DNA of 64,000 nt from Achromobacter insuavis (GTDB taxonomy: Bacteria > Pseudomonadota > Gammaproteobacteria > Burkholderiales > Burkholderiaceae_B), in the NCBI RefSeq assembly GCF_902859645.1, contig NZ_CADIJR010000018.1, forward strand, positions 1 to 64,000, given 5' to 3'. The position numbers were made by a program, and so were the translations under genes. Below the pieces are notes generated by a model, which saw nothing but the letters and a program-made list of their open reading frames with translations, was not told the origin of the DNA and made no database searches. Positions 1 through 64,000 of the stretch are shown piece by piece. Numbering within the stretch: position 1 is the first letter of the stretch; every line of letters starts with the position of its first letter.

Positions 1-129
1 CAGGCCGCCGTGGCTGGCGCATCCCGCGACGCTGACGAGCGCCGCCAGCGCGGCGGCGAGCGGGGCATGCCGCCACCGCGCGCGGCGGACGGGCCGGGCG
101 TCGGGGCGATACCGTGTTGAGTGAATCAT
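1..129 (-). CDS. Outer-membrane lipoprotein, N-terminal fragment (NodT/efflux-type likely)
   Basis: Only the first 43 codons are inside the window; the gene runs off the left edge. It starts with ATG and encodes a basic N-terminus, a hydrophobic alanine/leucine stretch and a lipobox ending at Cys37 (VAGC), followed by ASHGGL. This is a type II lipoprotein signal. The residues after the cysteine resemble the start of NodT-family outer-membrane efflux lipoproteins, which would form the outer channel of an RND or MFS pump. The LysR gene is divergent, an arrangement common for efflux operons and their regulators. The lipoprotein call is firm; the efflux role is inference from about six mature residues and context. 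Confidence 0.6.
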   Translation of the reverse strand, partial: MIHSTRYRPDARPVRRARWRHAPLAAALAALVSVAGCASHGGL

Positions 130-226
130 GGCGTGCTTCCGTGTTGAACTGGCCGCCATGGTGCCGCTGCGCTACAGTTGCGTATATGGACAAGCTGATA
201 AGTAATAGTTGCGTTGGGTGCAATCC

Positions 227-1120
227 ATGGATATGAATCTGCTGGTCGCGCTCGATGCCTTGCTGGCCGAAGGCAGCGTCACCGGCGCCGCCGAACGCCT
301 GCAATTGAGCGTGCCCGCCATGAGCCGCACGCTCGACCGCGTGCGCCGCATGATGGGCGACCCATTGTTCGTGCGCGCCGGGCGCGGCCTGGTGCCGACG
401 CCGCGCGCCGAAGCGCTGCGCGAACCCGTGCGGGCCCTGGTGGCCCAGGCGCAGGAACTGCTGGCGCGCGATGCCACGTTCGATCTGAAGACCCTGCGGC
501 GCGTGTTCACGATCCGCGCCGACGACGGCGCCGTCAGCACGCTCGGGCCGGCCCTGCTGGACACGCTGGCCAAGGAAGCGCCGCGCGTCACGGTGCGCTT
601 CATCTCGCAGGGCAAGCAGGACGTGCTGTCATTGCGCGAGGGCGCCATCGATCTGGACATCGGCGTGATCGAGGACATGGGGCCGGAGATCGTGCGGCAG
701 CGCCTGTTCCCCGACCGCTTCGTCGCGGTGTTCCGGCTGGCCAACCCGCTGGCGCGGCATCGCAAGCTGACCCCCGAACGCTTCGCCAAGGCGCGCCACG
801 CCACGGTCTCGCGTCGTGGCGTGTTGAGCGGCCCGGTGGATGTGGAGCTGGGCAAGGCCGGCCTGGCGCGCCACATCAGCACCGTCACGTATTCCTTTGC
901 CGAGGCGCTGGCGATCACCCGCAACTCCGACCTGGTCGCCACCGTGCCGGACCTGCTGACGCTGCACCTGCGCGACGACCTGCTGATGCGCGCCTTGCCA
1001 TTCGACACGCCCGCCGTGGTGATCTCGCAGGCCTGGCATCCGCGTTTCAACGAAGACCCGGCCCACCGGGCGATCCGGCAGATGGTGCACCGGATCAGCC
1101 TGGCGATCAGCGGCCGTTGA
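227..1120 (+). CDS. LysR-family transcriptional regulator
   Basis: The 297-residue protein has an N-terminal winged helix-turn-helix (LLVALDALLAEGSVTGAAERL, then MSRTLDRVR and a GDPLFVR turn) and a C-terminal substrate-binding domain from about residue 90, the standard LysR layout and length. I chose ATG at 227 because it sits directly before the canonical MDMNLL start; a TTG at 209 would add six unlikely residues. It is divergent from the lipoprotein gene with a 97-bp gap. That gap has an 8-bp direct repeat, AGTTGCGT, at 176-183 and 207-214, which may belong to a regulator site. It probably controls the divergent unit; the inducer cannot be read from the sequence. Confidence 0.9.
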   Translation: MDMNLLVALDALLAEGSVTGAAERLQLSVPAMSRTLDRVRRMMGDPLFVRAGRGLVPTPRAEALREPVRALVAQAQELLARDATFDLKTLRRVFTIRADDGAVSTLGPALLDTLAKEAPRVTVRFISQGKQDVLSLREGAIDLDIGVIEDMGPEIVRQRLFPDRFVAVFRLANPLARHRKLTPERFAKARHATVSRRGVLSGPVDVELGKAGLARHISTVTYSFAEALAITRNSDLVATVPDLLTLHLRDDLLMRALPFDTPAVVISQAWHPRFNEDPAHRAIRQMVHRISLAISGR

Positions 1121-1311
1121 CCCGGGCGGATCCCGCAAAAGCGCGCGCGCTTCGCCGCGGCCTGTCGGCCTTGGTCACCGCGGCCAACGTTTGGTTACCC
1201 GATGCGGTTCCAAATGCCGGACCGGCTATGCATAATGGCAGCCGCCCGCGCTGCGGGCGTTTTCCTGTTCTGGACGCATGCCGGAGCCATCCGGCCGGGA
1301 GTGTAGAGATC

Positions 1312-2277
1312 GTGAATGCGCATATCGTGAAATCCGCGTGCCTGGCCTTCGCCGCCGCGACGCTGGCGGCGGCATCGTCCGCCTGGGCCGGGGACGTCGA
1401 GGGCTCGCGCGACCATCCCGCCCTGACCCGCTTCGCGGGCGCCGAGATCCGCGCCTACGAATTCAAGGATTACGACGAAGCCCTGATGCCCAACCAGGCC
1501 ATCACCCGCGAAAGCGAGGCCAAGGGCCTGACGCTGGAAGGCAAGCTGACGCGCATCGCCTATCGCATCGACGGCAAGAAGTCGGCGCTGGAGGTCTATC
1601 GCAATTACCAGGGCGCGCTGCAGGCCGGCGGCTTCAAGACCCTGTTCGAATGCAAAGGCGACGAGCAGTGCGGCGGCGACTTCCAGTCGTTCGTCCTGAA
1701 CAGCGGCAAGGTCAGCCAGCCGGGGCAGGGCGACGCGGCCTTCGGCGGCAAGTACTACGCGGTGCTGGCGAAGAAAGAGGCGCCCACGGGCGACATCTAT
1801 GTGTTCCTGGATGTGATGGACGACAACTCCAACAACATCACGCCGGTGTTCCAGCAGGTGATCGAGACCAAGCCCATGCAGACCGGCCAGGTCAAGGTGC
1901 TGGACATGGCCGCCATGCAGAAATCGCTGGCCGAATCGGGCCGCGTCGCGGTCTACGGCGTCTACTTCGATACCGACAAGGCCGAGGTCAAGCCCGAATC
2001 GAAGGCCGCGCTCGACGAGATGGGCAAGCTGCTCAACGCCAACCCGAAGCTGAAGGTCTACGTGGTCGGCCACACCGACAACCAGGGCACGCTGGCCGGC
2101 AACCTGGACTTGTCGCAAAAGCGCGCCGACGCCGTGGTCAAGGCGCTGGAAGCGGGCTACAAGATCCCGGCCGCGCGCCTGTCGGCGCGGGGCGTGGCCT
2201 CGCTGGCGCCGGTGGCGGCCAACGACGCCGAGGCCGGCCGCGCCAAGAACCGCCGGGTCGAACTGGTCGCCCAATGA
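1312..2277 (+). CDS. OmpA-family protein with N-terminal DUF4892-like domain
   Basis: This 321-residue secreted protein starts at GTG 1312 with a Sec signal peptide (cleavage after SSAWA, about residue 26). The N-terminal half (about 30-190) resembles DUF4892. The C-terminal half (about 205-321) is an OmpA peptidoglycan-binding domain: VYFDTDKAEVKPES, then VVGHTDN, the spaced LSQKRADAV helix and AKNRRVEL. Such proteins sit in the periplasm or outer membrane and bind peptidoglycan non-covalently. An upstream open frame is much longer but overlaps the LysR gene out of frame; the signal peptide fixes the real start. It is monocistronic and is followed by a repeat array and a terminator. The specific role is unknown. 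Confidence 0.88.
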   Translation: MNAHIVKSACLAFAAATLAAASSAWAGDVEGSRDHPALTRFAGAEIRAYEFKDYDEALMPNQAITRESEAKGLTLEGKLTRIAYRIDGKKSALEVYRNYQGALQAGGFKTLFECKGDEQCGGDFQSFVLNSGKVSQPGQGDAAFGGKYYAVLAKKEAPTGDIYVFLDVMDDNSNNITPVFQQVIETKPMQTGQVKVLDMAAMQKSLAESGRVAVYGVYFDTDKAEVKPESKAALDEMGKLLNANPKLKVYVVGHTDNQGTLAGNLDLSQKRADAVVKALEAGYKIPAARLSARGVASLAPVAANDAEAGRAKNRRVELVAQ

Positions 2278-2294
2278 CGCGGTGAGCCTGCCTA

Positions 2295-2470
2295 ATCTTG
2301 AGGCGGTTCGGCGATGAAAAGGGCCCCCACGCCGCGCCTTCGGCTTGCTGCCCCCCGCGGGGGCGTTTTCATCTTGAGGCGGCTCGGCGATGAAAAGGGC
2401 CCCCACGCCGCGCCTTCGGCTTGCTGCCCCCCGAGGGGGGCGTTTTCATCTTGAGGCGGCTCGGCGATGA
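2295..2470. repeat. Tandem repeat, about 76-77 bp unit, two full copies plus a partial third
   Basis: Copies begin at ATCTTGAGGCGG at 2295, 2371 and 2448. Each full unit has GGCGATGAAAAGGGCCCCC, a CGCCTTCGGCTTGCTG segment, and a C-run/G-run hairpin before CGTTTTC. The two full copies differ by one substitution in the opening block (GGTTCGG/GGCTCGG), one in the hairpin (CGCGG/CGAGG) and one extra G. The third copy is cut after GGCGATGAAAA and merges into the acnA terminator. The unit looks like a dispersed intergenic palindromic element of Bordetella/Achromobacter relatives; that is from memory, not a search. Confidence 0.85.
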
Positions 2471-2471
2471 A

Positions 2472-2505
2472 AAAGCCCCTGGAACCTCGCGGTTCCAGGG
2501 GCTTT
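2472..2505. terminator. Bidirectional intrinsic terminator between the OmpA-family gene and acnA
   Basis: A perfect 15-bp inverted repeat, AAAGCCCCTGGAACC / GGTTCCAGGGGCTTT, encloses the 4-nt loop TCGC. The A-rich 5' flank gives a U-run on the minus strand, so it fits best as the acnA terminator. It can also stop the convergent transcript. Confidence 0.9.
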
Positions 2506-2523
2506 GCCTTTGAGGCTCGCGCG

Positions 2524-5229
<2,706 letters not shown>

Positions 5230-5323
5230 GATGGACTCCGTGGTTTTGCCCGCGTAAAGCCGGCATTTTCAGGCGTTTCGGCGCGTTTGTCATTCCGGGC
5301 GACAGCGGCGCGATTGGCTGTAT

Positions 5324-5344
5324 GTCTTATATCTTATATAAGAC
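5324..5344. promoter_or_regulatory. Palindromic candidate operator upstream of acnA
   Basis: Arms GTCTTATAT and ATATAAGAC form a perfect 9-bp inverted repeat around CTT, 95 bp before the acnA start. The core TATATCTTATAT matches the ATATAT-NN-TATAT family found three times in the 16-21 kb block. It could be bound by a GntR/FCD regulator encoded elsewhere, or by the one at 20642-21346. The palindrome is directly visible; the binding protein is inferred. Confidence 0.6.
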
Positions 5345-5488
5345 CTGGGCGACGCGTCAAAGTTCCGGCCCGCGCCCGGGGGCGGGTTGCGTGGCGGCGC
5401 CGCCACCCCGTACTGTGGAGCAGGCGTGCCGTCCCTGCAAGTCCCCTTTTTTTAACAAAAAAGTCCTACAGGCGCGTGGCGTCGCCGC

Positions 5489-6397
5489 TCAGCCCAGCAG
5501 CGCCGGCAGTTCCGCCACCGCGAAGTCCAGGAACCGGCGCAGGGCCAGCGGCGCGCCGCGGCGGGCGGGCATCACCGCGTAGATGCGGGCCGGCGCCGCC
5601 TGCCAGCCGGGCAGCATGTGGACCAGATCGCCCTTGGCCAGGGCGCCGGCGCACAGGTAGTGGGGCAGCAGCGCCACGCCCAGGCCGGCGCGGGCCATTT
5701 CCCGCAGCGCCGCCAGGTTGCTGCTCAGGCAGCGCGGCAGGTACTCGACCGACTCGGTTTCGCCGGTCGGCCCGGTGAAGTGCCAGCTCTGCGGGCTGTC
5801 CTGGGTGGCATGGGCCAGCAGCGGCAGGGCGTTCAGCTCGCGCGGATGGCGCGCCGCCGCCTGCGCCAGGGCCGGGGTGCCCACCAGGATCAGCGGCACC
5901 GGCGCGAGTTCGCGCGCCACCAGGCGGGAATCGGTCAGCGAGGCGCCCTGGGCGCGAAAGGCCAGGTCATAGCCTTCGCCCACCAGGTCGATGATCTGGT
6001 CGCGGGTGTCCAGCAGCACCCGCACGCCGGGGTGCTTCAGGCAGAAGCGCGCCACCAGCTCGCCCAGCAGCGTCACCGCCAGCGCCGATGGCGCTGTCAT
6101 GCGCAGCAGGCCGCTGGGCGTGTCGCCCATGGCCGCCGCCAGGTCGAAGGCGCTGCGGGCCTCGCGCGCCATGGCCAGCGCGTGCACGTAGATCTGCTCG
6201 CCCATGGGCGTGAGCGAGACCCGCCGGGTGTTGCGCTGGAGCAACCGCAGGCCCAGGCGCGCCTCCAGTTCGGCCACCCGTCGGCTCAACTTGGAGCGCT
6301 GCATGTTCAGCACCCGGGCGGCGGCGGAAAAGCCGCCTTTCTCCACCACCTCGCTAAAGAGCAGCAGGTCGTCGAGATGATGGAGATAGGTGTGCAT
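5489..6397 (-). CDS. LysR-family transcriptional regulator, pirin-divergent
   Basis: This 302-residue regulator has an N-terminal helix-turn-helix (residues about 9-65: LLLFSEVVEKGGFSAAARVL, then SKLSRRVAELEARLG and LLQRNTRRVSLT). Its C-terminal effector domain is of the type seen in regulators of quinone or aromatic stress genes (SGLLRMTAPSALA, LVGEGYDLAFRAQ). The start ATG 6397 gives a canonical N-terminus. It lies 118 bp from the divergent pirin gene, so it probably controls pirin and itself; LysR/pirin pairs of this kind are common in proteobacteria. The effector is not identifiable. Confidence 0.92.
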   Translation of the reverse strand: MHTYLHHLDDLLLFSEVVEKGGFSAAARVLNMQRSKLSRRVAELEARLGLRLLQRNTRRVSLTPMGEQIYVHALAMAREARSAFDLAAAMGDTPSGLLRMTAPSALAVTLLGELVARFCLKHPGVRVLLDTRDQIIDLVGEGYDLAFRAQGASLTDSRLVARELAPVPLILVGTPALAQAAARHPRELNALPLLAHATQDSPQSWHFTGPTGETESVEYLPRCLSSNLAALREMARAGLGVALLPHYLCAGALAKGDLVHMLPGWQAAPARIYAVMPARRGAPLALRRFLDFAVAELPALLG

Positions 6398-6515
6398 GGG
6401 GTTTACGCGAGTGATTGTCCTACTTAACAGGACAATTATTCCTGAAATTGGCCTCTACTGTGCCGGCGGCAGAACCCATAAGCTCTGCGCCACGTAAAAA
6501 CCTGGCAGCACATCC

Positions 6516-7493
6516 TTGACCATCCGTCTCAGTCCCCCCGTCGCGCGGCCCTTCGAACCGGTCGGCGACGCCTGTTCCATCCGGCAGTTCCGCCACACCG
6601 ATTTTCCCCTGGGCATGTCGCCCCTCGTGCTGGTCGACCATTTCGTCATGACCGGGCCGACGTTCGCGCCCCATCCCCACGCCGGCATGTCGGCCGTGAC
6701 GCTGCTGCTGGAAGACAGCCGCGGCGTCATGCGCAGCCGCGACAGCGTCCACAACGACCACGAGATCCGCGCGGGCGACCTGCACTGGACGCTGGCGGGG
6801 CGCGGCATCGTGCATACCCAGCAGCCGGTGGGCGAGGCGCAGCTGAATGGCCTGCAACTGTTCGTGAACCTGCCGGAGCGGCTCAAGACGCTGCCGCCGG
6901 CGACGTCGCTGCTGCGCGCCTGGGAAATGCCGGTGGTGCAAGGCGATGCCGGCCGGGTGCGGGTGGCCTCGGGCCGTTTCGACGGCTGGGACGCGCCGCT
7001 GGAAACGCCCGAGCCGCTGCTGATCCTGGACGGCTGGCTGCGTCCGGGCGCGTCGCGCCTGGTGCCGCTGCCGGCGGGCTGGAACGCCTGGCTGTACGCG
7101 GTGCAGGGGGAGCTGGGCGCGCGGGCGCGCCATCAGACCACGCCGCCGCGGGCGGCGCCGGACGCGGTCCCGGCCGAACCGTCGCCGGTGGCGGCGTTCC
7201 GGCCGCCGGGGCGCACGCGGGTCGCCAGCACGCGGGTCGCCGACCCGGACTTCGCCGTCCTGCCGGCGGGGGCGGCGCTGGCCGCCTCGGCCGACAGCGA
7301 GGGCCTGTTGCAGGTGATCGCGGCCGGCGCGCCGGTCCATTTCATCCTGGTGGCCGGCCCCGCCATCGACGAGCCGGTGATCCAGCGCGGCCCGTTCGTG
7401 ATGGCGGACGCGCGCGCCCTGACGCAGGCCATGGCGGCCTACGAAGCCGGGGAATTCGGGCAGTTGCGCCAGGAAAGCGGCGTTCCCGGGTAA
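6516..7493 (+). CDS. Pirin family protein
   Basis: This bicupin protein of 325 residues shows the pirin signatures HPHAGM (His53, His55) in the first cupin and GRGIVHTQ (His100) later. In most pirins the last motif is H-x-E, giving a three-His/one-Glu metal site; here the glutamate position is Gln102, so metal binding may be altered. A C-terminal cupin follows after an alanine/proline-rich linker (about 205-235). The family includes quercetinase-like dioxygenases and redox-sensing cofactors. The frame has no ATG near the conserved start, so TTG at 6516 is used, with no convincing ribosome site. It is paired with the divergent LysR gene. Confidence 0.85.
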   Translation: MTIRLSPPVARPFEPVGDACSIRQFRHTDFPLGMSPLVLVDHFVMTGPTFAPHPHAGMSAVTLLLEDSRGVMRSRDSVHNDHEIRAGDLHWTLAGRGIVHTQQPVGEAQLNGLQLFVNLPERLKTLPPATSLLRAWEMPVVQGDAGRVRVASGRFDGWDAPLETPEPLLILDGWLRPGASRLVPLPAGWNAWLYAVQGELGARARHQTTPPRAAPDAVPAEPSPVAAFRPPGRTRVASTRVADPDFAVLPAGAALAASADSEGLLQVIAAGAPVHFILVAGPAIDEPVIQRGPFVMADARALTQAMAAYEAGEFGQLRQESGVPG

Positions 7494-7565
7494 GGCCGCG
7501 GGCCGGCGGCGGCCGGCCGGGCCTCGTTGTTCCGTAGCAACGGAAACAGAATTCTATATAGGGGA

Positions 7566-7585
7566 CGGAATGAGAATGATTCCGT
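7566..7585. promoter_or_regulatory. Fur-like box upstream of TonB-dependent receptor
   Basis: The segment has 6-bp arms CGGAAT/ATTCCG around GAGAATG and contains TGAGAATGATTCCGT. This agrees with TGAnAATnATTnTCA except at the last three bases. It lies about 175 bp before the receptor start, so iron repression by Fur is likely but not proven. Confidence 0.5.
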
Positions 7586-7759
7586 TTTATTTAGAATCGG
7601 TACCGCACGATCTCAATACCCCTTGGAGAACGGGCTCGACAAGGCCGGGATGACCGGCTCTGCGGCAGTTCGAGTGGCAAGCCGTTACCCGCGCGTGACC
7701 CCATCGGGATTTTTGCGATTTTCCGCTTCTCGCGAAGCGCCCGCCTACAGACTCCCGAT

Positions 7760-9958
7760 ATGAAATTACGAACCCTCGCGTGCGTGGTCGCGGCCCTGCC
7801 GTACACCGCCATCGTCCACGCCCAATCCGCCACGCCTACCGACGGCTCCGTCGTCTCGATGGACGCGATCAAGGTCGAGGCCAGCGCCGACGCCTCGGCC
7901 GGCGGCCTGGCCCAGCCCTATGCCGGCGGCCAGGTGGCCCGTGGCGGCCGGGTGGGGCTGCTGGGCACGCAAGACATCATGAGCACGCCGTTCAGCATCA
8001 CCAGCTATACCAACGAGCTGATCCAGGACCGGCAGGCGCGCAGCGTCGGCGACGTGCTGCAGAACGATCCGGGCGTGCGCGTGGCGCGCGGTTTCGGCAA
8101 TTTCCAGGAGTCGTACTTCATCCGCGGCTTCATCCTGAGCTCGGATGACGTGGCCTACAACGGCCTGTACAGCCTGCTGCCGCGCCAGTACATCGCCACC
8201 GAACTGTTCGAGCGCGTCGAAGTGCTGCGCGGCGCGTCGACCTTCCTGACGGGCGCCTCGCCCGGCGGCGACGGCATCGGCGGCACCGTCAACCTGGTGC
8301 CCAAGCGCGCCCCGAACGATCCGCTCACGCGCTTCACCACCGGCTTCTCCAGCGGCGGCCAGTTCTCGGTATCCACCGACATCGCGCGCCGCTTCGGCCC
8401 CGGCGACAGCACCGGCATCCGCCTGAACGTGGCCAATCGCAGCGGCGACACCGCCATCGACGACGAACACTCGCGCACCAGCCTGGTGTCGCTGGGCCTG
8501 GATTGGCGTTCGGCCGATACGCGCCTGTCGGCCGACATCGGCTGGCAGGAAAACAAGCTCAAGCGCGCCCGTCCGAACGTGACGCTGCGCGGCGTGACCA
8601 GCGTGCCGGACGCGCCGGACGCCAGCTCCAACTTCGCCCAGCCCTGGTCGTACTCGAACGAGCGCGACGTGTTCGGCACCGTGCGCGCCGAGCATGACTT
8701 CAGCGACAAACTGACCGGCTGGGCCGCCTTCGGCATGCGCCGCAGCGACGAAGCCAACTCGCTCGCCAACGTCACCGTGACCAACGGCAGCACCGGCGAC
8801 GGCAACTTCTACCGCTTCGACAATACCCGCAAGGACAGCGTCAACACCGGCGAACTGGGCCTGCGCGCCAAGGTGCGCACCGGCCTGGTCGGCCACGAGT
8901 TCGTCGCGTCCGCGTCCTTCTTCGATCTCAAGAAGAAGAACGCGTATGTCATGGACTACCTGAACACCTTCCAGACCAACCTCTACAACCCGACCACCTA
9001 CAGCCGGCCCGCCTTCAGCGCCGGCGCGCTGGTGGGTAACGACCTGGACGATCCGGCGCTGCAGGGCCGCACCCGCCTGAGCAGCTATGCGCTGGGCGAC
9101 ACGATGTCGTTCCTGGACGACAAGGTGCTGCTGACGCTGGGCATCCGCCACCAGCGCCTGTCCTCGCGCAGCTACGCCTACAACACCGGCACGGAAAACG
9201 GCGCCTATGACGCCAGCCGCAATTCGCCCGCCGCCGGCATCGTCTTCAAGGTGACGCCGAGCGTGTCGCTGTACGCCAACTACATCGAGGCCCTGGTCGC
9301 GGGCGATACCGCGCCGCTCAACGCCAACGGCAAACCCGTGCCCAACGGCGGCGAAAGCCTGCAGCCGTACGTGTCCAAGCAGAAGGAAGTCGGCGTCAAG
9401 TACGACGGCGGCGGCCTGGGCGCGGGCCTGGCGCTGTTCTCCACCGACAAGCCGCGCGCGGCCTACGACGCGTCCAATCGGTTCACCGCCTCCGGCAAGG
9501 ACCGCCACCAGGGCATCGAGCTGACCGTGTTCGGCGAGCCGATCGACCGCGTGCGCGTGCTGGGCGGCCTGACCTTCCTGGACGCCAAGCAGCGTTCCAC
9601 CGGCAATACCGCCATCGACGGCAACCGCGTGATCGGCGTGCCGCGCTTCCAGGCCAACCTGGGCGCGGAATGGGACATCCCCGGCGTGCAGGGCCTGGCC
9701 GTGGACGGCCGCGTGGTCTACACCGGCGCGTCCTACGCGGACGATGCCAACACCCTCAAGGTGCCCGGCTGGACCCGCTTCGATGCCGGCCTGCGCTACA
9801 TGATGGACGTGGACGGCCACGTGGTGACGCTGCGCGCCCGCGTCGAGAACATCGCCAACCGCAACTACTGGGCGTCGGTGGGCGGCTACCCCGGCAACGG
9901 CTACCTGGTGCTGGGCGGCCCGCGCACCTTCTCGTTGAGCGCCAGCATGGACTTCTGA
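7760..9958 (+). CDS. TonB-dependent siderophore receptor
   Basis: This 732-residue outer-membrane receptor has a signal peptide (cleavage after IVHA, about residue 21), a TonB-box-like DAIKVEA at 35-41, and a plug domain. The plug holds the family motifs QDRQARSVGDVLQNDPGV and FIRGF, then FERVEVLRGASTFLTGASPGGDGIGGTVN split over adjacent strands. A 22-strand-type barrel follows and ends in the typical terminal phenylalanine (SLSASMDF). The plug resembles ferrichrome/catecholate siderophore receptors (FhuA/FhuE-like group). There is no STN domain, so it should not signal through FecR. No transporter genes adjoin it; it is an orphan receptor behind a Fur-like box and should use the cell's shared TonB-ExbBD. 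Confidence 0.92.
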   Translation: MKLRTLACVVAALPYTAIVHAQSATPTDGSVVSMDAIKVEASADASAGGLAQPYAGGQVARGGRVGLLGTQDIMSTPFSITSYTNELIQDRQARSVGDVLQNDPGVRVARGFGNFQESYFIRGFILSSDDVAYNGLYSLLPRQYIATELFERVEVLRGASTFLTGASPGGDGIGGTVNLVPKRAPNDPLTRFTTGFSSGGQFSVSTDIARRFGPGDSTGIRLNVANRSGDTAIDDEHSRTSLVSLGLDWRSADTRLSADIGWQENKLKRARPNVTLRGVTSVPDAPDASSNFAQPWSYSNERDVFGTVRAEHDFSDKLTGWAAFGMRRSDEANSLANVTVTNGSTGDGNFYRFDNTRKDSVNTGELGLRAKVRTGLVGHEFVASASFFDLKKKNAYVMDYLNTFQTNLYNPTTYSRPAFSAGALVGNDLDDPALQGRTRLSSYALGDTMSFLDDKVLLTLGIRHQRLSSRSYAYNTGTENGAYDASRNSPAAGIVFKVTPSVSLYANYIEALVAGDTAPLNANGKPVPNGGESLQPYVSKQKEVGVKYDGGGLGAGLALFSTDKPRAAYDASNRFTASGKDRHQGIELTVFGEPIDRVRVLGGLTFLDAKQRSTGNTAIDGNRVIGVPRFQANLGAEWDIPGVQGLAVDGRVVYTGASYADDANTLKVPGWTRFDAGLRYMMDVDGHVVTLRARVENIANRNYWASVGGYPGNGYLVLGGPRTFSLSASMDF

Positions 9959-10022
9959 TCGCGGCTGTCCGCCTCCGGGCGGACGTCACGCAGGCCAGGA
10001 AAAGCAACGCCCCGCCGGCGAG

Positions 10023-10790
10023 CTAGGTCATCAACCAGCCGCCCGCCACGTCCAGCACCTGCCCGGTCACGAACCGGGCCTGGTCCGAGGCGAAGAACAG
10101 GCAGGCGTCGGCCACTTCCTCGGGCGTGCCGAGCCGGCGCAACGCGGTGACGTCGGCCACGGCGTCGTTGATCTCCTTGGGCACGCTTTTCAGCAGCGGG
10201 GTGCTGATGCGCCCCGGCGCCAGGCCGTTGACGGTGACGTCGTGCTCGCCCAGTTCCGCGGCCCAGTGCCGCGTCAGGCCCAGCAGGGCGGCCTTGGTGG
10301 CGGCGTAGTGCGCGGCGACGATGTCGCAATAGGCCTTGCCCGCCACCGACGACATGTTGATCACGCGCCCCTGGCGCTGGCGCACCATGTGCGGCGTGGC
10401 CAGGCGGGTCATGTAGAACACGCTGTTCAGGTTGACCGCGACCACCTTGTCCCATTCGCCCGGCGTCATCTCCCACACCTTCAACGCGCGGCCGTCGGTC
10501 TTGGGCGAGATGCCGACGTTGTTGACCAGGATGGTGGCCGGGCCGAGGTCGCGGGTGATGCGGTCGTAGGCGGCCTGGCACTGGTCGAAATGCGAGACGT
10601 CGGCGTGCACGAAGGTCACGGCATGGCCGCGCTTTTTCAGTTCCTGCTCGTAGGCCTGGCCGCCCTGCGAATTGAAGTCGATCAGCCCGACCTTGCCGCC
10701 TTCGGCCAGGAAGCCCTCGACGATGGCCGAACCGATGCCGCCGACCGCGCCGGTGACGATGATGACCTGATCCTGGAAGCGCGCGCTCAT
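10023..10790 (-). CDS. SDR-family NAD(P)-dependent oxidoreductase
   Basis: A classical short-chain dehydrogenase of 255 residues with the cofactor motif TGAVGGIG (13-20), NNVG (90-93), catalytic Ser147/148, and Tyr162-x3-Lys166. The C-terminal AGGWLMT is typical of FabG-like SDRs. The ATG overlaps the stop of the upstream quinone-oxidoreductase gene by 4 bp, so the two are translationally coupled. It is the last gene of the liv-type transporter operon and so probably oxidises or reduces the imported compound or an intermediate. The substrate is unknown. Confidence 0.9.
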   Translation of the reverse strand: MSARFQDQVIIVTGAVGGIGSAIVEGFLAEGGKVGLIDFNSQGGQAYEQELKKRGHAVTFVHADVSHFDQCQAAYDRITRDLGPATILVNNVGISPKTDGRALKVWEMTPGEWDKVVAVNLNSVFYMTRLATPHMVRQRQGRVINMSSVAGKAYCDIVAAHYAATKAALLGLTRHWAAELGEHDVTVNGLAPGRISTPLLKSVPKEINDAVADVTALRRLGTPEEVADACLFFASDQARFVTGQVLDVAGGWLMT

Positions 10791-11782
10791 GCCCGCACCT
10801 TCAACATGATCTTGCCGATGTGCCGGCTGCTTTCCATCAGCGCGTGGGCCTGGGCCGCTTCTTCCAGCGGGAACACCTGGTGGATCAGCGGCAGGCAGCG
10901 TCCCTGTTCCATCAGCGGCAGCACCTTGTCGGCCAGCGCCTGGGCGATGGCGCCCTTGTCGTCGTCGGAACGCGGCCGCAGGGTGGAGCCGGTGAACGAC
11001 AGCCGGCGGGTCATGATGGGCAGGGCGTCGATCTCGGTCTTGCTGCCTTCCAGGAAGGCGATCTGCACCAGCCGGCCATTCACCGCCAGCAGGCGGATGT
11101 TCTTGTTGATGTAGGCGCCGCCGACCATGTCGAGGATCACGTCCACGCCCTGGCCGTCGGTGGCCTGGCGAACCGCCGCCTCGAAGTCGGTGTCGCGGTA
11201 GATCAGCGCGTGCTGCGCGCCGGCCTTCAGGCAGGCCTCGGCTTTTTCCTGGTTGCCCACCGTGGTCCAGACCTCGGCGCCAAAGGCGCGCGCCAGCTGG
11301 ATCGCGGTCAGGCCGATGCCGCTTGAGCCGCCGTGCACCAGGAACTTCTCGCCGGCCGCGAGGCGGGCGCGCTCGAACACGTTGGTCCAGACGGTGAAGT
11401 AGTTCTCCGGGATGGCGGCGGCGGACAGCAGGTCCAGGCCGCGCGGCACCGGCAGGCAGTGGCGCTCGTCGGCCAGGCAGTACTGCGCGTAGCCGCCGCC
11501 GGGCGTCAGCGCGCAGACCCGGTCGCCAACCTGCCAGCGCGTGGCGTCGGGACCGACGGCGACGATGGTGCCCGCGACCTCCAGTCCCAGGTAGGGCGAG
11601 GCGCCGGGCGGCGGCGGATACGAGCCGGAGCGTTGCAGCACGTCGGGGCGGTTGACGCCGGCGTAGGCGACCTCGATCAACACCTGGCGGCCGGCGGGCG
11701 CGGCCATCTCGCGTTCGGCCAGGCGCAGGCAATCGGGCGCGCCGCCCGTGCCGTGGTCGATGAATGTGCAGCGTAGAGACAT
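10787..11782 (-). CDS. NAD(P)H-quinone oxidoreductase-like protein (PIG3/zeta-crystallin family, MDR)
   Basis: This 331-residue zinc-free medium-chain reductase starts at ATG 11782 (MSLRCTFID). It has the PIG3-type motifs YAGVNRPDVLQRSG, LGLEVAGTI and VGDRVCAL, the nucleotide fold HGGSSGIGLTAIQLA, and DMVGGAYINKN. Family members reduce quinones or enoyl/ketone substrates with NADPH in the cytoplasm. It sits 19 bp after livF and overlaps the SDR gene, so it belongs to the transporter operon. Its placement suggests a role in processing the transported substrate rather than general quinone detoxification, but that is inference. Confidence 0.88.
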   Translation of the reverse strand: MSLRCTFIDHGTGGAPDCLRLAEREMAAPAGRQVLIEVAYAGVNRPDVLQRSGSYPPPPGASPYLGLEVAGTIVAVGPDATRWQVGDRVCALTPGGGYAQYCLADERHCLPVPRGLDLLSAAAIPENYFTVWTNVFERARLAAGEKFLVHGGSSGIGLTAIQLARAFGAEVWTTVGNQEKAEACLKAGAQHALIYRDTDFEAAVRQATDGQGVDVILDMVGGAYINKNIRLLAVNGRLVQIAFLEGSKTEIDALPIMTRRLSFTGSTLRPRSDDDKGAIAQALADKVLPLMEQGRCLPLIHQVFPLEEAAQAHALMESSRHIGKIMLKVRA

Positions 11783-11801
11783 GAATGCGGTCCTTCGGAT
11801 T

Positions 11802-12506
11802 TCAGTGGCCCAGATAGGCCTTCTTGACATGGGGATCGGCCAGCAGCTCGGCGCCGGTGCCGGTGCGCACGATGGCGCCGTTCTCCAGCACGTAGCCGCG
11901 GTCGGCCAGGCGCAGCGTGCGGAACACGTTCTGCTCCACCAGCAGCACCGTGACGCCGTGGGACGTGACGTCGCGGATGATGTCGAACATCTGCTGCACC
12001 AGCAGCGGCGACAGGCCCAGCGAGGGCTCGTCGAACACCAGCAGCTTGGGGTCGGCCATCATGCCGCGCGCGATCGCCACCATCTGCTGCTCGCCGCCGG
12101 ACAGCGAGCCGGCGTACTGCGCCAGGCGTTCGCGCACCCGCGGGAAGATCTGCAGCACTTCCTCCAGCTTGCGCTGCACGATGGGGCGGGCGGCGCGCTT
12201 GTACGAGCCCATCAGCAGGTTGTCGCGCACCGTGAAATGCGGAAACAGCTGGCGGCCTTCGGGAATCATGGTGATCCCGGCGTCGACGATGTCGTAGGGC
12301 GTGCGGTTGGTCAGGTCGCGGCCCTCGAACTCGACCCTTCCGGTGGTGGCGGCGACCACGCCGCACAGCGTCTTCAGGGTGGTGGTCTTGCCGGCGCCGT
12401 TGGCGCCGATCAGCGTCACGATCTCGCCGGCCCTGACCTCGAAGTTCAGGCCGTTGAGCACCTGGCTCTTGCCGTAGCCCGACGACAGATCCGAAACCTT
12501 AAGCAT
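11802..12506 (-). CDS. Branched-chain amino-acid-type ABC transporter, ATPase (LivF-like)
   Basis: The 234-residue ATPase has Walker A GANGAGKT, Q-loop context MIPEGRQLFPHFTV, signature LSGGEQQ, Walker B LLVFDEPS and a VLLVEQN switch. These are diagnostic for the LivF branch. It pairs with the LivG half of the upstream fusion protein at the inner face of the membrane. Its start overlaps the end of livMG by 8 bp. LivFGHMK-type systems carry amino acids, urea, aromatic acids and other small carboxylates, so the substrate must come from the neighbourhood. Confidence 0.95.
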   Translation of the reverse strand: MLKVSDLSSGYGKSQVLNGLNFEVRAGEIVTLIGANGAGKTTTLKTLCGVVAATTGRVEFEGRDLTNRTPYDIVDAGITMIPEGRQLFPHFTVRDNLLMGSYKRAARPIVQRKLEEVLQIFPRVRERLAQYAGSLSGGEQQMVAIARGMMADPKLLVFDEPSLGLSPLLVQQMFDIIRDVTSHGVTVLLVEQNVFRTLRLADRGYVLENGAIVRTGTGAELLADPHVKKAYLGH

Positions 12507-14280
12507 CCTGGTACTCCTTGCCCAAATAGGCCTCGATGACGGCGGGGTTCTCGACCACGTCCTTGGGGGCGCCGCTCACCAGCACCGCGCCTTCGTTCAG
12601 CACGATGATGCGGTCCGACAGCGCCATGGTGGCCTGCATCATGTGCTCGATCAGCAGCACCGACACGCCCGAATCGCGGATGCGGCGGATCATCTTGATC
12701 GACTTCTCGATGTCGGTGGGGTTCAGCCCCGCCATGACCTCGTCCAGCAGCAGGATGCGCGGCCGGATCGCCAGGGCGCGGGCGATCTCCAGCCGCTTCA
12801 TGCCGCCCACCGTCAGGCTGCGGGCCTCGGTGTTCAGGTACTTGAGCAGGTCGGTTTCCTCGGCCACCTTGAGCGCGATCTGCTCGGCCTCCTCGCGGTC
12901 GGCGGTGCGGATGAAAGCGCCCAGCATGATGTTCTCCAATACCGTCAGGCCGGTGAACGGCTTGGCGATCTGGAAGGTGCGGCCCAGCCCCTGGTGCGCG
13001 AACTCGTCCGGCGTGTTGCACGAGACCCAGTTGCCCTTGGCATCGACCATCGACACCGCGCCCTTGTCGGGCGACAGGAAGCCGGACAGCAGGTTGAACA
13101 CCGTGGTCTTGCCAGCGCCGTTGGGGCCGATCATGCCCAGGATCTCGTGCTGGTTCAGCGTCAGCGAGACGTCGTTGGTGGCGCGCAGGCCGCCGAAGCT
13201 CTTGAACAGGTTCTCGGCCTTGAGCACCGGCTGCTCGCGCCGCGCCGCGTCGGTCGGACGGGCCGGTTCGACCCGCTGGCGCCGGGCGCGCGGCGTGCCC
13301 AGGTAGGGCAGGCGCGCCAGCGCGCGCTCGATGGCCGGACCGAAGGCGCCGGCCAGGCCGCGCGGAATGGTCAGCACCACCGCCACCAGGATCAGGCCGT
13401 AGATCAGCCCGTGCATGCCGTTGCCCACGCTGGACAGCCAGCCGCGCGCGAGCTCGGCGATCGGCAGCACCAGGAAGGTGCCGGCGATGGGGCCGGCCAC
13501 CGTGCCCAGGCCGCCGATCAGCGCGAACATCGCCACCTGGATAGACAGCTCCAGCGAGAAGGCCGAGCTGGGATCGACGAAGGTCAGGTAAGTGATGTGG
13601 AAGGTGCCGATCACGCTGGTCAGCATGGCCGACACCACCGCGGCGATGATCTTGACGCGCACCGTGTGGATGCCCACCGCCAGCGCCGCGTCCTCGCGCT
13701 CGCGGATGGCGATCAGGTAATGGCCGATGCGCGACTTGCGGATGTACCAGGACACCCAGGTCACCAGCAGGAACAGGCCGAAGGCGATGATCACGTAGTT
13801 GATCTTCTCGCGGAACACGATCCAGGCCCAGCCGATGTTCAGCGGCAGGCTGATGCCGCTGGAGCCGCCGGTCCAGCTTTCCTCGTGGATCACCAGCAGC
13901 CGCACCACTTCCAGGATGGCGATGGTGGCCAGCGCGAAGAACGGACCGCGCAGCCGCAGCGTGGGATAGCTGATGATGATGGCCACGACGGCCGAGATGG
14001 CCGCGCCCGCCAGCATGCCGAACCACGGCGAGATGCCGAAGTTCTGCGTCAGCAGGGTGGCGGTGTAGCCGCCGATGCCGTAGAACACCGCGTGGCCCAG
14101 CGACAGCTGGCCGGCGTAGCCGCCGACGATGTTCCACGCCACCGACAGCGCGGAGAAGACGAACAGCAGGACGAACAGGTTGGTCCAGAACGGCGTGCCC
14201 GTGACGACGGGCACGATGAACATGACGATCAGCAGAATCAGGCTGACGTAGGCTTTGGGGCTTCGAAAGTCGGGAAACAC
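12499..14280 (-). CDS. ABC transporter permease-ATPase fusion (LivM-LivG)
   Basis: A single 593-residue chain joins a LivM permease (about 1-320, eight or more membrane helices, with the cytoplasmic coupling segment IREREDAALAVGI) to a LivG ATPase (about 350-593). Walker A GPNGAGKT is at 385-392 and Walker B RILLLDE at 508-514. The ABC signature reads LTVGGMKR (489-496) instead of the common LSxGQ/LSYGQQR. GTG at 14280 is the chosen start because AAGGAG lies 6 nt before it; an in-frame start further up would run into livH. LivM-LivG fusions are known in betaproteobacteria. The gene lies 22 bp after livH in a six-gene operon. Confidence 0.93.
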   Translation of the reverse strand: MFPDFRSPKAYVSLILLIVMFIVPVVTGTPFWTNLFVLLFVFSALSVAWNIVGGYAGQLSLGHAVFYGIGGYTATLLTQNFGISPWFGMLAGAAISAVVAIIISYPTLRLRGPFFALATIAILEVVRLLVIHEESWTGGSSGISLPLNIGWAWIVFREKINYVIIAFGLFLLVTWVSWYIRKSRIGHYLIAIREREDAALAVGIHTVRVKIIAAVVSAMLTSVIGTFHITYLTFVDPSSAFSLELSIQVAMFALIGGLGTVAGPIAGTFLVLPIAELARGWLSSVGNGMHGLIYGLILVAVVLTIPRGLAGAFGPAIERALARLPYLGTPRARRQRVEPARPTDAARREQPVLKAENLFKSFGGLRATNDVSLTLNQHEILGMIGPNGAGKTTVFNLLSGFLSPDKGAVSMVDAKGNWVSCNTPDEFAHQGLGRTFQIAKPFTGLTVLENIMLGAFIRTADREEAEQIALKVAEETDLLKYLNTEARSLTVGGMKRLEIARALAIRPRILLLDEVMAGLNPTDIEKSIKMIRRIRDSGVSVLLIEHMMQATMALSDRIIVLNEGAVLVSGAPKDVVENPAVIEAYLGKEYQDA

Positions 14281-14302
14281 GTCTCGCTCCTTGTGGCTCT
14301 GA

Positions 14303-15169
14303 TCACTCTGTGCCGACGCCGAACAGGCCGGTCGGACGCAGGACAAGGATCAAGAGGAAGATCCCGAAATAGACGACCTCTTTGAGGTCGGGGGCGATGT
14401 AGTAGCCGGCCAGCGTATCGACGATGCCGATGATCATGGACCCGGCCACCGCGCCGTACAGGCTGCCCAGGCCGCCCAGCACCACGATCACGAAGGCGGT
14501 CAGCACGAAGTACGTGCCCACCGTCGGGAACACCGGATACTGCGGCGCCAGGAGGCCCGCGGCGATGCCGACGAAGGCGGTGCCCAGGCCGAAGGCGATG
14601 GCGTAGACGTTGTTGACGTTCACGCCCATCAGCGTCGCGGCGTAGCGGTGCTGCGCCACCGCCCGCAGCGCGCGGCCCAGGTAGGTGCGGTGCATGAACA
14701 GGTGCAGCAGCACGGCCAGGCTCAGGCCGACCACGAAGGTCACCAGCTGGCCGGTGACCATGGAGTAGTTGCCGACGTCGATGGCGCTGGTGCCCAGTTG
14801 CACCGGGGCGCGGAACACGTTGGCGCCGAAGATCACCAGCGCCAGGTTCAGCAGGATGGTGGACACGCCCACCGTGGCGAAGATCTGGATGTGCTGGTCG
14901 GCGTTGAGCAGCGGCTGGATGATGCCTTTCTGCGTCAGCGCGCCCAGCGCGAACAGGATGACCGCCACCGGCACCAGGCCGATGTACGGATGCACGCCGA
15001 ACTGCGCCGCGATCAGATAGACCAGGTACATGCCGATCATCAGGAATTCGCCGTGCGCGAAGTTGACGACGCGGACCACGCCGAAGATCAGCGTCAGCCC
15101 CAGGCTGATGATGGTGTAGGCGCCGCCCAGCAACAGGCCATTGATGACCAGTTGAATGAAGATATCCAT
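14303..15169 (-). CDS. Branched-chain amino-acid-type ABC transporter permease (LivH-like)
   Basis: An inner-membrane permease of 288 residues with about eight hydrophobic helices. The family landmarks are GLTLIFGVVRVVNFAHGEF near the N-terminus, the cytoplasmic loop GRALRAVAQHRYAATLMGVN that contacts the ATPase, and the C-terminal LRPTGLFG. It forms the transmembrane channel with the LivM half of the fusion protein. It is separated from the binding-protein gene by 150 bp that contain two hairpins, which may lower its expression relative to the binding protein. Confidence 0.94.
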   Translation of the reverse strand: MDIFIQLVINGLLLGGAYTIISLGLTLIFGVVRVVNFAHGEFLMIGMYLVYLIAAQFGVHPYIGLVPVAVILFALGALTQKGIIQPLLNADQHIQIFATVGVSTILLNLALVIFGANVFRAPVQLGTSAIDVGNYSMVTGQLVTFVVGLSLAVLLHLFMHRTYLGRALRAVAQHRYAATLMGVNVNNVYAIAFGLGTAFVGIAAGLLAPQYPVFPTVGTYFVLTAFVIVVLGGLGSLYGAVAGSMIIGIVDTLAGYYIAPDLKEVVYFGIFLLILVLRPTGLFGVGTE

Positions 15170-15225
15170 GGTGCAACCTCTTGGAACGGGGTGCGCCCCG
15201 GCGCCGCGGCGTGGCCGACGGAACC

Positions 15226-15272
15226 GGGGCCCGCGGGCCCCAGTGAAACGCCGGACGCCCCCGAGCGTCCGG
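15226..15272 (-). terminator. Intercistronic hairpins between livK-like and livH-like genes
   Basis: A 16-bp perfect palindrome lies at 15226-15241 (GGGGCCCG/CGGGCCCC). Next to it is an 8-bp stem, CCGGACGC/GCGTCCGG, at 15251-15258 and 15265-15272. There is no long U-run. The position just after the binding-protein gene suits partial termination or mRNA stabilisation, a known way to express binding proteins in excess. Confidence 0.5.
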
Positions 15273-15319
15273 TTTGCTGGCTTGCCGTGCCGGGCCTGCC
15301 GGAAGGCGGCCCCGGCGTT

Positions 15320-16519
15320 CTATTTATTGAAGACGGGCTTGCCCAGCGCGAGGTTGTCCGGCGCGATGGTGACCAGCTTGCCGTCCTGCCACTGCATCAC
15401 GTAGAAGGTCGAGGCGTTGTTCTGGCCATCCTCGCCGAAGTCGAAGGCCCAGCCGTTGGCGGTCTGGCCGGCGGGCTTCTTGTACGCCAGCACGGCCGCG
15501 CGGATCTTGTCCTTGTCGGTCGACTTGGCGTTGGCGATGGCTTCGAAGAAGGCCTTGGCGCCGACGTAGTTGGTCAGGCTGTGGCCGGACTGCGGGTCGC
15601 TCTTGTAGGTGGCCTTGTAGGCTTCCAGGAACTTGTCCAGGCCCGGCGCGCCGGCCGGGTTGATGGACGATTGCGGGAAGTCCAGGTCGAACACGCCGTT
15701 CATGTCGGCGCCCACGGCCTTGGCGGTGTCGGCCAGCGAGTAGCCGCCGCCGGCGCCGATCACCACCTTGGGCTTGAAGCCGGCCGCGCGCGCCTGGCTG
15801 AAGTACAGGATGGCGTCGTTCTGGTAGGCGGTCTGCAGCACCACGTCGACCTTGGCGCCCTTCAGGCGCAGGATCAGCGAGGACAGGTCGACCGTCTTGG
15901 CCGAGTACGGCAGCACCTCGGCCACGGTGTAGCCGAGTTCCTGGGCGCGCTTTTTCTCGGTGGCGGCCACGTCGGTGCCGTAGGGGCCGTCCTCGTGGAT
16001 GATGCCGATGCGCACTTCTTTCGGGTTCAGGCCCATGCCCGGCCCGATGATGTCGTGCAGCGCGTTGACCACCGAGACGCCGTACAGCGCGGTGTTGGGG
16101 TTGCTGCGGAACAGGTATTTGTAGCCGCGCGTGGTGATCTTGTGGGCGGTGGCGCCCAGCTCGAAGTAGGGCACGCCGGCCAGCTCGGTCACGGGCGAGG
16201 CCGCGTACGAGATGCCCGAGGCGTAGCTGCCGAACACCCCGACCACGTTGGACGAGATCAGGCGCTTGGTCTCGGATACCGCCTGGGTCGGGTCGACCGC
16301 GTCGGCCTTGATGATCTGGATCTTCTCGCCGTTGATGCCCCCGGCGGCGTTGATCTCGTTGACGGCCAGCTCCAGGCCGCGATAGCTCTCTTGTCCCAGC
16401 AGCGCCAGGGCGCCGCTGAACGGGAAGAGGGCGCCCACCTTCATGTCGGCCGCCGCGGCGCCGCTGGCCATGGCGCCGCACAGGCCCAGCGCGATGGCGA
16501 ATTTGTTGATCTTGAACAC
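15320..16519 (-). CDS. ABC transporter substrate-binding protein (LivK-like, peripla_BP_6)
   Basis: This 399-residue periplasmic protein has a Sec signal peptide (MFKINKFAIALGLC, cleavage after GAAA, about residue 23). A type I bilobed binding fold follows: VGALFPFSGALALLGQ, then GGINGEKIQII, VGVFGSYAS and GIIHEDGPYGTD. It delivers ligand to the LivH/LivM channel. The family binds branched-chain amino acids, amides and aromatic carboxylates, so ligand cannot be assigned by sequence alone. It is the first gene of the operon and has a palindromic operator 64 bp before its start, shared in type with the divergent SDR/BKACE operon. Confidence 0.94.
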   Translation of the reverse strand: MFKINKFAIALGLCGAMASGAAAADMKVGALFPFSGALALLGQESYRGLELAVNEINAAGGINGEKIQIIKADAVDPTQAVSETKRLISSNVVGVFGSYASGISYAASPVTELAGVPYFELGATAHKITTRGYKYLFRSNPNTALYGVSVVNALHDIIGPGMGLNPKEVRIGIIHEDGPYGTDVAATEKKRAQELGYTVAEVLPYSAKTVDLSSLILRLKGAKVDVVLQTAYQNDAILYFSQARAAGFKPKVVIGAGGGYSLADTAKAVGADMNGVFDLDFPQSSINPAGAPGLDKFLEAYKATYKSDPQSGHSLTNYVGAKAFFEAIANAKSTDKDKIRAAVLAYKKPAGQTANGWAFDFGEDGQNNASTFYVMQWQDGKLVTIAPDNLALGKPVFNK

Positions 16520-16582
16520 TGTCTACGCTCCTTTGTGGGTATGGGGTGCGGACTGTTGTCTGAATCGTCCGTCTGTTTTTGA

Positions 16583-16596
16583 ATATATGATATATG
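16583..16596. promoter_or_regulatory. Candidate GntR operator, livK side
   Basis: ATATATGATATATG differs only at the two central bases from the site at 16797-16810 in the same divergent region. It lies 64 bp upstream of the binding-protein start. The core TATAT-GA-TATAT has perfect five-base half-sites. Confidence 0.65.
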
Positions 16597-16794
16597 CGCC
16601 GGCGGGGTGTGGGAACCTCGTCCTGGATTCTAGTGCCGGACTTGTCCGGTTGAATCGGGGATTTCCCTCAAGCCGCATGAATAAAGCGTTTGCGGGCAGT
16701 TTTCCTCTGCGGAGCAGGTCAAATTCCGCTGTCCGGACCCGGTTTCACGGACCCGTTCATGGCTGCTTTCCTGGCAAGAAAGTTCCCCTTTAAA

Positions 16795-16811
16795 TCATAT
16801 ATCCTATATGA
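16795..16811. promoter_or_regulatory. Candidate GntR operator, SDR/BKACE side
   Basis: A perfect 7-3-7 inverted repeat, TCATATA-TCC-TATATGA, is 41 bp upstream of the SDR start. It shares the ATATAT-NN-TATAT core with sites at 16583 and 21447. With the first site it brackets the 332-bp divergent promoter region (16520-16851), which holds no gene. Confidence 0.7.
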
Positions 16812-16851
16812 TCAAAAGGCGTTTGAGCACAAGAATCCAGGAGACAGAAGC

Positions 16852-17634
16852 ATGTTCGAGGAAGTGGATTTCGCCGGAAAAAAGGTACTCATCACCGCCG
16901 GCGCCGATGGGCTGGGCCTGGAAATGGCCCAGGTGTTCCACCGGGCCGGGGCGTCGGTGCTGGTGTGCGATGTCAACCGCGAGCGGCTGGCGGCCTTGCC
17001 GGCCGAGCTGCCGGGCGTGCGCGCCGTCCATGCCGACGTGTCGGATGAGGCCAGCGTGGCCGCCCTGTTCGACGCCGTGCGCCAGCAGCTGGGCGGCCTG
17101 GACATCCTGGTCAACAACGCCGGCGTGGCCGGCCCCACCGGCTTCGTCGAGACGCTGTCCAAGGCCGATTGGGACCGCACCCTGGCCGTCAACATCACGG
17201 GCCAGTTCCTGTGCGCGCGCCAGGCCATCCCGCTGCTCAAGCAGTCGCGCGCCGGCGTCATGATCAACCTGTCGTCGGCCGCGGGCCACCTGGGCTTTGC
17301 CGGGCGCTCGGTCTATTCGGCCTCGAAGTGGGCGGTGATCGGCTTCACCAAGTCGCTGGCGATCGAGCTGGGCGGCCACGGCATCCGCGTCAACGCCATC
17401 CTGCCGGGCGCGGTCGAAGGGCCGCGCATCCGCGCCGTGATCGACGCCAAGGCCAGGACGCTGGACAAGCCGGTCGAGGAAATCGCCGCGCTCTACGAGA
17501 ACCAGGCGGCGCTGGGCCGCATGGTCACCGCGCGCGACATCGCCAACATGGTGCTGTTCAACGCCAGCGAGGCCGCCCGCAGCGTCACGGGGCAGGCCAT
17601 CGTGGTGGACGGCTTCACGCAGAAGCTCTACTGA
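16852..17634 (+). CDS. SDR-family oxidoreductase, first gene of BKACE operon
   Basis: A 260-residue classical SDR with cofactor motif TAGADGLG (15-22), NNAG (88-91), catalytic Ser142, and Tyr155-x3-Lys159. The first glycine motif is TAGADGLG rather than TGxxxGIG. The start ATG 16852 has AGGAGA 8-9 nt upstream, and the operator lies before it. The stop overlaps the next start (TGATG), so the operon is translationally coupled. It likely oxidises a hydroxyl group of the substrate brought in by the divergent liv transporter. Confidence 0.92.
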   Translation: MFEEVDFAGKKVLITAGADGLGLEMAQVFHRAGASVLVCDVNRERLAALPAELPGVRAVHADVSDEASVAALFDAVRQQLGGLDILVNNAGVAGPTGFVETLSKADWDRTLAVNITGQFLCARQAIPLLKQSRAGVMINLSSAAGHLGFAGRSVYSASKWAVIGFTKSLAIELGGHGIRVNAILPGAVEGPRIRAVIDAKARTLDKPVEEIAALYENQAALGRMVTARDIANMVLFNASEAARSVTGQAIVVDGFTQKLY

Positions 17635-18596
17635 TGGCGGCCGATCCGCAGCGGCGCCACGCCGCCATCATCGGCACCGGCCTGATCGGCCAGGCCTGGG
17701 CCATCGTGTTCGCGCGCCAGGGCTGGCAGGTGCGGCTGTACGACGTCAACGCCGCCATGCTGGCCGAGGCCGGCGCGCTGATCCGGCGCCAGCTGGATGC
17801 ATTGCAGGCGCACGGCCTGTTGCGCGACGCGGCCGCCGCGGCCGGCCGCATCCAGACCGCCGCCAGCCTGCAGGAGGCGCTGGCGGGCGCCCGCTACATC
17901 CAGGAGAACTCGCCCGAGCGGCTGGATCTGAAGCGCGACCTGTTCGCGCAACTGGACGCGGCGGCCGACCCCGACGCCATCATCGGCAGTTCCACGTCCA
18001 GCATCCCCGCCAGCGAATTCACCGAAGGCCTGCCCGGCCGGGCGCGCTGCCTGGTGGCGCATCCGGTCAATCCGCCGTACCTGATCCCGGTGGTGGAGCT
18101 GTGCCCGGCGCCCTGGACCAGCGAGGCCGCCATGCAGGCGGCGCGCGACATCATGCTGGATATCGGCCAGAAGCCGGTGACGATGCGGCGCGAGATCGAG
18201 GGCTTCATCCTCAACCGGCTGCAGGGCGCGCTGCTGCACGAGGCTTTCCGCCTGGCCGCCGCCGGCATCGCCAGCGCCGAGGACATCGACACCACCGTCA
18301 AGGACGGCCTGGGCCTGCGCTGGTCGTTCATGGGGCCGTTCGAGACCATCGACCTGAACGCGCCTGGCGGCCTTGCCGACTACTGCGCGCGCTACGGCGG
18401 GCTGTACCAATCCATCGGCGCCACCCAGGCCGACAGCGTGCCCTGGGACGGCGCGCTGGTCGAGGCCCTGGCGGCCGAACGGCGCGGCCTGCTGCCCGCC
18501 GACGACCTGACGGCGCGCCGCTACTGGCGCGACGAACAACTGATGCGCCTGATGCGCCACAAGCAACAGCAAGACAACGGAGACGGAAATGGCTAA
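17634..18596 (+). CDS. 3-hydroxyacyl-CoA dehydrogenase-family enzyme (lambda-crystallin / L-carnitine dehydrogenase-like)
   Basis: This 320-residue NAD enzyme has the Rossmann motif GTGLIG (14-19), the conserved SSTSSIPASEF segment, and the catalytic-region motif AHPVNPPYLIPVVE. The C-terminal helical domain carries GFILNRLQGALLHEAFRL. Length and motifs match the single-domain branch that includes lambda-crystallin/L-gulonate 3-dehydrogenase and L-carnitine 3-dehydrogenase, which act on free beta-hydroxy acids rather than acyl-CoA. The next gene is a BKACE, which consumes beta-keto acids, so this enzyme plausibly makes that beta-keto acid. It overlaps the previous gene by 1 bp and the next by 8 bp. 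Confidence 0.9.
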   Translation: MAADPQRRHAAIIGTGLIGQAWAIVFARQGWQVRLYDVNAAMLAEAGALIRRQLDALQAHGLLRDAAAAAGRIQTAASLQEALAGARYIQENSPERLDLKRDLFAQLDAAADPDAIIGSSTSSIPASEFTEGLPGRARCLVAHPVNPPYLIPVVELCPAPWTSEAAMQAARDIMLDIGQKPVTMRREIEGFILNRLQGALLHEAFRLAAAGIASAEDIDTTVKDGLGLRWSFMGPFETIDLNAPGGLADYCARYGGLYQSIGATQADSVPWDGALVEALAAERRGLLPADDLTARRYWRDEQLMRLMRHKQQQDNGDGNG

Positions 18597-19524
18597 GCCG
18601 AAACAGAAAGTCGTGATCACCTGCGCCGTGACGGGCGCCATCCACACGCCCAGCATGTCGCCGCACCTGCCGGTGACGGCCGACGAGATCGCCGAGGCCG
18701 CCATCGGCGCGGCCCGCGCCGGCGCCGCCGTGCTGCACCTGCACGCGCGCGACCCGGAAACCGGCAAGCCGTCGCAGGACCCGGCGCTGTTCGAGCCGTT
18801 CCTCAAGCGCATCAAGGCCGAGACCGACGCCATCATCAACATCACCACCGGCGGCAGCCCGCACATGACGGTGCAGGAGCGCATGCGGCCGGCCACCACC
18901 TTCAAGCCGGAGCTGGCGTCGCTGAACATGGGCTCGATGAACTTCGGCCTGTTCCCGATGCTGGGCCGCTTCCAGGACTTCAAGCACGAGTGGGAGCGCG
19001 AGCACCTGGAGAACAGCCGCTCGCTGATCTTCCGCAACACCTATCAGGACATCGAATCCATCCTGGAGCTGGGCAACGCCAACGGCACCCGCTTCGAGTT
19101 CGAGTGCTACGACATCAGCCACCTGTACAACCTGGCGCACTTCGTCGACCGCGGCCTGGTGAAGTCGCCGCCATTCATCCAGTCGGTGTTCGGCATCCTG
19201 GGCGGCATCGGCCCGCACCCCGAAGACCTGATGCACATGAAGCGCACCGCAGACCGCCTGTTCGGCAATGAGTACGAATGGTCGATCCTGGGCGCCGGCC
19301 GCAACCAGATGCCGCTGGCCACCATCGGCGCCGCCATGGGCTCGAATGTGCGGGTGGGGCTGGAGGATTCGCTGTGGATCGGGCCGGGCCAGCTGGCCGA
19401 GTCGAACCGGTCGCAGGTCGAACGCATCCGCACCATTCTGGAGGCGCTCAACCTGGAAGTGGCCACGCCCGCCGACACCCGCGCCAAGCTGGGATTGAAG
19501 GGCGGCGACAACGTGGCGTTCTGA
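18589..19524 (+). CDS. Beta-keto acid cleavage enzyme (BKACE, formerly DUF849)
   Basis: A TIM-barrel protein of 311 residues with the BKACE hallmarks CAVTGAIHTPSMSPHLP and AVLHLHARDP (paired His of the zinc site). NITTGG, the ECYDISHLYNL segment and GNEYEWSILGAGRNQMPL follow. The family condenses a beta-keto acid with acetyl-CoA, giving acetoacetate and a shortened acyl-CoA; known members act on 3-keto-5-aminohexanoate or dehydrocarnitine. The preceding dehydrogenase would supply the beta-keto acid. No CoA-transferase or thioesterase adjoins it, unlike carnitine clusters. The substrate is unassigned. Confidence 0.93.
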   Translation: MAKPKQKVVITCAVTGAIHTPSMSPHLPVTADEIAEAAIGAARAGAAVLHLHARDPETGKPSQDPALFEPFLKRIKAETDAIINITTGGSPHMTVQERMRPATTFKPELASLNMGSMNFGLFPMLGRFQDFKHEWEREHLENSRSLIFRNTYQDIESILELGNANGTRFEFECYDISHLYNLAHFVDRGLVKSPPFIQSVFGILGGIGPHPEDLMHMKRTADRLFGNEYEWSILGAGRNQMPLATIGAAMGSNVRVGLEDSLWIGPGQLAESNRSQVERIRTILEALNLEVATPADTRAKLGLKGGDNVAF

Positions 19525-19564
19525 CGCCAATCCGGGCAAGGGCGTGCGCGCCGCCGCCGGGGCG

Positions 19565-20632
19565 TCAGGCGTGGCGGCGCAAGGCGTCGACGAGGGTCTT
19601 GATGTCCAGCGGACGATCGAAATTGGCGGCATGGCGCGCGGCCAGCGTCAGCTCGGCCGCCCGCGCCAGTTCGGCATCGGACGGCGCGGCCGCGCCCAGC
19701 GCCGCCAGCGTGGTGGGCAGCCCCACCTGTTCGTACCATTGCGTCAGCGTGGCCAGCATGCCGTCCTGGCGCGCCTCCAGGTCCAGCTGCACCAGCAGGC
19801 CGACGGCCACCTGCAGGCCGTGCGGCGCGCTGGCCAGGCCGGCGATCTTCGGCAGGCCGCGCGTCAGGGCGTGGGCGATCGACAGGCCGCCGCTTTCGAA
19901 GCCCAGGCCGCTCATCAGGATCATGGCTTCCACCACCCGCTCGAAGGCGGGCGTGGGCTGGCCGCTGCCGGCCACGGCCAGCGCGTCGGCGCCGTCGGCC
20001 AGCAGCGTGCGCAGGCAGCCGTCGGCGATCAGCTGGGCGGTCAGCGGCGGGACGCCGTCGTACATGTTGCGTCCGCCGTTGCGGGCGCATTGCTCGGCTT
20101 CGAATTTCTTGGAGATGGCGTCACCCAGGCCGGCGCGGAAGAACGCCGCCGGCGCGGTGGCGATGACGGCGGTGTCGACCAGCACGATGGTGGGGTTGAA
20201 CAGCATGTGTTCGACCGCCAGGAGGTTGTGATGGGCGTCGTACAGCACGTAGTTCTTGCTGGTGGGGGCATCGTTCGAGGCCACCGTCGGCACCGTGACC
20301 AGGTGGCAGTGCGCGGCCTTGGCGACCGCCTTGCCGGCGTCCAGCGCCTTGCCGCCGCCCACCGCGATCACCATGTCGATGCCGGCGGCCGCGGCCTGCG
20401 CGCGCAGCGCCGCGATCGATTCGGGCGTGATGTCGCCCTCGACCGGCAGGGCCGTCAGCGCCACGCCGTGGGCGCCGCACAATGCCTCGATTCTCGGGCC
20501 CAGCACGCCCTGCACGTAGCGGTCGATGACCAGGGCGGCGCGGCGGCCGAACAGGGCGGCGTATCCGCCCAGCGCGTCGAGCGCGCCGGCTCCCTGGATG
20601 TAGCGGCCGGGAGCGCCGAAAATCTTCAGCAT
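19565..20632 (-). CDS. Iron-containing alcohol dehydrogenase family, glycerol dehydrogenase-like
   Basis: This 355-residue protein has the GldA layout: an N-terminal nucleotide domain (VIAVGGGKALDAGKA) and a helical metal domain. The metal ligands are Asp171 (GLGDA), His254 (SIAHAL) and His271 (APHGLQ), the same spacing as in GldA. It probably oxidises a polyol or hydroxy compound with NAD. The start at 20632 lies just downstream of the GntR stop, with a 9-bp gap, so the two form an operon transcribed away from the transketolase genes. The true substrate is likely that of the regulon rather than glycerol. Confidence 0.88.
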   Translation of the reverse strand: MLKIFGAPGRYIQGAGALDALGGYAALFGRRAALVIDRYVQGVLGPRIEALCGAHGVALTALPVEGDITPESIAALRAQAAAAGIDMVIAVGGGKALDAGKAVAKAAHCHLVTVPTVASNDAPTSKNYVLYDAHHNLLAVEHMLFNPTIVLVDTAVIATAPAAFFRAGLGDAISKKFEAEQCARNGGRNMYDGVPPLTAQLIADGCLRTLLADGADALAVAGSGQPTPAFERVVEAMILMSGLGFESGGLSIAHALTRGLPKIAGLASAPHGLQVAVGLLVQLDLEARQDGMLATLTQWYEQVGLPTTLAALGAAAPSDAELARAAELTLAARHAANFDRPLDIKTLVDALRRHA

Positions 20633-20641
20633 CGAGTCTTC

Positions 20642-21346
20642 CTATTTGCGAGGCCCGGGCGGGCGGTAGTCGAGTTCTTTTTCGCGTTCGACCAGCCAGT
20701 CGATCATGATCTTGCCGCCCCACACCAGGTCGGCCTGGATCGCCTTGGTGGCGGCTTCAGGGTCGCGCGCCTCCAGCGCGGCCAGCACCGCTTCGTGGCG
20801 GTGTTCGTCCTGGGAGTAGTCGAGCCCGGCCGTCTTGACGTGGAACACCTTGAGGATCGGGCCGGTGATGACCCAGAACGATTCCACGGTGTTGCGCAGG
20901 ATGGGCTTGTTGCTGGCTTCCAGGATGCCGAAGTGGAACTTGCGGTTCAGGTAGCTGGCGCGCTTGGGGTCGGTCGAGGTGCAGGAGATGAAGTCCTTCT
21001 GCAGCGCGATCAGGTTGTCCAGCTGCTTGCGCGTGATGTTCCTGGCGGCCTCGGCCGCGCCCATGCCTTCCAGGTGGAAGCGGATCTGCTGGATCTCGCG
21101 CAGCTTTTCCGAATTGACATAGGGCACGTAGACCGCGGTGGCGGCCTGCATTTCCAGGCCCTGTTCGCTGATGAGGCGGAAGATGGCCTCGCGCACGGGC
21201 GTGATCGAGACGCCCATTTCCTGGGCCAGCTCGCCAATGATGAGGCGCTCTCCGGGTTCGTACTGCCCGTTGATCAGGGCGTTGCGGATCTCGTTGTAGA
21301 CCTTGACGGAGAGGTTCTCTTTTTTTACCGGTTTAAGGCTGGGCAT
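20642..21346 (-). CDS. GntR-family regulator, FCD (FadR-C) type
   Basis: The 234-residue regulator has a GntR winged helix (about 8-75: VYNEIRNALINGQYEPGERL, GVSITPVREAIFRL) and an all-helical FCD ligand domain (REIQQIRFHLEG, then FHFGILEASNKP and HRHEAVLAALEARD). ATG at 21346 (MPSLKPVKKENL) is preferred to the upstream ATG because it gives the usual family length. A palindrome of the ATATAT-NN-TATAT type is about 100 bp upstream, and two more control the 16.5-kb divergent promoters. I infer that this protein is their shared regulator. FCD domains bind small carboxylates. Confidence 0.92.
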   Translation of the reverse strand: MPSLKPVKKENLSVKVYNEIRNALINGQYEPGERLIIGELAQEMGVSITPVREAIFRLISEQGLEMQAATAVYVPYVNSEKLREIQQIRFHLEGMGAAEAARNITRKQLDNLIALQKDFISCTSTDPKRASYLNRKFHFGILEASNKPILRNTVESFWVITGPILKVFHVKTAGLDYSQDEHRHEAVLAALEARDPEAATKAIQADLVWGGKIMIDWLVEREKELDYRPPGPRK

Positions 21347-21446
21347 GACGGTCGAGGCTTGGGTTCGATGGAATGGCGGAAGCCGTGAAACGGCGCCCGG
21401 CTGAATTCTATCCCGCCCTGGCCAATTCAAGCGCGATGGGTATATT

Positions 21447-21460
21447 ATATATCATATATT
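21447..21460. promoter_or_regulatory. Candidate GntR operator between gntR-like and transketolase genes
   Basis: ATATATCATATATT carries the same TATAT-NN-TATAT core as the sites at 16583 and 16797. It ends 21 bp before the transketolase ATG, near the likely -10 region, where a bound repressor would block transcription. Confidence 0.65.
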
Positions 21461-21481
21461 CTGATAAGCGAAGGAGACGCC

Positions 21482-22339
21482 ATGCGCCAGGACCGGGGAG
21501 ACCCAAGCGAAGACGAGGTCCGGGTGTTGCGGGAAAAGGCCCGCCACATCCGGTTGGAGACCATCAGGCTGATCGAGATCGCCAAGGTCGGGCATTACAG
21601 CTCGGTCTTTTCGTGCGCCGAGATCTTTGCCGCCCTGTATTACGACGTGATGCGGCTGCGGCCGGGCGAGCCGGCCTGGCCGGACCGCGACCGCTTCCTG
21701 ATGGGCAAGGGCCATGCGGCCGTGGGCCTGTTCCCGGTGCTGGCCGACCACGGTTTCATTCCGCATGAATTGCTGGACGGCTACACCCGCCTGGGCAGCC
21801 CGCTGGGCGACCACCCCGACATGACCAAGGTGCCGGGCGTCGATTTCAGTTCCGGCTCCATCGGCCACGCGCTCTCCAATGGCGCCGGCATGGCGCTGGG
21901 CGGCCGCATGAGCCAGCGCGACTTCAACGTGTTCGTGATGCTGGGCGACGGCGAGATGCAGGAAGGGCAGGTGTGGGAGGCGGCGCTGTTCGCGGCGCAC
22001 CACCAGCTGTCGCGCCTGGTGGCCATCATCGACCGAAACGGTTATCAGCTCGACGGCAAGGTCGACGACGTGATCGGCGTGGAATCGCTGCGCGACAAGT
22101 GGCAGGCCTTTGGCTGGGAGGTGCACGAGGTCGACGGCCATGACCTGGTGGCGCTGACCGCGCTGCTGCGGCGCCTGCGCGCGGACGAGGCGCGCGAACG
22201 GCCGGCCTGCGTCATCGCCAGGACCGTCAAGGGCAAGGGCGTGTCCTATATGGAAACCGAACCCGGCTGGCATCTGGGCTACCTGGCGCCGCAGGACGCG
22301 CAGGCCGCCATCGACGAAATCATGACCCGCGAGATCTGA
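21482..22339 (+). CDS. Split transketolase, N-terminal (TPP-binding) subunit
   Basis: A 285-residue protein equal to the pyrimidine-diphosphate half of transketolase. The TPP motif is GDGEMQEGQVWEAA (from 155) through Asn186 in AIIDRN. The conserved GHAAVGLFPVLADHG and GSIGHALSNGAGMA segments are present. GAAGGAGA precedes the ATG. The next gene supplies the other half with no gap. Two-subunit transketolases of this type often serve dedicated catabolic pathways rather than the pentose phosphate pathway. Here the operator and neighbours place it in the GntR regulon. Confidence 0.93.
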   Translation: MRQDRGDPSEDEVRVLREKARHIRLETIRLIEIAKVGHYSSVFSCAEIFAALYYDVMRLRPGEPAWPDRDRFLMGKGHAAVGLFPVLADHGFIPHELLDGYTRLGSPLGDHPDMTKVPGVDFSSGSIGHALSNGAGMALGGRMSQRDFNVFVMLGDGEMQEGQVWEAALFAAHHQLSRLVAIIDRNGYQLDGKVDDVIGVESLRDKWQAFGWEVHEVDGHDLVALTALLRRLRADEARERPACVIARTVKGKGVSYMETEPGWHLGYLAPQDAQAAIDEIMTREI

Positions 22340-23326
22340 ATGGCACAGGCACAGACGCTTTCTCCCGATTCCTGGCAGTACCGCGCGCTGAACGCAGTGA
22401 ACCCCGGGCTGTCGTATCTTTCCGACGCGCTGATCGCGCTGGCGCAGGCCGGGCATCCGGTGGTGGCCGGCTCGGCGGACCTGCAGTATTCCAACGGCCT
22501 GAACCGCTTCGCCTCGGCCTATCCCGAGCGCTACGTGCAGTTCGGCATCTCCGAGCAGAACATGGTGTCGGCCGCGGCTGGGCTGGCCACCACCGGCGCG
22601 ATGCCGTTCGTGGCGACCTTCGCCTCGTTCCTGGGCCTGCTGTGCTGCGAGCAGATCCGCATGGACGTGGCCTACACCAGGCTGCCGGTGCGGCTGATCG
22701 GCCATCACACCGGCATCAGCCTGGGCTTCTACGGCACCTCGCACCACGCCACCGAGGACATCTCGACCATGCGCGCCATCGCCGGCCTGACGGTGGTGTC
22801 GCCGGCCGACGGGCCGCAGCTGGCCGCCGCCATCAAGGCCTCGGTGGACTGGCCCGAGCCGATCTATTTCCGCATCGGGCGCGGCCGCGATCCGCAGGTG
22901 TATGAAGACGGCGCGCCGTTCACGTTCGGCCGCGCCATCGTCCATTCGACCGGCAGCGACCTGAACATCATCGCCTGCGGCATCACGCTGCACGCGGCGC
23001 TGGAAGCGGCCGCCCGGATGCGCGAGGACGGCCTGTCGGTGGGCGTGATCGACATGCCCACCATCAAGCCGCTGGACCGCGAGGCGGTGCTGGCGGCCGC
23101 CGGGCAGGCGCGCGTCCTGCTGACGGTGGAAGAGCACAATGTGATGGGCGGCCTGGGCTCGGCGGTGGCCGAGGTGCTGGCCGATGCCGGCAGCGGCACG
23201 CGGCTGCGGCGCCATGGCATCTACGACGAATACAGCCTGATCGCCCCGCCCACCACGCTGTACGCGCATTACCAGCTGGACGGCGCCGGCATCGAGGCGG
23301 TGGCGCGCGAACTCATCGCGCGATAG
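22340..23326 (+). CDS. Split transketolase, C-terminal subunit
   Basis: This 328-residue protein contains the pyrimidine-binding domain, with the activating glutamate Glu72 in GISEQNMVSAAAGLA. The transketolase C-terminal domain (about 200-328) has VGVIDMPTIKPLD and VEEHNVMGGLGSAVAEVL. It starts immediately after the stop of the first subunit, so 1:1 production is expected. The two should form a TPP-dependent ketol transferase whose donor could be a ketose or ketose-like acid. There is no sugar kinase or isomerase nearby to reveal the substrate. Confidence 0.93.
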   Translation: MAQAQTLSPDSWQYRALNAVNPGLSYLSDALIALAQAGHPVVAGSADLQYSNGLNRFASAYPERYVQFGISEQNMVSAAAGLATTGAMPFVATFASFLGLLCCEQIRMDVAYTRLPVRLIGHHTGISLGFYGTSHHATEDISTMRAIAGLTVVSPADGPQLAAAIKASVDWPEPIYFRIGRGRDPQVYEDGAPFTFGRAIVHSTGSDLNIIACGITLHAALEAAARMREDGLSVGVIDMPTIKPLDREAVLAAAGQARVLLTVEEHNVMGGLGSAVAEVLADAGSGTRLRRHGIYDEYSLIAPPTTLYAHYQLDGAGIEAVARELIAR

Positions 23327-23382
23327 GGCATGCCAGCATTCACGGGCGCCGGACGCCGGCGCCCCGACAAGGAGACAAAGCA

Positions 23383-24192
23383 ATGAAGGAAATCAGCGGC
23401 AACACCCGCCTGTTCGGCATCCTGGCCGACCCGATCTACCACGTCAAAACCCCGCAGCGCCTGAACGAGCATTTCGCCCGCATCGGCTTTGACGGCGTCT
23501 GCGTGCCGTTCCATGCGCGGCCCGACAATCTGGCCGAGGTGGTGGCCGGACTGCGGCGGCTGGAGAACCTGGGCGGCCTGATCGTCACCATGCCGCACAA
23601 GGCGGCGATCCTGGCGCTGGCCGACGAGGCCACGCCGGTGGCGCGCAAGATCGGCGCCGCCAACGTGGTGCGGCGCGAGGCGGACGGCCGCCTGGTGGCG
23701 CACATGCTGGACGGCGAGGGCTTCGTGCGCGGCCTGCGCACGCACGGCGTGGCGCCCGAGGGCAAGAGCGCCTATCTGGCCGGCGCCGGCGGCGCGGCCA
23801 ACGCCATCGGCTTCGCGTTGGTGCAGGCGGGCGTGTCGCGCTTGACCATCGCCAACCGCACGCCGGCCAAGGCCGAGGACCTGAAGGCGCGCATCCTGTC
23901 GCTGCATCCCGAGGCCCGCATCAGCGTCGGCACGGCCGATCCGTCGGGCCATGACCTGGTGGTCAACGGCACCTCGCTCGGCATGAAGCCCGATGACGCG
24001 CTGCCGCTGGACGCGGCGCGGCTGACGCCGGACCAGCTGGTGTGCGAGGTCATCATGCAGCCGGCCGACACGCCGTTGCTGGTGGCGGCGCGGGCGCGCG
24101 GCTGCAAGGTGCACTACGGCGCGCCGATGCTGGCCGGGCAGATCGAGCTGATGGCGGAAATGATGGGCGTGGCGCCGGCCGCGCAACGCTGA
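23383..24192 (+). CDS. Shikimate dehydrogenase-like NAD(P) oxidoreductase with altered substrate motif
   Basis: The 269-residue protein has the AroE fold: an N-terminal substrate domain with catalytic Lys73 (VTMPHK) and Asp110 (LDGEGF). The nucleotide domain carries GAGGAA (134-139), an ANRTPAKAEDL segment and the NGTSLGM motif. The usual N-terminal HSxSPxxHN shikimate carboxylate site is instead HVKTPQRLNEH (20-30), so both serines are missing. It is therefore unlikely to be the biosynthetic AroE. It lies 56 bp after the transketolase genes and probably oxidises a different hydroxy acid of the pathway. Confidence 0.87.
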   Translation: MKEISGNTRLFGILADPIYHVKTPQRLNEHFARIGFDGVCVPFHARPDNLAEVVAGLRRLENLGGLIVTMPHKAAILALADEATPVARKIGAANVVRREADGRLVAHMLDGEGFVRGLRTHGVAPEGKSAYLAGAGGAANAIGFALVQAGVSRLTIANRTPAKAEDLKARILSLHPEARISVGTADPSGHDLVVNGTSLGMKPDDALPLDAARLTPDQLVCEVIMQPADTPLLVAARARGCKVHYGAPMLAGQIELMAEMMGVAPAAQR

Positions 24193-24210
24193 GGCGCGAC
24201 GGACGAGACG

Positions 24211-25809
24211 ATGGGCGACTACGACTTCATTATCGCGGGCGGCGGCACCGCCGGCTGCATCCTGGCCAACCGCCTGACGGCCGACGGCCGCCACCGGGTG
24301 CTGATGCTGGAAGCCGGGCACGAGGCGCGCAGCATGTGGATCTCGATCCCGGCGGGCTTTTCCAAGCTGCTGGTGAACCCGGACTACAACTGGCGCTTCG
24401 CCACCGAGCCGGAGGACAACGTCTACGGCCGCACCATCGCCGTGCCGCGCGGCAAGGGCCTGGGCGGTTCGACGCTGATCAACGGCATGATCTACGTGCG
24501 CGGCCGGCCGCAGGACTACGACGGCTGGGAGGCGGCCGGCGCCGCCGGCTGGGGCGCCGGCACCGCCGAGCGCGTGTTCCGCAAGATTGAATGCTATGAG
24601 CCGGGCGGCGAGACTCGCGGCAAGTCGGGCCCGATGCACGTGGAGGAAGTGGCCGAACGCTTTCCGGTGTCCGACGCCTTCCTGCGCGCGGCGCAGGAAG
24701 ACGGCCTGCCGCTCAATCCCGACTACAACGCCGGCCGCCAGGACGGGGTCGGCTACTACCAGGTGGCGCAGCGCCATGGCCGCCGCTGGAGCGTGGTGGA
24801 CGGCTACCTCAAGCCGGCCGCCGGCCGCAGGAACCTGACGGTGGAGTGCGGCGCGCACGTGACGCGGCTGCTGTTCGAGGGCAAGCGCTGCGTCGGCGTG
24901 GCCTATCGCAAGAACGGCCAGGAGTTCACCGTGCGGGCGCGGCGCGAGACGCTGCTGTGCCTGGGGGCGGTGCAGTCGCCGCAACTGCTGGAGCTGTCGG
25001 GCGTGGGCAGCCCAGCGCTGCTGCAATCGTTCGGCATTCCGCTGGTGCACGCGCAGCCGCAGGTGGGCGAGAACTACATCGACCACTTCGCCACGCGCAT
25101 GAACTGGCGGGTCCGGAACACCGTGACGCTCAACGAGATGTCGCGCGGCTGGCGCCTGGCGCGGCAGGTGGCGCGCTACTACACCCGCCACAAGGGCATC
25201 CTGACGCTGGGCACGGGCCTGGTGCACGGCTTCGTCAAGAGCGCGCCGGACCTGCCGGCGGCCGACGTGCAGTATTTCTTCGTGCACGCCAGCTACGCCA
25301 ACGCGGCCGAGCGCATTCTCGACCGCGCGCCGGGCATGACCATCGGCGTGGCGCAGCTGCGGCCGGAGTCGGTGGGCTCGATCCACCTGAAATCGGCCGA
25401 CCCGCTGGCCGCGCCGTCGATCCGGCCGAACTTCCTGTCGGCGCAGGTCGACCGCGACAGCCTGGTGGGCGGCATGCGGGTGGCGCGGCGCATCGTGCAG
25501 CGGCCGGCCCTGCAGCGCTATATCGAGCGCGAGCTGAGTCCGGGGGCGGACGTGGACAGCGACGCGCAATGGCTGGATTTCGCGCGCCGCAACGGCCAGA
25601 CCATCTACCACCCGATCGGCACCTGCCGCATGGGCGCGGACGCCGGCGCGGTGACCGATCCGCGCCTGCGGGTCAACGGCATTGCCGGCCTGCGGGTGGT
25701 GGACGCCTCGGTGATGCCGAAGATGGTGTCGGGCAACACCCAGGCGGCGGTGATGATGGTGGCCGAGCGCGGCGCCGAGATGATCCTGGAGGATGCCGCC
25801 GCCGCGTGA
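24211..25809 (+). CDS. GMC-family FAD oxidoreductase (choline dehydrogenase-like)
   Basis: A 532-residue flavoprotein with the N-terminal dinucleotide motif IAGGGTAG (8-15), the first GMC signature GKGLGGSTLINGMIYVRG, and the second signature GAVQSPQLLELSGVG. The C-terminal active site is IYHPIGTCRMG with downstream SGNTQAAVMM. It lacks a signal peptide, so it is cytoplasmic or peripheral and probably passes electrons to quinone. It oxidises a primary or secondary alcohol. It is the last gene of the operon and converges on the enolase-superfamily gene, with a weak 6-bp hairpin (CGGCCC/GGGCCG) at 25818-25833. Confidence 0.93.
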   Translation: MGDYDFIIAGGGTAGCILANRLTADGRHRVLMLEAGHEARSMWISIPAGFSKLLVNPDYNWRFATEPEDNVYGRTIAVPRGKGLGGSTLINGMIYVRGRPQDYDGWEAAGAAGWGAGTAERVFRKIECYEPGGETRGKSGPMHVEEVAERFPVSDAFLRAAQEDGLPLNPDYNAGRQDGVGYYQVAQRHGRRWSVVDGYLKPAAGRRNLTVECGAHVTRLLFEGKRCVGVAYRKNGQEFTVRARRETLLCLGAVQSPQLLELSGVGSPALLQSFGIPLVHAQPQVGENYIDHFATRMNWRVRNTVTLNEMSRGWRLARQVARYYTRHKGILTLGTGLVHGFVKSAPDLPAADVQYFFVHASYANAAERILDRAPGMTIGVAQLRPESVGSIHLKSADPLAAPSIRPNFLSAQVDRDSLVGGMRVARRIVQRPALQRYIERELSPGADVDSDAQWLDFARRNGQTIYHPIGTCRMGADAGAVTDPRLRVNGIAGLRVVDASVMPKMVSGNTQAAVMMVAERGAEMILEDAAAA

Positions 25810-25847
25810 GAGCGGGTCGGCCCGCGTGGGCCGGCTGCCTCGCGCTT

Positions 25848-26951
25848 TCAACCGTGCCGGCTGCGGTGCAGGGTCAGCTTGCCGATGCGGTCCCAGTCCC
25901 AGGCGATGCCCAGGCCGGGCGCGTCTGATGGAATGGCGCGGCCGTTCTCGATGCGCATGCCGTGTTCGGTCACCATGTCCAGCTGCGGGATGTATTCCAG
26001 CCAGCGGCTGTTGGGCACCGCGCAGCACAGCGCCACGTGGATCTCCATCAGGAAGTGCGGGCACACCGGCACGTTGTAGGCCTCGGCCATGTGCGCCACC
26101 TTGAGCCACGGCGTGATGCCGCCGATGCGGCCCACGTCCACCTGGACGATGGAGCAGGCTTCGCTCTGCAGGTAGTCCTTGAACTGCGACAGGCTGTAGA
26201 GCGATTCGCCCACGGCGACGGGCAGGGTGGTGGACTGGCTCAGCCGGCGATGGGCCTGCACGTCGTCGGCGTGGATGGGCTCCTCGAACCAGGCCAGGTC
26301 CAGCGGCTCGAAGCAGCGCGCGCGGCGGATCGCCTCGGGCAACGAGAAACCCTGGTTGGCGTCGGTCATGATGTCCCAGTCCGCGCCGACGGCGGCGCGC
26401 ACCGCGGACAGCCGCGCCACGTCCTCGGCCACGTGCGGCCGGCCGACCTTGATCTTGGCGCCGCCGAAGCCGGCCTCGCGCGCCTTGAGGGCCTCTTCCA
26501 CCAGTTGCGAGGGCGGCAGGTGCAGCCAGCCGCCCTCGGTGGTGTAGAGCGGGATGTCCGCCTTGGCGCCGCCCGCCAGCCGGTGCAGCGGCAGCCCGGC
26601 GCGGCGCGCGCGCAGGTCCCACAGCGCGGTGTCGATGGCGGCCAGCGCGATCGAGGTCAGCGCGCCGACCGTGGTGGCGTGGACGCGGTACATCAGGTCG
26701 CGCCAGAGCTGTTCGATGTCGTCGGCCTCGCGCCCCAGGAGCAGCGGCGCCAGGTGGTCGTCCAGCAGCCGGATCACGGACGAGCCGCCAGTGCCGATGG
26801 TGTAGCTGTAGCCGGTGCCGGTGACGCCGTCGGCGTCGGTGATGCGCACGATCGGCGTTTCCTGGCGCTCGAAGCTCTGCACGGCGTCGGTGCGCCGGAC
26901 CTTGGGCTGCAGGTCGACCTGCAGGATCTCGACGGAAGCGATGCGGGCCAT
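25848..26951 (-). CDS. Enolase-superfamily enzyme, mandelate racemase subgroup (dehydratase or racemase)
   Basis: This 367-residue protein has a capping domain and a TIM barrel with the mandelate-racemase-type catalytic set: Lys166-x-Lys168 (AKIKVG), metal ligands Asp197 (TDANQ), Glu223 (WFEEP) and Glu249 (VGES), then Asp272 and His299 (CPHF). The KxK plus His-Asp dyad is the pattern of acid-sugar dehydratases and alpha-hydroxy-acid racemases. It is the last gene of a seven-gene minus-strand operon with a UxaA-type dehydratase and an ABC transporter, 13 bp after the binding-protein gene. A sugar-acid or hydroxy-acid substrate is likely; the exact one is not determined. Confidence 0.9.
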   Translation of the reverse strand: MARIASVEILQVDLQPKVRRTDAVQSFERQETPIVRITDADGVTGTGYSYTIGTGGSSVIRLLDDHLAPLLLGREADDIEQLWRDLMYRVHATTVGALTSIALAAIDTALWDLRARRAGLPLHRLAGGAKADIPLYTTEGGWLHLPPSQLVEEALKAREAGFGGAKIKVGRPHVAEDVARLSAVRAAVGADWDIMTDANQGFSLPEAIRRARCFEPLDLAWFEEPIHADDVQAHRRLSQSTTLPVAVGESLYSLSQFKDYLQSEACSIVQVDVGRIGGITPWLKVAHMAEAYNVPVCPHFLMEIHVALCCAVPNSRWLEYIPQLDMVTEHGMRIENGRAIPSDAPGLGIAWDWDRIGKLTLHRSRHG

Positions 26952-26964
26952 GGGGTCTCCTGGA

Positions 26965-27783
26965 TCAGCCGCCGGCCTTGCCGACTTCCTGCGGCAAGTC
27001 GACGCCGTGGAACTGCTTGTAGATGGTGTTCAGTTCGCCGCTCTTGAGATTGGCGCGCACCCAGCCGTCCAGCTTGTCCTTGAGCGCCGGTTCGTTCTTG
27101 CGCAGGCCGATGGCCAGCATGTTCAGGCGCATCACGAACTTCGATTCCATCTGCTTGGCCGGCGCCTTTTCGTTGATGGTGCGCAGCAGGGCCGGCGCGG
27201 TGGCGAAGATGTCGGCCTGGCCGCTGACCACGGCGGTGATCGAGGTGGCGTCGTCGTCGAAGCGGATGATCTGCGCGTCCTTGGGGGCGATCCGGGTCAG
27301 CTCGGTGTCGTTGGTGGTGCCGCGGGTGGCGATGACCTTCTTGTTGGACAGGTCGGCCGCGCTGGTCAGCTTCATGTCCCTGGGCGCGCCGACCACCGCC
27401 AGGATGGCGGCATAAGGCGTGGAGAAGTCGATGACCTTCTGGCGCTCGGGCGTGACCGACATGCTGGAGATGACGATGTCGGCCTTGCCGGTCTGCAGGA
27501 ACGGCACGCGGTTGGCGCCGGTGGTGGGCACGATCTCCAGCGTCACGCCCAGGCCCTTGGCCAGCAGCCGCGCGGTCTCGACGTCGGAGCCGGTGGGGTT
27601 GAGCGCGGCGTCCTTCATGCCGTAGGGCGGCACGCCCAGGTCGATGGCCACGCGCAGCTTGCCGGCCTTCATGATGTCGTCGAGCTGGTCGGCGTGGGCG
27701 GCGCCGGACACGGCCAGGCCGCCGATCAGGGCCAGGCCGGCGAAAGCGGCGCGCAGCCGCGGCGGAAATACGGACTTGTTCAT
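26965..27783 (-). CDS. Polar amino-acid-type ABC transporter substrate-binding protein
   Basis: This 272-residue periplasmic protein (SBP_bac_3) has a signal peptide ending SGAAHA (about residue 32). The family opening KAGKLRVAIDLGVPPYGM follows, then GSDVETARLLAKGLGV, TGKADIVISSMSVTPERQKVIDFS and a DIFATAPAL segment. ATG at 27783 is chosen because GGAGA lies upstream; another ATG 27 bp earlier is possible. The canonical ligand-binding arginine after STPY is not obvious, since the region reads PYAAILAVVGA, so the ligand may not be an alpha-amino acid. It works with the permeases and ATPase that precede it in the operon. Confidence 0.92.
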   Translation of the reverse strand: MNKSVFPPRLRAAFAGLALIGGLAVSGAAHADQLDDIMKAGKLRVAIDLGVPPYGMKDAALNPTGSDVETARLLAKGLGVTLEIVPTTGANRVPFLQTGKADIVISSMSVTPERQKVIDFSTPYAAILAVVGAPRDMKLTSAADLSNKKVIATRGTTNDTELTRIAPKDAQIIRFDDDATSITAVVSGQADIFATAPALLRTINEKAPAKQMESKFVMRLNMLAIGLRKNEPALKDKLDGWVRANLKSGELNTIYKQFHGVDLPQEVGKAGG

Positions 27784-27835
27784 GCGGGTTGTCTCCATTG
27801 TCGTTGTCATCGGGCAGGGGGCGGGGCCGGCGGCC

Positions 27836-28550
<715 letters not shown>

Positions 28551-28567
<17 letters not shown>

Positions 28568-29210
28568 TGAGTCTCCTTTCCAAGGAACGGCTCCAGCGCG
28601 ACAGCGGGTAGCACATGAGGAAGTACAGGACGGCGGCGCAGCCGAAATAGACGAAGGGCTGGAAGGTCGAGTTGTTGAGGATCTTGGCGTTGTAGGCCAG
28701 CTCCGGATAGCCGATCACCAGCGAGGCGATCGAGGTGTTCTTGATGATCTGCACCAGGAAGCCGACGGTGGGCGGGGTGGCGATGCGCAGCGCCTGCGGC
28801 AGCACCACCTTGGCCATGCGCTGCAGCCGCGACAGGCCCAGGCATTCGGCCGCTTCCCACTGGTTCTTCGGCACCGCCTGGATGCAGCCGCGCCAGATCT
28901 CGCCCAGGAAGGCGCTGGAGTAGATCGTCATGGCCAGGCCGGCCGCGGCCAGCGCCGACAGCTCGCCCAGGCCGAACAAGCTGGGGCCGAAGAAGCACAG
29001 GCCCATCAGCACCAGCAGCGGCGTGCCCTGGATCACCTGGATGTAGCCGGCGGCGGCCGCGCGCAGGGCGCGGCGCGGCGAGACGCGGGCCAGCGCCAGC
29101 AGCAGGCCGGCCAGGCCGCCGCCGGCGAAGGTCCAGGCCGACAGCTTGACGGTGCCCCAGGCGCCTTCCACCAGATACCAGGCGTGTTGTTCGGGAATGA
29201 AGAAAGCCAT
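28551..29210 (-). CDS. Polar amino-acid-type ABC transporter permease 1
   Basis: This 219-residue inner-membrane protein of the HisM/GlnP group has about five helices. The conserved N-terminal GAWGTVKLSAWTF, the central GYIQVIQGTPLLV and the EAA loop AAECLGLSRLQRMAKVVLPQA (ATPase contact) are present. It pairs with the permease encoded 10 bp upstream, giving a heterodimeric channel. Its stop overlaps the ATPase start. Confidence 0.94.
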
Positions 29211-29220
29211 GGCGCGTCCC

Positions 29221-29904
29221 CTACAGCGGCGTGCCGAGCTTGCGCCGGCGCGGGAACACGACCTGGGCCAGCAGCCAGAACCCCAGCCGCATCAGCCACG
29301 ACAGCGCCAGGTACACGCCCCACAGCACGATGAAGACCTCGAAGTTGCGGTAGGTGTCCGACTGGATGCGGTTGGCCACGCCCAGCAGTTCCTCGGCGCC
29401 CACCGCCGACATGATGCTGGAGGCCAGCATCAGCAGCACGAACTGGCTGGTCAGCGACGGATAGACCCGTTCGACCGCCGGACGCAGCACCACGTGCCAG
29501 AACACCTGCAGCCGCGACAGCGCCAGGCACTCGCCGGCCTCGAGCTGGTCCTTGGGGATGGATTCGATGCCGGCGCGCACGATCTCGCAGGTGTAGGCGC
29601 CGATGTTGATCACCAGCGCCAGCACCGCGCCCGCCATGATCGGCATGGTGAGGCCGGCGCTGGACAGGCCGAAGATGAGGAAATAGGCCTGGATCAGCAG
29701 CGGCGTGTTGCGGATCAGTTCCACATAGCCGCCGGCCACGGCGCGCAGCCAGCCCAGGCGGCTGTTGCGCGCCAGCGCGCACAGCGTGCCGAGGATGAAG
29801 CCCAGCACGGTGGCGCAGAACGACAGCTTGACCGTGACCCACGCGCCCTGCGCGAGCAGGGGCCACTGTTCAAGCACCGAGGCGAAATCAAACGTGTAGT
29901 TCAC
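29221..29904 (-). CDS. Polar amino-acid-type ABC transporter permease 2
   Basis: A 227-residue permease similar in plan to its downstream partner: N-terminal GAWVTVKLSFCATVLG, central GYVELIRNTPLLIQ, and EAA loop AGECLALSRLQVFWHVVLRPA. It lies 22 bp after the UxaA-type dehydratase gene and 10 bp before permease 1. Being between dehydratase and transporter genes, it ties import and metabolism in one transcript. Confidence 0.94.
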   Translation of the reverse strand: MNYTFDFASVLEQWPLLAQGAWVTVKLSFCATVLGFILGTLCALARNSRLGWLRAVAGGYVELIRNTPLLIQAYFLIFGLSSAGLTMPIMAGAVLALVINIGAYTCEIVRAGIESIPKDQLEAGECLALSRLQVFWHVVLRPAVERVYPSLTSQFVLLMLASSIMSAVGAEELLGVANRIQSDTYRNFEVFIVLWGVYLALSWLMRLGFWLLAQVVFPRRRKLGTPL

Positions 29905-29926
29905 CGTCTCGCTCCCTGGGGCCGCG

Positions 29927-31159
29927 TCAGGCGGCGCGGCTCAATGGCAGGCAGGACGGGCCGATCGGCTCGAACGCCTTGTAGGTGAGGATGAATTCGC
30001 GGTGGCCCAGGTCCTCGGACTTGCTGGGCGCGCCGTTGGCGACCGCGCGGACCTGGGCATGGATCTCCTCGGCCACCTCCTGCAGCGAGCCGCGGCCCTC
30101 CAGGATGCGGCCGGCGTCCACGTCCATGTCCTCGCCCAGGGCGCGGTAGGTGTCGGGGTTGGCGCAGACCTTGATGACCGGGGAGACCGCGGAGCCCACC
30201 ACCGAGCCGCGCCCGGTGGTGAACAGGATCACGTGCGAGCCGCAGGCGATCAGTTCGACGATCTCGGCGTTGTCGCTGATGTTGGGAAAGCCGAAGCGCG
30301 GTTCGCCGTCGGGCACCACGTCCAGCAGGTACAGGCCGCCGAAGGGCGGCACGTCGCCCGGCTTGATGATGCCGTCGATGGGCGAGGCGCCGCTCTTGGC
30401 GTAGGCGCCGAGCGATTTTTCCTCGATGGTCGAGAGACCGCCGTCGGCGTTGCCGGGCGCGAAGCTGCCGTGGCCCATGATGCTGTAGTAGCGCGCCGCC
30501 TTGTTGACGCAGGCCACGATCTCCTCGCCCAGCTCGGGCGTGGCGGCGCGGCGCCGCATGTGGAATTCGCAGCCGACCAGTTCGCCGGTCTCTTCGAAGA
30601 TACAGGTGGCGTCCTGCGCGATCAGCATGTCGAAGGCGCGGCCCACCGCCGGGTTGGCGGTGATGCCGCTGGTGCCGTCCGAGCCGCCGCAGATGGTGCC
30701 GATCACCAGTTCGTCGATGCCCATGGGCACGCGCTGCTGTTGCGCCAGGTCCCTGGCGGTGGCGCGCACCCAGGCGCGGCCCTCGGCCACGGTGCTGCGG
30801 GTGCCGCCGCGCTGCTGGATGGTGAGGGTCTGGACCGGGCGGCCGGAGTCGGCGATGGCCGCTTCCAGCTTGCGCTTGTTCATGCTTTCACAGCCCAGCG
30901 ACACCAGCAGCGCGGCGCCGACGTTGGGGTGGGTGGCGATGGCCGTCATCATGCGTTCGGCATAGGCGTTGGGGTAGCAGCCGGGAAAACCCACCAGGTG
31001 CACCTGCACGTCGCCGGCCAGGTCGCGGAAATCCAGCGCGATCTCGCGCGCCACGTGATGGGCGCATTCGACCAGGTAGGCGACGACGACCACGTTGCGG
31101 ATGCCTTTGCGGCCGTCGGCGCGCGGATAGCCCTGCAGGGGCTGGGACAGATCGGTCAT
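29927..31159 (-). CDS. UxaA-family hydro-lyase, large subunit (altronate/galactarate dehydratase or sulfolactate-lyase type)
   Basis: This 410-residue protein equals the C-terminal catalytic domain of altronate and galactarate dehydratases (UxaA_C). It has YPRADGRKGIRN, GFPGCYPN, VSLGCESMNKRK, ICGGSDGTSGITANPAVG and a conserved RGSVVGSAVSPVIKVC segment. The cysteines in these motifs (FPGC, LGCE, ICGG) probably bind the iron centre. The N-terminal SAF domain is encoded separately by the gene 10 bp upstream, as in (2R)-sulfolactate sulfo-lyase SuyAB and some sugar-acid dehydratases. Neighbouring SDR and FAH genes favour sugar-acid or hydroxy-acid dehydration over desulfonation. Confidence 0.9.
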   Translation of the reverse strand: MTDLSQPLQGYPRADGRKGIRNVVVVAYLVECAHHVAREIALDFRDLAGDVQVHLVGFPGCYPNAYAERMMTAIATHPNVGAALLVSLGCESMNKRKLEAAIADSGRPVQTLTIQQRGGTRSTVAEGRAWVRATARDLAQQQRVPMGIDELVIGTICGGSDGTSGITANPAVGRAFDMLIAQDATCIFEETGELVGCEFHMRRRAATPELGEEIVACVNKAARYYSIMGHGSFAPGNADGGLSTIEEKSLGAYAKSGASPIDGIIKPGDVPPFGGLYLLDVVPDGEPRFGFPNISDNAEIVELIACGSHVILFTTGRGSVVGSAVSPVIKVCANPDTYRALGEDMDVDAGRILEGRGSLQEVAEEIHAQVRAVANGAPSKSEDLGHREFILTYKAFEPIGPSCLPLSRAA

Positions 31160-31169
31160 GGCGGAAACC

Positions 31170-31496
31170 TCAGTGCCGGTCGGTGAAGGCGCGGCCTTCT
31201 TCCAACGTGTAGGTGGGGGTGTAGTCGCTGTCGAGGTTGTGGGTGTGGATGTGGTCCCCGGCCGCGACGGCGGCGGTCAGGCTGCCGATGATGGCGCCGT
31301 ACTTCAGGATCTTTTCGCCGGCCGGCATGGCGTGGCGCGCCAGCTTGTGGCCCAGGCCCAGCGGCGCGGCGATGACGGCGCTGCCGTCTTCGAGCTGCAC
31401 GCGGGCGCCGGCGGGCAGGGCGTGGCGCACGATCAGGCAGTTGTCTTCGGGGGAAATCAGCAGGAGCTGAGGGTCCAGGGTGGCTTGTCTCGTCAT
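31170..31496 (-). CDS. UxaA-family hydro-lyase, small SAF-domain subunit
   Basis: About 108 residues make up a stand-alone SAF domain, with the typical LLISPEDNCLIVRHALPAG opening, APLGLGHKLARHAMPAGEKILKYGAIIG core and GDHIHTHNL end. In full-length altronate dehydratase this is the N-terminal domain; here it is a separate subunit for the large protein encoded next. ATG 31496 is preferred because it gives normal family length; an ATG at 31523 would add nine AT-rich codons, and neither has a clear ribosome site. It is the first gene of the seven-gene operon. Confidence 0.88.
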   Translation of the reverse strand: MTRQATLDPQLLLISPEDNCLIVRHALPAGARVQLEDGSAVIAAPLGLGHKLARHAMPAGEKILKYGAIIGSLTAAVAAGDHIHTHNLDSDYTPTYTLEEGRAFTDRH

Positions 31497-31660
31497 GATT
31501 TTTTGTGTGTTGATGTTTTGCATATAAAAGCAAGTTTCATATTCGTGGTCAACACACGTTTGCCCTTGGGTGAGGAAAAAGGGGTTGAAATTCGGGTAAT
31601 TACTGAGTTTTTCGGCATGTCGTCGGCTTGCGGCGCGCCATAAATCCCGTATATTTGTTT

Positions 31661-32516
<856 letters not shown>

Positions 32517-32553
32517 GCCGCCGTCCCGCTTTGTTCCCTTTCAAGGATTCCGC

Positions 32554-33408
32554 ATGAAACTCGTACGCTACGGCCAGCCCGGCCAGGAAAAACCCGGCCT
32601 GATCGACGCCCAGGGCGCGCTGCGCGACCTGTCGGGCGTGGTCGCCGACATCGACACCGCCGCCATCGCCCCGGCGATGCTGGCCAGATTGGCCAAACTC
32701 GACCCCGCCGGCCTGCCGCGCGTGGACGGCGCGGTGCGCTACGGCTGCCCGGTCAACGGCGTCGGCAAGATCGTCTGCGTCGGCCTGAACTACGCCGACC
32801 ACGCCGCCGAGTCCGGCCTGCCGGTGCCCGCCGAGCCGGTCCTGTTCCTCAAGCCCAGCTCGTCGCTGAGCGGCCCGAACGACCCGGTGATCATCCCGCG
32901 CGGCTCGGTCAAGACCGACTGGGAAGTGGAGCTGGGCGTGGTCATCGGCAAGAAGGCCTCGTACGTGGAAGAAAGCGAGGCCATGGACTACGTGGCCGGC
33001 TACACCGTGGTCAACGACGTGTCCGAGCGCGAGTACCAGATCGAGCGCGGCGGCCAGTGGGACAAGGGCAAGGGCTGCGACACCTTCGCGCCGGTCGGCC
33101 CGTGGCTGGTGACGCGCGACGAGATCGCCGATCCGCAGGACCTGGACATGTGGCTGGAAGTGAACGGCCACCGCTTCCAGAACGGCAGCACCCGCACCAT
33201 GGTGTTCGGCGTGAAGACGCTGGTCAGCTACATCAGCCGCTTCATGTCGCTGATGCCGGGCGATATCATCAGCACCGGCACGCCGCCGGGCGTGGGCCTG
33301 GGCCAGAAGCCGCCGGTCTACCTGAAGGCGGGCGACGAGATGCGCCTGGGCATCGCCGGACTGGGCGAGCAGCGCCAGGCCCTGCAGGCCTGGGTCCGCG
33401 CCGAATAA
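32554..33408 (+). CDS. Fumarylacetoacetate hydrolase (FAH)-family protein
   Basis: The 284-residue protein has the FAH catalytic fold: CVGLNYADHAAE, FLKPSSSLSGPND, the metal ligands Glu124-x-Glu126 (DWEVELGVVIG) and Asp155 (VNDVSERE), and ISTGTPPGVGLG. Such enzymes hydrolyse 1,3-diketo acids or decarboxylate/hydrate related compounds, and a member of this length acts on 2,4-diketo-3-deoxy-L-fuconate. It lies 37 bp after the SDR gene. Together they suggest oxidation of a 2-keto-3-deoxy acid followed by cleavage to pyruvate and a small hydroxy acid. Confidence 0.92.
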   Translation: MKLVRYGQPGQEKPGLIDAQGALRDLSGVVADIDTAAIAPAMLARLAKLDPAGLPRVDGAVRYGCPVNGVGKIVCVGLNYADHAAESGLPVPAEPVLFLKPSSSLSGPNDPVIIPRGSVKTDWEVELGVVIGKKASYVEESEAMDYVAGYTVVNDVSEREYQIERGGQWDKGKGCDTFAPVGPWLVTRDEIADPQDLDMWLEVNGHRFQNGSTRTMVFGVKTLVSYISRFMSLMPGDIISTGTPPGVGLGQKPPVYLKAGDEMRLGIAGLGEQRQALQAWVRAE

Positions 33409-33436
33409 AATCGGGTTCCACTCCTTTGCCGCCGCC

Positions 33437-34285
33437 ATGACCGCATCCAAGATTCCCGTTCCCGATCCCGCCACGCCCGAGGCCGACGCCGCGGACTCGC
33501 CGGGCGCGCAACGCTACGCCGCGCCCGCCCTGGAAAAGGGGCTGGACATCCTGGAGGCGCTGGCGGCCAGCCCGGCCGGCTACACGCTGGCCGAGCTGGC
33601 GCAGAAGATCGGCCGCAGCGTCAGCGAGATCTTCCGCATGGCGGTGACGCTGCAGCGACGCGGCTTCGTGCAGGTCGACGACAACGATCGCTACACGCTG
33701 ACGCTGAAGATGTTCGAGCTGGCGCACCGTCAGCAGCCGCTGAAATCGCTGGTGAGCGTGGCGCTGCCGCTGCTGCGCGAACTGGCCAACCGCGCGCGCC
33801 AGTCTTGCCACCTGGCGGTCTACCAGGCCGGCCGGGTGGTGGTGATCGCGCAGGTCGACAGCCCCGAGCGCTGGTCGTTCGGCCTGAAGGTCGGCGTGAT
33901 GATGGGGCTGACGGACACGTCCTCGGGCCACGTGCTGCTGGCGTTCCGCGACGAGGTCGAGCGCACCCGCATGCTGGCCGCCCACATCAAGGTGGAAGGC
34001 GAGCTGGAGTCCGACCCGGGCGAACTGTTCCCGATCCTGGCGGACGTGCGCAAGAATGGCTGCGCCTGCATGGCCAGCCGCCAGATCCGCGGCATCACCA
34101 ACGTCGCCTACCCGGTGATGGGCGTGGGCAACCACGTCATCGCCGCGATCAACGTGCCGCACATCGAGCGCATCGACCGCAAGGAATCGCCCAGCATCGC
34201 CCAGGTGCAGGAGATCGTCGGCAACGTCGCCCAGCGGCTGTCGACCCTGATGGGCTACAGCGGCTACCTGCCGGAACAGAGCTAG
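33437..34285 (+). CDS. IclR-family transcriptional regulator
   Basis: This 282-residue regulator has an N-terminal extension of about 30 residues, the IclR winged helix (ALEKGLDILEALAASPAGYT, ELAQKIGRSVSEIFRMAVTL) and the C-terminal ligand domain (SCHLAVYQAGRVVVIAQVD, DTSSGHVLLAF). The ligand domain also has the CACMASRQIRGITNVAYPV segment, normal for the family. It follows the FAH gene by 28 bp on the same strand, so it is likely co-transcribed and autoregulated through the palindrome at 31661-31686. It probably senses a pathway intermediate. Confidence 0.93.
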   Translation: MTASKIPVPDPATPEADAADSPGAQRYAAPALEKGLDILEALAASPAGYTLAELAQKIGRSVSEIFRMAVTLQRRGFVQVDDNDRYTLTLKMFELAHRQQPLKSLVSVALPLLRELANRARQSCHLAVYQAGRVVVIAQVDSPERWSFGLKVGVMMGLTDTSSGHVLLAFRDEVERTRMLAAHIKVEGELESDPGELFPILADVRKNGCACMASRQIRGITNVAYPVMGVGNHVIAAINVPHIERIDRKESPSIAQVQEIVGNVAQRLSTLMGYSGYLPEQS

Positions 34286-34324
34286 GGGGCGACGCCCGCC
34301 GCCGCGGCTGACGACAGCGCCTGA

Positions 34325-35437
34325 CTACAGCGCCCGCACCGGCACGCACAACTCGCACACGAAACGCCCGCTGGCCGGATCCTGGTCGGCGGGGCGGAAG
34401 CGTTCGAACAGCGGCCGCTCGTCGCATTGCAGGCCGCTGCCCGGCAGCCATTCGCGGCACAGCGTCATCCAGGCGTCGGCGATGCGCGCGGGCGGCGCAT
34501 TGAACACGGCGGCGGCGTAGCGGCCGCCGGGCAAGGTCGTGACCAGCGCCTGGCCGCCTGCCTGGAAGCCGTCCGGCACGGCGACGCAGGCATCGTAGCG
34601 GCACCGGGCCGGCGCGGTGATGGCCGGATCGTCGTGGCCGACGCCGAAGCACTCGGCGTTGTCCAGGCCGTGCGACAGCATCCAGGGCTTGACCACGCCG
34701 CGCCAGAACTCGCCGATGGCAGGGCCGTAGGGGCCGATCTTGCGCAGGTAGGCGACGCGGGTCGCGGGCAGGTCGATGAGGCGGACTTCCATGGCGGGCT
34801 CGCTGAAGAAAACGGAGCCGTCATGGTCGCGGGATTGCCCGTCCGGCGCCTGACCGGGCTTGCGCTCGGCCTGATCAGGATTGCTGTCCGCGCCACGCCG
34901 GCGCAGGCGGCGCTCCTGGATGTCGGCCAGGCGGCGGGCGTCGGCGCCGGCGCGCCAGGCCGTGGGGGTGCAGCCGAACTTCTGCTTGAAGGCGCGCGCG
35001 AACGCTTCGCCGGAGCCGAAGCCGGTGGCCAGGGCGATGTCGAGCACGGCGTCGGCCGGACGGCAGCACAGCAGGAAGGCGCCGTACTCCAGGCGCCGGC
35101 GGCGCGCGTAGTCGCCCAGCGTCTCGCCCATCCAGGCGGCGAACACGCGGTGGAAATGGAAGCGCGAGAAGTTGGCCACGTCCGCCAGCTGCGCCAGGTC
35201 CAGCGGCGTATCCAGGTGGCGGTCGATGTGGTCCAGCACCCGGTTCATGCGGCGCGCGTATTCGGCGCGGTGCAGCGGGGCGGCGGTATCGGGCGGGAGG
35301 TCGGAAGCGGGTGGGTTCAAGGCCGGGGCGCGACGAACGGAACGGTGACCGGCCGATGCGGCCGGGCGCCCGGGGGGCGGGCGCCTGGCGGCACTATAGA
35401 AGATCGCGCCGCCGGCTGCACGGCGTGGCTGCTTCAT
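34325..35437 (-). CDS. AraC-family regulator with GyrI-like effector domain
   Basis: The protein has an AraC DNA-binding domain (two helix-turn-helix units: LDLAQLADVANFSRFHFHRVFAA and IALATGFGSGEAFARAFKQKFG split by the recognition linker), then a GyrI/Rob-type ligand-binding domain from about residue 210 (VRLIDLPATRVAYLRKIGPY). The domain order is the same as Rob. The open frame starts at 35437, but the first about 40 codons cover a TATAGT-like -10 region; a TTG at 35320 or ATG at 35248 is more likely the start. Such regulators respond to bulky cationic or lipophilic compounds. It converges on the IclR gene. Confidence 0.85.
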   Translation of the reverse strand: MKQPRRAAGGAIFYSAARRPPPGRPAASAGHRSVRRAPALNPPASDLPPDTAAPLHRAEYARRMNRVLDHIDRHLDTPLDLAQLADVANFSRFHFHRVFAAWMGETLGDYARRRRLEYGAFLLCCRPADAVLDIALATGFGSGEAFARAFKQKFGCTPTAWRAGADARRLADIQERRLRRRGADSNPDQAERKPGQAPDGQSRDHDGSVFFSEPAMEVRLIDLPATRVAYLRKIGPYGPAIGEFWRGVVKPWMLSHGLDNAECFGVGHDDPAITAPARCRYDACVAVPDGFQAGGQALVTTLPGGRYAAAVFNAPPARIADAWMTLCREWLPGSGLQCDERPLFERFRPADQDPASGRFVCELCVPVRAL

Positions 35438-35460
35438 GCAGCCGCCTCATGTGGCCAGCC

Positions 35461-36963
35461 TCAAGCGGCCTGGATCGGGATCACCGCATGCACCGAGCGG
35501 CCGCGCGCATCGATCGCCACCGTCACCGGCATGTCGCGCACCTCGAACTCATAGATCGCCTCCATGCCCAGGTCCGCGAAGGCGACCACGCGCGCCGCGC
35601 GCACCGCCTGCGACACCAGGTAGGCGGCGCCGCCCACCGCGCTCAAGTAGGCGCCGCCGTGGGTCTGGATCGCCTGCACCGCCAGCGGCCCGCGCTCGGC
35701 CTTGCCGATGGTCACCAGCAGGCCGCTGTCGGCCAGCAGGCGCGGCATGAACTTGTCCATGCGGGCCGCGGTGGTGGGGCCGGCCGGGCCGACCGCTTCG
35801 CCGGCCACCGGATCGACCGGGCCGACGTAGTACAGCGCGCGCCCTTGCAGCGGCACCGGCAGCGGTTCGCCCCGCGCCAGCAATTCGTCCATGCGCTTGT
35901 GCGCGGCATCGCGTCCGGTCAGCAGCCTGCCGGACAGCAGCAGCGTTTCGCCCACCTTCCACGACGCCACCTCGGCGCGCGTCAGGCTGTCCAGGTCGAC
36001 GCGCCGGCCGCCGCTGGCGGGCAGGGCGTCCGGAATGCCATCCCACGTCGCGGGGTCCGGTTGCGGCCATTGCGCCGGCCCGCTGTCGGGCATGGTGAAC
36101 GTCACGAAGCGGGTGGCGGCGCAGTTGGGCAGCAGCGCCACCGGCAGCAGCGCCGCGTGCGAGGCGGCGGTCGCGACCTTGACGTCGAGCACCGTGGTGT
36201 CGCCGCCCAGGCCCTGGGCGCCGATGCGCAGCGCATTGACGCGCTGGTGGACCTCGATCCGCAAGCGCTCGGCCGGATCGCCAGCGCCGCGCGCCAGCAG
36301 CTCGGGCATGTCGATGGGCGTGAAGAGGGCGCGCTTGGCCAGCGCCATGGCCTGTTCCGGCGACCCGCCCACGCCCAGCCCCAGCACGCCCGGCGGACAC
36401 CAGCCGGCGCCCATGCCCGGCAGCTGCGCCACCACCCAGTCGGCCACCGAGTCGCTGGGATTGAGCATGGCGTAGCGCGCCTTGACGTCGCCGCCGCCGC
36501 CCTTGGCGACCACGGTCAGCTCCAGCCCGTCGCCTTCCACCAGTTCCACGTGCAGCACGGCGGGCGTGTTGTCGCGGGTGTTGCGGCGCAGCCCCAGCGG
36601 GTCGCGCACCATCGAGGCGCGCAGCGGATTGGCGGCACAGCCATAGGCGCGCGCCACGGCCCGGTCGGCCAGGGCCTGCAGGGTGGGCGTGGGGCCGGGG
36701 CCATCGGCGCGGATGCGCGCGTCCATGCCGAGCCGGGCATAGACATGCGCCACGCCGGTGTCCTGGCAGACCGGGCGCCGCGCCCGCGCGCTCATCTTGC
36801 TGTTGACCAGCAATTGCAGCAGCGCGTGGCGCGCGGCCGGCGCGGTTTCGCGGTCGTGGGCGGCCTTCAGTGCCCGCACGAAATCGGGCGGGTGCGTGTG
36901 GCTGACCGCCTGCAGGGCCTGGGCGATGCTGGTCTCGATATCGGAAGCGAGCAGGACGCGCAT
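35461..36963 (-). CDS. Class I fumarate hydratase (iron-sulfur, single chain)
   Basis: This 500-residue enzyme combines the alpha (about 1-290) and beta (about 300-500) domains of class I fumarase. The [4Fe-4S] cysteines are Cys66 (PVCQDTG), Cys189 (GWCPPG) and Cys281 (PNCAA), with KGGGGD at 154-159 and the beta-domain motif GPTTAARMD. It interconverts fumarate and malate; close relatives also act on mesaconate. It is third in an operon after a lyase that is expected to release fumarate, with a Bug binding protein between. A pathway-specific fumarase is therefore likely, distinct from the housekeeping enzyme. The start at 36963 lies 12 bp after the Bug gene. Confidence 0.92.
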   Translation of the reverse strand: MRVLLASDIETSIAQALQAVSHTHPPDFVRALKAAHDRETAPAARHALLQLLVNSKMSARARRPVCQDTGVAHVYARLGMDARIRADGPGPTPTLQALADRAVARAYGCAANPLRASMVRDPLGLRRNTRDNTPAVLHVELVEGDGLELTVVAKGGGGDVKARYAMLNPSDSVADWVVAQLPGMGAGWCPPGVLGLGVGGSPEQAMALAKRALFTPIDMPELLARGAGDPAERLRIEVHQRVNALRIGAQGLGGDTTVLDVKVATAASHAALLPVALLPNCAATRFVTFTMPDSGPAQWPQPDPATWDGIPDALPASGGRRVDLDSLTRAEVASWKVGETLLLSGRLLTGRDAAHKRMDELLARGEPLPVPLQGRALYYVGPVDPVAGEAVGPAGPTTAARMDKFMPRLLADSGLLVTIGKAERGPLAVQAIQTHGGAYLSAVGGAAYLVSQAVRAARVVAFADLGMEAIYEFEVRDMPVTVAIDARGRSVHAVIPIQAA

Positions 36964-36975
36964 GATGTGGCGGGC

Positions 36976-37956
36976 CTATTGCAGCGTGATGCCGGCCTGC
37001 TTGATGACGCCGGCCCAGCGCTTGCCTTCGTCGGCGGTGAACTGCTGGAAGGCGGCGGGCGCGTACTGGCCCTCGGGCAGCAACTGGATGCCCTGTTCCA
37101 CCATCTTGCCGGTGAAGTCATTGTCGGCCAGCGCCTTCTGCCAGGCGCGGTACATCGTCTGCACCACCGCGTCCGGCGTGCCCCTGGGTGCGTACAGGCC
37201 GTACCAGGTGGACACCTGGAAGCCTGGCAGCGCCTGCGCGCCCATCGGCGCCACATCGGGGAACTGCGGCATGGCGGTGGCCGAGGTCAGCCCCAGCGCG
37301 CGCACCTTGCCGCCGCGGGTCTGCGGCAGCGCGGTGTTGGTCTGGTCGAACATGGCGTCGACCTGATTGCCCATCAGGTCGTTCAGCGCCGGCCCGGCGC
37401 CCTTGTAGGCGATGGGCGTGATCTCCATGCCGGCCTGGCTGGCGAACATGGCGGCCACCAGGTGCGAGGTCGAGCCGACCCCGGCGTTACTGAAGTTGAG
37501 CTTGCCCGGATGCTGCTTGCCGAAGGCGATCAGTTCGGACACCGACTTGTACGGCGAGCTTTCGCCCACCAGCAGCACCAGCGGCGTGTCGGGGAAGCGG
37601 AACACCGCCTGGAAGTCCTTGGTGGGGTCGTACGGCAGCCGCTGGTACAGCGACGGCGCGGCGGCCATGTAGCCGATGTGGCCCACCAGGAAGGTGTAGC
37701 CGTCGGGCGTCGACTTGGCCGCCTTGGCCGCGCCGATGGTGCCGCCCGCGCCGCCCACGTTCTCGATCAGGATGGTCTGCTTGAGTTCCTGCGCGACGCG
37801 GTTGGCGATGTTGCGCGCCATCGCGTCGGTGGGGCCGCCGGCCGCGAACGGCACGATCCAGGTGATGGCGCGGTTGGGGTAGGTGTCCTGCGCGTGCGCG
37901 CCCGGGGTCAGGGCGAACGCCGCCGTGGCGGTGATCGCCGCCAGCCAGTTCTTCAT
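36976..37956 (-). CDS. Bug-family (TctC-like) tripartite tricarboxylate transporter receptor
   Basis: This 326-residue periplasmic protein has a signal peptide ending GAHA (about residue 22). The Bug fold motifs are ITWIVPFAAGGPTDAMAR, the VGGAGGTIGA loop, a TLLVGH-like strand and YKGAGPALNDLMGNQVD. ATG at 37956 follows GGAGACAAACC; the open frame upstream is spurious. Bug proteins bind mono- to tricarboxylates with the ligand carboxylate held by backbone loops. No TctAB membrane genes are nearby, so it must use a shared channel or act as a sensor. Its neighbours point to a dicarboxylate or N-substituted aspartate ligand. Confidence 0.94.
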   Translation of the reverse strand: MKNWLAAITATAAFALTPGAHAQDTYPNRAITWIVPFAAGGPTDAMARNIANRVAQELKQTILIENVGGAGGTIGAAKAAKSTPDGYTFLVGHIGYMAAAPSLYQRLPYDPTKDFQAVFRFPDTPLVLLVGESSPYKSVSELIAFGKQHPGKLNFSNAGVGSTSHLVAAMFASQAGMEITPIAYKGAGPALNDLMGNQVDAMFDQTNTALPQTRGGKVRALGLTSATAMPQFPDVAPMGAQALPGFQVSTWYGLYAPRGTPDAVVQTMYRAWQKALADNDFTGKMVEQGIQLLPEGQYAPAAFQQFTADEGKRWAGVIKQAGITLQ

Positions 37957-38006
37957 GGTTTGTCTCCGTGGGTGTTTTTTTATCGGGGGAAAGCCGGCGC
38001 CGCGGT

Positions 38007-39362
38007 TCAGGCGGCGCCGGGGTTGAGATGGGCGCGCATGCGGTCCACCATCCGGGGCGCGGCCCCGAGGTAGTGGGCCGGATCGCACAGCCGTTCGATC
38101 TGGTCCGCGCCGAGCCGCTGCGCGACCCGCGCGTCCTCGCGCAGCACGTCGGCCAGGCGGCGGCGCGACGTGGCCGCCTCGCGGCAGGCGTCGTAGACCA
38201 CGTCATGCGCGGTCTGGCGGCCGATGTGCGGCGCCAGCCCCATCATCACGGCCTCGGCCACGATCAGGCCGCCGGACAGATCCAGGTTGCGCGCCATGCG
38301 CGCGGTGTCCACTTCCAGTCCGCCGAGCATGAAGCGGGCCTGGCGCAGCGAGCCGGCCGTCAGCACGAAGGCCTCGGGCACGGCCGACCATTCGATGTGC
38401 CAGGGGCCGGTGGCGCGCTCGAAGTCCTGCAGCATGGCGTCCAGCGCCAGCCCGGCGTGCTGGCGCACGGTCTTGGACGCCGCCCACATCAGCTCGCACG
38501 AAATTGGATTGCGCTTCTGCGGCATGGTGCTGGAGGCGCCGCGGCCCTTCACGAACGGCTCGAACGCCTCGCCCAGCTCGTTGGTCATCATCAGCATGAT
38601 GTCGACCGCGATCTTGCCCAGCGAGCCGCACACCAGCGCCAGGAACTGCACCGTTTCGGCCAGGCCGTCGCGCGCCACGTGCCAGGTCACCGGCGCGGCG
38701 CCCAATCCCAGTTCGTCCATCAGGGCGCCATGCACCGCCAGCCCCTGCTCGCCGAGCGAGGCCAGCGTGCCGGCCGCGCCGCCGAATTGCCCGATCAGCA
38801 CCCGCGGCCGCAATTGCGCCAGGCGTTCGCGATGGCGCCGCAGCATCAGCAGCCAGACGGCCGCCTTGTAGCCGAACGTGATCGGCAGGGCGTGCTGCAG
38901 GTGGGTGCGGCCCGCCATGGGGGTGTCGCGGTATTCGCGCGCCAGGTTGTCGAGGATGGCGTCCAGCGCCGCCAGGTCGGCGTCCACCAGTTCCAGCGCC
39001 TCGCGCACCTGCAGCACGGTGGCGGTGTCCATGATGTCCTGCGTGGTCGCGCCCCAGTGCAGGTATTCGCCCTCCGGGCCGCATTGGCGCGACAGCTGGT
39101 GCACCAGCGGCAGGATCGGATAGCCGACGATCTCGGTCTCCTCGCGCAGCAGCGCCATGTCGAGGGCGGCGGCGTCGGCGCGGGCCTCGATGGCGCGGGC
39201 GGCCTCGGCCGGGATCACGCCCAGCCGGCCCTGCACCCGCGCCAGCGCGACTTCGGTTTCCACATAGCGCCGCACGGTGGCGGCGTCGTCGAACACGGCC
39301 CGCATCGCGGCGGTGCCGAACATGTCTTTGAACAGGGTGGATTCGAGGACCGAGACTGGCAT
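38007..39362 (-). CDS. Class II lyase of the adenylosuccinate lyase / 3-carboxymuconate cycloisomerase group
   Basis: The 451-residue helical tetramer-forming protein shows the three superfamily regions: HWGATTQD (102-109), GRTHLQHALP (151-160) and the signature GASSTMPQKRNP (275-286) with the catalytic serine. Members cleave C-N or C-O bonds and release fumarate, or cycloisomerise carboxymuconate. A fumarase in the same operon favours a fumarate-releasing C-N lyase over muconate chemistry, since no other protocatechuate genes are present. It is the first gene, and its promoter overlaps the palindromic operator at 39363-39396. The exact substrate, for example an N-substituted aspartate, is inference. 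Confidence 0.88.
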   Translation of the reverse strand: MPVSVLESTLFKDMFGTAAMRAVFDDAATVRRYVETEVALARVQGRLGVIPAEAARAIEARADAAALDMALLREETEIVGYPILPLVHQLSRQCGPEGEYLHWGATTQDIMDTATVLQVREALELVDADLAALDAILDNLAREYRDTPMAGRTHLQHALPITFGYKAAVWLLMLRRHRERLAQLRPRVLIGQFGGAAGTLASLGEQGLAVHGALMDELGLGAAPVTWHVARDGLAETVQFLALVCGSLGKIAVDIMLMMTNELGEAFEPFVKGRGASSTMPQKRNPISCELMWAASKTVRQHAGLALDAMLQDFERATGPWHIEWSAVPEAFVLTAGSLRQARFMLGGLEVDTARMARNLDLSGGLIVAEAVMMGLAPHIGRQTAHDVVYDACREAATSRRRLADVLREDARVAQRLGADQIERLCDPAHYLGAAPRMVDRMRAHLNPGAA

Positions 39363-39396
39363 AAATGTACGCTCTTAAAAAGTTGTACGTACATTT
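39363..39396. promoter_or_regulatory. Operator-like palindromes between the lyase operon and its GntR regulator
   Basis: A 9-bp inverted repeat, AAATGTACG/CGTACATTT, spans 39363-39396. The right arm overlaps a perfect 10-bp palindrome, TGTACGTACA, at 39384-39393. HutC-subfamily GntR proteins bind sites of the form GT-N-TA-N-AC, so the site fits the adjacent regulator. It starts one base from the lyase start codon, so binding would block that operon. Confidence 0.7.
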
Positions 39397-39486
39397 AAGC
39401 AGGGCCGTCGGCGGGCGTCAATGCCGGGGAATACCCGCGCCCGGGCAGCAGATAGAATGGAGCCTGTCGCATACACCCCCGGTTCC

Positions 39487-40209
39487 ATGTCCATCTCGCT
39501 GTACACCCGCATCTCCGAAGAACTGGCACGACGGATCGCCGGCGGCGTGTATGCCGTGGGGGCCGTGCTGCCGTCCGAGAACGCCCTGGCCGAAGAGTTC
39601 GACGCCAGCCGCCACACCTTGCGGGCGGCATTGCGCCAGTTGCAGGACCTGGGGTTGATCGCGCGCCGGCGCGGCAGCGGCACCGTGGTCACGGCGGCCC
39701 GGCCCAAGGCCGGTTTCAGCCAGTCGCTGCGGTCGCTGGAAGACCTGGTGCAACTGGCCGCGCGCACGCCGCGCACCATCCTGCAGGTGCAGGAAATCGT
39801 GGCCGACCTGGAGCTGGCCGCGCGCCTGGGCGTCGGGCCCGGCACGCGCTGGCTGCGCTTCGCCTCCACCCGCGGCACGCCGGGGCAGGCGCCGGTGGTG
39901 TGGACCGAGCTGTACGTGGATGCCCATTACAAGGGCGTGCGCAAGCTGGCGCGCCAGCATCCCGACCGGCTGGTGTCGGAATTGATCGAGGAACACTACG
40001 GCCGCCGCATCGCGTCGGTGGAGCAGACCATCTCGGCCTGCGCCATGCCGGCCGCGGTGGCGGGCGAATTGCAGGTGACGCCCGAGTCGCCCGGCCTGCT
40101 GATCCTGCGCCACTACAAGGACCAGGCCGGACAGATCGTGGAAGCGTCGTGCTCGTACCATCCGGCCGGGCGCTACGAGTTTTCGACGACGCTGATCCGC
40201 GAGCACTGA
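39487..40209 (+). CDS. GntR-family regulator, HutC subfamily (UTRA domain)
   Basis: About 240 residues: a GntR winged helix (YTRISEELARRIAGGVYAVG, LPSENALAEEFDASRHTLRAALRQL, IARRRGSGTVV) and a C-terminal UTRA domain (WLRFASTRGTPGQAPVVWTELYV, HYGRRIASVEQTISA). ATG 39487 gives the normal HutC length; an ATG at 39457 is an alternative. It is divergent from the lyase-Bug-fumarase operon with the palindromic operator between, so it is almost certainly the local repressor. The effector would be the substrate or a product of that operon. Confidence 0.92.
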   Translation: MSISLYTRISEELARRIAGGVYAVGAVLPSENALAEEFDASRHTLRAALRQLQDLGLIARRRGSGTVVTAARPKAGFSQSLRSLEDLVQLAARTPRTILQVQEIVADLELAARLGVGPGTRWLRFASTRGTPGQAPVVWTELYVDAHYKGVRKLARQHPDRLVSELIEEHYGRRIASVEQTISACAMPAAVAGELQVTPESPGLLILRHYKDQAGQIVEASCSYHPAGRYEFSTTLIREH

Positions 40210-40235
40210 GCCGGTTGATCCCGGCGCCGCCGCGC

Positions 40236-40370
40236 CTACACCGCGTACACCACGCGGTGCGCTTCGGTCGGCAGCGGCAGGTCCCAGCGGTGCAGCATGC
40301 CCAGCAGGGTCTTGTTCGGCAGCGACGTGTCGCGCCGGGCGTTGCGCCGCAGCAGCTCGGGTGCGCTTTC
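40236..40370 (-). pseudogene. 3'-terminal remnant of an unidentified gene
   Basis: Reading the minus strand gives about 42 residues in good high-GC codon usage, ending LPTEAHRVVYAV and a stop, with RDTSLPNKTLLGMLHRWDL before it. Upstream, an in-frame TAG at 40371-40373 and the switch to AT-rich DNA end the frame, and there is no start codon. It looks like the tail of a gene truncated at the left edge of the foreign-looking patch. I do not recognise the parent protein. Confidence 0.5.
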
Positions 40371-40476
40371 CTAACACCAAGACTCTGCCCCGGCCTGTCT
40401 AGCAGTCCCCGTTGGACGGCCTTTTTTTACCGCAGCCTGAGACTAGTCTTTTTTTTAATACTCGTATGCCTGCGCA

Positions 40477-40905
40477 TTACCCCAGCAACATGAACGGCAG
40501 ATCGCCGAATCCCCAAATCAGCGTTCCGATCAGAAACAGATATAGCTCAACATAGTGAAATCGCTGCGAGAGTGCGCGATTTGCCTTATCAAGGATAGCT
40601 CGTGAGTCCCGTTCAATTTGATCGAAAATTTGTTGAATTTGCTGCTCGGTGAACTTGAACTCTTCCTTTCGAGCCAACAAGTCAGCTTTCTGTTCGGCCA
40701 GCGGCTTCGCCAATGCATCGGGGGCGGCAAGTAGTAGGCGAGCTGGGAGATCGATGGAGGCGAACCACACGGCCACAGCCGTGATCAGAGCGCCGGACCG
40801 CGCAAACCAGGTTCCATCTTTCAGCAAGAAACTTAGGAAGATGCCCGAGATTCCGGCAACGAGGCTCCAGAACAAGGCCTTTTTTTCAAATCGAGTTATT
40901 TCCAT
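40477..40905 (-). CDS. Unknown membrane protein with a central coiled-coil-like helix
   Basis: The product of about 142 residues has two hydrophobic segments near the N-terminus (about 9-28 and 37-52), a charged helical region (about 68-112, rich in E, K, Q, R) and a C-terminal hydrophobic segment (about 118-136). ATG 40905 (MEITRFEKK) is preferred; an ATG at 40956 adds an odd cysteine-rich lead. Neither has a good ribosome site. Base composition is clearly AT-richer than the flanking genes, suggesting transfer. I do not recognise the family; the layout recalls small membrane effectors of mobile or defence loci, but that is only a resemblance. Confidence 0.6.
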   Translation of the reverse strand: MEITRFEKKALFWSLVAGISGIFLSFLLKDGTWFARSGALITAVAVWFASIDLPARLLLAAPDALAKPLAEQKADLLARKEEFKFTEQQIQQIFDQIERDSRAILDKANRALSQRFHYVELYLFLIGTLIWGFGDLPFMLLG

Positions 40906-41520
40906 TTTGCAGCACGTTATGTGTGTGTAGGCCAGCGCAAAAAAACTCCAATCCATTAGATCGGATCATACAAAAGAGAATTGTTTTTAATGGCACAGAG
41001 GAATAAAGCGTCCTGTTTACCATACCTTATTCGTTGATGGCTTGAGAGATTCGCGAAGCAATAAGGAGCGAATGCGTCATGCAGTACTGCATGCCACGCC
41101 TGGATCTAAAGCCGCGAGCATACCGATATGCAGATTGGTAGGTGTCTGCGCCAGGTATGCGGAGACAACATTGCACTGGCACGCATCTGATGTTTATTTA
41201 ATATGATGTGCTTGATGTGCTGGTATGTTGAGTTGCGCTCGCGAACCATTTTGCTCCGGTCTGATTTTTTTCGGCCGTAGCTATACCGCCTGGAAATGCA
41301 GCGAAAGTTCGCTGCAAGAGTTCATCACGTTCGGTCCGCCCGGACCAAAGCTGCACAGTGGAACGTGTGACGGGTAGGCAGACAAGCAGCGCACACGCCC
41401 GCAGCGGCGCTTCGAAAAATTACAGTGTGCCCACCGCTTGGTCAGTGGTAGGCGCCGGTCTTTTAACGACCGACGCCTTCGCCAGGCAGGCGCAACGAAA
41501 GATCCAACTGAGGCTCCACT
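40906..41520. other. AT-richer gap with several perfect palindromes and no convincing gene
   Basis: No credible coding frame is visible. Structures seen are CATGCAGTACTGCATG at 41078-41093 (16-bp perfect palindrome), GCATACC/GGTATGC at 41118-41124 and 41154-41160, and TGCAGCGAA-AG-TTCGCTGCA at 41297-41316. A near-perfect hairpin (AGGCG, CGGTC / GACCG, CGCCT) lies at 41450-41478. Composition differs from the rest of the window. It may be a mobile-element remnant or hold structured RNA or protein-binding sites. Confidence 0.6.
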
Positions 41521-41583
41521 TCACCTGCTAAGTCTGGGCGGATTGCGCAGGGCGAATACATGCGCGCAGAAACCCGGTGTCAT
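41521..41583 (-). CDS. Short frame of 20 codons with a strong ribosome binding site
   Basis: On the minus strand AGGAG is followed by six bases and ATG, then 20 codons (MTPGFCAHVFALRNPPRLSR) and TGA. The spacing and Shine-Dalgarno match are the best in the surrounding 2 kb. It could be a leader peptide, a small protein, or the 5' remnant of a gene whose body was lost at the border of the AT-rich patch. Coding status is uncertain. Confidence 0.3.
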   Translation of the reverse strand: MTPGFCAHVFALRNPPRLSR

Positions 41584-41742
41584 GGGTTTCTCCTGGAAAG
41601 GCGGTAAAGCCAACAACACGGTCTTGCGGGGAAGGACGCGGATGGATGTGTTGCGCTTTCGGAATTGCGTCTGCCGTGCGGGGGGGGGCAAGGCGGGAGA
41701 GTTCGAACAGCGAAGACGTGTTGCCCGGCGGACACGCGGCCG

Positions 41743-42786
41743 TCACAGCCGCGTCACCTGCAGCACCGCGTCGGCGAAGGCCTCGGGCGCTTCCTGCGGC
41801 AGGTTGTGGCCGATGCCGCCGGTGACGTCGACGTGCCGGTACTTGCCGCTGAACTGGCCGGCGTAGGCGGCGGGCGCGGGGTGCGGCGCGCCGTTGGCGT
41901 CGCTTTCCAGCGTGATGGTCGGCACCGCGATCTTCGGCGCCACGGCCAGGCGCCGCTCCAGGTCGTCGTAGCGCGCCTCGCCCTGGGCCAGGCCCAGGCG
42001 CCAGCGGTAGTTGTGGATGACGATGGCGACGTGGTCGGGGTTGGCGAACGCGCGGGCGCTGCGCGCATAGGTGGCGTCGTCGAAGCGCCATTGCGGCGAG
42101 GCCAGTTGCCAGATCAGCTTGTTGAAGGCGTCGACGTTGGTGGCGTAGCCGGCCGCGCCGCGCTCGGTGGCGAAGTAGAACTGGTACCACCACTGGAACT
42201 CGGCCTGCGGCGGCAGCGGCTTGCGGTTGCCTTCCTGGCTGCCGATCAGGTAGCCGCTGACCGACACCAGCGCCTGGCAGCGTTCGGGCCAGAGCGCGGC
42301 CATGATGTTGGCGGTGCGCGCGCCCCAGTCGAAGCCGGCGATCACGGCCTTGCCGATCTTCAGGGCGTCCATCAGCTCGATGATGTCGACCGCCACCACC
42401 GCCTGTTCGCCGTTGCGCGCGGTGTCGGCCGACAGGAAGCGGGTCGAGCCGTAGCCGCGCAGGTAGGGCACGATGACGCGGTAGCCGGCGGCGGTCAGGC
42501 GCGGCACGACGTCGATGAAGCTGTGGATGTCGTAGGGCCAGCCGTGCAGCAGGACCGCGACCGGGCCGTTGGCCGGACCGGCGTCGACGTAGCCGATATC
42601 CAGGTCGCCGGCGCGGATCTGGCGCAGGCCGCTGAAGGCGGCCGCGCCGCTGGCGCGAGGGGCGGTGGGCGCGGCGCCCTGGGCGCGTGCGCTGGCGCCC
42701 AGGCCCAGGTTCAAGAGGCTGGCGCCGGCCAGGGCCGAGGTGGTGCCGAGCAGGCGGCGGCGTTGGGTATCGATGGGGTCCGGCAT
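41743..42786 (-). CDS. Exported alpha/beta hydrolase, epoxide hydrolase-like
   Basis: This 347-residue protein starts at ATG 42786 with a twin-arginine-type signal (QRRRLLG at 8-14, hydrophobic stretch, cleavage after ARAQ). The hydrolase fold has the oxyanion motif HGWP (81-84), nucleophile Asp153 in GFDWGA, and a C-terminal GHNLPQE histidine. The Asp nucleophile in a G-x-D-W-G elbow is typical of epoxide hydrolases and haloalkane dehalogenases rather than esterases. Tat export suggests the periplasm. Its 5' end is divergent from a serine hydrolase gene. The substrate is unknown. Confidence 0.87.
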   Translation of the reverse strand: MPDPIDTQRRRLLGTTSALAGASLLNLGLGASARAQGAAPTAPRASGAAAFSGLRQIRAGDLDIGYVDAGPANGPVAVLLHGWPYDIHSFIDVVPRLTAAGYRVIVPYLRGYGSTRFLSADTARNGEQAVVAVDIIELMDALKIGKAVIAGFDWGARTANIMAALWPERCQALVSVSGYLIGSQEGNRKPLPPQAEFQWWYQFYFATERGAAGYATNVDAFNKLIWQLASPQWRFDDATYARSARAFANPDHVAIVIHNYRWRLGLAQGEARYDDLERRLAVAPKIAVPTITLESDANGAPHPAPAAYAGQFSGKYRHVDVTGGIGHNLPQEAPEAFADAVLQVTRL

Positions 42787-42943
42787 GGCGGGTCTCCGAG
42801 AAAGGGAAGTGACAGGTTGTGGTGCCGTTGTAGCCAGGCGCGCGGACCCGGGGGTGTCGCAATGTACGGCGCGGGCGGGCAGATACATTGGGACTTGAAT
42901 CTCGACCGCGCGATGCCTGTTGTGCAATCGGCGCGGACTTGGC

Positions 42944-44143
42944 ATGATCCGCGCCATGGCTACGGACCCGACCTCCCGCATCACGCGCCCGCGCGCACGC
43001 CGCCCGGGCCGCGCCGCCTGGCGGCTGGCCCTGGGGCTGGCCGCGCTGGCGGCCGCCGCCTATGCGGCCACCGCCGTGATGGAGATCCCGCCGCCGCACA
43101 CGTTGTGGCGGCTGGAAGTGTCGGCGCCGTCGCGCCGCGGCGATCTGTTGCCGGCGCGGGTCGTGCCGGCCTCGGCCACGCCATCCGTGCTGGCGGCCAG
43201 CGCGTGGCCGCCGCCCGCCACGGTGCCGTGGAAGGGCGCCGAAATCCCGTTCGAGCAGTTCCTGCAAAGCACCGCCACCAACGCGCTGGTGGTGCTGCGC
43301 GACGGCCAGCTGGAATACGAGTGGTATCGGCCGGGCGTGCGCGCCACCGACACGCAGTCGTCATGGTCGATGGCCAAGTCGGTGGTGTCGCTGCTGGTGG
43401 GCCAGGCGATCGCGCGCGGCGAACTGCGCGAGGACGACCGCCTGACCGCGCTGCTGCCCGAACTGGCGGGCGCGGGCGACTACGACCGCGTCACGCTCGG
43501 GCATCTGCTGGACATGGCCTCGGGCATCGACGTGTCGGAGAACTACCGGGCCTACTGGCCCTTCACCGGCACTGCGCGCATGTACCTGACGCGCGACCTG
43601 GCCGGCTTTGCGCGCGATCACCGGCGCATGCATTTCACGCCGGGCAGCGACGGCGACTACCGCAGCATCGACACCCAGCTGCTGGGCATGGCGCTGACGC
43701 GGGTCACCGGCAAGCCGTTGGCCGACCTGCTCGCCGAGCGGCTCTGGGGCCCGATGGGCGCGGAGTCCGCCGCCACCTGGAACGTGGACCGGCCCGGCGG
43801 CGTCGAGAAGGCTTTCTGCTGCCTGAACGCCACGGCGCGCGACTTCGCCCGGGTCGGGCAGCGCGTGCTGGAGTCCGGGCAGGGCGGCGGCCTGGTGCCG
43901 GCCGCCTGGGTGGCGCGCATCGCGCGTCCCGCGCCGCATCCGGTCGATGGCTGGGGCTACGCCGCGCAATGGTGGCAGCTGGACCCCGCGGGCGGGCCGG
44001 ACTTCGCGGCCGTCGGCATCCACGGCCAGTACCTGTACGTCCATCCTGGCCGGCGCGTGGTGATCGTCAAGCTCAGCGACTACGGCGAGAACCAGGACGA
44101 GCGGGAAACCTACGCGGTCCTGCGGGCGATCGCCGATCGTTGA
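42944..44143 (+). CDS. Serine hydrolase of the beta-lactamase (class C / PBP4*) family
   Basis: The 399-residue protein has a basic N-terminus, one membrane helix or uncleaved signal (about 26-46), and a beta-lactamase-type domain. The catalytic motif is S-M-A-K (Ser142 to Lys145). Its surroundings (SSWSMAKSVVSLLVGQAI, LLDMASGIDVSENY, and HGQYLYVHPGRRVVIVKLS near the end) match the 6-aminohexanoate-dimer hydrolase/esterase group. That group is usually not antibiotic-degrading. ATG 42944 or 42956 are both possible and neither has a clear ribosome site. It converges on the LuxR gene. Confidence 0.86.
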   Translation: MIRAMATDPTSRITRPRARRPGRAAWRLALGLAALAAAAYAATAVMEIPPPHTLWRLEVSAPSRRGDLLPARVVPASATPSVLAASAWPPPATVPWKGAEIPFEQFLQSTATNALVVLRDGQLEYEWYRPGVRATDTQSSWSMAKSVVSLLVGQAIARGELREDDRLTALLPELAGAGDYDRVTLGHLLDMASGIDVSENYRAYWPFTGTARMYLTRDLAGFARDHRRMHFTPGSDGDYRSIDTQLLGMALTRVTGKPLADLLAERLWGPMGAESAATWNVDRPGGVEKAFCCLNATARDFARVGQRVLESGQGGGLVPAAWVARIARPAPHPVDGWGYAAQWWQLDPAGGPDFAAVGIHGQYLYVHPGRRVVIVKLSDYGENQDERETYAVLRAIADR

Positions 44144-44207
44144 GCCGGCGCCGTGCCGGGGGCCTGGCCGATCACTGCCTGCCGGCCGCGCCGGCGCGTG
44201 ACGCCGG

Positions 44208-45653
44208 CTACAGCAGGCCCGAGGTCAGCGCCTTGAGCGTGGCGGCCGCGCGGGTCGAGCATTCCAGCTTGCGGAACACGCTCTCGACATGGGTGCGCAC
44301 CGTGCTGGGGCTGATGTTCAGGGCGCGCGCCGCTTCCTTGTTGCTGGCCCCCAGGCTGATCTGCCGCAGCACCTCGAGTTCGCGTTGCGACAGTGGCGAG
44401 ACGGCGCGGCGCGGGGCGGCGGTCTCGCCGCCCGCCGCGGCGATGGCGGCCTCGGCCACGTCGGCGTCGTAGCGGCCGGCGGCGGCCTCCTGGCGCAGTT
44501 GCCGCGCCGCGTCCGCCAGCGCAAGCGCGGGACGCCAGGGGCGGTCCTCGAGCAGCGCCTGCAAGGTCACGCAGGCGGCCAGCACGCGCTGGGGCAAGCC
44601 CAGAGCCGCGCCCGCCGCGCCGCGGAAATAGCCGCTGCCGTCCAGCCGTTCGTAGGCATACGAGGCCAGTTCGGCGGCCTCGCTCAGGCCCTTGATCTGG
44701 CGCGCCGCGCGCGCGGTCCAGTAGGGCATCAGGCGCACCTGCTCCCATTGGTCCGGCGACAGCTTGCCGGCGGTGTTCCACAGGCGGTTCGGCAGCGCGG
44801 CGCGGCCGATGCCGTGGACCAGCGCGGCGGCCTGCAAGCGCGCCTCCGTCGCCGCGTCCAGGTCGAGCCGCGCGGCGGTGGCCACCGCCAGCGCCGCCAC
44901 CCGGCGCGAATAGCCGGCCAGCCAGGGCAGCTTGAGTTCGGCCACGTCGGCCAGCAGCGTCAGCGCGGCGGGCGCGCCGGGGCGGCCGCCGGCCAGGTTC
45001 CAGTCGGCGCCGTCGGGCGGATCGGCGTCGATCCGGTCGAGCCAGGCCGGGCCGTGGCGCACGGCCAGCGCGGCGACGTCGGCGGGATACTTGGCGCCGG
45101 CCTGCTGGCGCAGGAAGTCCAGCGCGCTGTCGCGGCCATGGGCGCGGCTGAGGATCTCCAGGTCGCTGGCGGCGTTGACGATGAACGCCAGCGGCGAGAC
45201 GGCGTCGCCGCCCAGCGCCTGCGGCATGCCCTTGCCGTCGTGGCGCTCGAAGGCGTGGCGCAGCCCGGCCACCACCGCGTCGGGCATGCCCAGGCTGACG
45301 GCGACGTCGCCGGAGATCTCGCAATGGATCAGCGCCAGCGGCACGATCAGCGACTGCGTGCGCGCATCCAGCGGCGGCAGGGTCTGCGCCATCATGGCCT
45401 CGCGCGAGGCGATGTCGTCGCCCAGCAGTTCGGCGAAGCCGCCGGCGTTGGCGGTGCAGCCGGACCAGCGCAGCAGCGCCACCGCGCGGGCGTGGTCCTG
45501 GCCGGCCGCATCCAGGCCGTGCGCCGCGGCCAGCAGGCCCGCCAGGCAGGCGGTGCGGCGCGAATGGTCGGTGGCGCGGCCCATGCTGAGGTCGCCGATG
45601 AAGGCCATGGCCAGCACGGCGTCGGTCAGTTCAATGGCGCTATCGGCGATCAT
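44208..45653 (-). CDS. LuxR-type regulator with degenerate HD-GYP domains
   Basis: About 481 residues from ATG 45653. An N-terminal HD-like region (ATDHSRRTACLAG, then RHDGKGMP at about 155) is followed by a second HD-GYP-like region with VHGIGRAALP, SPDQWEQVRLMPYWTARA and ERLDGSGYFRG. A C-terminal LuxR helix-turn-helix follows (about 415-481: LSQRELEVLRQISLG, NKEAARALNISPSTVRTHV). The HD dyad reads His-Gly and the HHE-type motif reads YERLDGSGY, so cyclic-di-GMP hydrolysis is unlikely. It probably senses a ligand and controls the divergent secreted hydrolase 157 bp away. Confidence 0.85.
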   Translation of the reverse strand: MIADSAIELTDAVLAMAFIGDLSMGRATDHSRRTACLAGLLAAAHGLDAAGQDHARAVALLRWSGCTANAGGFAELLGDDIASREAMMAQTLPPLDARTQSLIVPLALIHCEISGDVAVSLGMPDAVVAGLRHAFERHDGKGMPQALGGDAVSPLAFIVNAASDLEILSRAHGRDSALDFLRQQAGAKYPADVAALAVRHGPAWLDRIDADPPDGADWNLAGGRPGAPAALTLLADVAELKLPWLAGYSRRVAALAVATAARLDLDAATEARLQAAALVHGIGRAALPNRLWNTAGKLSPDQWEQVRLMPYWTARAARQIKGLSEAAELASYAYERLDGSGYFRGAAGAALGLPQRVLAACVTLQALLEDRPWRPALALADAARQLRQEAAAGRYDADVAEAAIAAAGGETAAPRRAVSPLSQRELEVLRQISLGASNKEAARALNISPSTVRTHVESVFRKLECSTRAAATLKALTSGLL

Positions 45654-45810
45654 GGGGACAGGCGGGGCGATGAATGGGGGCGGCAGGAGAGGGCGGGAAG
45701 GCGAGAACCGGCGCATCGGTCAATCATCCGATACCGCGCGACCGGCGGGAAAACGACACTGGCGTCAACCAAGCGCCACGTCGGCGTTTGATCCCGAAAA
45801 AGGAATCTCC

Positions 45811-46584
45811 ATGAAGCGCCATATTATCGCAGCCTCCCTCCTGGTCGCCGGCCTGTTCGCCGCGCCCGTCTCGCAATCGTTCGCCGCCGAGCCGGCCGCC
45901 GCGCGGCCGTCCGTCGTCATCGTGCACGGCGCCTTCGCCGACGGCTCGGACTGGGCCAAGGTGGTCGCCCTGCTGCAGGCCAAGGGCGTGCAGGTGCAGG
46001 CGGTGCAGAACCCGCTCGAATCGCTGGCCGGCGACGTGGCCGCGGCCAACCGCGCCATCGACAACCAGCCCGGCAAGGTGGTGCTGGTCGGCCATTCGTG
46101 GGGCGGCACGGTGATCACCGAGGCCGGCAACCATCCCAAGGTCGCCAGCCTGGTGTACGTGGCCGCGTTCGCGCCCGACGCCGGCCAGTCGGTGGCGACG
46201 CTGACCGAAGGCACGCCCAAGGCGCCGGGCTCGGACAGCATCGGCGCCGACAGCCACGGCTGGCTGAGCCTGTCGGCCGCCGGCCTGGCGCGCGATTTCG
46301 CGCAGGACGTGCCGGCCGCGCAGGCCAGGGTGATGGCGGCCACGCAGGGTCCCATCAAGGCCAGCGCCTTTGGCGAACCGGTGTCGACCGCCGCGTGGAA
46401 AACCAAGCCGTCGTGGTTCGTGGTCAGCAACCATGACCGCATGATCCTGCCGGCGCTGCAGCACCAGATGGCCAAGCGCATCGGCGCCAAGGTCACCGAC
46501 CTGCAGACCAGCCACGTGCCGCAGCAATCGCAGCCGGAGGCGGTGGCGCGGGTGATCCTGGACGCGGTGGCCAGCGTGAAGTGA
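45811..46584 (+). CDS. Secreted alpha/beta hydrolase
   Basis: This 257-residue protein has a Sec signal peptide (MKRHIIAASLLVAG, cleavage after QSFA, about residue 25). The hydrolase core has VIVHGAFADGSDW, the nucleophile Ser96 in GHSWGG, and a C-terminal SHVPQQS histidine. This sub-group (salicylate-esterase/MES-like) is common in environmental bacteria and usually annotated only as alpha/beta hydrolase. AAGGAA precedes ATG 45811. It is divergent from the HD-GYP/LuxR regulator and ends at a double hairpin. Confidence 0.9.
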   Translation: MKRHIIAASLLVAGLFAAPVSQSFAAEPAAARPSVVIVHGAFADGSDWAKVVALLQAKGVQVQAVQNPLESLAGDVAAANRAIDNQPGKVVLVGHSWGGTVITEAGNHPKVASLVYVAAFAPDAGQSVATLTEGTPKAPGSDSIGADSHGWLSLSAAGLARDFAQDVPAAQARVMAATQGPIKASAFGEPVSTAAWKTKPSWFVVSNHDRMILPALQHQMAKRIGAKVTDLQTSHVPQQSQPEAVARVILDAVASVK

Positions 46585-46589
46585 GGGCT

Positions 46590-46660
46590 GTGACCGCCCG
46601 GTGACGTGACATCGGGCGGTCACGCATGAACGCCGCGCGTCCGTCGGGACGCGCGGCGTT
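46590..46660. terminator. Two consecutive strong hairpins between convergent genes
   Basis: The first stem, GTGACCGCCCG/CGGGCGGTCAC (11 bp, 46590-46623), directly follows the hydrolase stop. The second, AACGCCGCGCGTCC/GGACGCGCGGCGTT (14 bp, 46629-46660), has loop GTCG and abuts the stop of the Crp-type gene. No long T-run follows. They probably act as bidirectional terminators for the convergent genes. Confidence 0.75.
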
Positions 46661-47359
46661 TCAGCATCCGGACGCCAGTTGTTCGAGCGGCGCGAGCCGC
46701 AGCACGTAGAGCGTGCCGCGGCGGCTGGCGATGATGCCTTCGCGGCGCCACTTGGAGAAGATGCGGCTGAGGGTCTCGGCCCGCATGCCGAGCTTGACGG
46801 CGATCTGCGAGTGGCTGAGCGGCAGCGCCAGTGGCTGGTCGGCCTGTGGCTTGCCGGCGCGCAGCACGTATTCGGCCAGCCGTTCCTCGGCCGAGCTGGA
46901 GGTGAGCCAGTCGATCTGGTCGGTGTGGTGGCGCACCAGGTTGGCGGCGTGCGTCATGACGCGGCAGGCGAAGCGGGCGTCGTCCAGGCACAGCTGCCGG
47001 AAGGCGTCGGCCTGCAGCAGGCAGCCGTTGCCGTCGGTGCGGGCGCGCACGCTGTGCAGGTGGCGCGGCGAGGTCTCGAACAGCGTCAGCGCCGACAGCC
47101 AGCCGCCCGGCCCGACGTGGCCGAAGACCTTGTCGCCGCCGTCGGCGGTGTAGCGCAGGCCCTGCACCGACCCTTCGCAGACCAGCAGGCACGAGGTCGC
47201 GGCCTGGCCTTCCGAGAACAGCGTGTCGCCGGCCTCGAACCGCAGCCAGCGGCTGCGTTCCGCCAGCGTGGCCAGCGCCGCGTCGCCGACGCCGTCGAAC
47301 CAGGGATGGCGGCGCAGGGCGGCCGTCAGGAGGGACTTTGACGAATTGACAATAGTCAT
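46661..47359 (-). CDS. Crp/Fnr-family transcriptional regulator
   Basis: The 232-residue protein has an N-terminal cyclic-nucleotide-type beta-roll (FEAGDTLFSEGQAATSCLLVCEGSVQ), a dimer helix and a C-terminal winged helix (LPLSHSQIAVKLGMRAETLSRIFSKWRREGII). The N-terminal cysteine cluster of FNR is absent, so a [4Fe-4S] sensor is unlikely; the effector is unknown. It is divergent from the FecBCD-like operon with a 99-bp gap that contains a Fur-like palindrome, so it may help control metal uptake. Start ATG 47359. Confidence 0.9.
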   Translation of the reverse strand: MTIVNSSKSLLTAALRRHPWFDGVGDAALATLAERSRWLRFEAGDTLFSEGQAATSCLLVCEGSVQGLRYTADGGDKVFGHVGPGGWLSALTLFETSPRHLHSVRARTDGNGCLLQADAFRQLCLDDARFACRVMTHAANLVRHHTDQIDWLTSSSAEERLAEYVLRAGKPQADQPLALPLSHSQIAVKLGMRAETLSRIFSKWRREGIIASRRGTLYVLRLAPLEQLASGC

Positions 47360-47388
47360 TTGAGGGAGCGGCCCCGCCGCTTAGAATT

Positions 47389-47409
47389 AAATAAGATTGA
47401 TTCTTATTT
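47389..47409. promoter_or_regulatory. Fur-like palindrome upstream of the metal ABC operon
   Basis: Perfect 8-bp arms AAATAAGA/TCTTATTT flank TTGAT. The central TAAGATTGATTCTTA agrees with most of the Fur consensus TGAnAATnATTnTCA. It lies 50 bp before the binding-protein start and just upstream of the divergent Crp-type gene. Confidence 0.65.
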
Positions 47410-47458
47410 GTAATGGTACCACCGCGCCATCCGGCGCCGTCCGTTCCCCTCATTTCCC

Positions 47459-48529
47459 ATGGCTATCCGATTCCTGCGCAGTGCCGCGTTCGCGGCGCTG
47501 GTCCTGTTGCCGCCCGCCGTCCTGCCGGCCCCCACCGCCTTCACCGACATGCTGGGCAACCCGGTGCCGCTGGCGGCGCCCGCGCGCCGCGTGGTCACGC
47601 TGCCGATGCCCGCGGGTTCGCTGCTGATTTCGCTGGACGGCGGCGCGCAGCATCTGGCCGGCATGCACCCCAACGCCCATGAACTGATGAAGGACGGCCT
47701 GCTGGCGCGCATGTTCCCGGCCCTCGCCGCCGTCCGGACGGACATCACGCGTTCGGGCTTCGCGCCCAACGTCGAGACGCTGCTGCAGATCCAGCCGGAC
47801 CTGGTGTGGCAGTGGGGGCACATGGGCGACGACCTGATCGCGCCGCTGCGCAACGCCGGCCTGCCGGTGGCGGCGCTGCTGTATGGCGACGAGGCGCGCA
47901 GCCGCGAATGGATCCGGTTGATGGGCCGGTCGCTGGGGCAGGAGGCGCGCGCCGCGGCGCAGCTGGCGTGGCGCGACCAGGTGCGGGCGGACATCGCCAA
48001 GGTGACCGACGGCCTGCGGCCCGACCAGCGTCCGGGCGTGCTGTACCTGGCGCGCTACGCGCCGCAGCTGCGCGCCTCGGGCGCGGGCACCAGCTTCGAC
48101 GATGACATCCGCCTGGCCGGCGGCCGCAATGTGGCGGCGGCGATCGGCAGCGGGCAGACGATCAACATCGAACAGCTCATGGCGTGGGCGCCGGACGTGA
48201 TCCTGCTGAACAACTTCGAGCCCGGGCTGACGCCGGCCATGCTGTATCAAGACCCCCTGTTCGCCGACATTCCGGCGGTGCGCAACCATCGCGTCTACAA
48301 GATCCCGGCCGGCGGCTACCTGTGGGATCCGCCCAGCCAGGAGTCGCCGCTGTACTGGCAGTGGCTGAGCCAGCTGCTGCACCCGGACCGCTTCGACTGG
48401 CCGCTGCGCGAGCACATCGCGCAGGCCTACACGCAGCTGTATGGCCACACGCCCGATGCGGCGGATATCGACACCGTGCTGCACGCGCGGCAGAACCTGG
48501 GAGCCGCCGGCTATGACCGCCTGCGCTGA
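47459..48529 (+). CDS. Periplasmic metal-chelate binding protein (FecB/BtuF type)
   Basis: A 356-residue protein with a signal peptide (cleavage after LPAPTA or nearby, about residue 24) and the type III helical-backbone binding fold: FTDMLGNPVPLAAPARRVVTLP, NVETLLQIQPDLVWQWG, then a long helix and EQLMAWAPDVILLNN. It hands its ligand to the FecCD-type permease encoded next (17-bp overlap). Fe(III)-siderophore is the default ligand given the Fur-like box and TonB receptor. However, this fold also carries cobalamin, haem and molybdate/tungstate, so the metal is not certain. Confidence 0.9.
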   Translation: MAIRFLRSAAFAALVLLPPAVLPAPTAFTDMLGNPVPLAAPARRVVTLPMPAGSLLISLDGGAQHLAGMHPNAHELMKDGLLARMFPALAAVRTDITRSGFAPNVETLLQIQPDLVWQWGHMGDDLIAPLRNAGLPVAALLYGDEARSREWIRLMGRSLGQEARAAAQLAWRDQVRADIAKVTDGLRPDQRPGVLYLARYAPQLRASGAGTSFDDDIRLAGGRNVAAAIGSGQTINIEQLMAWAPDVILLNNFEPGLTPAMLYQDPLFADIPAVRNHRVYKIPAGGYLWDPPSQESPLYWQWLSQLLHPDRFDWPLREHIAQAYTQLYGHTPDAADIDTVLHARQNLGAAGYDRLR

Positions 48530-49589
48530 ATCCGTGCCGCTCGAGGCGGGCGTGGCGCGCCGCCGCCTGGCCTGGCCGTGGCTGTTGATGGCGCTGGCGT
48601 TGCCGGCGTCGATGCTGGCGGCGCTGTGCGTGGGCCGCTACCCGCTGCCGCTGGCGCATGTGTCCAGCGTGCTGGCGGGGCTGGCGCTGCCCGACGGCCT
48701 GGCCGACTGGCTGCCGGCCGTCAGCGGCGCCGAACAGCGCGTGGTGCTGCAGGTGCGGCTGCCGCGGGTGCTGCTGTCGGTGCTGGCCGGTTCCAGCCTG
48801 GCGCTGTGCGGCGCGGCGCTGCAGGGTGCGTTCCGCAATCCGCTGGTGGGGCCGCAGATCCTTGGCATCTCGTCCGGCGCGGCGTTCGGCGGCTGCGCCG
48901 CGATCCTGCTGTTCTCGTCGCTGTGGGCGACGCTGGGGCTGGCCTTCGCCGGCGGCCTGCTGGCGGTGGCCATCGTCTATCTGCTGGGCCGCACGCAGGG
49001 CCGCACCACCATCCTGATGCTGGTGCTGGCGGGCGTGGTCACCAGCGCTTTCTTCTCCGCGCTGATCTCGCTGGCCACGTACTTCGCGGACCCCAACGAC
49101 AGCCTGCCGGCGATCGTGTTCTGGCTGATGGGCAGCTTCGCCACGGCCTCGTACGTCAAGCTGGCCGCGGCCGCGCTGCCGATCGCGGCGGGCATGGGCC
49201 TGCTGTATGCGCTGCGGTTCCGCATCAACGTGCTGTCGCTGGGCGATGAGCAGGCCAGCGCCATGGGCATCGCGGTCGAGCCGCTGCGCTGGCTGCTGCT
49301 GGGCTGCGCCACGCTGGTGGTGTCGGCCAGCGTGGCGGTGTCCGGCACGGTGGGCTGGGTCGGGCTGGTGGTGCCGCACATCGCGCGCATGCTGGTCGGC
49401 CCGGATCACCGCGCGCTGCTGCCGGCCAGCGCGCTCATCGGCGGCACCTACATGGTGTGGGTCGATACGGTGGCGCGCAGCGCCACCAGCGCCGAGATTC
49501 CGCTGGGCGTGATCACCGCGCTGATCGGCGCGCCGCTGTTCGCCTGGCTGCTGCGCCGCACGCAGGGCGGGGGAGCGCACCATGCTTGA
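48513..49589 (+). CDS. FecCD-family ABC transporter permease
   Basis: The 358-residue inner-membrane protein has about ten helices and the FecCD/BtuC motifs RLPRVLLSVLAGSSLALCGAALQG, the FRNPLVGPQILGISSGAAFG loop, and GWVGLVVPHIARMLVGPDHR (ATPase contact). ATG 48513 overlaps the binding-protein gene. Only one permease gene is present, so it forms a homodimer as in BtuC-type importers. It overlaps the ATPase gene by 8 bp. Confidence 0.93.
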   Translation: MTACAESVPLEAGVARRRLAWPWLLMALALPASMLAALCVGRYPLPLAHVSSVLAGLALPDGLADWLPAVSGAEQRVVLQVRLPRVLLSVLAGSSLALCGAALQGAFRNPLVGPQILGISSGAAFGGCAAILLFSSLWATLGLAFAGGLLAVAIVYLLGRTQGRTTILMLVLAGVVTSAFFSALISLATYFADPNDSLPAIVFWLMGSFATASYVKLAAAALPIAAGMGLLYALRFRINVLSLGDEQASAMGIAVEPLRWLLLGCATLVVSASVAVSGTVGWVGLVVPHIARMLVGPDHRALLPASALIGGTYMVWVDTVARSATSAEIPLGVITALIGAPLFAWLLRRTQGGGAHHA

Positions 49590-50319
49590 GCTCGATCGCC
49601 TGGCGGTGCAGGCGGGCGGCCGCCGCCTGTTGTCGGACCTGTCGCTGCGCGTGCGCGGCGGCGAGATCCTGGCGGTGCTGGGACCGAACGGCCGCGGCAA
49701 GACCTCGCTGCTCAAGACCCTGCTGGGCCTGCGGGCGCCGGCCGCCGGCGCGGTGCGCCTGCAAGGCCACGCCGCCTACGTGCCGCAGCGCACCGACGCG
49801 CTGTTCGCCTACGACGTGCTGGCGATGGTGACGATGGGCCGCGCCCGCCATCTGCGCTGGTATGCGTCGCCCGGCCCGCGCGACCGCGAGATCGCCCGCG
49901 ACTGCCTGCGGGCGGTGGGGCTGGAGTCGTTGGCCGGGCGGCCGTTCCAGGCCTTGAGCGGCGGCCAGCAGCAACTGGTGTGCATCGCGCGGGCCATGGC
50001 CAGCGCCAGTTCCATCATCGTGCTCGACGAACCGGGCGCGGCGCTGGACCTGCGCAACCAGGACATCATCCTGTCGCTCTTGCGCCGACTGGCGCGCGAG
50101 CAGGGCCTGGCGGTGGTGTTCTCGACCCACCAGCCGCAGCACGCGCAGCACATCGCCGGCCAGACGCTGCTGATGCATGACGACGCCTGCGAAGTCGGCC
50201 CCACTGACCGCATGTGCACCGACGAACGCCTGAGCCGCCTGTACCGCATGCCGGTGCGGGTGGCGTCGCTGAGCGGCGAGGCCGGCGAGGTACGCGGCGT
50301 GATTCCTCTTTTCCGTTGA
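49582..50319 (+). CDS. FecE-type ABC transporter ATPase
   Basis: The 245-residue ATPase has Walker A GPNGRGKTS, the Y-loop AAYVPQRTDALFAYDVLAM, signature LSGGQQQLVCIARAM, Walker B IIVLDEPGAALD and switch FSTHQP. The fold and Q-loop match siderophore/cobalamin importers. An arginine sits in the P-loop where alanine is common (NGRGKT), a known variant in this group. It overlaps the permease gene and is followed after 3 bp by an uncharacterised gene. Confidence 0.94.
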   Translation: MLELDRLAVQAGGRRLLSDLSLRVRGGEILAVLGPNGRGKTSLLKTLLGLRAPAAGAVRLQGHAAYVPQRTDALFAYDVLAMVTMGRARHLRWYASPGPRDREIARDCLRAVGLESLAGRPFQALSGGQQQLVCIARAMASASSIIVLDEPGAALDLRNQDIILSLLRRLAREQGLAVVFSTHQPQHAQHIAGQTLLMHDDACEVGPTDRMCTDERLSRLYRMPVRVASLSGEAGEVRGVIPLFR

Positions 50320-50322
50320 TCC

Positions 50323-50928
50323 ATGATGACTTCCATCGTCTACCTGAACCACTGGAGCGGCAATGGCCCCGCCGCGCTCACCGGCGGCGAGCGGCCGCGC
50401 GCCGTGGCCGAACCGCTGTATGGCTTGGAGCGGCTCGACCTGGCGCGCGTGCGTGCCTTGCTGGTGCCCGCCAACGTCGACCAGCGCTATCTGCTCGGGC
50501 AGCGCGACCGGCTTGAAGCCTGGCTGCTGGCCGGCGGCGCCATGGTGTTCAACGGCCACGTCGCCTATCCGTTCCTGCGCTGGCTGCGGCCGTTCGCGCC
50601 GGGGGCGGCGCGCGGCCTGGACGGCCTGCGGGTGCATCGCGCCGCCGCGCATCCGGTGTTCGAGGGCGTCGATCCCGAACACCTGACCTTCCGGCGCGGC
50701 GTGGCGGGCTTCTACGCGCGGGGCGGCAACCCGCCGCCCGACGGCGCGCGGGTGCTGAACACCCTGGGCCCGGACGCCCTGCCGGTGGACTGGGTGCTGG
50801 CGCTGCCCGGCGGCGGCCGCCTGCTGACGCACAGCGGCAACGACCTGTGGATGTACGCGGGCAGCGCCGACAGCGCCGGGCGCATCGTGCCGCAGCTGTT
50901 CGACTGGCTGTGGGGAGACGCCGCATGA
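50323..50928 (+). CDS. Uncharacterised cytoplasmic protein of the metal-uptake operon (GATase-like fold?)
   Basis: The 201-residue protein has no signal peptide or membrane segment. The pattern ARVRALLVPANVDQRYLLGQRDRLEAWLLAGGAMVFNG (in pieces: a beta strand, a helix, then a G-G-x-x-V-F-N-G turn) resembles class I glutamine-amidotransferase-like or ThuA-like Rossmann folds. The nucleophilic cysteine of amidotransferases is not evident. It overlaps the next gene by 4 bp (ATGA), and that gene shares the same style, so the two probably work as a pair. Function unknown; intracellular handling of the imported chelate is one possibility. Confidence 0.8.
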   Translation: MMTSIVYLNHWSGNGPAALTGGERPRAVAEPLYGLERLDLARVRALLVPANVDQRYLLGQRDRLEAWLLAGGAMVFNGHVAYPFLRWLRPFAPGAARGLDGLRVHRAAAHPVFEGVDPEHLTFRRGVAGFYARGGNPPPDGARVLNTLGPDALPVDWVLALPGGGRLLTHSGNDLWMYAGSADSAGRIVPQLFDWLWGDAA

Positions 50929-51563
50929 CCGCCGCCATGGCCTCGCGCACCCCCGTGATCGCGGCGCTGGACGCCGGCACGTATTACCACCACCGCACCT
51001 TCCACACGCCGGAACTGACGCCGTATCTCGACCGCTTCATTTACCTGCCCGAGCTGGACGACGCCGCGCTGGCGGACTGCGACGCCCTGATCGTGTCGTG
51101 CCGGACCCACCCGGACCTGCTCGTGCCGCACCGCGCGCGCTTCGCCCGTTTCCTGGCCTCGGGCAGGACGCTGGTGGCGATGGGCGAGACCGGCTCGCAC
51201 CGCTGGCTGGATGGCGTGCATTGGACCGATTGCGAAGTGAATTTCTGGTGGTGGAAGACCCCGGGCGCCGATTCGGGCCTGCGCCTGGCGCAACCCGCGC
51301 ACCCGCTGTTTTCACACCTGACGCTGGCCGACGCCACCTGGCATCAGCACGGCACCTTCACGCCGCCGCCGGGCGCGGTCTCGCTGATCGACAAGGCCGG
51401 CGCGGGCTCGGTGCTGTACGAGGACCGCCACAGCACGGCGGGGCGGCTGATCGTGACCTCGCTGGATCCGATGTACCACCACGGCAGCTATTTCATGCCC
51501 GCCGCGTCCCGTTTCCTGCGGGGCTTCCTGCCCTGGCTGAAAGCTTCCACTCCCGCCGCCTGA
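50925..51563 (+). CDS. Second uncharacterised protein of the metal-uptake operon (GATase-like fold?)
   Basis: This 212-residue cytoplasmic protein starts at ATG 50925, overlapping the preceding stop. It shows ADCDALIVSCRTHPDLLVPH, RFLASGRTLVAMGETG, a tryptophan-rich NFWWWKT segment and several histidine-containing motifs (TWHQHGTF, MYHHGSY) that could bind metal or a cofactor. The strand-helix-GxTLVAMGE arrangement again suggests an amidotransferase-like fold. It is 44 bp before the TonB receptor gene. I know no assigned function. Confidence 0.8.
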   Translation: MTAAMASRTPVIAALDAGTYYHHRTFHTPELTPYLDRFIYLPELDDAALADCDALIVSCRTHPDLLVPHRARFARFLASGRTLVAMGETGSHRWLDGVHWTDCEVNFWWWKTPGADSGLRLAQPAHPLFSHLTLADATWHQHGTFTPPPGAVSLIDKAGAGSVLYEDRHSTAGRLIVTSLDPMYHHGSYFMPAASRFLRGFLPWLKASTPAA

Positions 51564-51607
51564 GGCGGCGCGGTCCGACCCCTTGGTCTTTTCTATCGCG
51601 TCCACGT

Positions 51608-53770
51608 ATGTCACGTCCTTCCTCTCTCTCGCCCCTCGTCCGCGCCAGCCTGCTGACCGCCGCGGCCATTGGCGCGCCGGCGGCCGCCGCCGACGCGCCG
51701 CAACTTCCCGCCATCCAGGTCAGCGCCGAGCGTCCGGCCGATGACGGACGCCTGCGGCCCCTGGGCGCCACGCCCGCGCCCGCCACCATCGACCACGCGG
51801 TGACGCAGCCGGTCACGGTGATCGAGCGCCAGGACATCGAGCGCCTCAACACCGACAGCACCCTCGACCTGCTGGGCCGCGTGCCCAACGCCACCGTCAG
51901 CCGCAGCGGCGGCATCGCCGGCACCATCTTCCTGCGCGGGCTGAACACCAACGACATGCGGGTGCCGATGTTCATCGACGGCGACCGCTTCCGCGGCCGC
52001 AACACGCTGCAGTTCATGCTGATCAGCCCGACCGAGATCGAACAGGTCGAGGTGGTGCGCGGCCCGGATTCGTCGCGCTTCGGCAGCGACGGGCTGGGCG
52101 GCCTGATCAACTTCGTCACCAAGCGCGGCCATGGCAACCTGGAGCAGCCGTTCAGCCTGAACGGCGGCGAAGCCTCGGTCACGTACCGCAGCAACGGCCA
52201 CGGCGTGCAGAGCAACGTGGCGGTGGAAGGCGCGGGCGATGGCTTCGACCTGCGCGTCTACGCCACCGGCCGCCGCGCCAGCAACTACGACAGCGCCACG
52301 GGCGACGTGCCCAACAGCGACTTCCGCGGCGCGGGCGGCGGCATCGTGCTGGGCTACATGCCCGATGCCCGCCAGCGCATCGAGGCCAGCGCGCGCGTGG
52401 CCTACGTCAAGGACGGCGCCGCCGGCACCGTGCCGCCGTATCCCGCCGCCAGCAGCCGGCGCGACCCCAACCGCGTCAAGCAGGCCCGGCTGGCCTATAC
52501 CGGCGAATTCGACGGCGCCATCAGCGCGCTCAAGGCCAGCGTCTACGTCAACGAGTTCGATACCTGGATGTCGGCGCGTAACCAGACCAACCCGGCGCGC
52601 CTGGTCGAGACCCGCAGCCATGTGATCGGCCCGGTGGTCTATGGCGGCAGCGTGGCCGCGACGGTGCCGTGGGCGCAGACCACCACCACCTTCGGCCTGG
52701 ACTTCATGCACGAGCGCCGGCCCGGCTCGGAAAGCCGCAGCGACATCACGGTCTACCGGCCCAACGGCACCTCGACCACCACCAGCACGCCCTACGCCAA
52801 GACCGGCCCCAACCAGTACCAGACCAACGTCGGCGCCTTCCTGACGACGGAGTGGAAGCCCGCGCCCAAGTGGACCGTGACCGCCGGCGGCCGCTTCGAC
52901 TGGTTCCGTTCCGACGTGGGCCTGGATGCGCTGCCGTCGCCCAACCTGCTGCCGGCCTTCCGCGCCGCGCAGGACAGCAAGCAGACCGCCACCACCGGCA
53001 GCCTGGGCCTGTCGTATCGCGCCACCGACGTGGTCGAACTGCTGGGCAGCGTCGGCACCTCGTTCCGCATGCCGTGGACGTCCGAGATGTTCAGCGCCGG
53101 CTACACCGGCACCAGCTACACCATTCCCAACCCCGAGCTGAAGCCCGAGCGCGGCACCACCGTCGAGGGCGGCACGCGCCTGCACTTCGATAGCGCCACG
53201 GTCGGCCTGACCGCTTTCCGCAGCGACTACCGCGACTTCCTGGAGAACGCCACCACGACCTACCTGGGCCTGCCCGCGACCCAGCGCCGCAACGTCGGCA
53301 AGGTGCGCATCCAGGGGGTGGAGACCGATTGGCGCTGGCAGCTGACGCGCACCGTCAACCTGTACGGCAACGCCAGCTATCTGCACGCCACCAACCGCAA
53401 CACCGACCGGCCGCTGGCCTCCATCGCACCGCTCAGCGGCATCGTGGGCCTGCAGTATGTGGGCGCCAACGAGGCCTACGCGCTGAGCGGCGAGGTGCAG
53501 TGGGCCAAGGGCCAGAGCCGCTATGACGCCCGCACCGAATACCCGGCGGCCGGCTACGGCGTGGTCAACCTGTACGCGCAATTGCAGCTGGACCGCCTGG
53601 GCCTGCCGCAACTGGGCAATACCCAGGTGGTGCTGGGCGTGAACAACCTGTTCGACCGCGCCTACCGCACGGCCGCGACCTCGTCCAACGTGGCCTACGC
53701 CATGACCGACCTGAACCCGCTGCTGGAGCCGGGCCGCAGCTTCAGCCTGACGCTGCGCACGCGCTTCTGA
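51608..53770 (+). CDS. TonB-dependent outer-membrane receptor of the metal ABC operon
   Basis: A 720-residue receptor from ATG 51608 with signal peptide (cleavage after AAAA, about residue 28) and a TonB-box-like AIQVSAER. The plug contains PVTVIERQDIERLNTDSTLDLL, IFLRGLNTNDMRV and EIEQVEVVRGPDSSRFGSDGLGG in successive strands; the barrel ends in phenylalanine (SLTLRTRF). The plug is closer to the BtuB/haem/metal-chelate group than to the large hydroxamate receptors. It has no STN domain. It is co-directional with the ABC genes and ends at a strong terminator, so it should import the ligand handled by that transporter. Confidence 0.92.
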   Translation: MSRPSSLSPLVRASLLTAAAIGAPAAAADAPQLPAIQVSAERPADDGRLRPLGATPAPATIDHAVTQPVTVIERQDIERLNTDSTLDLLGRVPNATVSRSGGIAGTIFLRGLNTNDMRVPMFIDGDRFRGRNTLQFMLISPTEIEQVEVVRGPDSSRFGSDGLGGLINFVTKRGHGNLEQPFSLNGGEASVTYRSNGHGVQSNVAVEGAGDGFDLRVYATGRRASNYDSATGDVPNSDFRGAGGGIVLGYMPDARQRIEASARVAYVKDGAAGTVPPYPAASSRRDPNRVKQARLAYTGEFDGAISALKASVYVNEFDTWMSARNQTNPARLVETRSHVIGPVVYGGSVAATVPWAQTTTTFGLDFMHERRPGSESRSDITVYRPNGTSTTTSTPYAKTGPNQYQTNVGAFLTTEWKPAPKWTVTAGGRFDWFRSDVGLDALPSPNLLPAFRAAQDSKQTATTGSLGLSYRATDVVELLGSVGTSFRMPWTSEMFSAGYTGTSYTIPNPELKPERGTTVEGGTRLHFDSATVGLTAFRSDYRDFLENATTTYLGLPATQRRNVGKVRIQGVETDWRWQLTRTVNLYGNASYLHATNRNTDRPLASIAPLSGIVGLQYVGANEAYALSGEVQWAKGQSRYDARTEYPAAGYGVVNLYAQLQLDRLGLPQLGNTQVVLGVNNLFDRAYRTAATSSNVAYAMTDLNPLLEPGRSFSLTLRTRF

Positions 53771-53783
53771 TAGCCCCCCGCTG

Positions 53784-53814
53784 GCCGGCCGCCTGGCGCG
53801 GCCGGCTTTTTTTT
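53784..53814 (+). terminator. Intrinsic terminator after the TonB receptor gene
   Basis: A 9-bp GC stem, GCCGGCCGC/GCGGCCGGC, with loop CTGGC is followed by eight T residues. It sits only 15 bp before the start of the FmdE-like gene, so it should strongly reduce that gene's expression or act as an attenuator. Confidence 0.88.
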
Positions 53815-53829
53815 CTTATGGAGACCTTC

Positions 53830-54381
53830 ATGACCATTCCGACCATTCCCGCCGGCAGCGAGCTGCGCGTGCAGGGCGAGCAGGGCCCCCTGCGGATTCC
53901 GTTCGACGCGGTCATGGCCTATCACGGCCACGGCGCGCTCGCCATGCTGGCGCTGATCTTCCAGGGGCTGCGCGGCGCGCTGGCCCGGCTGGAAGAGGGC
54001 GGGGCGCCGGTGCCGCGCGGCGAACTGAGCGTGGTCAGCGGCCATCCCGGGCCGGGCGTGCGCGATGCCATCGAGTTCGCCACCCGCGCCGTCACCCGCG
54101 GCTGTTACCGGATCGACCTGTCGCTGCCCGAGGCGCGCTACAGCCAGGCCGCGGACAAGTCGTACAGCTTCTGGCTGGCGCGCGGCGAGCGGCGGGTGCA
54201 GGCGGTGCTGCGCGAAGGCGTGCTGCCGCCTGAGTTCTTCGCCCTGCTGGGCAACCCGGCGCCCGAGGCGCAGCGCGAACATGCGCGGCTGCGGGCGCGG
54301 ATCGCGGAAACGGTGCTGGGGCAGGCGCCGGAGGCGTTGTTCGTGTTCAACCAGCTCGACCAGGCCGTTACGGCTCCTTGA
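53830..54381 (+). CDS. FmdE-like protein
   Basis: The 183-residue protein begins at ATG 53830, which has GGAG six bases upstream; an ATG at 53818 is inside that ribosome site. The motif YHGHGALAMLALIFQGL and the later VVSGHPGPGVRDAIEF plus RGCYRID follow the layout of the FmdE family (molybdenum formylmethanofuran dehydrogenase subunit E). FmdE members usually have HGHxC and CGVDA motifs; here the cysteines of those two motifs are replaced. The family often accompanies metal or tetrapyrrole transport genes. A role in metal-cofactor binding is possible. It follows a terminator, so expression may be attenuated. Confidence 0.6.
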   Translation: MTIPTIPAGSELRVQGEQGPLRIPFDAVMAYHGHGALAMLALIFQGLRGALARLEEGGAPVPRGELSVVSGHPGPGVRDAIEFATRAVTRGCYRIDLSLPEARYSQAADKSYSFWLARGERRVQAVLREGVLPPEFFALLGNPAPEAQREHARLRARIAETVLGQAPEALFVFNQLDQAVTAP

Positions 54382-54488
54382 CGCGGATCCGGTCATTTAT
54401 TTATTCAGGGAACTGAAAGGATTGGGCCCGGTCCATAGCCAACGGATTGGCCGCCGGCCAGTCCGCCCAACAGATCAAGGAACCCCTC

Positions 54489-54644
54489 ATGTTCGGGATC
54501 GGAATCGCCCTGGCCATTCTTGGCGCCGTGTGCCTGCACGCGGCGATCGGCACGCATCGCGCCGGTTGCGAGCGCCGCGACAGCTACGCCCTGGCGGGGC
54601 TGGGCATCGTCGCGGGAAGCGGCGGCGCGTTGTTGCTGGTGTAG
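54489..54644 (+). CDS. Small two-helix membrane protein
   Basis: A 51-residue protein from ATG 54489 with AAGGAA eight bases upstream. Two hydrophobic segments (about 2-20 and 35-50) flank a charged hairpin containing THRAGCERRDSY. An open frame extends upstream but lacks a ribosome site. It lies 107 bp after the FmdE-like gene and ends at a strong bidirectional terminator. It is conserved-looking but unassigned; possibly an accessory subunit of the uptake system. Confidence 0.6.
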   Translation: MFGIGIALAILGAVCLHAAIGTHRAGCERRDSYALAGLGIVAGSGGALLLV

Positions 54645-54658
54645 CCGTCTGATCGGCT

Positions 54659-54695
54659 GGCGGGCGTCCCGGTTGCGGGACGCCCGCCTTTTTTT
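54659..54695. terminator. Bidirectional intrinsic terminator
   Basis: A 13-bp stem, GGCGGGCGTCCCG/CGGGACGCCCGCC, with loop GTTG and seven T residues ends the plus-strand metal operon. It abuts the stop of the convergent TonB receptor gene. Confidence 0.92.
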
Positions 54696-54696
54696 G

Positions 54697-57129
54697 CTAC
54701 CAGTAGTACTTCACCGACGCCACCACCGTGCGACCGTTGCCGAACATGCACACGCCGTACGACTGGCAGCCGCTGACGTAGCGCTTGTCGAACAGGTTGG
54801 TGGCGTTCAGGCCGAAGCGCCAGTTCGGCATCTCGTAGTGCAGGCCGGCGTCGTAGACGGTGTAGCTGGGGATCTTCAGCGAGTTGTCGGACGCGCCCGC
54901 GGCCGAGCTCTGGTAGCGCACGCCCGCGCCGGCGCCGAAGCCTTCCAGCGGCCCGGTGCGCCAGGTCCAGTCGGCCCACAGCGACGCCATCTGGCGCGGA
55001 CGCGGGATGTCCACCGGCCACTTGCCCTGGGTCTCGTCGTTGGCCTTGGTGATCTTGACGTTCTGGAACACGTAGGCGCCGACGATGGACAGTTCCGGCG
55101 TGATCTTGCCGACCGCGCTCAGCTCGATGCCCTGCGAGCGTACCGCGCCGGTCTGCACGTAGCTGCTGTTGGTGGGGTCGTTCGGGTTGTTGGTGACGAC
55201 GTCGGTCTGCTTGATCTGGTAGACCGCGGCGTTCAGCGTCAGGTTCTTGCCGTCGGGCTGCCAGCGCAGGCCGGCCTCGATCTGTTTGCCCTGGGTCGGC
55301 TTGGCCCAGCTGCCGTCGGCCAGGCGCGTGTTCGAGACCGGGTTGAACGAGGTCGAATAGCTGACGTAGGGCGACAGGCCATAGTCGCCCAGGTAGGTCA
55401 GGCCGACGCGGCCGGTGAAGGCCTGGTCCAGCTGCGAGGTGCGGGTGTCGGCCTCGCGGTCGTTCTGGCGGGTGCGGGCCCAGTCCTTGCGGCCGCCCAG
55501 CGTCAGCACCCAGCGGTCCCATTTGACCTGGTCCTGCGCGTACAGGCCGACCGTGTTCATGACGGTGTAGGTGTCGGTGCGCGGGTAGGCGTTGGGGCCG
55601 TAGAACAGCGATTTGTTGATCGGCGTGTAGACCGGGTTGTACAGGTTCAGCGACGGCGCCTGCGCCAGCCATTCGCTGTCGGTGGTCGACTGGCGGCTGT
55701 ATTCCAGGCCGGTCAGCAGCGTGTGTTCGAGCGCGCCGGTGCGGAATTTGGCCTCGGCCTGGTTGTCGACGTCGAAGCGGCTGTAGTTGAACTGGAAGAT
55801 GCCGGCGTAGCGCGTGATCGAGGCCATGGTCGGATCGCTGTCATCCAGGCCGCCGCCGTAGACCGAGCGGTTGTTCAGCTGCAGGTGCATCAGGCGGGTG
55901 TTCTGGCGCAGGGTCCAGACCGAATCCAGCTTGTGTTCCAGCGCGTAACCGAGCGACCACTGCTTCTTGTGGTAGTAGTTGAAGTCCGGCTCGCCGGTGT
56001 AGAGATCGCGCGAGATGCGGCCGTTGGGGTTGGGCAGCACCGTGCCCTGGGCGGGCAGGAAGTTGCTGGTGACATCGCCCCAGTCTTCCAGGAAGGTGGC
56101 CGACAGCGTCAGGCTGGTGGCGGCGCTGGGCTGCCAGCGCAGCGACGGCGCCAGGACCACGCGCTGGTCCTTGTTGGGGCCGGTCTGGGCGTTGCCGTCG
56201 CGGCCCACGCCCAGGATGCGGTACGACAGCGTGCCGTCCTCGTTGAGGCTGTCGCCGAGGTCGAAACTGAGCTGCTTGCGGGCGTAGTTGCCGACCTGGG
56301 TCTCGATCTCGCGGATGCGCTCGCCGTTGGCCAGCTTGCTCTGCACGTCGACGATGGCGCCGGGATCGCCCTGGCCGTACAGCACCGAGGTCGGGCCGCG
56401 CAGCACGGTGATGCTGTCGATCAGGTAGGGATCGACGCGCCAACTGGCCAGGTTGAGCGTGTTGGGCACCTGCAGGCCGTCGACGTAGGCCGTGGGGGTG
56501 AAGCCGCGCAGGGCCGAGTACCAGTCGGAGCGGTTGTCCGAGCCATAGCTGGAGAAGCCGGGCACGTAGTGCAGCGCCTGGTTGATGTCGGTGGCGCCGG
56601 TCATCTCGACCTGCTGCGCGGTGACCACGTTGATGGTCTGCGGGATCTCGTTGAGCGCCGTGTCGGTCTTGGTGCCGGTGCGGCTGCGGCGCGCAACCAG
56701 GCCTTCGACGGCCTCGCCGCGCGCGTCGCCGTAGACCGACACGCTGGGCAGGGTGGCGGTGTCGCCGGCCGGCTGCTGCACCACCGCGGTGTTGCCGTTG
56801 ATGCGCGCCACCAGGCCGGTGCCCGCCAGCAGCCGGTCCAGCGCCTGCTGCGGTGTCAGCGTGCCGCTGATGGCCGGCGCGCGGCGGTCCTGCACGGCTT
56901 CGGGCAGGTAGTAGACCTGCAGCCGGGTCTGGCGGCCCAGTTGCAGCAGCGCTTGCGCCAGCGATTGGGCCGGGATGTCGATCTTGACGGCGGCGGCCTG
57001 CGCGTGGACGGCGGACGGCGCGGCGCCCAGGGCGACGGCGAGGGCAAGGGTCAGGGTGCCGAGGGCGGCATGCAGCGGCGTGGCGCGGGGGCGCGGGAGG
57101 CGGGTGGGCCTGGCGGAAATCTGGGTCAC
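54697..57129 (-). CDS. TonB-dependent siderophore receptor with N-terminal signalling (STN) domain
   Basis: This 810-residue receptor has a signal peptide (cleavage after AVHA, about residue 43) and an STN/secretin domain (about 48-120: IDIPAQSLAQALLQLGRQTRLQV, GTLTPQQALDRLLAGTGL). The plug has EIPQTINVVTAQQVEM, ALRGF and LIDSITVLRGPTSVLYGQGDPGAIVD in sequence, and the barrel ends VASVKYYW. STN domains contact a FecR-type anti-sigma factor, and FecR and FecI genes follow upstream in the same direction. It therefore belongs to a surface-signalling system that senses its own siderophore, of the FpvA/FoxA/FhuE kind. The terminal tryptophan is a known variant. Confidence 0.94.
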   Translation of the reverse strand: MTQISARPTRLPRPRATPLHAALGTLTLALAVALGAAPSAVHAQAAAVKIDIPAQSLAQALLQLGRQTRLQVYYLPEAVQDRRAPAISGTLTPQQALDRLLAGTGLVARINGNTAVVQQPAGDTATLPSVSVYGDARGEAVEGLVARRSRTGTKTDTALNEIPQTINVVTAQQVEMTGATDINQALHYVPGFSSYGSDNRSDWYSALRGFTPTAYVDGLQVPNTLNLASWRVDPYLIDSITVLRGPTSVLYGQGDPGAIVDVQSKLANGERIREIETQVGNYARKQLSFDLGDSLNEDGTLSYRILGVGRDGNAQTGPNKDQRVVLAPSLRWQPSAATSLTLSATFLEDWGDVTSNFLPAQGTVLPNPNGRISRDLYTGEPDFNYYHKKQWSLGYALEHKLDSVWTLRQNTRLMHLQLNNRSVYGGGLDDSDPTMASITRYAGIFQFNYSRFDVDNQAEAKFRTGALEHTLLTGLEYSRQSTTDSEWLAQAPSLNLYNPVYTPINKSLFYGPNAYPRTDTYTVMNTVGLYAQDQVKWDRWVLTLGGRKDWARTRQNDREADTRTSQLDQAFTGRVGLTYLGDYGLSPYVSYSTSFNPVSNTRLADGSWAKPTQGKQIEAGLRWQPDGKNLTLNAAVYQIKQTDVVTNNPNDPTNSSYVQTGAVRSQGIELSAVGKITPELSIVGAYVFQNVKITKANDETQGKWPVDIPRPRQMASLWADWTWRTGPLEGFGAGAGVRYQSSAAGASDNSLKIPSYTVYDAGLHYEMPNWRFGLNATNLFDKRYVSGCQSYGVCMFGNGRTVVASVKYYW

Positions 57130-57235
57130 GATGGCGCTCGATCGGGGCGGCGGTTTCCGCGAGGGAACCGGCCGGCGGGTTCATGCGGGGCGACAGCCTC
57201 CGCTTACCTGCTAAGAGCGGATCGGACACCGAACC

Positions 57236-57250
57236 CCGTAATGATTCTCA
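57236..57250 (-). promoter_or_regulatory. Fur-like or promoter element upstream of the STN receptor
   Basis: On the minus strand TGAGAATCATTACGG matches TGAnAATnATTnTCA except for the last three bases. It lies in the 166-bp gap between fecR-like and the receptor gene, so the receptor has its own regulated promoter in addition to any read-through. Confidence 0.5.
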
Positions 57251-57295
57251 AATCAAAATAGAAACAAGATGTATCTTCGCCGGCGCGGCGCCGGG

Positions 57296-58279
57296 TCAAC
57301 GGGCGACGAGGTCGCTGCCGCCGTCGGCGCGCGGCGCCACGCGCACCGGGATCAGGGCGGGCAGGGCGGTCAGGAAGCCGCGCGTGTCGTCGATGTCGAA
57401 CACGCCGGCGATGCGGATGCCGCGCAGCGCGGCGGCGACCCGGATGGGCTGTTCGCGGTAGCGGTTGATCTCGTCCACCACCTGCGCCAGCGGCACGTTG
57501 TCGAAGACCGCCTTGCCCTGTTTCCAGGCGGTGAGCGCGGCCACGTTCACGCTTTCGACCTGCAGCGGGTCGCCCTGGCGCGCCAGGCTGACGCCCTGGC
57601 CGGCGGCCAGCAGCACCCGTTCGCGCTGCCACCAGGCGCCGGTGGCGACCTCGACCGAGCCGGATTCGACCGCCACCGCCAGCCGCTGGCGGTCATAGCG
57701 CACGTTGAAGCGCGTGCCGGTGACGCGCACGCGGCCCAGCTCGGTCTCGACGATGAAGGGCCGGGCCTTGTCCGGCGAGACCTCGAACAGGATTTCGCCG
57801 GCCTGCAGCGCCACATGGCGCTCGTCGCGGGTGTAGCGCACCTCGGCCTGGGTGGCGGTGTTGAGCGTCAGGACCGAGTCGTCCTGCAGCGCCACCCGGC
57901 GGCGTTCGCCGCGGCCGGTGGCGTAGCGCTGCTGGAACAGCGTTTCGGCCGGCCACCACAGCGGCCAGGCCAGGCCCGCGCCGGCGGCGGCGCAGGCGGT
58001 GGCGGCCAGGCCCCAGGCCAGCCGGCGGCGTTCGGGCGATACGGCGCGGGCCGGCGGCCGCCGCGCCAGCAGCGGGCGCAGGTCGTGGTCGGGCACGGCC
58101 TGGGTCAGGCCCCAGACCTGCAGCATCTCCTGGTAGGCGCGCTCGTGGGCGGCATCGGCCTGGCGCCACGCGTCGAACTGGCGCCGTTCGGCGGCCGTCA
58201 TCAGGCCGCCGTGGTCGCGCGCGAACCAGTACGCCGCCGCGTCCAGCGGATCCCTGGGAGGCTTGGCGAGCTCAGTCAT
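57296..58279 (-). CDS. FecR-family anti-sigma / signal transducer
   Basis: The 327-residue protein has a cytoplasmic N-terminal FecR_N domain (DPLDAAAYWFARDHGGLMTAAERRQFDAWRQADAAHERAYQ read across positions 10-50), one membrane helix (about 87-108, LAWGLAATACAAAGAGLAW) and a periplasmic FecR domain (ATGRGERRRVALQDDSVLTLNT and downstream). It receives the signal from the STN domain of the receptor and controls the sigma factor encoded just upstream, which it overlaps by 4 bp. The system is complete and intact. Confidence 0.94.
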   Translation of the reverse strand: MTELAKPPRDPLDAAAYWFARDHGGLMTAAERRQFDAWRQADAAHERAYQEMLQVWGLTQAVPDHDLRPLLARRPPARAVSPERRRLAWGLAATACAAAGAGLAWPLWWPAETLFQQRYATGRGERRRVALQDDSVLTLNTATQAEVRYTRDERHVALQAGEILFEVSPDKARPFIVETELGRVRVTGTRFNVRYDRQRLAVAVESGSVEVATGAWWQRERVLLAAGQGVSLARQGDPLQVESVNVAALTAWKQGKAVFDNVPLAQVVDEINRYREQPIRVAAALRGIRIAGVFDIDDTRGFLTALPALIPVRVAPRADGGSDLVAR

Positions 58280-58779
58280 GGCGAATAGGCATGCAGGCGG
58301 GTGTGCAGGTGCCGCATGGTGCGGGTGAGGTATTTTTCGACGCTGCTGACCGACAGCCCCAGCTGCGCGGCGATTTCCGGCACGGTCCAGCCTTCCAGCC
58401 GGTGCCAGGCGAAGACCACGGCGCAGGGTTCGGGCAGTTCGTCCAGCGCCTGGCGCAGCGCGCGCGACAGTTGCGCGGTGCGGGCGCCGGCCTCGGGGCC
58501 GTCCTGCGCGGGGTGCTCGTCGTCGTCCAGGTCCTGCAGCGGGATGGCGGCCGTGCGCAGCTGCCTATGGTACTGGTTCGCCAGCCCGTGGTAGACGCTG
58601 CGGTGCAGATAGGCGCGCGGGTTGTGGATCGCCGAGACGTCGCCTTCGAGCATGTTGGCGATGGCGTCGTGGGCGGTGTCCTCGACATCGCCGCTGGCGT
58701 GTCCCTTGCGCTTCCATGTGCCCAGCAGCTCGCGATAGTAGGCGAGCCAACCGTGTTCGGCGGGGCGGGTCCGGCGCAT
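58276..58779 (-). CDS. ECF sigma factor, FecI-type
   Basis: The 167-residue sigma factor has region 2 (DVEDTAHDAIANMLEG, then ARAYLHRSVYHGLANQYHRQ-like segment) and region 4 (LPEPCAVVFAWHRLEGWTVPEIAAQLGLSVSSVEKYL in successive helices). It lacks region 3, as ECF factors do. It should direct RNA polymerase to the receptor promoter once released by FecR. A Fur-like palindrome lies 44 bp upstream, giving iron control of the whole signalling unit. Confidence 0.94.
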   Translation of the reverse strand: MRRTRPAEHGWLAYYRELLGTWKRKGHASGDVEDTAHDAIANMLEGDVSAIHNPRAYLHRSVYHGLANQYHRQLRTAAIPLQDLDDDEHPAQDGPEAGARTAQLSRALRQALDELPEPCAVVFAWHRLEGWTVPEIAAQLGLSVSSVEKYLTRTMRHLHTRLHAYSP

Positions 58780-58822
58780 GCGGGGGCAACGTGGAAGGGA
58801 CGAAACCGCCGATTATTGCAAA

Positions 58823-58837
58823 TAAGAATAATTCTTG
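58823..58837. promoter_or_regulatory. Fur box upstream of the FecI-type sigma gene
   Basis: The core AAGAAT-A-ATTCTT is a perfect 6-1-6 palindrome and TAAGAATAATTCTTG fits the Fur consensus TGAnAATnATTnTCA well. It is 44 bp before the sigma-factor start codon. Confidence 0.75.
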
Positions 58838-58884
58838 TAAAGCCGGCCGGGGCGTGCGGGCTGCCGCCCCGGCCGGCGCCGCCG

Positions 58885-60216
58885 CTACAGCGCGCGGCTA
58901 TGCTGACCGGCGCCCAGCGCGCCGCCGCGCTGGCGGGCGGCCTCGCGCTCCGGCGTGGGCAGGTAGATGGCGCACAGCAGGTTGGCGCCGGCGATGAGGG
59001 CGAACATCAGCGCCATCGGCTGCCAGGTCAGGCCGAAGGTGTGCGCCACCCACAGCCCCACCAGCGGCGTGGTGCCGCCGAAGATCGCGCCACACAGCTG
59101 GAAGCTGAGCGAGATGCCGGTGTAGCGCATCTCCACCGGGAAGGCCAGCGGCAGGTAGGGCGCCAGCACCGCGTAGTAGGCGCCGATCAGGAAGATGGCG
59201 GTGAGGATGCCGATGGCGATGTTCTGGATGTCGCCGGTCAGGATCAGCATCATCATCGGCACGGCCCACAACGTCGACAGCGCGGTGACCCAGATCAGGA
59301 AGCGGCGCTCGCCGACCCGGGTGGCGATGTACGAGGCGATCGGGAAGCTGATCAGCTCGACCACGCCGGCCCAGGTCACCACGTCCAGGATCTGGCTGCG
59401 CGTGATCTTCAGGTAGGTGGTGGTGTAGGTGATCATCAGGGTGGTGACGAAGTAGAACCCCGAGATGCCCAGCAGGCACAGGCCGATGCCCAGCAGCAGC
59501 GCGCGCTTGCGTTCGCGCAGCACCAGGCGGATGGGGGCGGTGCTTTCCTTTTTCTTTTCCTTCAGGCGCGCTTCCAGTTCGGGGCTCTCGTTGACGCCGC
59601 GGCGGATGACGAAGGCCACCAGCACCAGCACGCCGCTGATGATGAAGGGCAGGCGCCAGCCCCATGACAGGAAGTCCTCTTTGGGCAGGTCCGACACCAG
59701 GCGGAACACGCCGGTGGCCAGGATCAGGCCGATGGGGCTGCCGTACTGCGGCGCCGAGGCCAGGAAGGTGCGCCACTTGGGCGGCGCGTGTTCGGCCGCG
59801 ATCAGCACCGCGCCGCCCCATTCGCCGCCCACCGCGATGCCCTGCACCAGCCGCAGCGCGACCAGCAGCACCACGGCGGCCAGGCCGATGGAGTGATAGG
59901 AAGGCAGCAGCCCGATCAGCGTGGTGGCCACGCCCATCAGCAGCAGCGTGATGACCAGGCTCTGCTTGCGGCCGACGCGGTCGCCCAGGTGGCCGAACAG
60001 CACCGCGCCCACCGGTCGCGCGAAAAAGCCGATGGCGAAGGTGCCGAGCGAGGCCAGCGTGCCCATGAAGGGATCGTTGGTGGCGAAGAACACGTCGCCG
60101 AACACCAGGGCTGCCGCCGTGGCGTAGCAGTAGAAGTCGTACCACTCGATCATGGTGCCGAAGAAAGCGGCGGCCGCCGCCCTGACCGGCTGTCTGCGGC
60201 CATTCTGGTCTTGCAT
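58885..60216 (-). CDS. MFS transporter, metabolite:H+ symporter (MHS) family
   Basis: This 443-residue inner-membrane protein has 12 predicted helices. MHS landmarks are FFGTMIEWYDFYCYATAA at helix 1, the loop 2-3 motif GHLGDRVGRKQSL, LRLVQGIAVGGEWGGAVLIAAEHAPP, and the charged central loop with RRGVNESPELEARLKEKKK. Relatives (ShiA, KgtP, ProP, CitA) take up organic acids or zwitterions with protons. It is divergent from the MocR regulator with an inverted repeat between, so its substrate is likely the compound degraded by the aminotransferase and kinase genes downstream. Confidence 0.93.
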   Translation of the reverse strand: MQDQNGRRQPVRAAAAAFFGTMIEWYDFYCYATAAALVFGDVFFATNDPFMGTLASLGTFAIGFFARPVGAVLFGHLGDRVGRKQSLVITLLLMGVATTLIGLLPSYHSIGLAAVVLLVALRLVQGIAVGGEWGGAVLIAAEHAPPKWRTFLASAPQYGSPIGLILATGVFRLVSDLPKEDFLSWGWRLPFIISGVLVLVAFVIRRGVNESPELEARLKEKKKESTAPIRLVLRERKRALLLGIGLCLLGISGFYFVTTLMITYTTTYLKITRSQILDVVTWAGVVELISFPIASYIATRVGERRFLIWVTALSTLWAVPMMMLILTGDIQNIAIGILTAIFLIGAYYAVLAPYLPLAFPVEMRYTGISLSFQLCGAIFGGTTPLVGLWVAHTFGLTWQPMALMFALIAGANLLCAIYLPTPEREAARQRGGALGAGQHSRAL

Positions 60217-60289
60217 GGAATTCCCCTTGTTTGTCGCGGCTTTCCACGTTGGCGCCGCATTCGATACGGCGTTGACGATAGCAACTACT

Positions 60290-60308
60290 GGCTATATCTT
60301 GTATAGCC
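60290..60308. promoter_or_regulatory. Inverted repeat in the MFS/MocR divergent promoter
   Basis: Arms GGCTATA/TATAGCC flank the 5-nt TCTTG, 28 bp before the MocR start and 74 bp from the MFS start. MocR proteins bind short repeats in such divergent regions, so it is a good candidate operator. Confidence 0.6.
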
Positions 60309-60336
60309 ACAATCCAATCAGAGATAGGTCCACTTC

Positions 60337-61839
60337 ATGAAGGAAGTCCTGCTCGCCGACCTGCTGTCCGGCGCGCTCTCGCGCGAGTCGCCCGACCCGC
60401 TGCAAAAGCAGATCTACGACATCGTGCGGCGCGGCGTGCTGGACCACACGCTGGTGGCGGGACAGCGCCTGCCGTCGTCGCGCGTGCTGGCCTCGGAGCT
60501 GGGCATTTCACGCATCACGGTGACGCTGGCTTACGAGCGGCTGATCGCCGAGAACTACCTCAGCGCGCGCGGCGGCAGCGGCACGTTCGTCGAGAAGACC
60601 GTGGACCGGCCGCTGCTGCCGCCGGCCTCGCCGGAGCACGTGCAGCGCCATGTGCCGGGCCTGTCCACGCGCGGCGAGGGCATCGCCGGCGGCGCGGCCG
60701 GGCTGGGCCAGCACACCGGCGCGTTCGTGCCCGGCGTGGCCGACGCCAGCCTGTTTCCGTTCCACCTGTGGCGCCGGCTGGTGTCGCGCCACCTGGGCAA
60801 GTCGAATCTGGCGCTGTCGGGCTACGCCAAGGACGGCGCGGGTTTCCTGCCGCTGCGCGAGGCCATCGCCAGCTACCTGCGGCTGGCGCGCGCGGTGGTG
60901 TGCGAGCCCGGGCAGGTCATCGTCACGGCGGGCACACACCAGTCGGTCGACCTGTGCGCGCGCATGCTGACCGAGTGGGGCGACGCCGCGCTGGTGGAAA
61001 GCCCCTGCCACTGGGCCTTTCCGCCGGTGCTGGCGGCGGCCGGCGTGCGCGCGCATGCCGCCGTGGTCGATGACCAGGGCCTGGACCTGACGGCCAGCAA
61101 GCTGCCGCGCCGGGCGCGGCTATTGATCACCAGCCCGTCGCACCAATACCCGACCGGCGTGGTGATGCCGCTGGCGCGGCGCCTGGAGCTGCTGCAGGCG
61201 GCGCGGGCGCACGGCCTGTGGGTGCTCGAGGACGACTACGACAGCGAGTTCCGCTACGACGGCGCGCCGATCCCGTCGCTGCAGGGCCTGGACGCCGACG
61301 GCCGGGTGATCTACATGGGCACCTTCAGCAAGACCATGTTCGCGGGCCTGCGCATGAGCTACATGGTGGTGCCGCCGCAGGTGGCCGAATCGTTCTCGCG
61401 CGCCTGCGCCAGCATCTATCGGCCGGGGCAGCTGCACCTGCAGGCGGCGCTGGCGGATTTCATGGCGGACGGCCATTTCTCGCACAACATCAAGCGCATG
61501 CGCACCGAGTACGCGGAGCGCCAGATCGTGCTGCGCGATGCAATCGCGGCGCGCGTCGGCGATGCGGTGCAGCTGTCGCAGGCGCGGGCGGGCCTGCATG
61601 TGTATGCGCGGCTCGATCGCAAGGTGTCGGTGCCGCGCCTGGCCGAGGCCGCCCGCGACGAGGGCATCGTGCTGGGGCAGCCGCATTACCTGCCCGACGC
61701 CGCCCGCGCCGCGCAGCCGGCGGTGGTGCTGGGCTATGGCGGTGTGCCGTGCGAGCGCATCGACGACGGGGTAGTGCGCTTTGCGCGGGCGCTGGGGCGG
61801 GTCGCCGAGGCCCGGCCGGCGCGCCGCGCCAGGGGCTGA
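60337..61839 (+). CDS. MocR-type regulator (GntR DNA-binding domain fused to aminotransferase class I fold)
   Basis: The 500-residue protein has a GntR winged helix at about 20-90 (LQKQIYDIVRRGVLDHTLVAG, LPSSRVLASELGISRITVTLAYERL) and a class I aminotransferase-fold domain (about 130-490). The PLP-binding residues are intact: Lys332 (GTFSKTMF) and the EDDYDSEFRY motif (298-307). MocR proteins use PLP or an amino-compound aldimine as effector and control amine or vitamin B6 metabolism. The MFS gene is divergent and the class III PLP enzyme converges from the right, so it probably controls both. Confidence 0.94.
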   Translation: MKEVLLADLLSGALSRESPDPLQKQIYDIVRRGVLDHTLVAGQRLPSSRVLASELGISRITVTLAYERLIAENYLSARGGSGTFVEKTVDRPLLPPASPEHVQRHVPGLSTRGEGIAGGAAGLGQHTGAFVPGVADASLFPFHLWRRLVSRHLGKSNLALSGYAKDGAGFLPLREAIASYLRLARAVVCEPGQVIVTAGTHQSVDLCARMLTEWGDAALVESPCHWAFPPVLAAAGVRAHAAVVDDQGLDLTASKLPRRARLLITSPSHQYPTGVVMPLARRLELLQAARAHGLWVLEDDYDSEFRYDGAPIPSLQGLDADGRVIYMGTFSKTMFAGLRMSYMVVPPQVAESFSRACASIYRPGQLHLQAALADFMADGHFSHNIKRMRTEYAERQIVLRDAIAARVGDAVQLSQARAGLHVYARLDRKVSVPRLAEAARDEGIVLGQPHYLPDAARAAQPAVVLGYGGVPCERIDDGVVRFARALGRVAEARPARRARG

Positions 61840-61890
61840 AGCGACGGGGCGGCGCTTGGCGCGACGCACACCGCCGCACCCGCCTGTCGC

Positions 61891-63219
61891 CTACAGTTCC
61901 GCCAGCGTCTGGTCCGCCGCCGCCAGCAGCAGGTCGGCGTGTTCCCGCGCGAACGGCAGCTGCGGCCGTAGCTTGAGCACGTTGCCGTGCAGGCCGGTGG
62001 CGCTGAGCAGCACGCGGCGCTGGCGCATCAGGTTGACGAAGCGGTGCGTCTCTTCCTTGGCGGGCGTCTTGGCGGCGCGGTCCCGCACCAGTTCGACGCC
62101 GATGAAGAGACCGTCGCCGCGCACGTCGCCGATCAGCGCGTGGCGCTCGGCCAGCGCGCGGAAACCGTCGCGCAGGTATTGGCCGGTGCGGGCGGCGTTG
62201 GCCTGCAGGCCTTCGTCCTCGATCACCGAGAGCGTGGCCTGGGCCGCGGCGCAGGCCACCGGATTGCCGCCGAAGGTATTGAAGTAGCGCGCCTCGCGGC
62301 CGAAGCGTTCCAGGATGTCGGGGCGCGAGACCATCGCGGCGATGGGGTGGCCGTTGCCCATCGGCTTGCCCATGGTGACGATGTCCGGCACGAGATCGTG
62401 GCGCTGGAAGCCCCACATGCACGAGCCGGCGCGGGCGAAGCCGGCCTGCACTTCGTCGGCGATGAACAGGCCGCCGGCGTCGCGGATGGCCTGCACCGCC
62501 GGCGCCAGGAAGCCGGCCGGGTCGCTGTAGACGCCGTCGCTGGACAGGATCGTGTCCACCAGCAGCGCGGCAGGCTTGATGCCGTGGCGCCGCATGTCGT
62601 CGATGGCGGCCTGCACCTGCTGGCCGAACCATTGCCCGAGGGTGGCCGGGTCGTGGCGGTAGCTGTCGGGCGCGGCCACGGCGCGGGTGTCCACGCCCAG
62701 CGGCACGGCCTGGCCGAGCGACGGCGACACGGCGGCCACCGCGGCGGTGACGCCGTGGTACGCCAGCTGCGTGACGATGACGCCGGTGCCGCCAGTGTGG
62801 CTGCGCGCCACGCGCAGCGCGAGGTCGTTGGCCTCGCTGCCGGTGCAGGTGAAGATGACCTGCGACAGCGGCTGCGGGAACGTCGCCAGCAGGCGCTCGG
62901 CGTAGTCCAGCACGCCGTCGTGCAGGTAGCGGGTGTGGGTGTTCAGCACCGCCGCCTGCTCGGCGATGGCGCGCACCACGCGCGGATGGCTGTGGCCCAC
63001 CGAGGCCACGTTGTTGTAGGCGTCCAGGTAGCGTTCGCCGTCGGCGCCGGTCAGCCACACGCCTTCGCCGCGCACGATGTGCAGCGGCTGGTCGTAGAAC
63101 AGGCGGTAGGCCGGCCCCAGCACGCGCTGGCGGCGGGCGATCAGGTCGCGTTCGGCCTGCGGCAGCGCGTCGGCCGCGGCGGGGTCGAAGGCGTTGAGCA
63201 TGGCTTGGTCTCGGCTCAT
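61891..63219 (-). CDS. Class III PLP enzyme, AGXT2L-type (amino-alcohol phosphate phospho-lyase or aminotransferase)
   Basis: This 442-residue protein has the fold-type I class III aminotransferase layout with PLP lysine Lys285 (TMGKPMGNGHP), DEVQ (255-258) and CTGSEAND (125-132). The segment YLDAYNNVASVGHSHP is typical of the AGXT2L branch, which in eukaryotes comprises ethanolamine-phosphate phospho-lyase and 5-phosphohydroxylysine phospho-lyase. The upstream gene, overlapping by 4 bp, is an APH-type kinase that could make the phosphorylated substrate. A phospho-lyase role is therefore favoured over simple transamination. Confidence 0.9.
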   Translation of the reverse strand: MSRDQAMLNAFDPAAADALPQAERDLIARRQRVLGPAYRLFYDQPLHIVRGEGVWLTGADGERYLDAYNNVASVGHSHPRVVRAIAEQAAVLNTHTRYLHDGVLDYAERLLATFPQPLSQVIFTCTGSEANDLALRVARSHTGGTGVIVTQLAYHGVTAAVAAVSPSLGQAVPLGVDTRAVAAPDSYRHDPATLGQWFGQQVQAAIDDMRRHGIKPAALLVDTILSSDGVYSDPAGFLAPAVQAIRDAGGLFIADEVQAGFARAGSCMWGFQRHDLVPDIVTMGKPMGNGHPIAAMVSRPDILERFGREARYFNTFGGNPVACAAAQATLSVIEDEGLQANAARTGQYLRDGFRALAERHALIGDVRGDGLFIGVELVRDRAAKTPAKEETHRFVNLMRQRRVLLSATGLHGNVLKLRPQLPFAREHADLLLAAADQTLAEL

Positions 63220-64000
63220 ACAAGAGTCTCCATGGGGGTCTGGCTAGCGGCCAGCAGGATGTCGCTGGCCTGCTGCCGGGGCAGGGCGTCCAGGCGCGCC
63301 AGGCCGGTCCAGGCCAGGCCGTTGTTGCGCAGGATGTACTGGCGGTTTTCGGGGTGCTGCTGCGCGCGCCAGCCGGTGATGGCCACCGTGATCAAGAGGC
63401 GCGTGGCGATCAGGTCGGGCAGCAGCGCGATTTCGGTCTCGGTCAATGGCAGCGTCTGGTGGTAGCTGGCCAGGCACTGGCGCAGGCCCGCCGACAGCGG
63501 GTCGGGCGCGTCGTCGAGCAGATAGGCGGCGGCCACGGCCAGGTCCTGCGCCAGCGGCGCGCGCACCATGTCGCCGAAGTCGAGCAGCGCCGCGATCTGT
63601 TCGGGATCGTCGCGCGCGACCATCACGTTGTAGGGGTTGAGATCGTTGTGGATGACCTGGCGCCGCAACCCGCCCAGGCGCGGCCGCAGGTCATTGGCGA
63701 AGCGCTCGAGCTGGCGCTCGGCCAGCCGGCGGCGGTCCGCCTCGGGAATCTTCGGCAGCAGGTCGGCGATGCGGTCGGCGTGCTGCAGGTCCCACAGCAA
63801 TTCGTGGTCGGCCATGGCGTGGTCGAAGCCGGCCAGGGCCAGGTCGAACTGCGCCAGGGCCCGGCCCAGCGCGCGGTACTGCGCCGGACTGCGCGCCACC
63901 TGGTGCAGCGGCACGCCATGCACGAAGGTCATCAGCCGCAGCGCGCGGCGCGCGCCGTCACCGGCGTCGTGCCAATGCACGTACTCGCCCTGCAGGCCGG
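63216..64000 (-). CDS. APH-family phosphotransferase, C-terminal part (hydroxylysine kinase-like)
   Basis: The frame is open at the right edge, so the N-terminus is missing. The visible 261 residues contain the kinase catalytic loop HNDLNPYNVMV and the metal motif LLDFGDM. These are the Brenner and DFG-like motifs of aminoglycoside/choline kinase-fold enzymes. The 4-bp overlap with the AGXT2L-type gene means coupled translation. In animals hydroxylysine kinase (AGPHD1/HYKK) and the AGXT2L2 phospho-lyase act in sequence, which makes this pair a candidate bacterial equivalent; ethanolamine or another amino alcohol is the alternative substrate. Confidence 0.88.
   Translation of the reverse strand, partial: GLQGEYVHWHDAGDGARRALRLMTFVHGVPLHQVARSPAQYRALGRALAQFDLALAGFDHAMADHELLWDLQHADRIADLLPKIPEADRRRLAERQLERFANDLRPRLGGLRRQVIHNDLNPYNVMVARDDPEQIAALLDFGDMVRAPLAQDLAVAAAYLLDDAPDPLSAGLRQCLASYHQTLPLTETEIALLPDLIATRLLITVAITGWRAQQHPENRQYILRNNGLAWTGLARLDALPRQQASDILLAASQTPMETLV

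Follow-up and report, generated by a model that had tools for sequence, protein, structure and literature searches.

Three near-identical AT-only sequences in an Achromobacter insuavis gene cluster as highly probable binding sites of its GntR-type regulator

The effector domain of FadR-type FCD regulators consists of seven helices. VanR-type FCD proteins have six according to excerpts of PMC13343897, which for E. coli McbR (YncC), a protein of this type, also describe binding to very many AT-rich sites and, second-hand, a ChIP-seq motif apparently containing ATATAT. Atu1419 of Agrobacterium fabrum, likewise a VanR protein, is a tetramer that loops DNA. Excerpts of PMC7797058 place two palindromes 190 bp apart in its divergent promoters and report that Arg45 reads the guanine of the operator ATGTATACAT, that a G/C to A/T change abolishes binding and that an all-A/T version is unbound. 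E. coli NanR, another FCD member of the GntR family, binds the closely spaced repeat (GGTATA)3 as three dimers, with cooperativity ascribed to a 32-residue N-terminal extension (PMC8012715, in part). For the FadR subfamily, parts of PMC4494728 give the operator consensus TKGT/ACMA with a conserved GT...AC, in an A/T-rich palindrome often accompanied by an additional, weaker box at 7-12 nt from its centre.

The window analyzed here, a 64-kb stretch from the very GC-rich genome of Achromobacter insuavis, encodes a regulator of this kind on the minus strand (20642..21346, 234 amino acids). The original prediction of an FCD-type GntR gene beside the sites held, as both the N-terminal winged helix-turn-helix (PF00392, 52.8 bits, cut-off 27) and the C-terminal FCD domain (PF07729, 68.8 bits, cut-off 24.3) score above the cut-offs. 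In the AF2 model (mean pLDDT 82.9) helix 1 starts at residue 12 and the effector domain has the six helices of the VanR type, at residues 79-103, 106-122, 127-144, 148-171, 184-192 and 196-226. McbR, Atu1419 and AlkR are among the top fold matches. McbR is the best match both by sequence among solved structures (4p9f, E-value 5e-29) and by fold (34% identity, TM 0.78/0.85); the two proteins are 35% identical over 204 residues and share the recognition helix SITPVREA unchanged. The regulator is thus a VanR-type FCD protein with E. coli McbR as its nearest solved relative. It falls short of the McbR-orthologue (YncC) equivalog NF008504/PRK11414, scoring 137 bits against a cut-off of 225, while E. 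coli McbR scores 453.

The neighboring genes form presumed operons. On the minus strand, livK for a substrate-binding protein (15320..16519, PF13458) is first in the transporter operon, followed by a livH-like permease (14303..15169, PF02653), a 593-residue livM-livG-like fusion of permease and ATPase (12499..14280, PF02653 and PF00005 in one frame, start picked to fit orthologue length), a livF-like ATPase (11802..12506, PF00005) and, last of the liv run as described, a PIG3-type quinone oxidoreductase (10787..11830, TIGR02824 above cut-off). Divergent from livK, on the plus strand, lie an SDR dehydrogenase (16852..17634, PF13561), first in its operon, a 3-hydroxyacyl-CoA-dehydrogenase-like protein of the PRK06129 type (HCDH; 17634..18596, NF004783 463 bits, cut-off 347) and the beta-keto acid cleavage enzyme BKACE (18589..19524, PF05853; NF053538 562 bits, cut-off 430). 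An Fe-ADH or glycerol-dehydrogenase-like gene (FeADH; 19565..20632, minus strand, PF00465) follows gntR after a 9-bp gap and presumably shares its operon. On the other side of gntR, the plus strand carries the two subunits of a split transketolase, N-terminal tktN (21482..22339, PF00456), first in the tkt operon, and C-terminal tktC (22340..23326, PF02779, PF02780), then a shikimate-dehydrogenase-like protein (SKDH; 23383..24192, PF08501) and a GMC oxidoreductase (24211..25809, PF00732, PF05199).

All three AT-only sequences named in the original prediction were found in place, and the repeat it had written as ATATAT-NN-TATAT is real, although ATATAT-N-ATATAT describes it better. The sites carry no strand. 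O1, ATATATGATATAT (16583..16595), is centred approximately 70 bp upstream of livK on the minus strand. O2, ATCATATATCCTATATGAT (16794..16812), is centred approximately 49 bp upstream of the SDR gene; it had been described as a 7-3-7 palindrome and is in fact a perfect 8-3-8 one, whose 13-mer at 16797-16809 has one mismatch to the motif. O3, GTATATTATATATCATATAT (21440..21459), contains three half-sites with a 7-bp period, and its exact 13-mer is centred 29 bp before tktN on one side and 107 bp before gntR on the other. The three operons said to be preceded by the sites are indeed preceded by them, but not exclusively, as O3 also lies upstream of gntR-FeADH, so that the three sites adjoin four presumed transcription units.

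Set beside the known systems, O3 resembles the NanR operator in its closely repeated ATATAT units, while its half-site differs from that of NanR and the regulator, with helix 1 from residue 12, differs from NanR with its long extension. With the FadR-subfamily operators the cluster sites share the A/T-rich palindrome, but they have AT/AT where those conserve GT/AC. Atu1419 shares the VanR-type FCD fold; tetramer formation and looping are described for that protein. McbR differs in its target genes and in the number of its sites, the cluster motif occurring at three places in its own genome.

The rarity of the motif is evident in both the window and the genome. With up to one mismatch, ATATATNNTATAT gave 9 strand-wise matches in the window, whereas 100 shuffles averaged 0.00. 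One of the nine lies at position 5327, in an unrelated-looking place. When the own genome (6,822,063 bases, 6.82 Mb, 199 contigs) was scanned for ATATATNATATAT and one mismatch was allowed, the sites at 16583, 16797 and 21447 were the sole matches, the last of them also in an overlapping frame at 21440, so at this stringency the motif is not scattered at random elsewhere. At exactly two mismatches there were 24 further matches per strand, some of them overlapping one another and one overlapping the 16797 site. Around 11 of these (L052-L062, with L054 and L055 marking a single place), inspection by eye of the first 45 residues of the nearby ORFs, which is weak evidence, revealed no obviously related genes. 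The reversed control TATATANTATATA with up to one mismatch gave 4 matches per strand, equal to the pattern itself, which counts against the assignment; one-base shifts of the same sites would also be counted in it. The exact pattern ATATATSATATAT gave 2 matches against 0 for its reversed control. Two other AT-only palindromic 13-mers never matched exactly; at one mismatch they had 2 and 3 matches, scattered over the genome. A promoter role could be argued, with -10 or UP elements that are AT-rich and have come to look alike by convergence, since the composition of the sites produces TATAAT-like strings inside them. This is scarcely credible, as the same 13-mer recurs with a fixed centre once per presumed unit and is otherwise absent from the genome even with one mismatch allowed, and the two other 13-mers do not cluster.

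Conservation upstream of orthologues, proposed as a test of the sites, was clear. An exact site precedes livK in all 38 orthologue loci whose DNA upstream of livK could be used, and the 13 columns of O1 are invariant across 29 aligned livK-SDR gaps. The gap between gntR and its divergent target, where an autoregulatory operator would lie, contains a site in every one of 46 loci when one mismatch is allowed (44 are exact), with the third half-site in 41 of the 46. Upstream of tktN the exact site is present in 36/36 loci, and ten of ten loci that have GntR and SKDH without the tkt pair carry a site before SKDH. No site precedes the operon-internal genes (HCDH 0/35, BKACE 0/36, FeADH 0/40, tktC 0/36, GMC 0/46). 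The SDR gene has its own proximal site of the O2 type in 27 of 36 loci. Among the nine others, three have just one site in the livK-SDR gap; in the remaining six, the gene order from tblastn places SDR-HCDH-BKACE after the liv genes, as part of a single run headed by an exact livK site (6/6), and the SDR gene has no site of its own there. Where livK lies elsewhere in the cluster (Comamonas, L035 and L086), the site is present before it. In a 39%-GC stretch with a GntR of approximately 55% identity (L083), one-mismatch sites were found both upstream of livK and between GntR and SKDH. One locus with a GntR of 57% identity (L050), in which the start of the gene run is off the contig, showed no site with up to three mismatches in 6.2 kb. 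The two operators of the livK-SDR divergons are 211-214 bp apart in 25 of the 26 cases with both sites and 202 bp in one, compared with the 190 bp of Atu1419.

A motif scan of related genomes, suggested as a check, showed that the exact motif tracks the regulator gene: among 200 family genomes it is present in 33 of the 34 with a GntR orthologue and in 11 of the 166 without (Fisher p 4e-27, genomes being counted without phylogeny correction). In GntR-bearing genomes, 62 of 65 located exact places lie within 12 kb of gntR by hand count; a 66th (G118) stands outside the 65 located. Targets of H-NS-type proteins are typically AT-rich patches within GC-rich DNA, and the 11 genomes with an exact site but no cluster GntR would suit a different factor, either the product of a gene elsewhere or an H-NS- or IHF-type nucleoid protein, that binds the AT islands and to which the GntR is incidental. 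We regard this as very improbable, because an exact 13-mer is conserved, beyond mere AT-richness, and follows gntR in 33/34 genomes. Moreover, the 11 exceptions include five genomes of 0.7-0.8 Mb, all from a single genus, and another (G041) in which the site adjoins a paralogous FCD GntR. In three genomes an identical site has a paralogous FCD regulator next to it, showing that the motif is not exclusive to the cluster GntR everywhere.

With the position, rarity, conservation and co-occurrence with gntR of the sites established, as well as their occurrence once per presumed unit and the family of the regulator, we infer, with strong support from comparative sequence data, that the three candidate sites belong to this GntR. 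The GntR regulon originally proposed is supported by their rarity, orthologue conservation and co-occurrence, and O1-O3 are very probably operators through which the product of 20642-21346 would repress four units of transport and catabolism genes until released by a ligand. A regulator dimer would bind directly to ATATAT-N-ATATAT, whose half-site centres are 7 bp apart, and in the gntR/tkt gap a second dimer could pack in register, using the third half-site at a further 7 bp. Occupancy would repress together the units presumed to comprise livK-livH-livMG-livF-oxidoreductase, SDR-HCDH-BKACE, tktN-tktC-SKDH-GMC and gntR-FeADH, the last by autoregulation. Release of the regulator would follow when its FCD pocket takes up a substrate or intermediate of the pathway. 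The same operators could instead serve an activator or dual regulator, as McbR is annotated as dual in its E. coli record. This is unlikely, since the start codons are approximately 29, 49 and 70 bp away from the sites, whose position near or downstream of the likely promoters favors repression, and FCD repressors usually govern a catabolic operon that is divergent and autoregulated.

The cluster is a solid and fairly ordinary local regulon, while its operator departs from the usual pattern of the protein family. The half-sites are AT-only in the window and in nearly all loci, with one G or C adjoining the centre of the SDR-side site, so the GT...AC described in parts of PMC4494728 is absent and the assignment of the regulator rests on comparative genomics. 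At the recognition-helix position of Arg45 in Atu1419, Ile, residue 48 of the cluster regulator, is found in McbR and in 28/28 aligned orthologues (26 of 47 loci, the window and L083), whereas visual inspection of 30 FCD regulators encoded in the own genome showed Arg in 25. Ile in place of a guanine-reading Arg fits an operator that is A/T except at its centre, and with both Arg45 and G/C lost, this offers a clean residue-to-base case for GntR specificity. The residue aligned with FadR Arg35 is Gly here and Asn in McbR (hand alignment); it was dropped as an explanation because Arg occupies this position in the paralogue that adjoins an identical site. More tentatively, there may be a VanR-type FCD specificity class that lost Arg45 (Ile here and in McbR, Pro in the paralogue) along with GT/AC and reads tandem ATATAT-N units with a 7-bp period, the unit number following the target, e.g., a third unit at the livK operator heading the joined liv-SDR run; we consider this possible, but somewhat doubtful. 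McbR was rejected as direct proof. The E. coli mcbR and mcbA promoter regions lack ATATAT-N-ATATAT, with 4-5 mismatches at best, so the parallel was not reproduced, and neither 12-kb K-12 stretch around mcbR or mcbA contains the motif at up to two mismatches.

The predicted operator and four-unit regulon are assigned to an uncharacterised regulator of many Achromobacter, Bordetella and relatives. They tie a LivK-type transporter, a split transketolase, a shikimate-dehydrogenase-like protein, a GMC oxidoreductase and BKACE to a presumed joint pathway, for which a phloroglucinol-type route was considered from the NF053538 match and excerpts of PMC10470551. An operator defined at base level would be a ready reporter for the inducing compound and hence the pathway substrate. 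Among the matches listed, mostly from non-subscription literature, no paper on this regulon was recognisable by its title or the start of its abstract.

A second element upstream of livK, with the core AGGGAAATCCCCGATT (16651..16670, minus strand), is largely conserved in the 29 livK-SDR gaps. Its 15-base core has 16 genome matches with up to two mismatches, close to the roughly 13 we estimated for uniform composition, and it is therefore not claimed as a shared regulator site; the reversed control, with 0 matches, argues the opposite way.

The gene cluster around the three predicted operators O1–O3 is a genuine and well-conserved local regulon, and sequence comparison strongly supports their assignment to the neighbouring GntR regulator. 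O1 (ATATATGATATAT, 16583–16595), O2 (ATATATCCTATAT, 16797–16809) and O3 (GTATATTATATATCATATAT, 21440–21459) were found at the places originally predicted; the perfect palindrome around O2 is also present, with arms of 8-3-8 (16794–16812) and not of 7-3-7. A scan of the 6.82 Mb genome with ATATATNATATAT at up to one mismatch returned only these places. For two further palindromic 13-mers made up of A and T only, the one-mismatch matches were scattered and numbered 2 and 3. The reversed-pattern control of ATATATNATATAT gave 4 matches per strand, the same number as the pattern itself, although shifts of the same sites would be counted here, while exact ATATATSATATAT had 2 matches versus 0 for its reversed control. 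O1 lies upstream of livK (15320–16519, minus strand), behind which are genes for a permease, a permease-ATPase fusion, an ATPase and a PIG3-type oxidoreductase. O2 is upstream of a dehydrogenase gene (SDR), followed by genes for a 3-hydroxyacyl-CoA-dehydrogenase-like protein (HCDH) and a beta-keto acid cleavage enzyme (BKACE). O3 is placed between gntR (20642–21346, minus strand), with an Fe-ADH gene behind it, and the run of tktN and tktC (a split transketolase), SKDH (shikimate-dehydrogenase-like) and a GMC oxidoreductase gene. Gene order is the basis for the presumed operon limits. The regulator is 93–100% identical to its counterparts in many named Achromobacter species, on which basis the genome is assigned to Achromobacter.

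To examine conservation, 47 loci (L005–L051) were collected from one contig scan with the regulator as query. One of them (L050, GntR identity 57%) fell outside the counts under a 60% identity filter, and no site within 3 mismatches was found in it. As anticipated in the original prediction, the motif is kept upstream of the orthologues: within 300 bp upstream, an exact site was found for livK in 38/38 loci and for tktN in 36/36, and a site with at most one mismatch for GntR in 46/46 (exact in 44). SDR had an upstream site in 30 of 36 loci, and in 27 of the 36 it has a proximal site of its own at no more than 90 bp; L033, L034 and L037 have a single site in the livK–SDR gap. No site was found within 300 bp upstream of HCDH (0/35), BKACE (0/36), Fe-ADH (0/40), tktC (0/36) or GMC (0/46), and SKDH had one in 10 of 46 loci, namely the ten where SKDH, not tktN, diverges from gntR.

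The six loci in which SDR lacks an upstream site (L031, L032, L041, L042, L044 and L049) all show one co-directional run of livK, livH, livMG, livF, oxidoreductase, second SDR, SDR, HCDH and BKACE; the estimated gaps do not exceed 133 bp, and livK is cut by the locus end. At the head of the run, livK has an exact site 64–72 bp upstream in 6/6, each with an extra half-site 7 bp away matching in 5/6 bases (by eye). In Comamonas (L035/L086), livK is on the opposite side of the cluster and the site is retained. Both arrangements therefore indicate that the site tracks the first gene of the presumed transcription unit and not a conserved piece of DNA. The split transketolase is absent from clusters L022, L027, L033, L036–L040, L045 and L046, where an SKDH-like gene lies behind the operator instead. 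Because L036, L038–L040, L045 and L046 are also without SDR-HCDH-BKACE and Fe-ADH, the livK, gntR, SKDH-like and GMC genes, kept in the six smallest clusters, look like the core.

Among 200 genomes of the family, exact ATATATSATATAT was present in 44 and the regulator (threshold E 1e-50) in 34, with 33 genomes having both by hand count (Fisher p 4e-27, uncorrected for phylogeny). Among the genomes with the regulator, only G139 has no exact site. Its GntR is of ~55% identity, and its stretch (L083, 39% GC) carries sites with one mismatch upstream of livK and between GntR and SKDH; there is a further one at position 120, chance matches being commoner in such AT-rich DNA. Of the exact places located in regulator-bearing genomes, 62/65 were within 12 kb of the regulator gene (hand count). 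Two of the three distant sites (G122 and G100) precede a gene read by eye as a presumed class III aminotransferase, behind which lies the gene of a paralogous FCD GntR (~30% identity to the regulator), and G041, without the regulator, has an exact site in the same setting (L080 5002–5014, L081 5046–5058 and L087 5040–5052 in the three genomes). Since identical sites precede these genes, the paralogue may read the same sequence, and cross-talk is possible in G122 and G100 because both regulators coexist there. The third distant exact site was in G060 (L082). In another genome without the regulator, an IclR-like gene (by eye) is preceded at ~50 bp by an exact site (L088 5049–5061), which is perhaps due to chance.

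The regulator is a VanR-type FCD protein: PF00392 and PF07729 both score over the cut-off, and its model has six C-terminal helices (mean pLDDT 82.9). The nearest solved structure, by sequence and by fold, is E. coli McbR, but with 137 bits the regulator stays below the NCBIfam cut-off of 225 for McbR orthology (McbR itself, 453). FadR-subfamily operators are described as having a conserved TKGT/ACMA (PMC4494728), whereas AT/AT stands here. For Atu1419 of Agrobacterium fabrum, it is reported that the essential guanine is read by Arg45, which shares its helix with Ser44, Thr46 and Arg49, and that an all-A/T operator is not bound (PMC7797058). In contrast, the regulator helix is S-I-T-P-V-R, with Ile at the Arg45 position in 28/28 aligned orthologues. 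Of the 32 FCD regulators found in the same genome, 30 were examined by eye and 25 have Arg at this position, the other five being the present Ile and Ala, His, Gln and Phe once each. McbR has an identical SITPVREA helix and, in a second-hand report, an ATATAT motif (PMC13343897). On the opposing side, the 13-mer was not found in the E. coli mcbR and mcbA promoters, and the paralogue has Pro instead of Ile at the same helix position. Of some general interest is that the base-reading arginine is lost in a regulator whose operator also deviates from the family signature.

The sites lie about 29, 49 and 70 bp from the start codons; these distances suit repression, which is therefore favoured, and the site on the gntR side implies autoregulation. 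A third half-site at offset +14 was seen in 41/46 gntR-side sites versus at most 1/46 at eight other offsets, and in 0/38 counted loci at livK. NanR of E. coli on (GGTATA)3 is presented as an illustration of FCD dimer packing on such repeats (PMC8012715), but the N-terminal extension used by NanR is seemingly absent from the regulator. All 13 positions of O1 are identical across the 29 aligned livK–SDR gaps, most of the gap being variable. CTAGAAT, ~30 bp before O1, is also invariant and could be a −10 box, which, read by eye, would place O1 ~25–37 bp after the start site. The AGGGAAATCCCCGATT core block (16651–16670), ~60 bp farther from livK than O1, is largely conserved in the 29 gaps; it may belong to the promoter or serve as an activator site. 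In the 26 divergons with both sites, the spacing is 211–214 bp in 25 and 202 bp in the remaining one. Such a spacing would be compatible with looping as reported for Atu1419, with palindromes 190 bp apart (PMC7797058), although it is expected to be preserved among close relatives in any case.

A separate sequence, TGTCTTATATCTTATATAAGAC, lies at 5323–5344 upstream of an aconitase-A-like gene. The identical 22 bases were found upstream of an aconitase-B-like gene (L054 ~1497–1518; both genes named by eye), and its core is shared at a third place in the same genome (C55:6446). TGTCTTATATCTTATATAAGAC resembles the SdhR operator, given as TCTTATGTCTTATATAAGACATAAGA (PMC4494728), and is for this reason probably the site of another regulator.
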